This document shows positions 1 through 42,937 of a stretch of DNA of 42,937 nucleotides, in pieces. The stretch spans positions 1 through 42,937 of the forward strand of contig CACPOD010000007.1 of assembly GCA_902635515.1 (NCBI GenBank), in the 5' to 3' direction. Origin of the DNA: an uncultured Pelagibacteraceae bacterium (GTDB lineage Bacteria > Pseudomonadota > Alphaproteobacteria > Pelagibacterales > Pelagibacteraceae). A program made the translations under genes and the position numbers. Numbering within the stretch: position 1 is the first letter of the stretch; each line of letters begins with the position of its first letter. The notes beneath the pieces are model-generated. The model had not been told where the DNA came from. It searched no databases and saw nothing but the letters and a program-made list of their open reading frames with translations.

Positions 1-831
1 ATAGATAAATTAATTTTCCCGTTTAATAAATTTGATTTAACAGCATTAGAGCTAAAACCATTTACAAGATTTACTTTAGCTAAAAGTTTAGATGATTTAA
101 CAAATAATAAATTAAGCGAATTAATGAACTCAATTATTAGAGATAGATCTACAGGTTGTTTTATTATTGGACCAAAAAATATAACTGCAAAAATTAATGA
201 TACATTTTTAGTTAAGTTATCAACTGCAATAGCTCATCTAATTGGTGTACCTAATCATGATGCCATGGCAGGAAAATATTATGCTCGTTTTCATGTTAAG
301 CATGAGGATAGTAGTGACTCTTATTTAAGAAAGGCTTATAGGAATATGGATCTTCATACAGATGGGACATATGTGAAAGATGTAACCGATTGGTTAATTA
401 TGACAAAAATTGACGAGCAAAATGTTGAAGGTGGTGAAACAGCTATGTTGCACCTTGATGACTGGGAGCATTGTGATGATTTATACAATGATCCAGTTGG
501 GAGACAAAATTTTGTTTGGGGGTCACCAAAAAGTAAAAATATTGATTACAAGGTAGAGCACCCAGTTTTTTCAACTGATAAAGAGGGAAGACCAACGATA
601 TCTTATATAGATCAATTTCCAGAACCTCAAAATATGGATCAAGGAAATTTTTTACAAAGATTATCTGATGGATTAGAGGAAAGTAAAAATAAAATAATTA
701 CAAAATTACCTGTTGGATTCTCTGTGATTGCAAATAATTATTTCTGGCTTCATGGCAGAAAACCCTTCAAAGAAAACAAGGAATTAAGCAGAGAATTACT
801 AAGAATTAGAGGTTCTTTTTTTGTTAATTAA
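1..831 (+). CDS. glaH: Glutarate 2-hydroxylase, CsiD/GlaH family (5' end outside window)
   Basis: Fe(II)/2-oxoglutarate dioxygenase that converts glutarate to L-2-hydroxyglutarate, a late step of lysine/cadaverine breakdown. The frame is open from base 1, so the start lies upstream; 276 residues are visible against about 325 in E. coli CsiD. The visible part aligns with CsiD by eye almost throughout, including AHLIG, DAM.G.YYARF, KIDEQN, LHLDDWEH and YIDQF. The iron triad is intact: HTD (visible residues about 119-121) and the distal His of FWLHGR (about 251), followed by an Arg-rich C terminus that binds 2-oxoglutarate. The ATG at 124 is internal, because conserved CsiD sequence continues upstream of it. 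The usual partner, L-2-hydroxyglutarate oxidase LhgO, is not visible; it may lie upstream. It is followed after 32 bases by a reductase and then the liv genes, which hints that lysine-derived or 5-carbon amino acids are imported and oxidised together. Confidence 0.9.
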   Translation: MDKLIFPFNKFDLTALELKPFTRFTLAKSLDDLTNNKLSELMNSIIRDRSTGCFIIGPKNITAKINDTFLVKLSTAIAHLIGVPNHDAMAGKYYARFHVKHEDSSDSYLRKAYRNMDLHTDGTYVKDVTDWLIMTKIDEQNVEGGETAMLHLDDWEHCDDLYNDPVGRQNFVWGSPKSKNIDYKVEHPVFSTDKEGRPTISYIDQFPEPQNMDQGNFLQRLSDGLEESKNKIITKLPVGFSVIANNYFWLHGRKPFKENKELSRELLRIRGSFFVN

Positions 832-863
832 TTCAATATAATCAATATAAAGTATCCAAAATT

Positions 864-1631
864 ATGAATTTAGGTTTTATCGGTACCGGAAAAATTGCAG
901 CTTCAGTGATTACTGGAATATGTAAATCAAAAATTTCCTATAAGAAAATTATTATTTCTCCAAGAAATAAAAAAATAGCTCTTGGGTTAAAAAGAAAGTT
1001 TAAAAAAATAGTTATTGCCAAGGATAATCAACAAATTGTAGATCAATCTAATTGGGTATTTTTATCTGTTACACCTACTGTTGGTGAAAAAATTATTAAA
1101 GATTTAAAATTTAAATCGACCCAAACAGTTGTTAGTTTTATTTCAACAATTACTTTATCTCAATTAAAGAAAGCAATTAAAGTAAAAGCAAAAATTGTAA
1201 GAGCAATACCTCTACCTCCAATTTCATTAAAGAAAGGTCCTGTACCTATTTGTCCCCCTAATTCAAAAGTTAAAGCGTTTTTCAATAACTTGGGCACAAC
1301 TGTAGAAATTAAGAATGAAAAATTGTCTATAAATTTTTGGTCAACCTCTGGCATGATGGCGCCTTTTTATGAGATGTTGAGAGTGATGACTGATTGGTTG
1401 GTAAAAAGAGGGGTAAAAAGAAACAATGCTCAAAAATATATTACTTCTTTATTTTTAGCTTTATCTGAAGATGCTGTAGTAAATTCAAAAGAAAATTTAA
1501 AGAATTTAGTAAAAGAGTCTCAAACGCCAAAAGGTTTAAATGAACAAGGTGTCAAAGAATTAACTAAAGCTGGATTTTATAAATCTCTAGAAAGAACATT
1601 AAATAGTATTCACAGAAGACTTAACAAATAA
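864..1631 (+). CDS. Divergent pyrroline-5-carboxylate reductase-like protein
   Basis: NAD(P)-dependent imine reductase family (ProC fold), 255 residues, near the usual 260-280. The N-terminal Rossmann motif GFIGTGKIA (residues 4-12) is clear. The signatures that define true ProC are altered: the usual R-M-P-N-T-P is RAIPLPP (113-119), the substrate loop S-G-S-G-P-A-Y is STSGMMAPF (160-168), and the P-G-G-T-T region is TPKGLNEQ (221-228). The fold is therefore confident but the substrate is not; it may reduce a cyclic imine other than pyrroline-5-carboxylate or serve proline synthesis with a variant site. It lies 5 bases upstream of livG and probably in one operon with the transporter. The ATG at 864 gives the Rossmann motif directly at the N terminus, so the start is secure. 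Confidence 0.75.
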   Translation: MNLGFIGTGKIAASVITGICKSKISYKKIIISPRNKKIALGLKRKFKKIVIAKDNQQIVDQSNWVFLSVTPTVGEKIIKDLKFKSTQTVVSFISTITLSQLKKAIKVKAKIVRAIPLPPISLKKGPVPICPPNSKVKAFFNNLGTTVEIKNEKLSINFWSTSGMMAPFYEMLRVMTDWLVKRGVKRNNAQKYITSLFLALSEDAVVNSKENLKNLVKESQTPKGLNEQGVKELTKAGFYKSLERTLNSIHRRLNK

Positions 1632-1636
1632 ATCAA

Positions 1637-2425
1637 ATGTCTGAAAATATTTTAGAGATTAATAATTTAAGTAAATATTTTGGTGGATTAGCTGCAGTTT
1701 CAGATTGTTCAATAAAAGTTAAAAGAGGAACTATCACTGGTATTATTGGGCCAAATGGATCTGGTAAAACAACTTTATTTAATTTAATTGCTGGAAACTT
1801 AAAATCCTCTGGTGGTAATGTTGTTTTTGATGATGAAAATATTACTGATGTTCCATCTTATGAATTATTTTCTAAAGGGTTGTTAAGAACATTTCAAATT
1901 GCTCATGAGTTTTCAAATTTATCTGTTTTAGAAAATTTAATGATGGTTCCAGGAAATCAATCTGGAGAAAAAATAATGACAGCATTATTTAAACCAGGTT
2001 TAGTTGCACGAGAAGAGGCTGTGGTTAAAGAGAAAGCGAAAGAAGTTGTTGAATTTTTAAATTTAGGACATTTATCAAATGAGCTAGCTGGAAATCTTTC
2101 AGGTGGACAAAAGAAATTATTAGAACTTGGAAGAACCATGATGGTTGATGCAAAATTAGTATTATTAGATGAAGTAGGAGCCGGAGTTAACAGAACTTTG
2201 TTAAAAGATCTTGGTACTGCAATAGAAAAGTTAAATAAAGAAAAAGGTTATACTTTTTGTATGATTGAACATGATATGGATTTTATTGGAAGATTATGTG
2301 ATCCAGTAATTGTTATGGCTGAAGGATCAGTTTTGTTTGAAGGAAGTGTTGAAGAAGCAAAAAAAGATGAGAAAGTTATCGAAAGCTATCTTGGAAGAGG
2401 ATCAAAATTAAAGGATACAAATTAA
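1637..2425 (+). CDS. livG: Branched-chain-type amino-acid ABC transporter ATP-binding protein LivG
   Basis: Cytoplasmic ATPase of a HAAT-family (branched-chain or other amino acid) importer, 262 residues, usual length. Walker A is GPNGSGKTT (about residues 38-46), the signature is LSGGQKKLLELGR, and Walker B is LVLLDEVGAGVN. The last is the LivG variant with DE followed by VGAGVN where DEP.AG is common. The C-terminal EHDM and VMAEG motifs are typical. The stop overlaps the ATG of livF by one base (TAATG). It forms a heterodimer with LivF beneath the LivH/LivM permease. Confidence 0.93.
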   Translation: MSENILEINNLSKYFGGLAAVSDCSIKVKRGTITGIIGPNGSGKTTLFNLIAGNLKSSGGNVVFDDENITDVPSYELFSKGLLRTFQIAHEFSNLSVLENLMMVPGNQSGEKIMTALFKPGLVAREEAVVKEKAKEVVEFLNLGHLSNELAGNLSGGQKKLLELGRTMMVDAKLVLLDEVGAGVNRTLLKDLGTAIEKLNKEKGYTFCMIEHDMDFIGRLCDPVIVMAEGSVLFEGSVEEAKKDEKVIESYLGRGSKLKDTN

Positions 2426-3132
2426 TGGCATATTTTGAGGGAATAGAAATGACAGGTGGTTATGGTAATGGTCCTGACATTATTAGTTCGTGTTCAGTAA
2501 ATGTTAATAAAGGTGAAATAGTTTCTATTTTAGGTCCTAATGGAGCTGGTAAATCAACTGCCATGAAAGCAATGTTGGGCTTGCTGAATTTAAAGTCTGG
2601 ATCAGTAAAGATTGATGGTAAGGATATTTCAAAATTATCTCCTCAAGATCGAGTTAAGCAAGGTATTTCTTTTGTGCCACAGACTAAAAATGTTTTTGCA
2701 GGGATGACTGTTGAAGAGAATTTAGAAATGGGTGCATTTCTTATTGAGGATGAGATCAAAAATATAATTGAGGAAATTTATGAATTATTTCCAATTTTAA
2801 GAGAGAAAAGAAATCAGTTAGTTGGTGAACTTTCTGGAGGTCAAAGACAACAAGTAGCTTTAGGCCGAGCTTTAATGATTAAACCCACTGTTTTAATGTT
2901 AGACGAGCCAACTGCTGGTGTATCGCCAATTGTGATGGATGAATTATTTGATCATATTGTTAAAGTAAAAAGAACAAACGTTGCTATCTTAATGGTAGAA
3001 CAAAATGCAAAACAAGCCTTAAGCATTTCAGATAGAGGCTACGTTCTGGTTACTGGAGAAAATCGTTATTCAGGAACTGGAAAAGAATTATTAGACGATC
3101 CAAGAGTAAGAAGCTCTTTTTTGGGAGGGTAA
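2425..3132 (+). CDS. livF: Branched-chain-type amino-acid ABC transporter ATP-binding protein LivF
   Basis: Second ATPase subunit of the importer, 235 residues as expected for LivF. Visible motifs are Walker A GPNGAGKST, Q-loop FVPQ, signature LSGGQRQQVALGRAL, Walker B MLDEPTAGVSP and the EQNAKQAL switch region, all characteristic of LivF. Translation is coupled to livG through TAATG and is followed one base later by livH. A purine-rich GGGAGGG near the end of this gene serves as a ribosome-binding site for livH. Confidence 0.94.
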   Translation: MAYFEGIEMTGGYGNGPDIISSCSVNVNKGEIVSILGPNGAGKSTAMKAMLGLLNLKSGSVKIDGKDISKLSPQDRVKQGISFVPQTKNVFAGMTVEENLEMGAFLIEDEIKNIIEEIYELFPILREKRNQLVGELSGGQRQQVALGRALMIKPTVLMLDEPTAGVSPIVMDELFDHIVKVKRTNVAILMVEQNAKQALSISDRGYVLVTGENRYSGTGKELLDDPRVRSSFLGG

Positions 3133-3133
3133 T

Positions 3134-4144
3134 ATGGATTTTGTAAATGCAATAATTCTTTTATTAAATTATATTTTCATTCCTGCATTAACTTACGGTT
3201 CTCAGTTAGCACTGGGTGCAATATTTGTAACACTTATTTATGGAATTTTACGATTTGCAAACTTCGCAACTGGTGACATGATGTCTTTTGGAACCATGGC
3301 TACGATATTATTCACATGGTATTTTCAATCTTTAGGTGTTTCTTTAGGTGTTTTACCTACTGCTTTATTGGCTATTCCTTTTGGAATAATTTTCATGATA
3401 TTTTACATGCTTTTAATAGATAAATTTGTCTTCAAATATTATAGACATCAAAAAAGTCCCCCAGTTCAATTTGCAATGGTAAGTATTGGTGTAATGTTTG
3501 TAACTCAAGCAGTGGTAAGAATTATAATTGGACCTGGCGATAGAAGATTTTTTGATGGTGAAAAATTCATTATTAAAGCTCGTGAATTTAAAGAGATGAC
3601 AGGTTTAAACGAAGGTCTTGCACTGAAATCTACTCAAGTAATAACCATTTTTGTGACAATAGTTTTAGTCTCTTTATTATTTTGGTTTTTAAATAGAACT
3701 AAAACTGGAAAAAGTATGAAAGCTTATTCTGATAATGAAGATCTTGCTTTGCTATCAGGTATTGATCCAAAAAAAATAGTTTTAGTTACTTGGGTTATTG
3801 CTGGTATTTTAGCTACAATTGGTGGAGCTTTGTATGGTTTAGATAAAAGTTTTAAACCATTTACTTATTTTAATAATATGCTTCCTATTTTTGCTGCTGC
3901 AATTGTTGGAGGAATTGGAAATCCATTTGGAGCCTTTTTAGGTGGATATGTAATTGCTTTTTCTGAAATACTCCTCACTTATGCATATAAAAAATTCTTT
4001 ATGTATGTTTTACCAGAAAGTATGGAGCCAAATAGTTTAGTTCAGCTACTGTCAACAGATTACAAGTTTGCTGTATCGTTCTCTATTCTTGTAATTGTTT
4101 TAATTTATAGACCATCGGGAATATTTAAGGGGAAAGTATTGTGA
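3134..4144 (+). CDS. livH: Branched-chain-type amino-acid ABC transporter permease LivH
   Basis: Inner-membrane permease subunit, 336 residues, somewhat longer than the usual 290-310. It is hydrophobic throughout with about eight membrane segments. Family landmarks are GILRFANFATGDMM near residues 36-50, the cytoplasmic coupling segment R.TKTGKSMKAYSDNEDLALLSGID (about 190-212), and AAAIVGGIGNPFGAFLGGY. The stop overlaps the GTG start of livM by four bases (GTGA). The substrate cannot be told from sequence; HAAT permeases carry many amino acids, not only leucine, isoleucine and valine. Confidence 0.92.
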   Translation: MDFVNAIILLLNYIFIPALTYGSQLALGAIFVTLIYGILRFANFATGDMMSFGTMATILFTWYFQSLGVSLGVLPTALLAIPFGIIFMIFYMLLIDKFVFKYYRHQKSPPVQFAMVSIGVMFVTQAVVRIIIGPGDRRFFDGEKFIIKAREFKEMTGLNEGLALKSTQVITIFVTIVLVSLLFWFLNRTKTGKSMKAYSDNEDLALLSGIDPKKIVLVTWVIAGILATIGGALYGLDKSFKPFTYFNNMLPIFAAAIVGGIGNPFGAFLGGYVIAFSEILLTYAYKKFFMYVLPESMEPNSLVQLLSTDYKFAVSFSILVIVLIYRPSGIFKGKVL

Positions 4145-5511
4145 GAAAAAACCTAAATGTAATTGCAGCTTACAGCATCATGATGGTACTTATTCTAATG
4201 GTTGGGATATTTCAGTCTTGGAATATTGCTTTATCAATATTTAATCTTTGTTTGATTTCTGCAGTCATGACAATGGGTGCGAATATTCAATGGGGGTACG
4301 CTGGTTTAATTAATTTTGGAATTATGGGTTATACAGCTTTAGGTGGTTTAGCTGCAGTATTGATATCTGTCGATCCTGTTCAAGAAGCCTGGAGGGCAGG
4401 AGGTTTCGATATTCTAATGTCATTATGGCTGATAGTAGTAATGGTATTAGTTATAAGGTTTATTTTAAAAAGATTTGAAAAATCAAAAATCAGAACATAC
4501 AGCATAGCTGCAATAATAATTTCAGGTATTTTACTAATTAGATTTTCTGCAGAGCCAGGTATAGAAGCTATTGAAGCAGTTGATCCTGCTAAAACTGGTT
4601 TCCTGGGTGGATTTGGATTACCAATTATATTTTCTTGGATAGTTGGAGCTCTTTTTGCAGGGGGTTTAGCTTTTATAGTTGGGAAAGTTGCGCTTGGTCT
4701 TAGAGCAGATTATTTAGCAATTGCCACTCTACTTATTTCTGAAATTGTTATTGCAATTATTAAACACGAGGATTGGCTCACAAGAGGGGTCAAAAATGTG
4801 ATTGGATTAAAAAGACCTGCACCTTATGAGGTAGATCTGCAAACTACAGATTGGTTTATTAAATTAGTTGAAAAGTTTAATGCAGGAAAATTAAGTGTAA
4901 TTGAGAATTTAGCTGATAGACAGGCTGCTTTAAACCAACTTGTTATAGAAGGTTCATCAGTATTTGTAAAACTGTGTTATTCAGGATTATTCTTAGTTGT
5001 AGTAATTATTCTTTTAATTTTAACTCAAAAAGCTCTTTATTCTCCATGGGGAAGAATGATGAGGGCAATTAGAGATAATGAGGAAGCTGCAAATGCAATG
5101 GGTAAAAACGTTGTTAAACAACATTTACTAATTTTTATTTTAGGCTCAGCAATTGTTGGAATTGCAGGCGCAATGCTTGTTACACAAGATGGACTATTTA
5201 CTCCAGGAAGTTATAGACCTATGAGATATACTTTTTTGATTTGGGTGATGGTAATTGTTGGAGGAAGTGGAAATAATTTTGGGGCAATTTTAGGAGGATT
5301 TGTTGTTTGGTTTTTATGGATTGAAGCTGCACCAATATCATTATTCTTAATAAACTTTTTCACTGCGGGAATTCCTGAAACAAATGCACTTAAAGCTCAT
5401 TTAATTGAAAGCGTTCCTTATTTCAGATTTTTACTGATGGGATTAGGATTGTTGTTTATAATGAGGTATCGACCTAAAGGTATACTTCCTGAAAAAATAG
5501 AAATAAAGTAA
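4141..5511 (+). CDS. livM: Branched-chain-type amino-acid ABC transporter permease LivM
   Basis: Second permease subunit, 456 residues, clearly longer than typical LivM proteins (about 320-425). It starts with GTG at 4141, overlapping the livH stop. Conserved parts are NIQWGYAGLINFGIMGYTALGG near residues 48-70, LGLRADYLAIATLLISEI (about 184-201), the coupling loop SPWGRMMRAIRDNEEAANAMGKN, and VGGSGNNFGAILGGFVVW. Extra length comes from a hydrophilic stretch around residues 215-275 and a linker around 100-150. Long LivM forms are not rare in alphaproteobacteria, so this is a variant and not a fusion. It is followed 5 bases later by a tiny ORF. Confidence 0.9.
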   Translation: MRKNLNVIAAYSIMMVLILMVGIFQSWNIALSIFNLCLISAVMTMGANIQWGYAGLINFGIMGYTALGGLAAVLISVDPVQEAWRAGGFDILMSLWLIVVMVLVIRFILKRFEKSKIRTYSIAAIIISGILLIRFSAEPGIEAIEAVDPAKTGFLGGFGLPIIFSWIVGALFAGGLAFIVGKVALGLRADYLAIATLLISEIVIAIIKHEDWLTRGVKNVIGLKRPAPYEVDLQTTDWFIKLVEKFNAGKLSVIENLADRQAALNQLVIEGSSVFVKLCYSGLFLVVVIILLILTQKALYSPWGRMMRAIRDNEEAANAMGKNVVKQHLLIFILGSAIVGIAGAMLVTQDGLFTPGSYRPMRYTFLIWVMVIVGGSGNNFGAILGGFVVWFLWIEAAPISLFLINFFTAGIPETNALKAHLIESVPYFRFLLMGLGLLFIMRYRPKGILPEKIEIK

Positions 5512-5516
5512 ACATA

Positions 5517-5588
5517 ATGAAATATATTATATTAGGTGCTGCTGCTGCTTGGGCTTTGTATATAGCCGATAAGTATTTATTCTTTTAA
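5517..5588 (+). CDS. Probable 23-residue single-span membrane peptide
   Basis: A short ORF exactly fills the gap between livM and the MFS gene. It starts 5 bases after the livM stop and its TAA overlaps the next ATG by one base (TAATG). The peptide begins MKYIILGAAAAWALYIA, continues with a charged DK and ends in aromatic residues: one hydrophobic span with almost no loops. The near-perfect fit and the TAATG coupling used elsewhere in this window argue that it is translated. No Shine-Dalgarno sequence is obvious and I do not recognise a family. It could be a small regulator or accessory of LivHM or of the MFS protein, or merely a re-initiation ORF. Confidence 0.45.
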   Translation: MKYIILGAAAAWALYIADKYLFF

Positions 5589-6757
5589 TGAATAAAAATC
5601 TTTCGTTACTTATATTAAGCCAGATTTTCGCTTTTACAGCTGCACCGGTCACCGTTTTTTTAAGTGGTATAATTGGTTCAAAATTTAGTCCAATAAAATC
5701 TTTAGCTACTCTTCCAATGGCTTTGTCAGTTGTTGGAATTGCGTTATTCGCTTTTTTTGCCGCAAAGTTAATGAGTATAATTGGACGAAAATTAGGTTTT
5801 ATTTTTGCATCAATAGGTACATGCTTTGCATCTCTTTTAACTGCATACTCTATAATTATAGAAAGTTTTGTCTTATATAATTTAGGATGCTTTTTAATTG
5901 GTGGAGGAATAGCTTTCAGCCATCAATATCGTTTTGCAGCAGTCGAGGTTGTCAATAAGGATTATGCACCAAAAGCAATTTCTATCATTTTGTTAGCAGG
6001 AATAGGTTCGGCCTTTATCGGTCCAAACATTGCAAACATTTCGAAAGAGTTAATTTCAGATCATATGTATGCAGGCTCTTATCTTTCACTTGCCATTTTA
6101 TCTATCTCATCAACACTATTTTTAATTTTTTATAAGGAACCAAAAACGATATCTAGTAATCAATATAAAACTGGAAGAAGTTTTTTTGAGCTTATCTCTC
6201 AACCTAGATTTCTACAGGCACTCGTAGCTTCAGCTTTTGCCTATGCTGTAATGACTTTTTTAATGACAGCAACCCCTATAAGCATGCATCTGATGGAGAA
6301 AATAAGTTTATCCAAGACTGGATTTGTTATTCAGCTTCATATAGCAGCCATGTTTTTACCTTCACTAGTTACGGGAAATTTAATTAAAAGGTTTGGTCAT
6401 AGTAAAATTATGCATGTGGGGGTTTTATTGTTTTTAGTCACAATTATTACCAGTTTATTTGAACAGAATTATATTAATTATATGGTTGCACTTATTTTTC
6501 TGGGGCTAGGGTGGAACTTTCTATTCATTTCAGGAACAAGCTTACTTGTTTTGTGTTACAGAGAAGAGGAAAAATTTAGAGCTCAAGGGTATAATGATTT
6601 AATAGTTTATTCTATACAAGCATTAGCCAGTTTGTCTGCTGGAGTATTTCTTAGCTTAACTAGCTGGAAAACTATGAATTTAATCTGTTTGATTTTTCTA
6701 ATTATAATAGCTCTTTCTACTATAAGAGCTGATTTAAAAAAAAACCCCAGTAATTAA
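5588..6757 (+). CDS. MFS transporter
   Basis: Major facilitator superfamily membrane protein, 389 residues, with about 12 hydrophobic segments. The loop between segments 2 and 3 carries MSIIGRKLGFIFAS (about residues 62-75), the family's G-x-x-x-D/G-R-x-G-R/K region in degenerate form. A repeat of it, NLIKRFGHSKIMHVGV, follows the central loop. An acidic/aromatic patch FSHQYRFAAVEVV around residue 110-122 matches the YNFK-less MFS_1 group sometimes linked to sugars or drugs. Substrate unknown. Its last codons lie in the A-tract and left arm of a transcription terminator and its stop codon is the terminator loop. It ends the livGFHM transcript. Confidence 0.8.
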   Translation: MNKNLSLLILSQIFAFTAAPVTVFLSGIIGSKFSPIKSLATLPMALSVVGIALFAFFAAKLMSIIGRKLGFIFASIGTCFASLLTAYSIIIESFVLYNLGCFLIGGGIAFSHQYRFAAVEVVNKDYAPKAISIILLAGIGSAFIGPNIANISKELISDHMYAGSYLSLAILSISSTLFLIFYKEPKTISSNQYKTGRSFFELISQPRFLQALVASAFAYAVMTFLMTATPISMHLMEKISLSKTGFVIQLHIAAMFLPSLVTGNLIKRFGHSKIMHVGVLLFLVTIITSLFEQNYINYMVALIFLGLGWNFLFISGTSLLVLCYREEEKFRAQGYNDLIVYSIQALASLSAGVFLSLTSWKTMNLICLIFLIIIALSTIRADLKKNPSN

Positions 6758-6773
6758 ATTACTGGGGTTTTTT
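6745..6773. terminator. Bidirectional rho-independent terminator
   Basis: A perfect 10-bp stem CCCCAGTAAT / ATTACTGGGG closes on the three-base loop TAA, which is the stop codon of the MFS gene. It is flanked by an A-run on the left and TTTTTT on the right. Because both flanks are homopolymeric it can terminate the plus-strand liv/MFS transcript and the converging livK transcript. Confidence 0.93.
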
Positions 6774-6789
6774 GAATAAAGATAAAAAA

Positions 6790-7971
6790 TTATCTTTGTT
6801 TTTTAGTTTTGAATTTTCCGCCTTTAACTTCTTGTTCTAAGAAAGAACCTTCAGCTTCACCAACGTCAGTAAAAGTTACTCCAGTAGCACCTTCGTAATT
6901 AATCTTTTTACCTTTTGCTAGTAAATCTAAACCTTTCTTAAGCTCACCTGGATAAATTTTAGTTCCAGGAGCGTTAGCAACATCCATTACATGTTTTGCA
7001 ATAGATGCTCTGTCAGCAGAGTTACCTGCTTGCATTGCAAGAACGATTAAAGCAGCTGCATCGTAAGATTCACCTGTGTAAGGACCAGAAGCCTCTACAC
7101 CCCCAGCTTTTGCAACTTCAGCAAATATACCCGCACCTTTACCAGTAGAACCTGGTAATGATCCAAATGATTTACTTAAATCTTTTCCGAATGCATCAAC
7201 TAAAGATTGACCAATCATACCATCTGATAAAATAAATCTATCAAACGCACCAGAGTCTAAAGAAGCTTGAATAATTCCTTTTCCTCCTTGGTCAAGATAA
7301 CCAATAACTGCTACAGCATCACCACCAGCAGAAGCAAGAGTTGCTACTTCAGATGAGTAATCTGCTTTTCCATCTTCGTGAGCAGTTACAGTTGTAACTT
7401 TAATACCATGAGCCTCAACTGCTGCTTTATAAACATCAGCTAAACCTTTACCATAGTCATTGTTAGTATAAGTGATTGCAACACTTTTTACTTTTCTATC
7501 TTTAGTTATGTCAGCTAAAATTTGGCCACCTCTAGCATCTGATGGAGCAGTTCTAAAGAAATACCCTTTGTCATCTAGAGTTGTTAATCCTGGAGAAGTA
7601 GCTGAAGGTGAAATCATTACTACACCATTTGGTACAGCAACGTTAGTTGCAATAGCACCAGTTACACCTGAACAGTCTGCTCCCATGATTGCAGCTACAC
7701 CACCTGAAATTAAACCTTCAGCTGCAGCTGTTGCCGCTGCTGAGTCAACACAAGTTGAGTCTGCTCTTACTGGCTCAATTTTTTTTCCACCTAATAGTGA
7801 ACCTGAATCAGAAGCTTCTTTAAACGCAAGCTCTGCAGATGCAGCCATAGCTGGAGTTAGAGATTCAATAGGACCAGTGAATCCTAAGATGATCCCCATT
7901 TTAATATCTGCCATTACCTTTGTTCCAAAAATAGAAACAAACATAAATGCAGCGATAAATAGTTTTCTCAT
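6790..7971 (-). CDS. livK: Branched-chain-type amino-acid ABC transporter substrate-binding protein LivK
   Basis: Periplasmic binding protein for the livGFHM importer, type 1 periplasmic-binding fold (Peripla_BP_6). A signal peptide, MRKLFIAAFMFVSIFGTKVMA, precedes the mature protein. The mature N terminus IKMGIILGFTGPIESLTP and the ligand region MGADCSGVTGAIA and ISPSATSPGLT are typical. The ATG at 7971 is chosen over the in-frame start at 7995 because GAGGAAG sits directly upstream and the signal peptide begins there; this gives 393 residues. It faces the other liv genes and ends at the shared terminator. Separate transcription of the binding protein permits higher expression than the membrane parts. 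The 110 bases upstream, to the aldehyde dehydrogenase end, should hold its promoter but no strong match is visible. Confidence 0.92.
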   Translation of the reverse strand: MRKLFIAAFMFVSIFGTKVMADIKMGIILGFTGPIESLTPAMAASAELAFKEASDSGSLLGGKKIEPVRADSTCVDSAAATAAAEGLISGGVAAIMGADCSGVTGAIATNVAVPNGVVMISPSATSPGLTTLDDKGYFFRTAPSDARGGQILADITKDRKVKSVAITYTNNDYGKGLADVYKAAVEAHGIKVTTVTAHEDGKADYSSEVATLASAGGDAVAVIGYLDQGGKGIIQASLDSGAFDRFILSDGMIGQSLVDAFGKDLSKSFGSLPGSTGKGAGIFAEVAKAGGVEASGPYTGESYDAAALIVLAMQAGNSADRASIAKHVMDVANAPGTKIYPGELKKGLDLLAKGKKINYEGATGVTFTDVGEAEGSFLEQEVKGGKFKTKKQR

Positions 7972-8080
7972 TATCTTCCTCTTTATTGTTAACAATTTAT
8001 AAAAGCCAATTTAAGTATGAATACAATCAATATTCAATGACAAAATTATCCTATTTTAGACAGTTAATTAACGCTGATAA

Positions 8081-9562
8081 TTATCTGATTGAGAAAGGGT
8101 CTAGAGAAGGTTCATCAGATGTATAGAACCATGTTGTTTTTACTCTTGTATAGTCTTTAATTGAGTCAATTCCTGCTTCTTTTCCATATCCACTATCCTT
8201 GATACCTCCAAATGGAGCTGAAGGAGAAATTAATCTATAAGTGTTAACGAAAGTTATACCTGCCCGGATAGCATTAGATACCCTCATTCCTCTTGCGAGA
8301 TCACTAGTATAAACACCTGAAGAGAGACCATATTGATTATCATTCATTAATTCTATTACCTCTTTTTCAGTATCAAATTTCATTACTGATAACACAGGGC
8401 CAAAAAGTTCATTCTCAGCTGCTGGCAGATTATGATTTTCACATTCAATAATTGTTGGTGGGAAATAATAACCTTCATTTGAAAAAGGATGTCTTTTACC
8501 ACCACATTTAATTTTTCCACCTTGTTCAACAGTTAATTTAATATTTTTTTCTATTACTTCTAATTGTTTAAAGTTACTCAAGGGACCCATTTCAGTATCA
8601 GAGTCCATTGGAGCACCTATTTTAATTTTTTCCGCTCTTGATGCTAATTTATCTAAAAATTCATTATAAATTCCTTTTTGTAAGTACAACCTTGAACCTG
8701 CTATACAGCTTTGACCACTTGCTCCAAATATTCCAGCAGTTATTCCATTAATTGCATTTTCTTGTTTAGCATCATTAAAAACAGCTACAGGACTTTTTCC
8801 ACCTAATTCTAAACTTACTTCAGATAAATTTTCTGCAGAGTTTCTAATAATATGCCTTGCAGTTTCAGGACCTCCTGTAAAAGCTACTTTCTCAACTAAG
8901 TTGTGAGTAGTTAAAGCTTTACCACATGGATCTCCAAAACCAGAAACTACGTTTACAACACCTTTTGGTATTCCAGTTTCTTCAACTAACTTTGCAAATT
9001 CAAACATAGTTGCTGGCGCTAATTCAGAACATTTAATTACAACTGTATTACCCATAGCTAAAGCAGGAGCAACTTTTGTTGCGGTTAAAAACATTTGAGA
9101 ATTCCAAGGAATGATAGCTGCAATAACACCTATTGGAATTCTTGTTGTGATTGCCTGAATATTTGGTTTATCTATTGGAAGAACTGTTCCTTCAACTTTG
9201 TCAGCTAAACCTGCATAGTAATCGTAATATTCTGCAATGTATTTTGCTTGTTGATAAGTTTCTCTATATAGTTTTCCTGTATCAATTGTTTCAATCTTTC
9301 CTAATAATTCAGAATTTTCCCTCAGCTTATTTCCAATGGCTCTTAAATATTTTGCTCTATCTCTTGCTAGCATTTTTGGCCATTCACCTTCAAAAGCTTT
9401 TTGTGCAGCTTTTACAGCTCTATCAACATCATTTGCGCTAGCTTCAGGTACTACAGCCCAAGGCTTATTATTTTCTGGATTTAAAGTTTCAAAAGTTTTT
9501 TTTGTATCAGAGTCTACCCACTGACCGTCTATAAACATTTGATATTTTTTTAACTCAGACAT
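8081..9562 (-). CDS. NAD(P)-dependent aldehyde dehydrogenase (last gene of monooxygenase operon)
   Basis: ALDH superfamily enzyme oxidising an aldehyde to the acid, 493 residues. The catalytic set is intact: Asn154 (PWNSQ), Glu252 (LELGGKSP) and nucleophile Cys286 (GQSCIAGSR). The cofactor motif FTGGPETA (about 228-235) has Gly-Gly where FTGS is commonest, and KCSE replaces the frequent KPSE. The start overlaps the end of the hydrolase gene by 8 bases, so translation is coupled. As the fourth gene after a flavin monooxygenase it is expected to oxidise the semialdehyde released by ring or chain cleavage, as TgnC does in trigonelline breakdown; that role is inferred from the neighbours. Confidence 0.88.
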   Translation of the reverse strand: MSELKKYQMFIDGQWVDSDTKKTFETLNPENNKPWAVVPEASANDVDRAVKAAQKAFEGEWPKMLARDRAKYLRAIGNKLRENSELLGKIETIDTGKLYRETYQQAKYIAEYYDYYAGLADKVEGTVLPIDKPNIQAITTRIPIGVIAAIIPWNSQMFLTATKVAPALAMGNTVVIKCSELAPATMFEFAKLVEETGIPKGVVNVVSGFGDPCGKALTTHNLVEKVAFTGGPETARHIIRNSAENLSEVSLELGGKSPVAVFNDAKQENAINGITAGIFGASGQSCIAGSRLYLQKGIYNEFLDKLASRAEKIKIGAPMDSDTEMGPLSNFKQLEVIEKNIKLTVEQGGKIKCGGKRHPFSNEGYYFPPTIIECENHNLPAAENELFGPVLSVMKFDTEKEVIELMNDNQYGLSSGVYTSDLARGMRVSNAIRAGITFVNTYRLISPSAPFGGIKDSGYGKEAGIDSIKDYTRVKTTWFYTSDEPSLDPFSIR

Positions 9563-10340
9563 TATTTATATGTTTCATTATTGCATTATTTACTTCGTCT
9601 GCATATTCAATACTGCATAAATGTTTTCCATTTTTAATTTCAACATATGTTGAATTTTGTATATCTTTATTTAAATTTTTTGACATATCAGGCGTAGATC
9701 CTGGATCATCTGATCCTGTTATAATTAAGGTATTTGATTTAATATTTTTTATATTTTCAAGATTGTCCTCATAGTTTGCAAATATTTCATAAGCTTTTAT
9801 AAAATTTTCTTGATCAATTCCTTTCTTATTAAGAATTTTCATAAACTCATCGTATAATTCAGGGTTTTGCTCAAGGTACTCATCTGAAAACCATCTCTTC
9901 ATTGCCATTTGAGATATTGGCATATTTTTTTTTGCTAAATTTACTCTATCAATTACATTTTGTCTTTCTTCAGCTGTCCTTTTGTAAGTAGTGGAAATTA
10001 GAGTTAAGGAATTTAAATAATTTTCATATTTTGAGGCAAATTCAATTGCAATCAAAGATCCGATAGAAAAGCCGATTAAATTAAATTTATCTATCTTTAG
10101 GTTATTTACTAAATCTGATAATTGATCAGTAAAATTTTCCATTGATAAATTTGGCTCTTTAAAGGGTGTTTTTCCATGTCCTAACAGATCGTAAGTTATC
10201 AATGAATTATCTTTAAAAAATTCAATTTGTGGTTTCCACATTTGCTGATTTAAACCAACCCCATGAATAAAAATTATTGGTAACGAATTTTTATTATTAA
10301 AATAATAATGATTTTGATTGTTATCAAAATTGTAAGACAT
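9555..10340 (-). CDS. Alpha/beta-fold hydrolase
   Basis: Cytoplasmic serine hydrolase of the alpha/beta-hydrolase fold, 261 residues. Visible elements are the oxyanion loop FIHGVGLN (His26-Gly27), the nucleophile elbow GFSIGS (Ser92), the acid in GSDDPG (probably Asp212) and the base His240 (GKH). The ATG at 10340 is preferred to the TTG one codon earlier. It lies 3 bases after the AA_synth stop and overlaps the aldehyde dehydrogenase by 8 bases. Hydrolases of this size act as RutD in pyrimidine breakdown and as the amide-cleaving TgnD in trigonelline breakdown, both downstream of luciferase-like monooxygenases; a similar amide or ester cleavage is inferred here. Confidence 0.87.
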   Translation of the reverse strand: MSYNFDNNQNHYYFNNKNSLPIIFIHGVGLNQQMWKPQIEFFKDNSLITYDLLGHGKTPFKEPNLSMENFTDQLSDLVNNLKIDKFNLIGFSIGSLIAIEFASKYENYLNSLTLISTTYKRTAEERQNVIDRVNLAKKNMPISQMAMKRWFSDEYLEQNPELYDEFMKILNKKGIDQENFIKAYEIFANYEDNLENIKNIKSNTLIITGSDDPGSTPDMSKNLNKDIQNSTYVEIKNGKHLCSIEYADEVNNAIMKHINNV

Positions 10341-10343
10341 CAA

Positions 10344-10928
10344 TTATTTATCGATGCCCATCTCTTTCATGTCTTGATATCTGTCACCTGTTCTTGCATG
10401 AGCTCGTCCAGTTGGAGCACCTCCAATAGCTACAACTATTTCATCTTCATTAGGGGCATCGTGAATTGTAAATTCATGCGTTAGATAAAAAGGTCTTAAT
10501 CCAGCATCAGTTTTATGCATCATTGGAATTGAAATTTTTGCTCCCGCAGGACCTCTAGTGTTAGTAAAACTTAAATAAGAAGTTCCACCAACAGCATCTC
10601 TAAATTTATTTCCAAATCTTAAAGTATGAATAAATGCAGACGCATGTTCTATTTCACCGTTCAATCCAACCATCGCAGCTTTCCCATAAGCTAAAATTTT
10701 TTCACCTGATCCAATTTCTTTTGTTAACTCTGGCACCAAAAGGTCTCCTAATTGAGGTGCAAGATCTAATATTTCTGGTTTTAAATCTTCTACAAAACCT
10801 TTTCCGGCCCAAGGATTTTCTATAACAGCTGCAACTGAAACTAACAAAACAGGTTCTTTAGCTTTTTTTCCACCCTCTATAAAAGTTTTATCTACAAATT
10901 TTGCAAATTTTCTAAGTTTTAAATCCAT
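10344..10928 (-). CDS. AA_synth (DUF1185, PF06684) family protein
   Basis: Small cytoplasmic protein of 194 residues, the usual size for the family. Recognisable landmarks are KPVLLVSVAAVIENPWAG-like sequence near residues 24-42, LTKEIG, AYGKAAMVGLNGEIEHASAFIHT (about 95-117) and GGAPTGRAHAR near the C terminus. Structures of family members show a chorismate-mutase-like fold and a proposed role in amino-acid metabolism, but no firm reaction is known to me. It lies between the monooxygenase (3 bases upstream) and the hydrolase (3 bases downstream), so it most likely acts on an intermediate of the same pathway. Confidence 0.82.
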   Translation of the reverse strand: MDLKLRKFAKFVDKTFIEGGKKAKEPVLLVSVAAVIENPWAGKGFVEDLKPEILDLAPQLGDLLVPELTKEIGSGEKILAYGKAAMVGLNGEIEHASAFIHTLRFGNKFRDAVGGTSYLSFTNTRGPAGAKISIPMMHKTDAGLRPFYLTHEFTIHDAPNEDEIVVAIGGAPTGRAHARTGDRYQDMKEMGIDK

Positions 10929-10931
10929 TTA

Positions 10932-12098
10932 CTAGCTAGCTCTTTGAATGTTCGTATCTATCGGTTTTATATTTGGAATTACTTCTTCTGTAAATAATTT
11001 GATGCTTCTCATGCAGTCTTCGTGTTTAATTCCTGGAAAGTTAGACCAGACTTGTAAGTTTTGAAGATTTAATTCTTGTTGAAGTTCTTTTATTTTTTCA
11101 ATTACAAACTCAGGTGTTCCAAACAATAGATTTCTTTTATGAAGAAATTCATAATTTAATAAATCTAGTTTATTTTTTGTCTCTGGTAATTTTTCATCTG
11201 GATCCATATGATTTCCCAATCCTCTCCAATGACAAACCCATCTCATATAATTTACAATATGTTCTCCAGCCATTTTTTCAGCCTCTTCCATAGTTTCTGC
11301 AACAAACATATCTCTAACCAAACTAATACCTTCCCCTAGTGGTACATCTCTATTTTCAGCTTTAGATTTTGCATCTTTATAAATTTCAAATCTTTTTTTC
11401 AAAGCTTTTACAGTTGGTATCCACATAATTGTATTAAGCCCATTTTCTGCTGCCCACTGAATTGATCTTTCTCCATCAACTACTTGAGAAATTGGTGGAA
11501 AAGGTTTTTGATAAGGTTTTGGTAATACAGATATTTGTTTTAATTCATTTGTTTTTAAATCGACAACATTTTCTTTTGGAGGACTCATATCGTGTTGCCA
11601 AATAAAATTTGGTGAGGGATAAGTATAGAATTCACCTTGGTGAGAAAAGAAGTCCTCAGACCAAGCTTTTTTCATTATGTCCAATGTTTCAGAAAATAGT
11701 CTAAAATTTTTTGCTTGATCTTTTAAGTCAGCTTCTTTGTTCATGTTAATGGCTTCTCTTCCGTAAACTCCTCTTCCAATACCAACTTCCACTCTTCCTT
11801 TTGACATTTGGTCAAGGGTAGCAATATCTTCTGCAAGTCTTATAGGATTATGAAATGTTATTACGTTGCAAGCTTGTCCTAAACGAATATTTTTGGTTCT
11901 TGCAGCAGCATCAGTACACATCATTAGTGGATTAGTGCAAGACTCCATTCCCTCATGATTAAAATGATGTTCGGTATACCAAATAGAATTCCAATTATTT
12001 TGATCACAATATTCAGTGATTTCTCTAGCTTCGTCTAGAAGTTGGGTATAAGGTTTTTTATCCCAATTAGTAGTATTACAAAAATATCCAAAGTTCAT
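10932..12098 (-). CDS. Luciferase-like (LLM-class) flavin-dependent monooxygenase
   Basis: Bacterial-luciferase-fold monooxygenase using reduced FMN and O2, 388 residues. The N-terminal WYTEHHFNHEG (about residues 38-48) is the LuxA/RutA-type signature, followed by RTKNIRLGQACNVITFHNPIRLAEDIATLDQMSKGRVEVGIGRG-type sequence, the most conserved part of the family. A long insert with a PPKENVV segment (about 165-185) sets it apart from the short alkanal oxygenases. The ATG at 12098 has a perfect ribosome site; the longer start at 12140 has none and adds non-family residues. The gene ends with TAG immediately followed by in-frame TAA. No flavin reductase is encoded in this operon, so reduced flavin must come from elsewhere. 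First gene of the operon. Confidence 0.9.
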   Translation of the reverse strand: MNFGYFCNTTNWDKKPYTQLLDEAREITEYCDQNNWNSIWYTEHHFNHEGMESCTNPLMMCTDAAARTKNIRLGQACNVITFHNPIRLAEDIATLDQMSKGRVEVGIGRGVYGREAINMNKEADLKDQAKNFRLFSETLDIMKKAWSEDFFSHQGEFYTYPSPNFIWQHDMSPPKENVVDLKTNELKQISVLPKPYQKPFPPISQVVDGERSIQWAAENGLNTIMWIPTVKALKKRFEIYKDAKSKAENRDVPLGEGISLVRDMFVAETMEEAEKMAGEHIVNYMRWVCHWRGLGNHMDPDEKLPETKNKLDLLNYEFLHKRNLLFGTPEFVIEKIKELQQELNLQNLQVWSNFPGIKHEDCMRSIKLFTEEVIPNIKPIDTNIQRAS

Positions 12099-12102
12099 AA
12101 AG

Positions 12103-12110
12103 CCTCCTTT
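12103..12110 (-). promoter_or_regulatory. Strong Shine-Dalgarno site of the monooxygenase gene
   Basis: Read on the minus strand this is AAAGGAGG, four bases before ATG at 12098. It is the best anti-16S match noticed in the window, where many genes have none. It fixes the start of the monooxygenase and suggests translational control or high output of the operon. Confidence 0.85.
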
Positions 12111-12121
12111 AAAAATTAATT

Positions 12122-12184
12122 TAAAGACGACCGATCCCACTTTCGTAAATTTTTGAATTTAACGACGAGTTATGTATCGCTTTA
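12122..12184 (-). promoter_or_regulatory. Possible structured 5' leader of the monooxygenase operon
   Basis: On the minus strand, TAAAGCGAT (12184-12176) can pair with GTCGTCTTTA (12131-12122), giving 9 pairs with one bulged base and a G-U pair. It encloses a second hairpin formed by TCGTTAAATT and AATTTACGA, also with one bulge. The outer stem ends about 12 bases before the Shine-Dalgarno site. The layout resembles a small aptamer or thermosensor-like leader, but I cannot match it to a known riboswitch consensus and have no alignment for covariation. In AT-rich DNA such pairing can arise by chance. This segment and the end of the oxygenase gene upstream must also hold the operon's promoter. 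Confidence 0.3.
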
Positions 12185-12203
12185 TAGTTAAACTTTATTA
12201 TTA

Positions 12204-13172
12204 CTAGCGCTGATATTCAATAAATTTCTTTAAGGATTTGTTAAGAAATTTCTCATAAATTGGACCATTATTTTTTAATTTGCTTCCGTTTAAAAATGAT
12301 TGGTTCATTTTGAAATCATAGGAAGGTTCAAAGAAAAAAGGAACAGAGAGTCTCTTACTTTTATTCCATAAAACTCTGTGATTAGTTGCTTTAAATTTAC
12401 CTTTGCTTAGAAACTCCAAAGCTCTACCAGTGTTTACTACTAAAGCTTTTTGGTTAAATGGCACATCATACCATTTTTTATTTTTTCTATTTTGTACCTG
12501 CAATCCACCTTTTCTATCTTGATAGAGAACTGTGAACACACCACTATCAACATGCGTTTCACATCCAAGAGCAACCCCATCTTGTTTAGATATTTCTACC
12601 GGTTTTGTCTGATTAGGATAATAATTAAATCTTAATGTACTTAATGTTTTTAATCTTGAAAAAGCTACACTAGAAATATCAGGATTTTTTTTATTAAGTT
12701 TTATTACACTCTTAAATAAAGTTTCACTCAATCTATAAATATTATTAAAATATTTATTTAAAATATTTATTGAGCTTTTTTTAAAACACTCATCTAGATT
12801 AAGAAATTCTATGTATTGATTATTTAGATTTGAAGAATATTTTTTAGTTACTTTTAAATCACCTAGATCCAAACCTTCTTTTCCGTTCACATCATTAGGA
12901 AAATATCCCCTGTAAAGATTTTTATTTTTTTTATTCCATTTTTTAGGTGATAATTTTCTTTTCTTACTGTCTGGTAAATTAAAAAATTTATTCCCAACTT
13001 CGCATGTTTTTTTAATTTCTTTTAGATTAATTCCATGTCCAGTAATTTGAAAAAATCCTACATTGACACAAGCTTTTTCAATTTCTTTAATTGTTTTAAA
13101 TGCATTTTGAGTTTCAAAATTATTTTTTATTAAAGGAGAAATATTAATTGTTGGTATAAAGTTCTTGCTCAT
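12204..13172 (-). CDS. 2OG-Fe(II) oxygenase, isopenicillin-N-synthase-like
   Basis: Non-haem iron oxygenase of the IPNS/DIOX class, 322 residues. The N-terminal DIOX_N domain shows VGFFQITGHGI (about residues 38-48). The catalytic jelly roll has iron ligands His207 and Asp209 (THVDSG) and His265 (NHRV), with the 2-oxoglutarate-binding pair Arg274 and Ser276 (RLSVPFF). All are present, so it should be active. The substrate is not predictable; bacterial members hydroxylate or desaturate small metabolites. The start overlaps the end of the EamA gene by four bases, so it is likely co-transcribed with the exporter, thioesterase and ProV genes. Confidence 0.87.
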   Translation of the reverse strand: MSKNFIPTINISPLIKNNFETQNAFKTIKEIEKACVNVGFFQITGHGINLKEIKKTCEVGNKFFNLPDSKKRKLSPKKWNKKNKNLYRGYFPNDVNGKEGLDLGDLKVTKKYSSNLNNQYIEFLNLDECFKKSSINILNKYFNNIYRLSETLFKSVIKLNKKNPDISSVAFSRLKTLSTLRFNYYPNQTKPVEISKQDGVALGCETHVDSGVFTVLYQDRKGGLQVQNRKNKKWYDVPFNQKALVVNTGRALEFLSKGKFKATNHRVLWNKSKRLSVPFFFEPSYDFKMNQSFLNGSKLKNNGPIYEKFLNKSLKKFIEYQR

Positions 13173-14122
13173 CTTCTAACTGGTGTTTCTGTTGCAATAA
13201 ATTGATCTCTAACTCTTTCTCTGATGTAAATATAAATTCCAGCTGCTATAATACACGCAACACCAATAAACGTTCTGGTCGTTGGTACCTCATTAAATAA
13301 AAAGTAGCCAGGTATCATAGACATAATTATTAATGAGTACTCAAACAAAGAAACAACAGAAGGTGATGCAACTATATATGCTGAAAAAATACAAACAAAA
13401 GCTATTGATGCAGCAAAACCAAAAAATAAAATAAATTTCCATGTATATTCAATATTTGAAAACCATTCTCTAAAGATGAATTGTATTGTTGGATCAAAGT
13501 TTGAATTATTAAGCTGACCACTACCCATAAAAATATATAAAATTACACACAGTAATATTGCAATTAGATAAAAGTAATATAGTTGAGTGTTAACATCATC
13601 TTTATCAGATGTATATTTAGTGATAGTCATAGATGCAGCATAACAAAACGCACAAAAAACTGGTAAAAGACTTCGATATTCAAAGTCTGAAAAATTTGGA
13701 TTTAAGACTATAAAAACGCCAACAAAACCAAAAACAATTGCTGACCACCTTCTAATACCAATAGTTTCTTTTAAAAATAACTTTGCAAATATTGATACGA
13801 AAAAAGGGGAGGAAAAAAATAGAGCATTTGCTGTTGCTAAAGGCATAAAAGTTAGTGAGATAAAAAAAGCAGAAAAAGCAATAAAATGCAAAACCACTCT
13901 TAGTATTGTTAAAAAAGGATAGTGAGTTTTAAGAGAGACTTTTTGTTTTCTGAATTTTATATAACCAAATAGCAAAATTGCTGCAACAAAATATCTTCCA
14001 AAAAATATTTCATATAAAGCTGCTTTTTCAAAAATGAATTTAATTAAAGCATCCTGCATTGCAAAAAATGTCATTGCAGTAATAATTAAAAGTATTCCTT
14101 TTGAATTATTATTAGCGACCAT
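13169..14122 (-). CDS. EamA/DMT-family transporter
   Basis: Drug/metabolite-type permease of 317 residues, with two EamA repeats and about ten membrane segments. Typical family features are ALIKFI in the first span, FFGRYFVAAILL in the second, and FVGVFIVLNP closing the first repeat. The second repeat ends with FIGVACIIAAGIYIYIRER. An AGGTG ribosome site precedes the ATG at 14122. Members export amino acids or their derivatives, or import metabolites; the direction and substrate are unknown. It is followed with a 4-base overlap by an oxygenase. About 40 bases separate it from the thioesterase upstream. Confidence 0.85.
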   Translation of the reverse strand: MVANNNSKGILLIITAMTFFAMQDALIKFIFEKAALYEIFFGRYFVAAILLFGYIKFRKQKVSLKTHYPFLTILRVVLHFIAFSAFFISLTFMPLATANALFFSSPFFVSIFAKLFLKETIGIRRWSAIVFGFVGVFIVLNPNFSDFEYRSLLPVFCAFCYAASMTITKYTSDKDDVNTQLYYFYLIAILLCVILYIFMGSGQLNNSNFDPTIQFIFREWFSNIEYTWKFILFFGFAASIAFVCIFSAYIVASPSVVSLFEYSLIIMSMIPGYFLFNEVPTTRTFIGVACIIAAGIYIYIRERVRDQFIATETPVRR

Positions 14123-14162
14123 TATGCACCTATATCAAAAAAAAATTGTATAGAATATTTAA

Positions 14163-14624
14163 TTATTTCTTTAATTTAGAAGAGAATAGAAGGCCTTCGC
14201 TTGAAAATTTTGACTTATTTTCTTCAATAAAATCTTTCATTAATTTTACTTTTTCTTCTTCAAATTCAGTAACTTTCCTTTTGCTTAAATCTATATATAG
14301 CGATATCCATTCCATAGAAGCTGAAAGTTTGTTAGTTTTTTGAGAAATCATTTCCATTTTTAAATGTAATCTTTTTTTATCATGATCAAAATAAGTCAGA
14401 TTAACATTGACCATTTCTCCCTCTTTTACCTCATTTAAATATTTAGTATTAGTTTCAACAACCATTGTACTTCTATTAAGATTTTTTGCTGCTGTTCCAC
14501 CCATTTTAAATTTTTCAAGAGCAACTTCCCATGCTTGATCAAAAACAAGCACATAATATGCCATGTTCATATGGTTATTGTAATCAACCCATTCCTTTTT
14601 TACTTCGAAAGTTTTTAATAACAC
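14163..14624 (-). CDS. Hot-dog-fold acyl-CoA thioesterase (4HBT family)
   Basis: Small thioesterase of 153 residues, one hot-dog domain. The N-terminal VDYNNHMNMAYY (about residues 13-24) with a following FDQAWE matches the 4HBT_2/FcbC-like catalytic region. Translation begins with GTG at 14624, one base after the ProV stop; no ATG fits before the active-site motif. The pairing with a betaine-type ABC ATPase is suggestive because thioesterases of this group release glycine betaine from betainyl-CoA in carnitine degradation, but dedicated carnitine dehydrogenase and BKACE genes are not visible here. Function beyond acyl-CoA hydrolysis is therefore uncertain. Confidence 0.78.
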   Translation of the reverse strand: MLLKTFEVKKEWVDYNNHMNMAYYVLVFDQAWEVALEKFKMGGTAAKNLNRSTMVVETNTKYLNEVKEGEMVNVNLTYFDHDKKRLHLKMEMISQKTNKLSASMEWISLYIDLSKRKVTEFEEEKVKLMKDFIEENKSKFSSEGLLFSSKLKK

Positions 14625-14625
14625 T

Positions 14626-15651
14626 TTATGATCTTGTTAATGAAGACTGTAATTCTTGGTTTGAAATGTATCCCTTTACATTTCCACTTTTATCAACCAC
14701 TTCACAATTTGAATCAGAACAAACAATTTTTGGTAAAAAATCTTCAATGAACTCATCTTCATTAACTTTTATTAAGTTTGATTTATCTATATCATTAGCT
14801 TGATCAGCAGTTTTCATAATAATTTTTGCCTTGATAACTTTTGCTCTATTTACATCTTTTACAAAAGCTTTTACATAATCATCAGCAGGGTTCATAATAA
14901 TTTCCTCGGGAGTTCCTACTTGGACTAATTTTCCAGAGTTTAATATTCCGATATGATCACCCAATCTTAATGATTCATCCAAATCATGTGTAATAAATAC
15001 AATTGTTTTTTTTAATTCTGCTTGAAGATCAATTAATTGTTTTTGCATATCACTTCTAATCAGAGGATCTAGAGCACTGAAAGCTTCATCCATTAACATA
15101 ATATCTGTATCAGTAGCTAACGCTCTTGCTAAACCAACACGTTGCTGCATTCCTCCTGATAATTGAGCAGGGTATTGATTTTCAAAACCAGTTAAACCAA
15201 CTGCATCAATTTTTTCCATTGAGATTTTATTTCTTTCATCTTCACCTTTCCCTTGCATTTCTAGTCCGTAACCAACATTTTGAATCACTGTTTTATGTGG
15301 GAATAAACCAAATCTTTGAAATACCATGCTCATTTTATGCCTTCTAAATTCGATAAGCTTATCTTTATCAAGTGACATTACATTTGTGCCCTCAACTAAA
15401 ATTTCGCCATCAGTTGGATCGATTAGTCTATTTAGATGTCTTATTAGTGTTGATTTCCCTGATCCTGATAAACCCATACAAACAAAGGTTTCTCCCTCTT
15501 CAATTTTAAGCGAAACATTATCTAATCCAACGGTATGACCAGTTTGCTCTAAAATTTCGTCTTTTGTTGCACCATCTTTTACCATTGGCAGTACAGAAGA
15601 AGGGTTGTTTCCAAAAATTTTGTATACGTTGTTGATCTCAATTTTTGACAT
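14626..15651 (-). CDS. proV: Glycine betaine/proline-type ABC transporter ATP-binding protein ProV
   Basis: ATPase of an OpuA/ProU-type quaternary-amine importer, 341 residues. The N-terminal extension with IFG and DEILEQTGHTVGL (about residues 31-44) is specific to ProV. Walker A GLSGSGKST spans residues 60-68. The signature is LSGGMQQRVGLARAL and Walker B is IMLMDEAFSALDPLIR. The C-terminal tail (about 270-341) is a short CBS-like regulatory part. No ProW permease or ProX binding protein is adjacent on either side, which is unusual because these are normally one operon; they must be encoded elsewhere if this ATPase works. It is transcribed divergently from the aldolase/dioxygenase pair across a 125-base gap. 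Confidence 0.9.
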   Translation of the reverse strand: MSKIEINNVYKIFGNNPSSVLPMVKDGATKDEILEQTGHTVGLDNVSLKIEEGETFVCMGLSGSGKSTLIRHLNRLIDPTDGEILVEGTNVMSLDKDKLIEFRRHKMSMVFQRFGLFPHKTVIQNVGYGLEMQGKGEDERNKISMEKIDAVGLTGFENQYPAQLSGGMQQRVGLARALATDTDIMLMDEAFSALDPLIRSDMQKQLIDLQAELKKTIVFITHDLDESLRLGDHIGILNSGKLVQVGTPEEIIMNPADDYVKAFVKDVNRAKVIKAKIIMKTADQANDIDKSNLIKVNEDEFIEDFLPKIVCSDSNCEVVDKSGNVKGYISNQELQSSLTRS

Positions 15652-15686
15652 GATGTAATGTTCTAACAGTTACAATCATCATATGT

Positions 15687-15718
15687 AAAACAAATATTAT
15701 ACAACTTATAATTGTTTT
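15687..15718. promoter_or_regulatory. Imperfect inverted repeat in a divergent intergenic region
   Basis: Between proV and the class II aldolase gene, AAAACAA (15687-15693) and TTATA (15697-15701) are mirrored by TATAA (15707-15711) and TTGTTTT (15712-15718). The left half has three extra bases. The 12-base composite arms lie where divergent promoters are expected, so a repressor or activator site serving both operons is plausible. AT-rich composition weakens the case. Confidence 0.35.
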
Positions 15719-15776
15719 AAGAAATAACAGTTGTATTTATTTGCTTTTGCTTATTTTTTAAATAAGAATTTTATAT

Positions 15777-16508
15777 ATGGCGCAAACAGATAAAGATGTG
15801 CGACTAGAGTTGTCTGCTCTCTATAGAATTTTACATATGTACGGCATGACAGACCTTGCTAACCAATGTGCAGGGGCAAGATCTGCTGAAGATAAAAATT
15901 GTTCTTTCGTTCATCCATATGGAATGTTTTATGAAGAAATTACCGCTTCATCTTTAGTTAAAATTGATCAAAACGGAAAAAAATTAGATTCAAACGGACC
16001 TTGGTTAAATGATGGATGTATTAATCTTGCTCAATGGATTTTTAATAAAAGAAATGATGTAAATTTTTATGTTCACGGACATGCCAATGATGTGATGGCA
16101 GTTGGAGGTACCAAAGAAGGTTTGATGTATCTTTCACAGGCCGCAGTTTATTTAAATCATCTTGTTGGATATATTGATTATGAATTTGTTGAGGACAAAG
16201 AATTTGGAAGTAAATTTGAAAACCTAATTAGCAAACACGACATTTTGATCACTAGAAATCATGGATATTACACAGTAGGAAAAACTGCAGCAGAAGCATT
16301 TTTCAGAGCTTATTATCTGGAGCAAGCATGTTCAGTTCAGGTAAAAAATCTTGCTATGGGTTTAAATAAACATGAAATAGATAAACAAAAAGCTGCATAT
16401 TTCTGGGAAAACATGAGTGACTCTGATGATTATAATTATGATGGAAAAACAGAGTGGGCTGCTTTATTAAGAAAACTTGAAAGAGAACATTCAAATTATA
16501 AAACTTAA
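15777..16508 (+). CDS. Class II aldolase/adducin-family protein with altered active site
   Basis: 243 residues, one aldolase-II domain. The zinc ligands are retained as HGH (about residues 100-102) and the His of RNHG (about 161). Aligned without gaps to E. coli FucA, the catalytic Glu of S-S-E-W falls on Cys in NDGCIN, and the phosphate-binding G-T-x-G-N loop is lost (LANQCAGAR). The protein therefore probably binds a metal and a non-phosphorylated substrate but may not catalyse a classical retro-aldol reaction. The TAA overlaps the ATG of the dioxygenase (TAATG), indicating joint function. Possible roles are decarboxylase, hydrolase or a non-standard aldolase on the hydroxylated product of the next gene. 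Confidence 0.8.
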   Translation: MAQTDKDVRLELSALYRILHMYGMTDLANQCAGARSAEDKNCSFVHPYGMFYEEITASSLVKIDQNGKKLDSNGPWLNDGCINLAQWIFNKRNDVNFYVHGHANDVMAVGGTKEGLMYLSQAAVYLNHLVGYIDYEFVEDKEFGSKFENLISKHDILITRNHGYYTVGKTAAEAFFRAYYLEQACSVQVKNLAMGLNKHEIDKQKAAYFWENMSDSDDYNYDGKTEWAALLRKLEREHSNYKT

Positions 16509-17659
16509 TGGAACAAAATTTTACTATTAAAAATATAACTAAAAATTCTACAAATTTAGAAGTTGATTGGAGTGATGGAAAAAAAAGTAAATTTAATTAT
16601 TTATGGTTAAGAGACAATTGTCCAACTGCTCATGACAAAGACTCCCGTCATAGAATGTTTAATATTCTAAAAGTATCAAATAACATTAACCCAAAAAAAT
16701 TTGCGGTAAATGATGAGGGAAAACTTGAAATTGAATGGAGCGAAGGAGATCATATAAGCTATTATGATCAAAATTGGTTAAGAGAAAACTGTTATACTAT
16801 AAAAAATAATTTAGAATATAAATCTCCATATCAACTTTGGGATAACTCTTTACAAAATGACTTGAAGTCAATTGAAATTGAACATGATGAAATTATGAGT
16901 TCAGATGAAGGACTTGTCAGGTGGTTAGAGCTTTTACATCATACTGGAATTGCTATAGTAAAAAATGCTCCAATTGAAAATAACTCTGGCTTTAAAATTT
17001 TAAACAGAATTAGCCATACCAGAGAAACTTTTTTTAAAACACCTTTTGAAGTAATTAACATTCCTAAACCAAATAATTCTGCTTACACAGCGCATGCCTT
17101 AAGAAATCATATGGATTTACCATGGTTTGAAACACCACCTGGCTATCAATTTCTTCATTGTTTGTTGAATTCTGCAAAGGGAGGAGACTCATCCGCTGTA
17201 GATGGGTTTGCAGTAGCAGATTATTTGAGAAAAAATGAGAAAGAAATATTTGATACGTTAGTAAACGTTCATTTAAAATTTAGGGATATGGATTATACAC
17301 AAGAGTCTGTAAGAAGTTATTATGCACCTGCAATATCTCTAACAAAAGATAACGATTACCATGATATTCGGTTTAGTGTAGCAACTATGGATGCTTTAGA
17401 CTGTCATCCTGATTTGATGGATAAAGTTTATAAAGCTCATCACCGATTTGGAAATTTACTTCATGACGATCAATTCCAGATTAAATTTAGATTAGGACCA
17501 GGTGATATTTTTTCTTTTAACAATAGACGATTATTACACGGTAGAACTGAATATGATCCAAACTCAGGACATAGACATTTACAAGGTTATTACATGGATC
17601 GAGATGAAATTATTGGAAGACTAAGATACTTAAAAAATTTGGTTAACTCCAACCAGTAA
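16508..17659 (+). CDS. Gamma-butyrobetaine/trimethyllysine-hydroxylase-like 2OG dioxygenase
   Basis: Two-domain Fe(II)/2-oxoglutarate oxygenase of 383 residues. An N-terminal DUF971-like domain (about 1-100, with WLRDNCPT) is followed by a TauD-type catalytic domain. Iron ligands His201 and Asp203 (NHMDLPW) and His344 (LLHGR) are present, as are PPGYQFLHCL, GGDSSAVDGF and RHLQGYYMD, strongly like human BBOX1. The N-terminal zinc site of BBOX1 is degraded: only Cys38 of its Cys cluster remains. Homologues hydroxylate gamma-butyrobetaine, trimethyllysine or trimethylaminoethylphosphonate, all quaternary amines, so a trimethylammonium substrate is likely. The 3' end overlaps the convergent aldehyde dehydrogenase by 17 bases. 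Confidence 0.85.
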   Translation: MEQNFTIKNITKNSTNLEVDWSDGKKSKFNYLWLRDNCPTAHDKDSRHRMFNILKVSNNINPKKFAVNDEGKLEIEWSEGDHISYYDQNWLRENCYTIKNNLEYKSPYQLWDNSLQNDLKSIEIEHDEIMSSDEGLVRWLELLHHTGIAIVKNAPIENNSGFKILNRISHTRETFFKTPFEVINIPKPNNSAYTAHALRNHMDLPWFETPPGYQFLHCLLNSAKGGDSSAVDGFAVADYLRKNEKEIFDTLVNVHLKFRDMDYTQESVRSYYAPAISLTKDNDYHDIRFSVATMDALDCHPDLMDKVYKAHHRFGNLLHDDQFQIKFRLGPGDIFSFNNRRLLHGRTEYDPNSGHRHLQGYYMDRDEIIGRLRYLKNLVNSNQ

Positions 17660-19073
17660 CATTCTTTACTTCAAGATATTCCTCAAGGCCCCAAACACCT
17701 CCTTCTCTCCCATTACCTGATTGTCTGTAACCACCAAATGGAGTTCCTGCATCTGCTCCATTTCCATTAATGTAAACACAGCCTGATCTTAATTTTTTAG
17801 CAACTCTATGTGCTTTCTCTTTATCTTCAGTTTGCAAATAATTTCCAAGACCATAAGAAGTATCATTTACAATGTTGACTGCCTCATCTTCGGTCTCAAA
17901 TGGAATTATAGATAACACAGGTCCAAAAATTTCTTCTTTAGCAATTCTCATGTCATTAGTTACATCTGTAAATATAGTAGGTTTGATAAAGTATCCTTTG
18001 TTCAAACCGTTTGGTAACTCAGGTCCACCTGCTGCAAGTGTTGCACCTTCAGAAATTCCACTTTCAATAAGATTTATAATTTTATCATATTGAACTTTAG
18101 AGATGACGGGTCCTATATGATCTCCTTTTTTAGAAGCTTGATCTACTTTAATTTTGTTTGCTTCATCTACTGCTTCTTTAACAGCTCTTTCATAAATTGA
18201 TTTTTCAACAAGCATTCTTGTTGGTGCATCACAAGATTGACCGGAATTACTCATTACATTTCGAATGCCATCTCTTACTGCATCTTTATAACTGTCAGCA
18301 AAAACAATGTTTCCACCTTTACCACCTAATTCAAGACAAACTCTTTTAATTGTTTCTGCAGCGTTTTTTGAAATTAATCTTCCTGCTCGCGTTGAACCTG
18401 TGAAAGAAACCATATCAATATCAGGGTGGCTTGAAATATCAGTTCCTACTCCTGCACCATCGCCATTTACTAAATTAAATACTCCTTTTGGAAAACCTAC
18501 TTCATCAATCATTTCTGCAAATAACATTCCAGAAATAGGAGCTATCTCTGATGGTTTTAAAATCATTGTACATCCAGTTGCGAATGCAGGAATAACTTTT
18601 AAAGCAATTTGATTAATTGGCCAATTCCATGGTGTGATTAACCCACAAACTCCAATTGGCTCATAATAGATATGATTATTTGATTTATTATCAAAGTGTT
18701 CATCAAATTTAAAATTTTTTAATCTTAAAATGAAATCATCTAAATGATCTTTCCCTGAAGCTGTTTGAACATCTGTTGCCCAATCCATTGGTGCACCCAT
18801 TTCTAGAGAAATAGCCTCAGCCATTTCACTAAATCTTTTTTTATAAACTGATGATAATTTTTCAAGTAAACTGAGTCTTTCTTCCTTGCTTGTTTCTTTC
18901 CAAGTATCAAAGGCATTTTTTGCTGATTTAACAGCTAAATCTGTATCTTCTTTTGAACCTAAAGAAATAACAGCAAACGGGTCTTCATTGCATGGATTAA
19001 TTACGTCAAAATCATTTTTTTTAATTGGATCAACCCACTGACCATTTATGTAAAATTTTCTTTTATCTAACAT
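17643..19073 (-). CDS. Aldehyde dehydrogenase (paralogue of the one at 32107-33540)
   Basis: NAD(P)-dependent ALDH of 476 residues. Catalytic residues are Asn150 (PWNWP), Glu248 (CLELGGKG) and Cys281 (NSGQSCDAPTR); the NAD motif is SFTGSTRAG. It begins with the same MLDK..FYING.WV and ends with the same EYLEVK..(T/G)GWS pattern as the enzyme at 32107, and more than half of positions look identical, so they are paralogues. The substrate is unknown; convergence with a trimethylamine-type hydroxylase makes a trimethylaminobutyraldehyde-like or betaine-aldehyde-like substrate possible. It is probably co-transcribed with the two upstream genes at 19094-20904. Confidence 0.88.
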   Translation of the reverse strand: MLDKRKFYINGQWVDPIKKNDFDVINPCNEDPFAVISLGSKEDTDLAVKSAKNAFDTWKETSKEERLSLLEKLSSVYKKRFSEMAEAISLEMGAPMDWATDVQTASGKDHLDDFILRLKNFKFDEHFDNKSNNHIYYEPIGVCGLITPWNWPINQIALKVIPAFATGCTMILKPSEIAPISGMLFAEMIDEVGFPKGVFNLVNGDGAGVGTDISSHPDIDMVSFTGSTRAGRLISKNAAETIKRVCLELGGKGGNIVFADSYKDAVRDGIRNVMSNSGQSCDAPTRMLVEKSIYERAVKEAVDEANKIKVDQASKKGDHIGPVISKVQYDKIINLIESGISEGATLAAGGPELPNGLNKGYFIKPTIFTDVTNDMRIAKEEIFGPVLSIIPFETEDEAVNIVNDTSYGLGNYLQTEDKEKAHRVAKKLRSGCVYINGNGADAGTPFGGYRQSGNGREGGVWGLEEYLEVKNVTGWS

Positions 19074-19093
19074 TTTTTATCTTAACACATTAA

Positions 19094-20035
19094 TTAAATT
19101 TCATATCCTTTTTCCTCAGGTTCATTATCAACCAACTCATCAGGAAAACCATTAGCTCTAAAATTAATATTATTTAAATCCTCCATCCTTTTCACAACCA
19201 TTGACGACCAAGCTCTGGAACCATATTTTTTTTGACCATCTTTAAAAATTTCAACTATTTGTGGGGAAATTTCTAAAGGAGCATTCAGTTTTTTTGCAAG
19301 ATTGTCAAATAGACTTGTGTCTTTTAAAACCAAATCCATTGTAAAATTTATATTATAAGATCCATTTAATATAACCTGACTTTCAGTTTCATGCACAAAT
19401 GAATTACCCGAGGAAATAGCAATTCCTTTATAAGTTTTTGCTAAATCTAAATTAGATTTTTTTGCTACTGTCCAAGCCTCACCTAATGCAACTAAATGTG
19501 CAGATGCTAGATAGTTTGTAATTACTTTTAATACACTTGCTGTACCAAGCTCACCAGTGTGCAATATTTTTCTCCCCATAACAGTTAATGCAGGTAAAAT
19601 TTTTTCAAATGCTTTTCTTTCTCCACCAACGAATATAGCAATATTACCTGTTGCTGCTCTATGACATCCACCACTCACAGGTCCATCCAAAGGGATAGCT
19701 TTTTTTTCTATTACTTTTTTCCCAAGTCTTTTTACTTCATTTTCATCTGTTGTGCTCATTTCTAGCCAAATTTTATTCTCTGATAAACCATTTAGAATTC
19801 CATCTTCACTTTCCATAACTTCTGCAGAAACTTCAGGAGAAGGAAGAGAGGTAATGATTAAATCAGATTTTTCAGCTAATTCTTTTGGAGACTTTGCAAC
19901 TTTAGCACCCAAGTCTTTCAAAGAATTTGTTAAATTTTCATCTAAATCTCTTACTGTAAGATCAAAGTTATTTCTTAATAAACTTCCTGCAAGTTTTCCT
20001 CCAACGTTACCTAAACCAATAAATCCAATTTTCAT
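19094..20035 (-). CDS. Beta-hydroxyacid dehydrogenase (3-hydroxyisobutyrate dehydrogenase family)
   Basis: NAD-binding oxidoreductase of 313 residues. The Rossmann motif GFIGLGNVGGKLA (4-16) is followed by the substrate motif DGPVSGG (117-123) and the catalytic helix KVITNYL with Lys170 and Asn174. An all-alpha C-terminal domain ends in an acidic tail. These are the three hallmarks of the 3-hydroxyisobutyrate/tartronate-semialdehyde reductase family. Substrate selection cannot be read from sequence. It lies between an EamA exporter (4-base overlap) and an aldehyde dehydrogenase (20-base gap), which suggests oxidation of a hydroxyacid to a semialdehyde that the ALDH then handles, or the reverse. 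Confidence 0.87.
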   Translation of the reverse strand: MKIGFIGLGNVGGKLAGSLLRNNFDLTVRDLDENLTNSLKDLGAKVAKSPKELAEKSDLIITSLPSPEVSAEVMESEDGILNGLSENKIWLEMSTTDENEVKRLGKKVIEKKAIPLDGPVSGGCHRAATGNIAIFVGGERKAFEKILPALTVMGRKILHTGELGTASVLKVITNYLASAHLVALGEAWTVAKKSNLDLAKTYKGIAISSGNSFVHETESQVILNGSYNINFTMDLVLKDTSLFDNLAKKLNAPLEISPQIVEIFKDGQKKYGSRAWSSMVVKRMEDLNNINFRANGFPDELVDNEPEEKGYEI

Positions 20036-20904
20036 TTCATTTCCTCTTCTTTTTTGTTTTTTGTAAATACAATTAAAATCACACCAACTATGATTATCGC
20101 ACCACCTATAAATAATTCTGGAGTTGGTTTTTCACCTAAAAGAAAAATAGCAGCTAATAAACCAGTTGGCGGTATCCCCATAGTTACAATCGGTAGTACT
20201 TTATAAAGTGGGTTATTTTTCAAAACATAATAGAAACAACCATAAGTAATTGGTTGCATGATGAAACCTATATAAATTGCAATAATCCAATGATCAAATT
20301 TTGCATTTGTTAGATAATTAATTGTGTTTCCATCAATTATTGCAGATAGCATCACTAATATTGGTCCTGAGAATAATGCTAACCAAGCAACTAAAGCTAA
20401 AGGATTTATTTCTTTACTTAAAGGTTTAACCATAACTTGCCCAAGAGCCCATACAGCTGATCCTAATATTGTAAGACCAATTCCAATAAATTTTCCATCC
20501 AAGTTAGGAGATCCGACTAAAATATAAACACCAACAAAAGCGATAGCTATACCAATCAAAGCTCTAATAGTTGGTTTTTCTTTAAGCATAAAGTAAGCAA
20601 AAATAACTCCAAATGGAACTTCTGTTTGAACCAAAAGAACTGCTGCAGATGCATCAATTAAATCTAAACCAGTATATGTAATACTATATTGCAATGTATT
20701 AGCGACTAATGATGCTGCAAAAATTCTTTTTAAATATCCTTTTGGAATTGGAAACCACCAAATTAACAATGAAGCAGCAAATGTAAATCTGATACCCATT
20801 AAAAGAACAGGAGGAAAAGATTCAAATGCTGGTTTAGCTATTACAAAACCAAAGCCTAAAAAAATAGGCACCAAGGACGCTACGAAAGTATCTTTTATAT
20901 TCAT
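20032..20904 (-). CDS. EamA/DMT-family transporter
   Basis: Ten-span drug/metabolite-type permease of 290 residues with two EamA repeats. The first repeat ends in IGIAIAFVGVYILVGSP and the second in FIGGAIIIVGVILIVFTKNKK. The motif VLLMGIRFTFAASLLIWW near residues 33-50 resembles O-acetylserine/cysteine or threonine exporters of this superfamily. The stop overlaps the dehydrogenase start by four bases (ATGA). It is transcribed divergently from the EutA-like gene, with only 58 bases between the two starts. The transported compound is unknown. Confidence 0.85.
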   Translation of the reverse strand: MNIKDTFVASLVPIFLGFGFVIAKPAFESFPPVLLMGIRFTFAASLLIWWFPIPKGYLKRIFAASLVANTLQYSITYTGLDLIDASAAVLLVQTEVPFGVIFAYFMLKEKPTIRALIGIAIAFVGVYILVGSPNLDGKFIGIGLTILGSAVWALGQVMVKPLSKEINPLALVAWLALFSGPILVMLSAIIDGNTINYLTNAKFDHWIIAIYIGFIMQPITYGCFYYVLKNNPLYKVLPIVTMGIPPTGLLAAIFLLGEKPTPELFIGGAIIIVGVILIVFTKNKKEEEMK

Positions 20905-20962
20905 ACCTATTTTTTATATTAATGATTATTAAAGAACTTCTGATATATTCACCTTTTAAAAT

Positions 20963-21709
20963 ATGAATTCAACAAAAATAGATCCCAAATATATTACTAA
21001 ATCAAATCCAAGAATTGGACTTATTGCGCTTGCAAGCGATTTTATGATTGAAAGAGATTTTATAAACGTAATTAAAGACAGAGAAGTTGATTTCTTTGTA
21101 AATCGTATTGAATGCTATAACCCGTTAACAAAAGAAAATTTGATCAAAATGTCAAATAAAGTAACTGAGGTAACAAAAGATATATTACCTGATCAGGATA
21201 TCGATTGTGTTGTTTATGGCTGCACATCTGGAACAATAGCTGCAGGCTACGAGTCTATTGAAAAAAAAGTAAAAGCTGCAAAACCTATGGCAGAAGTGAC
21301 AACTCCAAGTACCGCTGCAATCAAAGCTTTAAAGAAATTAAATATAAATAAAATAAGTCTATTTACACCTTATAGCAAAAAACTTAACGATGAAGTTTTG
21401 GAATATTTTAAAAATGAAGGATTTGAAATTACTTCAAATTCTTACTTTGATATAGAAGCAGATTACGATATCGGAAAAGTTGATCAGAATTATTTATATA
21501 ATGTTCTATCTGAAATAGATTTAAATGGGGCAGAAGCACTCTTTGTTTCTTGTACTGCTTTACCAGTGTTGCCAATTATTGATAAATTAGAGAAAAAATT
21601 AAATACTACAGTTTTATCTAGCAATCAGGCTTTAATTTGGGATGCGCTTGTTAAAATAAATAAAAATAACTCTGTCGAAGGATTTGGTAAATTATTTAAA
21701 GAAAATTAA
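20963..21709 (+). CDS. Asp/Glu racemase-superfamily protein, EutA/maleate isomerase-like
   Basis: Cytoplasmic enzyme of 248 residues with the two-cysteine architecture of maleate isomerases, arylmalonate decarboxylases and EutA of ectoine-utilisation clusters. The two catalytic cysteines are Cys87 in VVYGCTSG and Cys197 in FVSCTALP. PMAEVTTPSTAAIKAL (108-122) is the family's central motif. TAATG coupling to the next gene, a DoeA/EutD homologue, reproduces the eutA-eutD association of ectoine operons. EutA's own reaction is not well established; a cis-trans isomerase or racemase acting on the ring-opened product is the usual suggestion. Confidence 0.82.
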   Translation: MNSTKIDPKYITKSNPRIGLIALASDFMIERDFINVIKDREVDFFVNRIECYNPLTKENLIKMSNKVTEVTKDILPDQDIDCVVYGCTSGTIAAGYESIEKKVKAAKPMAEVTTPSTAAIKALKKLNINKISLFTPYSKKLNDEVLEYFKNEGFEITSNSYFDIEADYDIGKVDQNYLYNVLSEIDLNGAEALFVSCTALPVLPIIDKLEKKLNTTVLSSNQALIWDALVKINKNNSVEGFGKLFKEN

Positions 21710-22878
21710 TGTTGTTCACAAAAGAAGAATATAAACAAAGATTAACAAAAGTTAAAAAAATGATGCAAGAAAAAGGCATCGATCTTTTAATCTCACATGA
21801 CACTAACAACATGAATTACCTAACAGGTTATGATGCTTGGTCTTTTTATTATGCTCAATGTGCAATTGTTCATATAGATGCAGACGAGCCCCTATGTTTT
21901 GTAAGGGCTCAAGATGCAGGTGGTGCATATATTAAAACTTATTTAAAGGACGAGAATATTTTAGTTTATGACGAAAATTATATTCATACATGGCCAAAAC
22001 ATCCTTATGATTATTTAGTTGAGATAATTAAAGAGAGAAAATGGGACAAGCTAAATATAGGTGTTGAAATGGATGCACATTATTTTACTGCATTCTGTTA
22101 TGAAAAAATAAAACAAGGATTACCTAATGCAAAAATCAAAGATAGTGATCGTTTAGTTAATTGGGCAAGATTAGTTAAATCAGATGCTGAAATTGGTTTT
22201 ATGAAATCTGCAGCAAAAATTTCTGAAAAAGGAATGAAGACTGCAATGGAGGTTATTAAACCAGGTGTCAGACAGTGTGATGCAGTAGGGGAAATTCAAA
22301 AGACTTTATTTTATGGTACAGAGGATTTTGGAGGCGAATATTCTAGTATTGCAACTTTACTTCCGACTGGAAAAGGAACTTCAGCATCACATTTAACTGC
22401 AACTCAAGATAAATTTGTAGAAGGAGAGGCTACAATTATTGAATTATCTGGAGTTTATAAGAGATATCATGCTCCAATGGCTAGAACAGTTCTGCTTGGA
22501 AAACCCAATCAATTAAAGATTGATACAATGAACAAAACAATTGAGGCTTTAAATTCAGGCATAAGTCAAATTAAACCTGGGAATACAGCGGATGATGTTG
22601 CGCAAGCTTTTTGGAAAATATTAGATAAATACGGAATAGAAAAAAAATCTCGAACAGGTTATTCAATAGGAATTGGTTATCCTCCAGATTGGGGCGAACA
22701 CACTCTTAATATTTATAAGGGAGATATGACAGTTTTAGAACCCAATGTTTGCTTTCATATGATAGCAGTGATGCAGTTCGGTGATTGGGGTGTTGAAGCA
22801 TCTGAGGCTATAAGAGTTACAGAGAATGGATCAGAATTGTTCTGTAATTTTCCAAAAGAGCTTCATATTAAGAGTTAA
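21709..22878 (+). CDS. M24-family hydrolase, DoeA/EutD (ectoine hydrolase)-like
   Basis: Creatinase/aminopeptidase-P fold, 389 residues, with an N-terminal creatinase domain (to about 150) and a C-terminal pita-bread domain. Several canonical M24 metal ligands are missing: the His of G-H-G-I-G is Tyr318 (GYSIG), the second Asp of the D-x-T-R-T motif is lost (HAPMART), and the last Glu appears replaced in GVEASEAI. This pattern and blocks such as ELSGVYKRYH, SRTGYSIG, YPPDWGE and VLEPN.CFHM match ectoine hydrolase DoeA/EutD and not proline peptidases. The partner deacetylase (DoeB/EutE), DoeC, DoeD and a regulator are absent here. It runs into potA after 45 bases. Ectoine as substrate is likely by family but unproven. 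Confidence 0.8.
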   Translation: MLFTKEEYKQRLTKVKKMMQEKGIDLLISHDTNNMNYLTGYDAWSFYYAQCAIVHIDADEPLCFVRAQDAGGAYIKTYLKDENILVYDENYIHTWPKHPYDYLVEIIKERKWDKLNIGVEMDAHYFTAFCYEKIKQGLPNAKIKDSDRLVNWARLVKSDAEIGFMKSAAKISEKGMKTAMEVIKPGVRQCDAVGEIQKTLFYGTEDFGGEYSSIATLLPTGKGTSASHLTATQDKFVEGEATIIELSGVYKRYHAPMARTVLLGKPNQLKIDTMNKTIEALNSGISQIKPGNTADDVAQAFWKILDKYGIEKKSRTGYSIGIGYPPDWGEHTLNIYKGDMTVLEPNVCFHMIAVMQFGDWGVEASEAIRVTENGSELFCNFPKELHIKS

Positions 22879-22923
22879 TTAGCTATTGAAATCTATTTAC
22901 ACAAATGTTTTATATTCATCTTT

Positions 22924-24009
22924 ATGTCTAAAAATCCAGAGTTTGTTAAATTCGATAAAGTAGATAAAAGTTATGATGGTAAGGTTCTTGTCGTCAAAGA
23001 TCTACAATTAGATATTGCAGAAGGTGAATTCATAACAATGCTTGGTCCATCTGGTTCAGGTAAGACAACTTGTTTAATGATGTTGGCTGGTTTTGAAACG
23101 CCAACTCATGGTGAAATATTATTAGATGGTAATATAATTTCGAATATTCCTCCTCATAAAAGAGGGATAGGAATGGTTTTCCAAAACTATGCATTGTTTC
23201 CACATATGACAGTTTATGAAAATTTAGCTTTTCCATTAAGAGTAAGAAAAGTTGAAAAAGATGAAATAGATAAAAAAGTTGATAAAGCATTATCGATGGT
23301 TTCATTAAGTGGTTTTGAAACTAGAATGCCTGCTCAACTTTCTGGTGGTCAGCAACAGAGGGTAGCAGTTGCAAGAGCTTTGGTATTTGATCCTGCAGTA
23401 GTATTAATGGATGAACCACTTGGAGCACTAGATAAAAATTTAAGAGAAAGCATGCAATATGAAATAAAACATATTCATGAAAGTATTGGTGTAACAGTTG
23501 TGTATGTAACTCATGATCAAAGTGAGGCATTAACTATGTCAAACCGAATTGCAGTATTTAATGATGGAAAGGTTCAACAACTTTCAAATCCAGCTGAACT
23601 TTATGAGAAGCCAGTAAATTCTTTTGTTGCTGAGTTTATTGGTGAAAATAATACTTTTAATGGAGAAGTTGTGGATATCGATAAAGACAAATGCAAAGTT
23701 AAATTAGCAAACTCGGAGATACTAGCAAACCCAATATCTGTTAAGTCTAAAGGTGAGAAAACAACTGTTTCTTTAAGACCTGAAAGGGCGTTAATTAATC
23801 CAACTGATAAGATGGATAATATGTTTACAGGAAAGATTGAGGAAGTAATCTATCACGGTGATCATACAAGAGTTAGATTAAATCTTTTAGGAAGTTCAGA
23901 ATTTATTCTTAAAGTACCAAATAGCACATCCAATTTAGAACTAAAAGTTAGCCAAGATATAAATATTGGCTGGAATAGTGTTGATGCTCGAGCGTTAGAC
24001 CCAAAATAA
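22924..24009 (+). CDS. potA: Spermidine/putrescine-type ABC transporter ATP-binding protein PotA
   Basis: ATPase of a polyamine/opine-type importer, 361 residues. Visible are Walker A GPSGSGKTT (about residues 41-49), the Q-loop VFQNYALFPHMTV, signature LSGGQQQRVAVARAL and Walker B VVLMDEPLGALDKNLRE. A C-terminal TOBE_2 domain runs from about 275 to 355. It is 45 bases downstream of the DoeA-like gene. A weak promoter-like TTGAAA (22886) with TTTATA 17 bases later would give a nearly leaderless message; read-through from upstream is equally possible. It serves with potD, potB and potC downstream. Confidence 0.92.
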   Translation: MSKNPEFVKFDKVDKSYDGKVLVVKDLQLDIAEGEFITMLGPSGSGKTTCLMMLAGFETPTHGEILLDGNIISNIPPHKRGIGMVFQNYALFPHMTVYENLAFPLRVRKVEKDEIDKKVDKALSMVSLSGFETRMPAQLSGGQQQRVAVARALVFDPAVVLMDEPLGALDKNLRESMQYEIKHIHESIGVTVVYVTHDQSEALTMSNRIAVFNDGKVQQLSNPAELYEKPVNSFVAEFIGENNTFNGEVVDIDKDKCKVKLANSEILANPISVKSKGEKTTVSLRPERALINPTDKMDNMFTGKIEEVIYHGDHTRVRLNLLGSSEFILKVPNSTSNLELKVSQDINIGWNSVDARALDPK

Positions 24010-24062
24010 TTTCAATTAAAAATAAGTATATCTAATATACATTTTAAAGACAAAATCAGCTG

Positions 24063-24091
24063 TTGACTTAATCATCCCTATTTGTTGTACT
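24063..24091 (+). promoter_or_regulatory. Predicted sigma-70 promoter of potD
   Basis: TTGACT (-35) and TGTACT (-10) are separated by exactly 17 bases in the 128-base gap between potA and potD. This is the best promoter match noticed in the window. Transcription would begin near 24098, at the edge of an 18-base palindrome, giving potD its own start independent of potA. Confidence 0.55.
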
Positions 24092-24098
24092 TTTACTT

Positions 24099-24116
24099 AT
24101 ATAAATTAATTTATAT
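24099..24116. promoter_or_regulatory. Perfect 18-base palindrome in the potD leader
   Basis: ATATAAATTAATTTATAT is its own reverse complement and starts at the predicted first transcribed base of potD. It could be a repressor operator or, in RNA, a 5'-terminal hairpin that stabilises an abundant binding-protein message. It lies 12 bases before a GGAGGA ribosome site. Confidence 0.45.
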
Positions 24117-24137
24117 CAACGTTTAAACGGAGGAATA

Positions 24138-25256
24138 ATGAGAAAAATAAGTAAATTATTACTAGCTCTTTCTTTTGTTGTATCTCTTACATCTTCAGCC
24201 TTTGCTGTTACAGTAGCATCATGGGGTGGAGCTTACACAGAGTCACAAAAGCTTGGGTATGGTGATCCTACTGCTAAAGCACTTGGAATAGAAATCAACT
24301 GGGTTGACTATTCTGGTGGTTTATCAGAAATCAAAGCACAAAAAGAAGCGGGTGCTATAACTTGGGATATCATAGACTTATTTGCATTCGATACTATTAA
24401 CGGATGTGATGAAGGTTTATTTGTTAAATTTGATTTTGACAAAGACTTCCCAGCTGCACCAGATGGAACTCCTGCAAGTGAAGACTTCTTCACAGGAATG
24501 CCAAGTGAGTGTGCTGTAGGTAACATTTTATATTCTTGGAACTATGCTTTTGATACAAGAGCATTTGATGGTAAAGAGCCTAAAACAATTAAGGATTTCT
24601 TTAACACTAAAAAATTCCCTGGAAAAAGAGCAATCTACAAAAGTGCTTTAACAAATCTAGAAATCGCTTTAGCAGCTGACGGTGTTAAGTTGGGTGATGG
24701 CGGAACTAGAGTTTACAGAAAACTTTTAGAAGATGGTGGAATCGATAGAGCGATGAATAAAATCAAAGCTTTATGTACAGATCCAAATGGTGGATGTGTA
24801 TTCTGGTCTGCAGGTGCTCAACCACCTGAATTATTAGTTGCTGGTGAAGTTGTAATGGCAACTGGTTGGAACGGAAGATTCTTTAACGCTGAAGTTGGAG
24901 AGAACGCTCCAATTAAACAAGTATGGGATGGTCAAGGTCTTGACTACGAATATTTCGCACTTGTTAAAGGTGGACCAGATGAAGCAAATGCTAAAAAAGC
25001 TTTAGCTATGATGACTAACACTGAAATGTTAGCTGGTAGTGCGAAGTACATTGCATATGCTCCATGGAGAAAATCATCTCTTGATGTAATTACTGCTGGT
25101 GAGCCTTGGTACAAAGATGGTAAAACTAATATGATGCCACAAATGCCAACTGCTCCTGCAAACACTAAGAACTATTTCTTAGTAGACCCATTCTTCTGGG
25201 CTGATAACAATACTGAGATCAGTGAGAAGTGGGAAGCAATGAAAGCAGGTCTATAA
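24138..25256 (+). CDS. potD: Polyamine-type ABC transporter substrate-binding protein PotD
   Basis: Periplasmic binding protein (type 2 fold, SBP_bac_8/PotD-PotF group), 372 residues. The signal peptide MRKISKLLLALSFVVSLTSSAFA is cleaved before VTVASWGGAYTESQ, the typical PotD-like mature start. Later motifs are WDIIDL, GNILYSWNYAFD, ATGWNGRFF and APWRKSS. GGAGGA lies four bases before the ATG at 24138. Four cysteines in the mature chain (around 94, 122, 212 and 220) could form disulphides. It has its own promoter upstream and its own terminator just downstream, so it can be expressed well above the permeases. Substrates of this group include putrescine, spermidine and other cationic or amide compounds. 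Confidence 0.9.
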   Translation: MRKISKLLLALSFVVSLTSSAFAVTVASWGGAYTESQKLGYGDPTAKALGIEINWVDYSGGLSEIKAQKEAGAITWDIIDLFAFDTINGCDEGLFVKFDFDKDFPAAPDGTPASEDFFTGMPSECAVGNILYSWNYAFDTRAFDGKEPKTIKDFFNTKKFPGKRAIYKSALTNLEIALAADGVKLGDGGTRVYRKLLEDGGIDRAMNKIKALCTDPNGGCVFWSAGAQPPELLVAGEVVMATGWNGRFFNAEVGENAPIKQVWDGQGLDYEYFALVKGGPDEANAKKALAMMTNTEMLAGSAKYIAYAPWRKSSLDVITAGEPWYKDGKTNMMPQMPTAPANTKNYFLVDPFFWADNNTEISEKWEAMKAGL

Positions 25257-25292
25257 TTTCAGTTTTAAACACTGAATTTATATAATATATTT

Positions 25293-25324
25293 AGGGCGGT
25301 TATTTTTAACCGCCCTATTTTTTT
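25293..25324 (+). terminator. Rho-independent terminator between potD and potB
   Basis: AGGGCGGTTA and TAACCGCCCT form a perfect 10-bp GC-rich stem with a TTTT loop (25293-25316), followed by A and seven T. The T-tract ends on the base before the potB ATG. It should stop most potD transcripts and let a minority read into potB-potC, setting the ratio of binding protein to permease. Confidence 0.95.
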
Positions 25325-26590
25325 ATGAGCTCTGAAACAAAACAAATTTTAACAACTGACGGAATACCTTTAGAGGTCAGTTTAAAAAAAGCTGAAAAGA
25401 AGAATAAAATAAAGGCATTTCTTCTTGTAGCTCCATTATTATTATTTCTTGTAATTACTTATATCTTTCCAATTGGAGATATGTTTATGAGGAGTGTTGA
25501 TGACAGAATGGTCACCAATATGCTTCCAAAAACATTTAAAGCGATGGAGAAATGGGAAAATTTAGATGAGTTACCTCCAGAGGAAGTATATCGAGGTTTT
25601 TATGAGGATTACAAACTACTTGCTGAAAATCAACAGCATGGAAAATTAGGACAAAGATTAAATAAAGAAAAAAATGGTTTTAATACAATTACTAAAAAAC
25701 TTTTTAGACAAATCAAAAGAAAAAAAATTGATGAAAGCGCTAGTTTAAAAGAGCAAATCAATAAACTTCATAAAAGATGGAGAGATGTGGAATATTGGCA
25801 AGCAATTAAAAGAACTGCACCCCCCTATACAGCTTCAAAATATCTAAAGGGAATGGACATGTATTTTGCTGCAGATGGGAGCATAGCCCAAGTAGATGAA
25901 GATAGAAGAATACACAGAATTCTATGGCTTAGAACATTAGAAATTGCCTTTTTTGTTACACTTTTTTGCTTCTTTATGGGATACCCAATAGCTCATTTAT
26001 TAGCAACGCTACCAATGAAATACAGCAACTTATTAATGATTTGTGTGCTGCTTCCTTTCTGGACATCTTTACTTGTAAGGACAGCTAGTTGGATGATTTT
26101 GTTGCAACAGCAAGGAATAGTGAATGACTTCTTCGTAATGATTGGTTTAGTCGCGGATGATAACAGGCCTGAGATGATGTACAATAAGGTTGGGACATAT
26201 GTTGCAATGACACAGATCTTATTGCCATTTATGGTTCTTCCACTTTATAGTGTTATGAAGACTATCTCACCAAGCTTAATGAGAGCTGGAAAATCATTAG
26301 GCGGAACACCTTTTGTTGCATTTTGGAAAGTTTACTTCCCTTTAACAATACCAGGTATCGGTGCCGGATGTTTATTAGTTTTCATTCTAGCGATTGGGTA
26401 TTATATAACCCCAGCTTTAGTTGGAGGTGCCTCAGGAACATTAATAAGTAATCAAATTGCGTTTCATATGAAGACCACTCTTGATTGGAGTTTCGCATCA
26501 GCTATGGGATTAATGTTGTTGACTGGAGTTTTAGTTATTTATTGGATTTATAATAAATTAGTTGGAGTTGATAATATTAAATTAGGATAA
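25325..26590 (+). CDS. potB: Polyamine-type ABC transporter permease PotB
   Basis: Inner-membrane permease (BPD_transp_1), 421 residues against about 275-300 for E. coli PotB. The extra length is an approximately 150-residue charged segment between membrane span 1 (about 31-50) and span 2 (about 200-220), placed in the periplasm by topology. Spans 2-6 and the coupling EAA-type loop AGKSLGGTPFVAFWKVYFPLTIPG (about 320-343) are normal. The same long form occurs in other alphaproteobacterial polyamine-type permeases. The ATG follows the terminator T-tract directly, so no Shine-Dalgarno site exists. PotC follows one base after the stop. Confidence 0.88.
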   Translation: MSSETKQILTTDGIPLEVSLKKAEKKNKIKAFLLVAPLLLFLVITYIFPIGDMFMRSVDDRMVTNMLPKTFKAMEKWENLDELPPEEVYRGFYEDYKLLAENQQHGKLGQRLNKEKNGFNTITKKLFRQIKRKKIDESASLKEQINKLHKRWRDVEYWQAIKRTAPPYTASKYLKGMDMYFAADGSIAQVDEDRRIHRILWLRTLEIAFFVTLFCFFMGYPIAHLLATLPMKYSNLLMICVLLPFWTSLLVRTASWMILLQQQGIVNDFFVMIGLVADDNRPEMMYNKVGTYVAMTQILLPFMVLPLYSVMKTISPSLMRAGKSLGGTPFVAFWKVYFPLTIPGIGAGCLLVFILAIGYYITPALVGGASGTLISNQIAFHMKTTLDWSFASAMGLMLLTGVLVIYWIYNKLVGVDNIKLG

Positions 26591-26591
26591 T

Positions 26592-27446
26592 ATGGCATTA
26601 CCAAGTTATACAGAAACAAGATACAGAATTTGGCACTATATCTATATTGCTATTTGTACTTTTGTATTTTTCTTTCTAATTGCACCCTTGTTTGTAATTT
26701 TTCCATTATCATTTAATGCGGAGGAATTTTTAGTTTTCTCTGAAGGGATGAAAAATCTTGATCCTGATGCATTCTCTTTGAGATGGTATAAAGATATGAT
26801 TTATGGAACTAAAAATCCATGGGGACTAGCGGCAAAAAATAGCTTCATAATTGCAATCTTTGCAACAATTGGATCGATTATTTTAGGTACATTAGCTGCA
26901 CTAGGACTTAGCAGTAGACATATGCCTTATAAAGGATTGATAATGGCGACCTTAATATCTCCAATGATTGTTCCATTAATTATATCAGGTGTTGCAATTT
27001 TCTTTTTCATGGCAAAAGCTGGTTTAGCAGCAACTCACACAGGAATAGTTTTAGCACATATTATATTAGGAACACCTTTTGTTGTCATTACTGTGACAGC
27101 AACACTATCTGGATTTGATCATAGTGTAACAAGAGCCGCAGCAAGTTTAGGTAGTAACCCAGTAAATACATTTATGAAAATAACTCTTCCATTGATATTA
27201 CCCGGTGTAATTTCAGGAGGATTGTTTGCTTTTGTGACATCTTTTGATGAAGTTGTGGTTGTCTTATTCTTGGCAGGTTTAGAAAATACGACTATCCCAA
27301 TACAAATGTGGACAGGTTTAAGAGAACAATTGAGTCCGACAATTCTTGCAGTAGCAACCTGTTTAATTCTTTTATCAACTTTAATTCTTGTAACTGCTGA
27401 ATTATTAAGAAGAAGATCTGAGAGATTAAGAGGAATAAATAGATAA
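26592..27446 (+). CDS. potC: Polyamine-type ABC transporter permease PotC
   Basis: Second permease subunit, 284 residues, normal length with six membrane spans. The coupling loop is RAAASLGSNPVNTFMKITLPLILPG (about 187-211) and the C-terminal region SFDEVVVVLFLAGLENTTIPIQMW is the PotC/PotI signature. It starts one base after the potB stop. It ends 36 bases before the FadN-like gene, with no terminator between, so read-through into that gene is possible. Confidence 0.9.
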   Translation: MALPSYTETRYRIWHYIYIAICTFVFFFLIAPLFVIFPLSFNAEEFLVFSEGMKNLDPDAFSLRWYKDMIYGTKNPWGLAAKNSFIIAIFATIGSIILGTLAALGLSSRHMPYKGLIMATLISPMIVPLIISGVAIFFFMAKAGLAATHTGIVLAHIILGTPFVVITVTATLSGFDHSVTRAAASLGSNPVNTFMKITLPLILPGVISGGLFAFVTSFDEVVVVLFLAGLENTTIPIQMWTGLREQLSPTILAVATCLILLSTLILVTAELLRRRSERLRGINR

Positions 27447-27482
27447 TTTACCCAAATAATTTATTCATATATAGAAGTTACT

Positions 27483-29705
27483 ATGGAAATTAAAAAAGTT
27501 GTAGTTATTGGTTCTGGTACAATGGGTAGTGGGATAGCTGCCCACTTATGTAATGCAGACATACCAGTTACTCTTTTAGATTTAACAACTGAAATCAGCG
27601 AAAAAGCTAGAGAAAGAATTCATAAATCTAGACCTCCTTTGCTAATAGATAAGAGCAAAATTAACAATATTAATGTTGGAAATATTGAAGAAAATTTTGA
27701 CGTAGTAAAAGATGCAGATTGGGTGGTAGAGGCGGTAGTAGAAAGAATTGATATTAAACACAATATTTATGAAAAGATATTTAAGAACAGAAAAAAAGGT
27801 GCAATAGTTTCATCAAATACATCGTCAATTCCAATTAAAGTTCTATCAGAAAAACTAAATGACGAAGAAAAAAAAGATTTTTGTATCACTCACTTTTTTA
27901 ATCCTGTTAGATACATGGGATTGTTAGAAATTGTTAAAAACGAAAATAACGACTTAAATAAAATTAATTCTTTAAAGAAATTTTGTGAAGTTGAGCTTGG
28001 TAAGGGAGCTATAGTTTGCAACGATACCCCAGGGTTTTTAGGTAATAGAATTGGTGTTTATGCTATGCAAGTTGCTATGACAGAAGCATTCAAAATGAAA
28101 CTTTCAATTGAAGAAGCGGATGCAGTTTTTGGTAGACCAATGGGTATACCTAAAACAGGAGTATTTGGATTGTATGATCTAATTGGAATTGATTTGATGG
28201 CTGATGTATTAAGAAGCTTTATAAAGGAACTTTCAGATAAAGATGAATTTCAAATTGTTGCAAAAGAAATTCCATTAGTAAAAAAATTAATTGAGACAGG
28301 CTACACCGGTCGTAAAGGAAAAGGTGGCTTTTATAGAATGAATAAAAGTGGAGATCAAAAAATTTTAGAAGCAATTAATTTAGAAACAGGGGAGTATTCA
28401 GCAACAAAAAAAATAGATTTAGGAATTGAGACTGTTGACATCAATAATTTAATTAATCGAAAAGATAAGTATGGTGAGTATGCTTGGATTGTAATTTCAA
28501 AAATAATTAAATATGCATCTTCACTGGTTCCAGGAATTACCGATAAGTTTAATGATATTGATGAAGCTATGAGACTTGGTTTTAATTGGGCAATGGGTCC
28601 TTTTGAAATGTTGAAATCTATAGGGATAAAGAATTTCTTTGAAAGAATCGATGACTTTGAAAATAATAAATTTTTAGAAAATTTATCAAGATCAAAAGAT
28701 GAAAATTTCTATGGAGAAAGACAAATTTATACAGACATTCAAACTTTAGGAAAAATAAGACCATCAGCAATTAAACTGGATAAAAATAATTCAGCTGAAA
28801 TTCATCGATTTAAAGATTTTAATATTGTTGAGTTTACAACAAAAGCTTGTGCATTAGATTATGACTCAATGGATGCACTGAAAAATGCAACTGACAAACC
28901 TTTAATAATAATTAATGAAAGCATGCAATTTTCAGCAGGTGTAAATTTAAGTTATACTATGAATTTTGCTGACAAAGGAGATTTTAAATCAATTGAAAAA
29001 TTCATTAAGTATTTTCAAGATACATGCAAAACTTTAAAATACTCTAAGTACCCAGTTGTATCAGCTCCCTCTGGACTTACACTTGGAGGAGGCTTTGAGG
29101 TTTTAGTTCAAAGTAATTTTGTTGCCTCACACACAAATTTAGTTATTGGATTAGTTGAAACTATTGTTGGATTAGTTCCAGCAGGCGGTGGATGTAAAGA
29201 AATGTTGTGGAGATGGTCACAAACAGAAGAAGCAAAATCAGACCCAGATTATGCACCACTAAAAGTTTTTGATATTATTGGTTATGCTAGAACAGCTACA
29301 TCTCCAATCGAGGCTGAGCCATTAAAGTATTTAAGACCAGAAGACAAAAAAATAATGAACAGAAACAGTCTTTTTGAGGAATCAAAAAATTTAATTGATC
29401 AAAATAATGATTTTGTTCCTCCAAAAGAGTGCAAATTCAAACTTTCTGGAAAGCCATTGAAAGATAAAATGGTTAAGGTTTTAGAGAAATTATATAACGA
29501 AAAGGTAATTCTAGATCATGGAATGCATGTTGGAACTGAACTTGCAAACGTTTTAAGTGGTGGAGACACTACTATTGAAAAAGTATTGTCAGAGGATGAT
29601 CTGTATAAACTAGAACTAGATTCTTTTATGAGATTGATAGAAACGAAACAAACTCAAGAAAGAATTAAATATACATTATCAACAGGTAAACCTTTGGTTA
29701 ATTAG
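27483..29705 (+). CDS. 3-hydroxyacyl-CoA dehydrogenase / enoyl-CoA hydratase fusion (FadN type)
   Basis: Bifunctional beta-oxidation enzyme of 740 residues with the dehydrogenase first and the hydratase last, the order of Bacillus FadN and opposite to E. coli FadB. The NAD motif is GSGTMGSGIAAHL (10-22), the catalytic His137 lies in THFFNP, and ND(T)PGFLGNRIG opens the C-terminal dehydrogenase domain. The crotonase part (about 440-600) keeps both catalytic glutamates by pattern: GGGFE and GLVETIVGLVPAGGG. Both activities should therefore work. No thiolase or acyl-CoA dehydrogenase is adjacent. The last 8 bases overlap the convergent cyclophilin gene. Confidence 0.88.
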   Translation: MEIKKVVVIGSGTMGSGIAAHLCNADIPVTLLDLTTEISEKARERIHKSRPPLLIDKSKINNINVGNIEENFDVVKDADWVVEAVVERIDIKHNIYEKIFKNRKKGAIVSSNTSSIPIKVLSEKLNDEEKKDFCITHFFNPVRYMGLLEIVKNENNDLNKINSLKKFCEVELGKGAIVCNDTPGFLGNRIGVYAMQVAMTEAFKMKLSIEEADAVFGRPMGIPKTGVFGLYDLIGIDLMADVLRSFIKELSDKDEFQIVAKEIPLVKKLIETGYTGRKGKGGFYRMNKSGDQKILEAINLETGEYSATKKIDLGIETVDINNLINRKDKYGEYAWIVISKIIKYASSLVPGITDKFNDIDEAMRLGFNWAMGPFEMLKSIGIKNFFERIDDFENNKFLENLSRSKDENFYGERQIYTDIQTLGKIRPSAIKLDKNNSAEIHRFKDFNIVEFTTKACALDYDSMDALKNATDKPLIIINESMQFSAGVNLSYTMNFADKGDFKSIEKFIKYFQDTCKTLKYSKYPVVSAPSGLTLGGGFEVLVQSNFVASHTNLVIGLVETIVGLVPAGGGCKEMLWRWSQTEEAKSDPDYAPLKVFDIIGYARTATSPIEAEPLKYLRPEDKKIMNRNSLFEESKNLIDQNNDFVPPKECKFKLSGKPLKDKMVKVLEKLYNEKVILDHGMHVGTELANVLSGGDTTIEKVLSEDDLYKLELDSFMRLIETKQTQERIKYTLSTGKPLVN

Positions 29706-30348
29706 AATTAAACATTCTAAAAGTTTTAATATAATCAGGTCTTAAAACATAAATTGCCTTATTACCTGTTTTAATTTTAGTTAATATATCTAAACCATAA
29801 ACCACTTTACCAATTGGAGTATATTCACCTTGATAAATTGGAATTTCTTTTAATGTAATAAAGAATTCACTATCTTCAGTATCAAATTCTGTTGCTCTAG
29901 CAAAACCAACACTTCCCTCTGTAAATTTAAAATCGTTGCTTAGTTCTGATTTTAACAACCCCAGTCCAGACTTTCCGCTACCAATTTTGGAATAATCTAA
30001 ATTATTTATATTTCCATACTCAATATCTCCAGCTTGTACAAAAGTATTTTCTGAAACTTTATAAAAAGCAGAACCATCATACATTTTTTGTTCAATTAAA
30101 ATTTTAAATCTTTCTACTGCTTTAGGAGAAATATCTGGATAAAGTTCAATTATTACATTTCCACACTCAACATTCATCACAGCAATATTATTTGGTTCAT
30201 TAAAATTAAGCTTACCTAAATTATTTTTTTCAACAAATAGACATTTATTTTTTAATAAAAAAAAAGATGTAAAAGCAAATATTGAAAGACTAATTAAAAA
30301 TATAAATAAAATTTTTTCTGATTTTGAGGGTTTAATAGTTTTAATCAT
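29698..30348 (-). CDS. Membrane-anchored cyclophilin-type peptidyl-prolyl isomerase
   Basis: Prolyl cis-trans isomerase, 216 residues. An uncleaved N-terminal anchor (about 13-33) is followed by a cyclophilin domain from about residue 55. VIIELYPDISPKAVERFK, MYDGSAFYKV, FVQAGDI and EFFITL match the family, with F-x-x-V-x-x-x-F changed around the active site (SAFYKVSENTFVQAGD). The domain therefore projects into the periplasm, where it would assist folding of exported proteins. The start overlaps the stop of the upstream HExxH protein by four bases (ATGA), tying the two exported proteins together. Confidence 0.85.
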   Translation of the reverse strand: MIKTIKPSKSEKILFIFLISLSIFAFTSFFLLKNKCLFVEKNNLGKLNFNEPNNIAVMNVECGNVIIELYPDISPKAVERFKILIEQKMYDGSAFYKVSENTFVQAGDIEYGNINNLDYSKIGSGKSGLGLLKSELSNDFKFTEGSVGFARATEFDTEDSEFFITLKEIPIYQGEYTPIGKVVYGLDILTKIKTGNKAIYVLRPDYIKTFRMFNSN

Positions 30349-31073
30349 AAAATATTTTTATCTATTTTAGCTAAGTTTGATTTTATAAAATTCACTTTAT
30401 TATTGAGGATTTTGTCGCTATTGATTTTATCTTCAATTGTTTCTTTATCAGTCATTAAAAATGAAAAAATTTCTGCCATATCTTCAGAGGGGATAGATTT
30501 AGAATATTCTGTTAAAAAACCATCAGTTCTTTCATATAGATCTAAGTTTAATCTATCAGAACAAGTTGAACAATCAGTATAATTAAATGATGTTTGATTA
30601 AAAGATGAAAATTTACCCTCATCAAAATATTCAATGTGAGTGTTTTGAATCATGTGAAAAATTTCATGGTGTATCATTCTTTCAAAATATTTTTTATTAA
30701 AATTAATATCTAAAATTAAGGTTCTATTTTTATTATCAGGTATTCCCCCAGTATTAATTTCAGATATGAATAAATTTTCACAAAGCACAATGTATTTTAG
30801 TTTTATCTTAATAAGAAAATTAGAATTATATCGATTAAGATTTTTTTCAATTAAAGGAAATTTTGTATTTAAATTATTTATATCAACTTTGTCACAAGTA
30901 ATGTTCTTATTTGCGCCAATTTTAAAATTACCTTTAGTGCTTAAATAACGAATATTATTATCGTTTTTTAATTTATAAATTTCTAAATTTGGAATTTTTA
31001 TCAGATTATAAATTTCATCAGCATTTACATGCAAAATATGAAAAATAAGAATAAATAAAAATAAAATTTTCAT
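30345..31073 (-). CDS. Secreted zinc-metalloprotease-like protein (HExxH)
   Basis: 242 residues with a hydrophobic signal sequence (residues 1-18, cleavage plausible after NA). The zinc motif is HEIFH (136-140) in MIHHEIFHMIQ. About 57 residues on, FLTEYSKSIPSEDMAEIF supplies a likely third ligand at Glu197 and a second Glu201, the arrangement seen in lethal-factor-like gluzincins (E-x-F-x-A-E). Four cysteines (60, 98, 168, 171) could form disulphides in the periplasm. I do not recognise a named family. Coupling to a periplasmic cyclophilin suggests a role in envelope protein processing or quality control. Confidence 0.65.
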   Translation of the reverse strand: MKILFLFILIFHILHVNADEIYNLIKIPNLEIYKLKNDNNIRYLSTKGNFKIGANKNITCDKVDINNLNTKFPLIEKNLNRYNSNFLIKIKLKYIVLCENLFISEINTGGIPDNKNRTLILDINFNKKYFERMIHHEIFHMIQNTHIEYFDEGKFSSFNQTSFNYTDCSTCSDRLNLDLYERTDGFLTEYSKSIPSEDMAEIFSFLMTDKETIEDKINSDKILNNKVNFIKSNLAKIDKNIL

Positions 31074-31098
31074 TAAATTATTATAGACGAATTAGATG

Positions 31099-31112
31099 AG
31101 ATAATATTATCT
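31099..31112. promoter_or_regulatory. 14-base palindrome in a divergent intergenic region
   Basis: AGATAATATTATCT is perfectly self-complementary and lies in the 53-base gap between the metalloprotease and ureohydrolase starts. It may be an operator or simply overlapping -10 elements, since TAATAT/TATTAT read on both strands. Confidence 0.3.
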
Positions 31113-31126
31113 TAGATTATTAAAAA

Positions 31127-32086
31127 ATGAAAAAAGAAAGAAACAAAAATCCAATTCAACCAGTTAGTGGAACTAAAGTTCCAAGATTTGCTGGCCCGAG
31201 CACTTTTGCAAGACTTCCTGAACTAAGAGATGTAGAAAGTTGTGATGTTGCAATTGTTGGTGTTCCGTTTGATGCTGGAACTAGTTATCGACCAGGAGCA
31301 AGATTTGGTCCACAAAGCATTCGACAAGCATCAAGACATTTAAGAACCAATTATCATCCAAGCTATGATGTTGAGCCTTTTAAAATCCAACAAGTTGCTG
31401 ATGCTGGTGATATCGCTTGCAATCCATTTAGTATTGATGAAGCAATTAAACAAATAGAAGTAGGCGCAACAGATTTACTAAATAAGGTTGGAGGAATTAT
31501 AAGTTTAGGTGGAGATCATACTATTGCTGTTCCATTGTTAAGAGCAATCAATAAAAAAAATAAGGGCCCTGTATCTTTAGTTCATTTTGATGCCCACTTA
31601 GATACTTGGGACACATATTTTGGTGCACCTTATACTCACGGAACTCCATTCAGAAGAGCAAGAGAAGAAGGATTATTTTTAGATGATGCTTCTATGCATG
31701 TTGGAATTCGAGGCCCACTTTATAGTAGAGATGATATTAAAAATGATGAAAGTTTTGGATTTAAAATAATTCATTGTGATGAGTTTCAAACAGAAGGAAC
31801 CGATAAAATAGCAGAAAGAATAAGAAAAAGAGTGGGAGATAATCCTTTATACTTATCAATTGATATTGATGTTTTAGACCCTGCATTTGCTCCAGGTACT
31901 GGTACACCAGAAATTGCAGGGATGACTACAAGAGAAATGGTAAATGTTTTAAGAGGTTTGTCTGGATTAAATTTAGTTTCAGCAGACGTCGTTGAGGTTT
32001 CCCCAGCATATGATCATGCAGAAGTAACTTCTTTAGCAGCGGCAACTATTGTTTATGAATTAACTAATTTATTTGCAAAAACATAA
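31127..32086 (+). CDS. speB: Agmatinase-family ureohydrolase
   Basis: Binuclear manganese enzyme that removes urea from guanidino compounds, 319 residues. All six metal ligands are visible: His131 (GGDHT), Asp155, His157 and Asp159 (FDAHLDTWD), Asp246 and Asp248 (SIDIDVLDP). RPGARFGPQSIR (55-66) and THGTPFRRA (170-178) are substrate-loop motifs of the agmatinase/guanidinobutyrase group. The exact substrate (agmatine, guanidinobutyrate, guanidinopropionate or guanidine) cannot be fixed by eye, so the symbol is tentative. The aldehyde dehydrogenase 20 bases downstream suggests the guanidino compound is taken on to an acid. No Shine-Dalgarno site precedes the ATG. Confidence 0.82.
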   Translation: MKKERNKNPIQPVSGTKVPRFAGPSTFARLPELRDVESCDVAIVGVPFDAGTSYRPGARFGPQSIRQASRHLRTNYHPSYDVEPFKIQQVADAGDIACNPFSIDEAIKQIEVGATDLLNKVGGIISLGGDHTIAVPLLRAINKKNKGPVSLVHFDAHLDTWDTYFGAPYTHGTPFRRAREEGLFLDDASMHVGIRGPLYSRDDIKNDESFGFKIIHCDEFQTEGTDKIAERIRKRVGDNPLYLSIDIDVLDPAFAPGTGTPEIAGMTTREMVNVLRGLSGLNLVSADVVEVSPAYDHAEVTSLAAATIVYELTNLFAKT

Positions 32087-32106
32087 AGAAAGGATAACTT
32101 CAAAAC

Positions 32107-33540
32107 ATGTTAGACAAAAAAAATTTTTACATTAATGGCGCGTGGGTTAAGCCAAGTAGCTCTGAGGAAATTAAAGTAATTGATCCTGCTACAGAAGAAA
32201 ATTGTGCAGTAATCACTTTGGGAAACAAAGCTGATGTTGATAATGCTGTTAATGCAGCTAAAGATTCATATATGTCATGGGCCTTTTCTTCTAAAGAGGA
32301 AAGAATTGAATTATTAGAAAAACTTTATGAAAATTATAAGAAAAGATGGGCAGATATTGCAGAAGCTATAACTCTTGAAATGGGTGCTCCAAAAGATTTT
32401 GCAACAAAATTACAAGCAGGTACAGGAGCAAGTCATATCAAATCATTTATTAGATATTTAAAAAATTTTGAATTTGAAAAACCGTTAGGAGATCATGCTC
32501 CTAATCAAAGATTAATTTATGAACCAAAAGGTGTTTGTGCATTAATAACACCATGGAATTGGCCGATGAACCAAGTTTGTTTAAAAGTAATGCCAGCAAT
32601 AGCTGCAGGTTGTACAATGGTTTTAAAGCCATCAGAATTAGCACCACTCTCTTCAATGATACTTGCTGAAATTATTGATGAAGTAAAATTTCCAAAAGGT
32701 GTGTTCAATTTAGTTAATGGTGATGGAGCAACAACAGGCGATGCACTCACAAGTCATCCAGATATTAATATGATATCTTTTACTGGATCAACAAGAGCAG
32801 GAGCTTTGATTTCACAAAATGCTGCTAAAGATTTTAAAAGAGTAAGCTTAGAATTAGGAGGCAAGGGTGCAAATATAATTTTTAAAGATGCTGATCCAGA
32901 GGCTATTGAAAGAGGTGCTTTAAGATGTTTTAGAAATTCTGGACAATCTTGTAATGCACCGACAAGAATGTTAGTTGAAAAATCAATGTATAAAGAAGCT
33001 ATTGAGAGATTAAAAAAATATACTGAAAGTTTTGAGGTGGGTGATCCTAAAAAAGAAGGAGAACATATAGGTCCAGTTATTTCAGAAACTCAATACAAAA
33101 AAATACAAACTTTAATCCAAAAAGGAATAGATGAAGGTGCTAAATTAGTTGCTGGAGGAACAGGTAAACCTGATGGATTAGACAAAGGATACTTTGTTAA
33201 ACCAACTGTTTTTGCAGATGTAAATAATGATATGGAAGTTGCAAGAACAGAAATTTTTGGACCTGTTTTATCTGTTATTCCTTTTGAAACAGAGGAAGAT
33301 GCAATTAAAATTGCAAATGATACTGCTTATGGACTAACAAACTATATTCAAACCCAAGACTCTCAAAAAGTACAAAGAGTTGCAAGAAAATTAAGATCTG
33401 GAATGGTTGATGTTAATGGCGCTGGTATTGCAGTCGATGCACCTTTCGGTGGTTTTAAACATTCTGGAATAGGTCGAGAAGCAGGCGAACACGGTTTAGA
33501 AGAGTTTTTAGAAGTAAAAGCCGTAGGTGGTTGGAGTTAA
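32107..33540 (+). CDS. Aldehyde dehydrogenase (paralogue of the one at 17643-19073)
   Basis: ALDH of 477 residues with Asn151 (PWNWP), Glu249 (SLELGGKG), Cys282 (NSGQSCNAPTR) and NAD motif SFTGSTRAG. It is collinear with the enzyme at 17643 and shares its termini, so the two arose by duplication; they resemble the ALDH subgroup related to 3-succinoylsemialdehyde-pyridine dehydrogenase. AAAGGA lies about 10 bases upstream of the ATG. Its position after the ureohydrolase suggests an aminoaldehyde substrate, for example 4-guanidino- or 4-aminobutyraldehyde; this is inference. Its stop codon and that of the convergent argE-like gene share the four bases TTAA. Confidence 0.88.
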   Translation: MLDKKNFYINGAWVKPSSSEEIKVIDPATEENCAVITLGNKADVDNAVNAAKDSYMSWAFSSKEERIELLEKLYENYKKRWADIAEAITLEMGAPKDFATKLQAGTGASHIKSFIRYLKNFEFEKPLGDHAPNQRLIYEPKGVCALITPWNWPMNQVCLKVMPAIAAGCTMVLKPSELAPLSSMILAEIIDEVKFPKGVFNLVNGDGATTGDALTSHPDINMISFTGSTRAGALISQNAAKDFKRVSLELGGKGANIIFKDADPEAIERGALRCFRNSGQSCNAPTRMLVEKSMYKEAIERLKKYTESFEVGDPKKEGEHIGPVISETQYKKIQTLIQKGIDEGAKLVAGGTGKPDGLDKGYFVKPTVFADVNNDMEVARTEIFGPVLSVIPFETEEDAIKIANDTAYGLTNYIQTQDSQKVQRVARKLRSGMVDVNGAGIAVDAPFGGFKHSGIGREAGEHGLEEFLEVKAVGGWS

Positions 33541-34715
33541 TTTACCGATTTATCTTTTACGCCTTCTAAAAATTTAAGACATTTTTTCATTTCATTTAAT
33601 TCTATGAACTCATCAATTTTGTGAGCTTGTTCTATGGATCCAGGTCCACAAACAACTGTACTGATTCCTAATTCTTGAAATAAACCAGCCTCTGTACCAA
33701 AAGAAACTACTTCTCTAGAATTATCACCAGTTATATTTGATACAAATTCACATGCATCAGACTCATCTAATCTGTTAAAACCAACAACTTCACCTATCAC
33801 TTCTTTTTTAATATAAGAATCTGGAAATATTTTTTGCATTTCAGGTAGGAGTACTTCATTTGCGTATTTATCAATTTCTTTCGTAACAAATTCCCCATCT
33901 TCTTTAAGAACTGGTCTTGTTTCCCATTCAACACTACATTTATCTGCAATGACATTATGGGCAATACCACCTTTAATTCCACCAATTGATAAAGTTGAAT
34001 GTGGAGGATCAAAAATACTATCTTTTTGAACTCTTTTTTTTAATTCTTCTCTAATTTCTAAAAGTTTCCCAACATATCTAGTAGCATATTCAGCTGCATT
34101 TACTCCTAAATGAGGTTTAGAACTATGTCCTGCAAGTCCTCCAAAGTGAACTGTGTATTCATTCATACCTTTATGGGCATCAATAATTTTCATTTTAGTT
34201 GGTTCACCAATTATACAAATTCCATTTTTGATATCTCTTTTTTTCAATTCCTCTATTAATAAAGGAGCTCCAATACATGCAGTCTCTTCATCAAATGTGT
34301 AACAGAAATGTAAGTCTCTATCTAAATTACTTTCTTTGAAGATAGGTGCATAAGCAAGTGTACACGCAATAAAACCTTTCATATCACATGAGCCTCTTCC
34401 ATATAATTTATCATTTTTAATAGTTGCAACGAATGGATCACTGCTCCAACCTTTAGATACGGGAACCACATCAGTGTGACCAGATAATATAATTGGTTTT
34501 TTTATACTTTGATTTTTTGCTTTTAGAGTTCCAAAAAGATTTACTCTTTTTTTATCATCATCATAAACTTTGAAAGTATCTATTCCAATGTTATTTAAAA
34601 TTTTTTCACAATAATCAATTAAATTACTGTTATCTTGACCTGAGATAGTTTTAAATGCGATTAAGTCAGTTAAAATCTTGATTGATTTTTCATATAAATT
34701 GTTATCTATACTCAT
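33537..34715 (-). CDS. argE: M20-family deacetylase, acetylornithine deacetylase (ArgE)-like
   Basis: Binuclear zinc amidohydrolase of 392 residues, near the usual 385. Metal and catalytic motifs are SGHTDVVP (His about 80), GRGSCDMKG, FDEETACIGA (the Glu-Glu pair) and GEPT, with EQAHKIDEF near the C terminus. The dimerisation domain with GGLAGHSSKP lies between about 185 and 300. ArgE removes acetate from N-acetylornithine; related enzymes act on other N-acyl amino acids, and the location away from other arginine genes leaves room for an N-acetyl-diaminobutyrate or similar role. The gene is divergent from csaA over 24 bases. Confidence 0.85.
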   Translation of the reverse strand: MSIDNNLYEKSIKILTDLIAFKTISGQDNSNLIDYCEKILNNIGIDTFKVYDDDKKRVNLFGTLKAKNQSIKKPIILSGHTDVVPVSKGWSSDPFVATIKNDKLYGRGSCDMKGFIACTLAYAPIFKESNLDRDLHFCYTFDEETACIGAPLLIEELKKRDIKNGICIIGEPTKMKIIDAHKGMNEYTVHFGGLAGHSSKPHLGVNAAEYATRYVGKLLEIREELKKRVQKDSIFDPPHSTLSIGGIKGGIAHNVIADKCSVEWETRPVLKEDGEFVTKEIDKYANEVLLPEMQKIFPDSYIKKEVIGEVVGFNRLDESDACEFVSNITGDNSREVVSFGTEAGLFQELGISTVVCGPGSIEQAHKIDEFIELNEMKKCLKFLEGVKDKSVN

Positions 34716-34739
34716 AAACTTAAAACACTATATTATATT

Positions 34740-35084
34740 ATGATTAAAGAGCAAATTACCTATAATGATTTTGATAAAGTAGATATTAGAATTGGTACTG
34801 TAATTTCTGTAAAAAAAAATGAAAAAGCGAGAAAGCCATCTTTAGTGGTTGAAGTTGATTTTGGAAGCGAAATTGGCATTAAACAATCTTCGGCTCAAAT
34901 TACCCATTATTACAATGAGGAGAATTTAAAAGGAAAACAGGTTATTGCTGTTTGTAATTTTCCTGAAAAAAATATTGCTGGAATAGTTTCTCAAGTATTG
35001 GTTTTAGGAGCAATTGATGCCGATGGCAAAGTTACACTTGTTCATCCTTCTCAAAAAGCAGAAAACGGATTACCGATTGCTTAA
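34740..35084 (+). CDS. csaA: CsaA-type tRNA-binding/chaperone-like protein
   Basis: Single OB-fold tRNA-binding domain, 114 residues, the full length of CsaA. FDKVDIRIGTV (residues 11-21), ARKPSLVVEVDFG, KQSSAQIT and VCNFPEKNIAGIVSQVLVLGA are diagnostic. In Bacillus CsaA has chaperone-like and tRNA-binding activity. It is the first gene of a long plus-strand run that reaches yjbQ. TATTAT-like promoter sequence abuts the ATG, so a leaderless transcript is possible. LysE follows after two bases. Confidence 0.92.
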   Translation: MIKEQITYNDFDKVDIRIGTVISVKKNEKARKPSLVVEVDFGSEIGIKQSSAQITHYYNEENLKGKQVIAVCNFPEKNIAGIVSQVLVLGAIDADGKVTLVHPSQKAENGLPIA

Positions 35085-35086
35085 TA

Positions 35087-35680
35087 ATGCATCCTGAAAT
35101 TCTTTCTATAACTTTATTTGGAATTGTTGCAGCATTTACTCCTGGACCAAATAATTTCGTTGCTTTCTATTCTGGTTTTAATTTTGGTATTCTTAGAACA
35201 CTACCACATATAATTGGTGTAACTTTAGGATTTCCATTTTTGTTATTATGTCTAGCTCTAGGGTTGATAAATATTTTTAAACTTTATCCTTTAATTCAAG
35301 AGGTATTGAAATATTTAGGAACTCTATTTTTAATTTATTTAGCATACAAAATTTCTTTTTCAGGAACTTCTGATAAGGAAAATAAAAACAAAAATCCAAT
35401 TAAGTTTCATGAAACTTTTATTTTTCAATTCTTAAATCCTAAAGGCGTTATTGCATCAATTATTCTTGTTTCAACTTATATTAATCCAGGAGAAACCTTT
35501 GTAAGTTATACGACTCAAATTATCATTATGGCCTTAATTGTTTCAGTGACCAGTATAACTCTGTGGACCTTCTTAGGTAAATTTTTCAGGAAATTTGCGA
35601 CAAATCAGAAATTTATTAATTACTTTAATTATGCTATGTCACTGCTTCTTTTAACAAGCATAATAACTTTTTATTTATAA
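35087..35680 (+). CDS. LysE/RhtB-family amino-acid exporter
   Basis: Six-span inner-membrane exporter of 197 residues. The N-terminal FTPGPNNFVAFYSGFNFG (about 17-34) is the LysE/RhtB signature (x-P-G-P-x-x), and FLNPKGVIA after the central hydrophilic loop is the second conserved block. Family members export lysine, homoserine, threonine, leucine or cysteine; the substrate here is unknown. The stop is one base before the aconitase ATG. Confidence 0.88.
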   Translation: MHPEILSITLFGIVAAFTPGPNNFVAFYSGFNFGILRTLPHIIGVTLGFPFLLLCLALGLINIFKLYPLIQEVLKYLGTLFLIYLAYKISFSGTSDKENKNKNPIKFHETFIFQFLNPKGVIASIILVSTYINPGETFVSYTTQIIIMALIVSVTSITLWTFLGKFFRKFATNQKFINYFNYAMSLLLLTSIITFYL

Positions 35681-35681
35681 T

Positions 35682-38351
35682 ATGACCCCAGGAAACAAAA
35701 ATTCTTATAAATCACTAAAAAAAATCACAGTCAATGACAAGGAGTATAATTATTACTCATTAAATGAAGCAGAAAAAAATGGACTTGAAGGAATAAATAA
35801 ACTTCCAAAATCTCTTAAAGTTTTACTAGAAAATTTATTAAGATACGAAGACGACTTAAGTGTAACAAAATCTCAAATAGAGGCGATTAAAAACTGGCTA
35901 AAGACAAAAAAATCTAAAACTGAAATTGCATATAGACCAGCAAGAGTTTTGCTTCAAGATTATACAGGAATTCCTGCGGTTGCAGATTTGGCTGCAATGA
36001 GAGAAGCAGTTAAAGAAAAAAATAAAGATCCAAATACAATAAATCCTCTGTCTGCAGTTGATCTTGTAATTGATCACTCTGTGCAAGTCGACCAATCTGC
36101 AAAAGCAGATTCTTTTGAAAAAAATGTCGATATAGAATTTGAAAGAAATGGTGAGAGATATTCTTTTTTAAAATGGGGACAGCAGGCATTTGATAATTTT
36201 AGAATAGTTCCACCAGGAACAGGAATTTGTCACCAAGTCAATCTGGAATATTTGTCAAAAGTTGTTTGGTCAGAAGAATTTAAAGGTGAAAAATATCTTT
36301 TTCCAGATACTTTAGTTGGAACGGATAGTCATACAACAATGGTAAATGGTTTATCTGTTTTAGGATGGGGTGTCGGAGGAATTGAAGCTGAAGCAGGAAT
36401 GTTAGGTCAACCAATTTCTATGTTAATACCAGAAGTCATCGGTTTTGAAATGAAGAACAAAATGCCAGAAGGAACTACTGCAACTGATTTAGTATTAACT
36501 GTTGTTAAAATGTTAAGAGATAAAGGAGTAGTTGGTAAGTTTGTTGAGTTTTATGGAGAGGGTTTAAAAAATTTAACACTAGCGGATAGAGCAACAATTG
36601 CAAACATGGCACCAGAATATGGTGCTACTTGTGGTTTTTTTCCTATCGATGAAGAAACATTAAAGTATTTAAAATTTTCTGGAAGAGATCAACAAAATGT
36701 TGATATCGTAGAAAATTATGCGAAGGAACAAGGTTTATGGGCGAGTAACGAAATAGAATTTACTGACATTATATCTTTAGATATGTCCACAGTCGTACCA
36801 ACTATTTCAGGACCTAAAAGACCTCAAGACAAAGTTCTGTTAACAGATGCACCTATTTCGTTTCAAAAAGTATTGCAGGAAGCTACAAATAAAAATGAAA
36901 AGTCAATTTCGAAAGTATCAAATACAGATTACGAAATTAAAGATGGCTCAATATTAATTGCTGCAATAACTTCTTGTACTAACACTTCTAATCCAAATGT
37001 TTTAATCGGGGCTGGACTATTAGCTAAAAAAGCTATTGAAAAAGGTTTGCAGGTTAAACCCTGGGTAAAAACTTCTTTAGCACCTGGATCTCAAGTAGTT
37101 ACAGACTATTTGGCAAAAGCTGGATTAAACACTTATTTAGATCAGCTTGGTTTTAATTTAGTTGGGTATGGCTGTACTACTTGTATTGGAAATTCAGGAC
37201 CACTTCCAGAAAATATTGTAGAAGCTATCCAAAAAGAAAATATTTATGCTGTTTCAGTTTTATCTGGAAATAGAAATTTTGAGGGAAGAATTTCTCCACA
37301 TATAAAAGCTAACTATTTGGCTTCACCTCCACTTGTTGTTGCATACGCAATAGCTGGGCATATGGAAGTTGATTTGTACAAAGATCCATTGGGAAAAGAT
37401 AAAGAAGGAAAAGATGTATTTTTAAAAGATATTTGGCCTTCTAATAAAGAGATAGAAGAAACTTTAAAAGATTCACTTAATGCTGACATGTTTATACAAA
37501 GATACTCAAATGTTTCAGAGGGCCCAAGTCAATGGCAAAAAATTAAAACTGATAAAAGCAGCATCTATAATTGGGATGAAGGATCAACATATGTAAAAAA
37601 ACCTCCGTTTTTTGACTCGTTACCAGATAAACCAGAAGGATTTAAAGAAATTAAGGATGCAAGACCATTATTAATTTTAGGTGATATGGTTACAACTGAT
37701 CATATATCGCCGGCTGGCAGTATTCAAAAAGATAGTCCAACTGGTGAATATTTTATGGAACACCAAATTTTACCTAAAGATTATAACTCATATGGTTCAA
37801 GAAGAGGTAACCATGAAGTTATGATGCGAGGAACTTTTGCAAATATAAGAATTAGAAACGAAATGGCTCCAGGTACAGAAGGTGGTTTTACAAAGTTATA
37901 CCCAGAAGAAAAAGTTCTTCCTGTCTATGATGCAGTTGTTGAATATAAAAAAAGAGGAACAGATTTGGTTGTAATTGGTGGAAAAGAGTATGGAACCGGA
38001 TCATCTAGAGATTGGGCAGCTAAAGGAACAAAATTACTTGGGATAAAAGCAGTAATCGCAGAGAGTTTTGAAAGAATCCACCGATCTAATTTGATTGGAA
38101 TGGGAATATTACCGTTACAATTTATCGAAGATGTAAATAGAAAAAATCTAAAATTAATTGGTTCTGAATTAATTAGTATTCTAAATATAGAAAAGGGTGT
38201 TAATCCCTCAGATGAAGTGACAGTTGAAATTAAATATGCTTCAGGCGAAATAAAGAAAATTAAAACTTTATGCAGAATTGATACAAAAAATGAATTAGAG
38301 TATTATAAAAATGGAGGTATTCTGCAGTACGTTTTAAGGAATATGATTTAG
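35682..38351 (+). CDS. acnA: Aconitate hydratase A
   Basis: Citrate-isocitrate isomerase of the TCA cycle, 889 residues, full length for AcnA/IRP type. The three [4Fe-4S] cysteines are in AITSCTNTS and GYGCTTCIGNSGPL. Substrate motifs include VGTDSHTTMVNGL, GWGVGGIEAE, ERNGERY and the C-terminal swivel domain with GKEYGTGSSRDWAAKG and ESFERIHRSNLIGMG. The IRP-type N-terminal region with VLLQDYTGIPAVADLAAMR is present. No IRE-like or other regulator is visible. The next gene begins two bases after the stop. Confidence 0.96.
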   Translation: MTPGNKNSYKSLKKITVNDKEYNYYSLNEAEKNGLEGINKLPKSLKVLLENLLRYEDDLSVTKSQIEAIKNWLKTKKSKTEIAYRPARVLLQDYTGIPAVADLAAMREAVKEKNKDPNTINPLSAVDLVIDHSVQVDQSAKADSFEKNVDIEFERNGERYSFLKWGQQAFDNFRIVPPGTGICHQVNLEYLSKVVWSEEFKGEKYLFPDTLVGTDSHTTMVNGLSVLGWGVGGIEAEAGMLGQPISMLIPEVIGFEMKNKMPEGTTATDLVLTVVKMLRDKGVVGKFVEFYGEGLKNLTLADRATIANMAPEYGATCGFFPIDEETLKYLKFSGRDQQNVDIVENYAKEQGLWASNEIEFTDIISLDMSTVVPTISGPKRPQDKVLLTDAPISFQKVLQEATNKNEKSISKVSNTDYEIKDGSILIAAITSCTNTSNPNVLIGAGLLAKKAIEKGLQVKPWVKTSLAPGSQVVTDYLAKAGLNTYLDQLGFNLVGYGCTTCIGNSGPLPENIVEAIQKENIYAVSVLSGNRNFEGRISPHIKANYLASPPLVVAYAIAGHMEVDLYKDPLGKDKEGKDVFLKDIWPSNKEIEETLKDSLNADMFIQRYSNVSEGPSQWQKIKTDKSSIYNWDEGSTYVKKPPFFDSLPDKPEGFKEIKDARPLLILGDMVTTDHISPAGSIQKDSPTGEYFMEHQILPKDYNSYGSRRGNHEVMMRGTFANIRIRNEMAPGTEGGFTKLYPEEKVLPVYDAVVEYKKRGTDLVVIGGKEYGTGSSRDWAAKGTKLLGIKAVIAESFERIHRSNLIGMGILPLQFIEDVNRKNLKLIGSELISILNIEKGVNPSDEVTVEIKYASGEIKKIKTLCRIDTKNELEYYKNGGILQYVLRNMI

Positions 38352-38353
38352 TT

Positions 38354-38998
38354 ATGGATGAAGATTTATCAATTATAAATACCAATACTAGAAATGAAAA
38401 AATTAAGAATTTTTTTGTAAATAATAAAAATAAAATAATTTCAGGTATAATTATCTTAATAATTATTATAGTTGGTGTTTTTAGTTACGATAAATATTTA
38501 ATTAATAAAAAAAAAGATATCTCAGATAGTTATAATTCAATTATCATTGATTATTCAGAAAAAACAAAAGAAAAAACAGCTAGTAGCCTGATTGAAATTG
38601 TAAATAAGAAAGATCCAACTTATTCACCTTTATCCCTTTATTTCATCATTGATAATAATCTTGTAAGTGATCAGTCTAGAATTAATTCATTATTTGATAT
38701 ATTGATAAACGATACTTCGTTAGACAGTGAAATTAACAACTTGATTATATACAAGAAGGCACTCTACAATGCAGATAACGCTCAGGAGAGTGATCTTCTA
38801 AATATGTTAAATCCACTGATTAATTCAAAAAGTGTCTGGAAATCACATTCTTTATATTTAATGGCAGAATATTTTTATGCAAATAATCAAAAACAAAAAG
38901 CTAAAGAATTTTTCAACCAAATAATAGCTTTAGAAAATTCAAATCCAGACATAAGACTTCAAGCAGAGAAAAGATTGAACAGAGACTTGAGTGAATAA
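38354..38998 (+). CDS. YfgM-like membrane-anchored TPR-type protein
   Basis: 214 residues. A short cytoplasmic N terminus and one membrane span (about 30-46, rich in isoleucine) precede a periplasmic helical domain that ends with a recognisable TPR unit (SLYLMAEYFYANNQKQKAKEFF). This layout and the adjacent bamB match YfgM, an ancillary SecYEG/periplasmic chaperone partner in E. coli (TPR_21). Sequence identity is low, so the assignment rests on architecture and synteny. It overlaps bamB by 8 bases. Confidence 0.7.
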   Translation: MDEDLSIINTNTRNEKIKNFFVNNKNKIISGIIILIIIIVGVFSYDKYLINKKKDISDSYNSIIIDYSEKTKEKTASSLIEIVNKKDPTYSPLSLYFIIDNNLVSDQSRINSLFDILINDTSLDSEINNLIIYKKALYNADNAQESDLLNMLNPLINSKSVWKSHSLYLMAEYFYANNQKQKAKEFFNQIIALENSNPDIRLQAEKRLNRDLSE

Positions 38999-40289
38999 AT
39001 TAATTTTTACTTTCATTGCATTATTTTTTCTTAATAACTGTTCATTTAATGAAAACTCCAGAATTTGGAAAGATAAAGAAAAGAAATTAGAAACAGATAA
39101 AAAAATAACAAAAGTTTTTGCAGAAGAAAATATAAGTGTATCAGAATTTAATAGAGATTTAAAATTAGATTTATCCTCAATAAAAATAAATGATAAAAAA
39201 AATGAAAATCAAAATAATCTTGGTTTGCAAAATTACAAAGGTGAATTAGCAAAGATTGGTAACTTTAAATTTTCAAAGTTAGAGGAAATCAATCAATTAG
39301 ATTTCGAACCGATTTTTTTGAAAAATGGAATAATATTTTTCGACAAAAAAGGTTCAATTATTAGGTATGATAATAATCAGAAAGTTATTTGGAAAAAAAA
39401 TCATTATTCAAAATCCGAAAAAAAATTAAAACCAAAACTTAATTTTTTAGTAGATGGTCAAAATCTTTTAGTAACTGATAGCATAGCAAAATATTATTCT
39501 ATGAATATTAGTACTGGAGAATTAAATTGGTCAAATAATAATGATTATCCGTTTAATTCAAATATTAAAAAGCATAAGGATAAAATATTTGTTATTGATT
39601 ATAAAAATACGTTGAGATGTTTTAAAATTAAAGATGGTTCTGAATGTTGGAATTTGCAAACAGAGGACTCATTTACAATTTCAAATATTAAATATTCTTT
39701 AATTATTTTAAACGACAATGTTATTTTCAATAATTCTATAGGAGATATTACAGCTGTAGATATTGAAACAGGTTTAATTACATGGCAACTACCTACACAG
39801 AGTAGCTCGATAATAAATGAAACTTATAACTTTAAGACTTCTAAACTAGTATCAGATGGAAACTCAGTATTTTTTTCAAATAATAAAAATCAGTTTTATT
39901 CAATTGATTTAAAAACAGGAACAACAAACTGGATCAATGAAGTTAATTCTAATGTAAAACCTATTTTGGTTGGAAATCTAATTTTTACAATCTCTAATGA
40001 AGGTTATTTATATTTAATTGACAAAAATAAAGGCAATATAGTTCGAATTACAGATCTATTTATGAATTACAAAGATAAAAAAAGAAAAAATATTTACCCA
40101 ATTGGTTTTGTAATTGGAGACAAAAATGTATTTTTGACTAACTCAGATGGTAAAATGATCATAGCTGGGATTGAGGATGGAAAAATAATAAAAATTGATA
40201 AAGTTTCTGGTGGATTAGTATCTGAACCGTTTATATTTAATAACAATTTATATGTAGTAAGAAATGGTTCAATTGTACAATATAACTAA
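38991..40289 (+). CDS. bamB: Outer-membrane assembly lipoprotein BamB (PQQ-repeat beta-propeller)
   Basis: Lipoprotein of the BAM complex, 432 residues against 392 in E. coli. GTG start at 38991 inside the end of the previous gene. The signal peptide ends at FLNNC, putting the lipid on Cys17; the L-N-N-C lipobox is non-canonical. A Lys/Asn-rich linker (about 20-85) accounts for extra length, followed by propeller blades with PQQ-like W motifs: NISTGELNW, KIKDGSECWNL, DIETGLITWQL and DLKTGTTNWI. Usually the GTPase der follows in proteobacteria; here a cupin gene does. Confidence 0.85.
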   Translation: MNKLIFTFIALFFLNNCSFNENSRIWKDKEKKLETDKKITKVFAEENISVSEFNRDLKLDLSSIKINDKKNENQNNLGLQNYKGELAKIGNFKFSKLEEINQLDFEPIFLKNGIIFFDKKGSIIRYDNNQKVIWKKNHYSKSEKKLKPKLNFLVDGQNLLVTDSIAKYYSMNISTGELNWSNNNDYPFNSNIKKHKDKIFVIDYKNTLRCFKIKDGSECWNLQTEDSFTISNIKYSLIILNDNVIFNNSIGDITAVDIETGLITWQLPTQSSSIINETYNFKTSKLVSDGNSVFFSNNKNQFYSIDLKTGTTNWINEVNSNVKPILVGNLIFTISNEGYLYLIDKNKGNIVRITDLFMNYKDKKRKNIYPIGFVIGDKNVFLTNSDGKMIIAGIEDGKIIKIDKVSGGLVSEPFIFNNNLYVVRNGSIVQYN

Positions 40290-40291
40290 AC

Positions 40292-40723
40292 ATGTTCTTA
40301 AAATTTTTAGAAAAAATTGGTAGAAAAAAAGTTGTATTAGATAGAGGACCTTCACATCCAAATTTTAAAGAGGCAAAGCCTTGGATGAACCGTTACTATG
40401 TTTTGATGAGGTATCGACCTAAATGGTTTCCATTCAATATATTAATTCATGAGATGCTAGCAGATGACCATGGAGAAGGAGTTCATAATCACACATTTCC
40501 TTATATCACTATAATTTTAAGAGGCGGTTATTGGGAAACATTAAGCACTGGTAAGTTTTGGCGTTCACCAGGGTATATTGGTTTTAGATCAGCAAATAAT
40601 TTGCATAGAGTAGATTTGGAACCAGGAACTAAACCATTAACTTTATTTATCTCAGGTCCATTCGGGCTAAGGAAAGGACCAAGATCAGAGTATGGTATTG
40701 ACTTTAAAACTAAAAAAAATTGA
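40292..40723 (+). CDS. Cupin-like protein of unknown function
   Basis: 143 residues, a single small beta-barrel. HNHTFPYITIILRGGYWE (about 66-83) gives two histidines and the G-x-Y-W-E turn of cupin motif 1. SPGYIGFRSANNLHRVDL (about 91-108) resembles motif 2 with His104 as a third metal ligand. Similar short cupins are found in marine bacteria and cyanophages without a defined function. It starts two bases after bamB and its stop overlaps the zapE start (ATGA), but neither neighbour indicates a substrate. Confidence 0.6.
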   Translation: MFLKFLEKIGRKKVVLDRGPSHPNFKEAKPWMNRYYVLMRYRPKWFPFNILIHEMLADDHGEGVHNHTFPYITIILRGGYWETLSTGKFWRSPGYIGFRSANNLHRVDLEPGTKPLTLFISGPFGLRKGPRSEYGIDFKTKKN

Positions 40724-41778
40724 TGCCAAAAAAATTTGAAAAAGAATTCATATCTTATTGTGAAATTCAAAATTTAGAAATTAATCCTAATCAAATCAAA
40801 GTTATTAAAAAATTAGATGATTACCATAATAGTAATTACAAATCATTTTTTTCAAAATTATTTTCCAAACAAAAAACTAAAAAAGGATTTTATTTATATG
40901 GTGGTGTAGGGGTTGGTAAAACAATGATTTTTAACTTCTTTTATGATCATCTTGAAGAAAAAAAATTAAAAAAGCATTTTAATGAATTTATGTTAGGTTT
41001 TCATGATTTTGTCCATGAGCAAAAAGAAAAAAATGAAGAAAATGTAATCAATCAATTTGTCAAAAATTTAAAATCAAAAGCTTCATTAGTTTATTTCGAT
41101 GAGTTCCAAGTAACAAACATTGTTGATGCAATGATTTTAGGAAAACTATTTGAACAAATATTTAAAGAAGATATTAAAATTATTCTTACTTCAAATACTA
41201 AAATTTCAGAACTTTATAAAGAAGGTCTTCAACGTGAACAATTTATACCTTTTATAAAAATAATGGAAGATCAATCCATCGAGTATGAATTAAAAATTGA
41301 GGATGATTATAGAAAATCTAATGATAATCAAAAACAAAGATATTTTTTTCCACTTAATCAAGAAACCAATTTTAAGATTAATAAATTCTTTAGAACTATA
41401 ACAAAGGATAAAAAACAATCTTCAATAAAAATTAATGTAAAGGGAAGAGAATTTAAAATAGAAAACTTTTATGAGGGAATTGTTAGATGTGACTTTAATC
41501 AACTTTGTGATCAAAATTTAGGAGCTGAAGATTATTTAGAAATAGTTAAAAACTGTAAATTTATGGTAATAGATCAAATACCTCAATTTAATGATGTAAA
41601 TTCAAATCAACAACAACGTTTTATTACTTTGTTAGATGTAATTTATGATAAAAATATTTCATTAGCAGTTACAGCTGATATAAATTTAGATCAATTTACC
41701 TCTTCAAGATTATTAGAAAAACCATTTAAACGAACCATTAGTCGTTTGTATGAGCTTACATCTAACGAGTATAATTAA
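40720..41778 (+). CDS. zapE: ZapE/AFG1-family ATPase
   Basis: AAA-type ATPase of 352 residues, usual length for ZapE, which associates with the division ring. Walker A is GGVGVGKTM (61-69), Walker B is SLVYFDEFQVTN (about 132-143), and sensor I lies in IILTSNTK. LYGGVGVGKTMIFNFFYD, FMLGFHDFVHE and LQREQFIPFI are family blocks. Two adjacent ATG codons exist (40720 and 40723); the first overlaps the cupin stop. Translation continues into yjbQ by TAATG. Confidence 0.92.
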   Translation: MMPKKFEKEFISYCEIQNLEINPNQIKVIKKLDDYHNSNYKSFFSKLFSKQKTKKGFYLYGGVGVGKTMIFNFFYDHLEEKKLKKHFNEFMLGFHDFVHEQKEKNEENVINQFVKNLKSKASLVYFDEFQVTNIVDAMILGKLFEQIFKEDIKIILTSNTKISELYKEGLQREQFIPFIKIMEDQSIEYELKIEDDYRKSNDNQKQRYFFPLNQETNFKINKFFRTITKDKKQSSIKINVKGREFKIENFYEGIVRCDFNQLCDQNLGAEDYLEIVKNCKFMVIDQIPQFNDVNSNQQQRFITLLDVIYDKNISLAVTADINLDQFTSSRLLEKPFKRTISRLYELTSNEYN

Positions 41779-42197
41779 TGAAACAAGAATTTCACAATCT
41801 TTATATTAAGACCAATGGTCAAAAGTTATATGAATTTACTAAGGATACAATTAATTGGATTGGTCAAAATAACTTTAAAAATGGTATTCTTAATTTAAGT
41901 ATTCAGCACACAAGCGCCTCATTAATTGTTCAAGAAAATGCAGATCCAGATGTACAAACAGATTTAATAAATTATTTTAATAAATTAGCTCCTATGGATA
42001 ACAAACTATATGTTCATACTACGGAGGGAAAAGATGATATGCCTGCACATATTAAATCTGCATTAACAAATAATCAAATTTCTCTAAGTGTGAAAGATAG
42101 TGAATTGTTGCTTGGGACTTGGCAGGGCATATATTTATTTGAACACAGATTAGAGGCTCAAAAAAGAACTATAATCCACCATTTTATTGGAGAATAA
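41778..42197 (+). CDS. yjbQ: YjbQ/UPF0047 family protein
   Basis: 139 residues, complete single-domain YjbQ. Family blocks are QHTSASLIVQENADPDVQTDL (about 43-63), EGKDDMPAHIKS and LGTWQGIYLFEHR, with the conserved His and Asp that line the trimer pocket. E. coli YjbQ shows weak thiamine-phosphate synthase activity, but the physiological role is unknown. It ends the plus-strand run; the photolyase gene converges 8 bases away. Confidence 0.93.
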   Translation: MKQEFHNLYIKTNGQKLYEFTKDTINWIGQNNFKNGILNLSIQHTSASLIVQENADPDVQTDLINYFNKLAPMDNKLYVHTTEGKDDMPAHIKSALTNNQISLSVKDSELLLGTWQGIYLFEHRLEAQKRTIIHHFIGE

Positions 42198-42205
42198 AAC
42201 TAAAT

Positions 42206-42937
42206 TTATTTTTTCTTCAAAGATTGAAACGCTTCAAGAGCTGCAGCTCTAGCTTTTTCATGAATAACAATAGGACCCGGGTAATCTTTGCCAATAATTG
42301 TTTTTATAGCTTCTTGATACTTTAATTCCATTTCCCATGGTTTGTGAATAAATTTATTTGGAACATTTTTAAGTTCAGGAACCCATTTTTTTACATAATT
42401 GCCTTCTTTATCAAATTTTTCACCCTGAAGTATTGGATTGAATATTCTAAAATAAGGTGCTGCATCTGCCCCACAGCCAGCGACCCATTGCCATTGAGCA
42501 ACATTATTTGCTTTATTAAAATCTAGTAGACAATTTCTAAAATGCTTCTCACCTTCAGTCCAATTAATTCTCAAATGTTTGACTAAAAATGAACCAACAA
42601 CCATTCTTATTCTATTATGCATCCATCCAGTCTCATATAGTTCTCTCATACCTGCATCGACAATAGGATAACCGGTCATTCCTCTTTTCCATGCTTTTAG
42701 GAATTTCTCATTTTTTGCCCAAGGGAATTTATCAAATTCTTTTCTGAAATTTCCTTTTAAGAACTGAGGGAAATAATTAATTAAACTATGTGAAAACTCT
42801 CTCCAACCAAGCTCATTAATATATTTTCTATAACCAATTCCTTTTGATTTAATTTCAGAACATTTTTTCCAAATACTGCCTACATGAATTTGTCCATGTT
42901 TAATGTAAGGAGATAATTTAGAGGTTCCTTCGATAGA
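42206..42937 (-). CDS. phrB: Deoxyribodipyrimidine photolyase, C-terminal FAD domain (5' end outside window)
   Basis: The frame is open to the right edge, leaving 243 residues of the C-terminal part of a class I photolyase. The FAD-binding blocks are complete: GTSKLSPYIKHGQIHVG, the electron-chain region LGWREFSHSLINYFP, KAWKRGMTGYPIVDAGMREL, TGWMHNRIRMVVGSFLVKHL and NNVAQWQWVAGCGADAAPYFRIFNP. These argue for true cyclobutane-dimer repair by light. The internal ATG at 42679 is not the start, since conserved sequence continues upstream in frame. The antenna domain lies beyond the window. Confidence 0.93.
   Translation of the reverse strand, partial: SIEGTSKLSPYIKHGQIHVGSIWKKCSEIKSKGIGYRKYINELGWREFSHSLINYFPQFLKGNFRKEFDKFPWAKNEKFLKAWKRGMTGYPIVDAGMRELYETGWMHNRIRMVVGSFLVKHLRINWTEGEKHFRNCLLDFNKANNVAQWQWVAGCGADAAPYFRIFNPILQGEKFDKEGNYVKKWVPELKNVPNKFIHKPWEMELKYQEAIKTIIGKDYPGPIVIHEKARAAALEAFQSLKKK

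Follow-up and report, generated by a model that had tools for sequence, protein, structure and literature searches.

A row of four genes on the minus strand of an uncultured Pelagibacteraceae contig (CACPOD010000007.1; the window, which is the whole stretch analyzed, covers 42,937 nucleotides) encodes a luciferase-like (LLM) flavin monooxygenase, an AA_synth (DUF1185) protein, an alpha/beta hydrolase and an aldehyde dehydrogenase (ALDH). The AA_synth protein and the ALDH are related to those of the trigonelline (tgn) cluster, whereas the monooxygenase belongs to another clade than TgnB. As far as can be judged from sequence, the row is best read as a tgn-type pathway in which another enzyme opens the ring, the substrate probably being homarine. 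We propose tentatively, at rather less than even confidence, that the ring opened is that of an N-methylpyridine betaine, with homarine as the probable one. If so, a catabolic cassette would serve another substrate via a different first enzyme, with the later enzymes retained. If the row suits a homarine-like compound, it would supply a marker gene, along with enzymes open to assay, for a large flux of carbon and nitrogen.

Gene row and transport genes

The gene of the LLM flavin monooxygenase, the predicted ring-opening oxygenase (10932..12098, minus strand; 388 aa, PF00296), starts with an ATG at 12098 that is preceded by AAAGGAGGC. It is followed on the same strand by the genes of the TgnF-type AA_synth protein (10344..10928; 194 aa; PF06684, 218 bits), the alpha/beta hydrolase (9555..10340; 261 aa; PF00561; alternative TTG start at 10343) and the TgnC-type ALDH (8081..9562; 493 aa; PF00171, 536 bits). 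All four genes are intact within 8081-12098, confirming the operon proposed in an earlier note on this DNA along with its joints: gaps of 3 bases between LLM and AA_synth and between AA_synth and hydrolase, and an overlap of 8 bases between hydrolase and ALDH. Motifs were found in AA_synth (GExEH, HAR), the hydrolase (GxSxG, SDDP, GKH) and the ALDH (GQxC, ELGG). No Rfam families were found in the window.

The span 8081..12098 holds for the four genes but is too narrow as the limits of the operon. The gene of a LIV-type periplasmic binding protein (6790..7971, minus strand; PF13458), likely an operon member, follows the ALDH gene on the same strand, as in 38 of 46 further SAR11 loci. Facing the operon are livG, livF, livH and livM (1637..5511, plus strand), which encode ABC ATPases (PF00005 in both) and permeases (PF02653 in both); the best models for the ATPases, LivG and UrtE/LivF, both scored under cut-off. 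These liv genes adjoin the binding protein gene in many SAR11 loci and are its probable partners. Upstream of the row lie genes for a 2OG-Fe(II) oxygenase and an EamA transporter (12204..14122, minus strand; PF03171/PF14226 and PF00892), a pair frequently found directly upstream of the row in SAR11. Further osmolyte genes in the window are EutA-like, DoeA-like, ChoV/ProV-like and gamma-butyrobetaine dioxygenase-like.

Kinship with tgn clusters and other known systems

The tgn reference was the plasmid cluster of Acinetobacter sp. PK01 (L133), in which tgnA, tgnB and tgnC are annotated. An AA_synth gene lies just upstream of these three genes. A passage in PMC7913881 describes TgnF as a homologue of the AA_synth family; the statement concerns the A. 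baylyi protein, and naming the plasmid protein TgnF rests on it. The earlier view that AA_synth stands outside the Tgn set was thus wrong. The window AA_synth is 57% identical to the protein encoded beside tgnABC and grouped with the tgn type in the tree (82/80). The window ALDH is 50% identical to the annotated TgnC, an N-methylformamido-methylene hydroxybutyrolactone dehydrogenase by annotation, versus 34% to the SSADH of the same locus. It formed one clade with TgnC (100/98) in a tree against BetB, FeaB, PuuC and SSADH rows; a clade of the ALDHs of SAR11, G271 and G286 apart from TgnC was absent from the best tree but not rejected by the test (p 0.095). The hydrolase shares 26.8% identity over 265 residues with the tgn-cluster hydrolase, which we take to be TgnD, and its best NCBIfam models were PcaD-like and under cut-off. 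No AA_synth relatives were confirmed in viral contigs.

The window LLM grouped with other LLM proteins (97/94). A direct sister relationship to TgnB, tried as a clade of the SAR11 and G271 LLMs with the TgnB clade, was rejected (p-AU 0.008). At a deeper level the LLM and tgnB clades may nevertheless be distant sisters (72/82), and we counted this against the homarine reading. RutA, SsuD and SfnG, of which SsuD and RutA were long branches, all fell beyond a 100/100 branch, and assignment of the LLM to any of them was rejected. Neither finding that the earlier note had named as contrary to its interpretation, placement in an alkanesulfonate-type clade or absence of linkage, was obtained. That interpretation thus stands in part: the tgn homology of AA_synth and ALDH, the linkage and the lack of a reductase hold, but the monooxygenase is no near equivalent of TgnB and the hydrolase is only distantly similar. 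For the Pyr cluster, no PyrA-type reference sequence was found, and of 51 literature matches none of the 10 listed dealt with it.

The tgn row also occurs in Ruegeria, Leisingera, Thioclava, Pantoea, Rhizobium and Burkholderia plasmids. Like the window, these clusters combine AA_synth (54-60%) and a TgnC-type ALDH (48-52%) in a single row with an LLM oxygenase and an alpha/beta hydrolase. The window differs in the clade of its LLM, in its hydrolase (25-28%), in gene order and in the transporter, which is LIV-type rather than cytosine-permease, BCCT or others; furthermore, unlike the tgn clusters, its row encodes neither a flavin reductase nor a succinic semialdehyde dehydrogenase. An alphaproteobacterium outside SAR11 (G271, locus L166) shares with the window the LLM clade (55%), AA_synth (62%), hydrolase (29%), ALDH (51%) and the gene order. 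Its operon reads flavin reductase-LLM-AA_synth-hydrolase-ALDH and differs in the reductase directly upstream and in a Rieske oxygenase, a LysR and an FAD oxidase further upstream. A plasmid cluster of Arthrobacter dokdonellae (L203) has AA_synth in two copies (43% and 49%), hydrolase (28%), ALDH (43%) and an LLM in common with the window, but this LLM is of the TgnB clade (50% to TgnB), and a tautomerase and a flavin reductase are present. E. coli RutA/RutD also combine an LLM oxygenase and an alpha/beta hydrolase, but the window LLM is 22% identical to RutA over 132 residues and the hydrolase 20% to RutD; RutB, RutC, RutE and RutF have no counterpart in the window row, and the Rut system has no ALDH or AA_synth.

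Distribution in SAR11 and reductase and methylamine genes

About a third of the genomes searched from the order, 137 out of 397, encode the LLM oxygenase. The gene order LLM[-ThDP enzyme][-one more gene]-AA_synth-hydrolase-ALDH was kept in 62 of 65 loci, the remaining three being cut by contig ends, which confirms conserved linkage. A first set of 61 genomes yielded 19 LLM loci, 16 of them in order; this count takes in G025 and G039, in which the ALDH and the LLM, respectively, are cut by a contig end, and the three loci not counted (G006, G056, G057) run off their contigs. Order was kept in all 46 loci of the second set, 26 of which carried the version of the row with the ThDP enzyme. In ten further loci with an LLM of the same clade (L168-L177), the stretch retrieved contained neither AA_synth nor a TgnC-like ALDH, which counts against the tgn-type homarine reading. 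A wider form of that reading appears on balance unlikely. In it, SAR11 would degrade homarine, the picolinate betaine of the ocean, through a tgn-type cassette fitted with a different oxygenase for ring opening, and the products would be 2-oxoglutarate, methylamine and formate. The pathway would exist in two forms, one having the ThDP enzyme and one lacking it, with recombination of their genes among SAR11 lineages.

As noted earlier, no flavin reductase is encoded in the row. The window's own genome (83% complete) had no PF01613 match, PF01613 occurred in 0 of the 15 genomes of the genus given, and no PF00175 reductases were found in the genus genomes given, whereas true tgn clusters and G271 carry their own reductase; this argues against the homarine reading. 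A PF03358 protein, the only class found, was present in 7 of 7 genus genomes, and also in three genomes without the LLM. If methylamine is made, GMAS would be expected. TIGR03105 (GMAS) was found in 14 of 19 LLM genomes and 29 of 42 others, and this lack of association led us to reject a methylamine link through TIGR03105 and also counts against homarine; the window's own genome had no match over cut-off.

Proposed pathway and alternative substrates

TgnB opens the trigonelline ring at C5-C6, giving an N-methylformamido semialdehyde. By analogy, the window LLM would break the C5-C6 bond and likewise give an N-methylformamido semialdehyde, drawing reduced flavin from a reductase whose gene lies elsewhere (the PF03358 protein is a candidate). 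Uptake of the betaine beforehand would fall to the LIV-type binding protein together with the products of the facing liv genes. The TgnC-like dehydrogenase would then oxidize the resulting aldehyde, and the hydrolase would split off methylamine and formate; with homarine as the substrate, 2-oxoglutarate would remain. AA_synth would assist towards the end of the pathway, which is the role reported for TgnF.

A marine pyridine betaine, as the earlier note proposed, is a sensible candidate substrate. In homarine, unlike trigonelline, the cationic nitrogen adjoins the carboxylate-bearing carbon. This geometry was counted for homarine together with the window's binding protein, which keeps the LivJ positions that presumably bind alpha-amino acids; the same residues suit ordinary amino acids equally, and this we counted against it. 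The other osmolyte genes in the window and the G271 operon, with the same LLM type, the same three partners and a reductase, also spoke for a homarine-type reading, and the distant hydrolase spoke against. In passages of Heal et al. (PMC8269262), homarine is the most abundant compound measured and is described as having no characterized degradation pathway; TgnA and TgnB are expected to be unfit for it. That would call for another oxygenase, such as the window row has. A later correction lowered these homarine concentrations, which weighs against the homarine reading. None of the literature matches listed reports homarine catabolic genes, but they cover the subscription literature thinly and this proves little.

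Somewhat unlikely, but the likeliest of the alternatives, is that the same combination of an oxygenation, an aldehyde oxidation and a hydrolysis serves to handle another small nitrogen-containing osmolyte or amino acid, for instance a cyclic or N-methylated amino acid. The retained alpha-amino-acid positions, the window neighbours for carnitine, gamma-butyrobetaine and ectoine, and the frequent ThDP-enzyme version of the row are consistent with this. AA_synth relatives furthermore occur beside 6-hydroxynicotinate reductase and in a coumarin operon. Against it stands the placement of ALDH and AA_synth, which within the set of sequences compared fall with the tgn type. Degradation of trigonelline itself, with the SAR11-type monooxygenase performing a TgnB-like ring opening to identical products, is quite unlikely: its TgnC-type ALDH and TgnF-type AA_synth are common to tgn clusters and trigonelline also occurs in seawater particles, but the monooxygenase clade differs, the hydrolase is distant, the row has no succinic semialdehyde dehydrogenase, and trigonelline is reportedly far scarcer than homarine in the same passages (PMC8269262). 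That the monooxygenase acts on alkanals, ketones or sulfonates, with tgn-like partners recruited for an unrelated compound, is very improbable. Its best solved-structure matches (luciferases, RslO1 and diketocamphane monooxygenase) speak for this, but they are just 17-25% identical and share a fold common to the whole LLM class; moreover, RutA, SsuD and SfnG are well separated in the tree, and the partner genes are of tgn type.

Organization and conservation of the operon

The operon lies on the minus strand of the window (8081-12098) and encodes a luciferase-like flavin monooxygenase (LLM, 10932-12098), an AA_synth protein of family PF06684 (10344-10928), an alpha/beta hydrolase (9555-10340) and an aldehyde dehydrogenase (ALDH, 8081-9562), all intact. 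The gene coordinates confirmed the spacing described in the earlier note, with 3-base gaps and an 8-base overlap. Downstream of the ALDH gene, on the same strand, a LIV-type binding protein is encoded (6790-7971). The genome measures 1.12 Mb at 83% completeness and probably belongs to SAR11, since the AA_synth protein is 97% identical to a protein named Candidatus Pelagibacter sp. Around the operon an osmolyte-catabolism island (12204-24009) encodes a ChoV/ProV-like ATPase, a gamma-butyrobetaine dioxygenase-like protein, a thioesterase resembling that of carnitine dehydrogenase, and EutA- and DoeA-like (ectoine) proteins scoring below their models' cut-offs.

An LLM of the window type was found in 19 of 61 genomes (the window's own and 60 relatives). 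At E ≤ 1e-60 it was present in 137 of 397 genomes of the order and in 49 of the 151 near-complete ones. The order LLM, AA_synth, hydrolase, ALDH was kept in 16 of the 19 loci, with a contig end cutting the ALDH in G025 and the LLM in G039; the remaining three (G006, G056, G057) leave their contigs. The row was also complete in 46 of 46 further SAR11 loci, drawn from 43 of 44 near-complete genomes new to the sample and from G691, G491 and G464; G452 was excluded because contig ends break up its LLM gene. Linkage of the four genes is conserved in these counts, which cover about 65 of the 137 LLM genomes. In 38 of the 46 loci the next gene after the ALDH, or the one past an intervening EamA gene, encodes a LIV-type binding protein in the same orientation.

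Relation to the trigonelline cluster

The earlier note considered the AA_synth protein foreign to the trigonelline (Tgn) set. On the Acinetobacter sp. PK01 plasmid, where NCBI names tgnA, tgnB and tgnC, genes for AA_synth and hydrolase stand immediately upstream, and a passage of PMC7913881 describes A. baylyi TgnF, a homologue of a DUF1185 protein, as boosting TgnE-dependent succinic semialdehyde oxidation. For these two reasons AA_synth is part of the Tgn set. The same passage reports that no such boost was observed with the authors' own homologue. Plasmid matches to AA_synth revealed the row of the Acinetobacter plasmid, in the order AA_synth-hydrolase-flavin reductase-LLM-ALDH, also in Ruegeria, Leisingera, Pantoea, Rhizobium, Thioclava and Burkholderia. 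With the LLM of this row as query, named genomes yielded 562 relatives, the top 80 of them retained; among all loci collected, at least 71 AA_synth neighbourhoods had exactly this order.

Compared with the Acinetobacter cluster, the window AA_synth is 57% and the ALDH 50% identical (the latter against 34% to the SSADH of the same locus), whereas the hydrolase is only 27% identical and the LLM alignment spans just 149 residues at 32% identity. In a second cluster subtype, with CMD nearby and in one case glycine-betaine transport genes, the ALDH is more distant (41-42%). The ALDH tree, a small sample in which the E. coli rows form long branches, united SAR11, the alphaproteobacterium G271 from outside SAR11, genome G286 and the TgnC rows in one clade (100/98), separate from E. 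coli BetB, FeaB and PuuC and from SSADH. The AA_synth tree again placed SAR11, G271 and G286 with the tgn type, without full support (82/80).

In the LLM tree the window protein and that of G271 came together (95/96), their next relatives being LLM proteins of other Alphaproteobacteria (97/94) rather than TgnB itself; constraining the SAR11 and G271 proteins to the TgnB clade was rejected (p-AU 0.008). RutA, SsuD and SfnG all lie past a 100/100 branch, so that neither these identities nor the unrelated alkanesulfonate-type clade weighed in the earlier note applies. The operon is conserved and in part homologous to the tgn cluster, yet it is not a member, because the oxygenase and reductase features tested were not those of that cluster. 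It likely works like Tgn. An old split of the LLM and TgnB clades, instead of a replacement, may underlie the difference, since the two wider clades are adjacent with weak support (72/82, or 85/78 in another tree).

Among 385 genomes of the class searched, G271 carries flavin reductase, LLM, AA_synth, hydrolase and ALDH genes in a single row (LLM 55% and AA_synth 62% identical to the window's). Its upstream genes resemble a Rieske oxygenase, a LysR regulator and an FAD oxidase, the best models scoring far below cut-off, and relatives of its LLM include Kiloniellales, Acidimicrobiales, Gammaproteobacteria and Rhodospirillaceae. In G286 a 13-kb stretch contains genes for an LLM, an AA_synth protein, a hydrolase and a TgnC-like ALDH, spread over both strands. 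AA_synth and TgnC-like ALDH were both missing from the stretches fetched for 10 other loci of the LLM clade (L168-L177).

Further observations concern the wider families. An Arthrobacter dokdonellae plasmid (L203) carries a tgn-like cluster with two AA_synth genes and a tautomerase; the cassette therefore reaches Actinomycetota. On a Sulfitobacter plasmid (L050:5074-8576) two tandem AA_synth genes adjoin a 6-hydroxynicotinate reductase and a UPF0280 gene, which is another N-heterocycle setting for the family. Phage records H261 and H262, labelled Acinetobacter phage MD-2021a, contain a DUF1185 gene whose DNA is 65% alike to the window's over 331 bases. At L195:2736-4547 and L196:2381-4192, two SAR11 genomes encode a second LLM adjoining a PcaD-like hydrolase and preceded by BKACE and carnitine-dehydrogenase-like genes. 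Despite sharing just 26-27% identity with TgnB, this second LLM clusters with it (97/96), on a long branch.

Flavin supply and a possible homarine route

PF01613 was found in none of 15 genomes of the given genus, complete ones included, and in 5 of the 22 genomes of the search (three of five of family f2, G158 and G271). PF00175 occurred in none of seven genomes; PF03358 occurred in seven of seven, three of them without LLM. Judging from these profiles, a shared PF03358 protein is likely the donor of reduced flavin.

TgnB cleaves the trigonelline ring at C5-C6, and the annotated TgnC name points to an N-methylformamido aldehyde or lactone intermediate. Homarine, the isomer of trigonelline, would likewise be cut at C5-C6, the ring-opened aldehyde would be oxidised, and hydrolysis would yield formate, methylamine and 2-oxoglutarate (7 = 1 + 1 + 5 carbons). 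The conserved AA_synth and ALDH would meet the parts common to both isomers, the N-methylformamide and the aldehyde end, and the diverged LLM and hydrolase the carboxylate that differs between them.

The binding protein retains S79, T102, Y150 and Y202 of LivJ and has D in place of E226, positions that in LivJ bind the alpha-amino acid. These residues would suit homarine, whose cation sits beside the carboxylate-bearing carbon, but would accommodate ordinary amino acids just as well. GMAS showed no association with LLM presence across the genomes. In Heal et al. (PMC8269262) homarine is the most abundant compound measured (values lowered by a later correction), its degradation pathway is called not characterised, TgnA and TgnB are expected to misfit it, and Ruegeria pomeroyi grew worse on it than on trigonelline. 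Homarine is a plausible candidate substrate.

ThDP-enzyme version of the operon

In 26 of the 46 further loci (L033:8818-10518 and 25 others) a gene for a ThDP enzyme separates the LLM gene from the AA_synth gene; the other 20, like the window, lack it. Its best models are sulfoacetaldehyde acetyltransferase (Xsc) and acetolactate synthase, all scoring below cut-off. In genomes without the operon enzyme the closest ThDP enzymes are only 28-32% identical, and G028 had no match at 1e-60.

Gene trees of the row, each built separately for 16 SAR11 loci, were mutually discordant. The window hydrolase fell among those of operons lacking the ThDP enzyme (100/100; alternative p 0.00015), as did the LLM, weakly (92/93; alternative not rejected, p 0.13). 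The ALDH fell among those of ThDP operons (100/99; p 8e-12 for the alternative), and the AA_synth tree for these loci assigned the window protein to neither. Because the placements differ between trees, we infer that the operon is recombinant, the ThDP gene tracking the hydrolase type and the ALDH having been exchanged. This pattern in turn hints that the hydrolase, and perhaps the LLM too, determine the chemistry. Some ThDP operons have an extra 209-residue gene ahead of AA_synth (L031:10334-10963, L238, L251, L263), its product in L031 being a methyltransferase-type protein.
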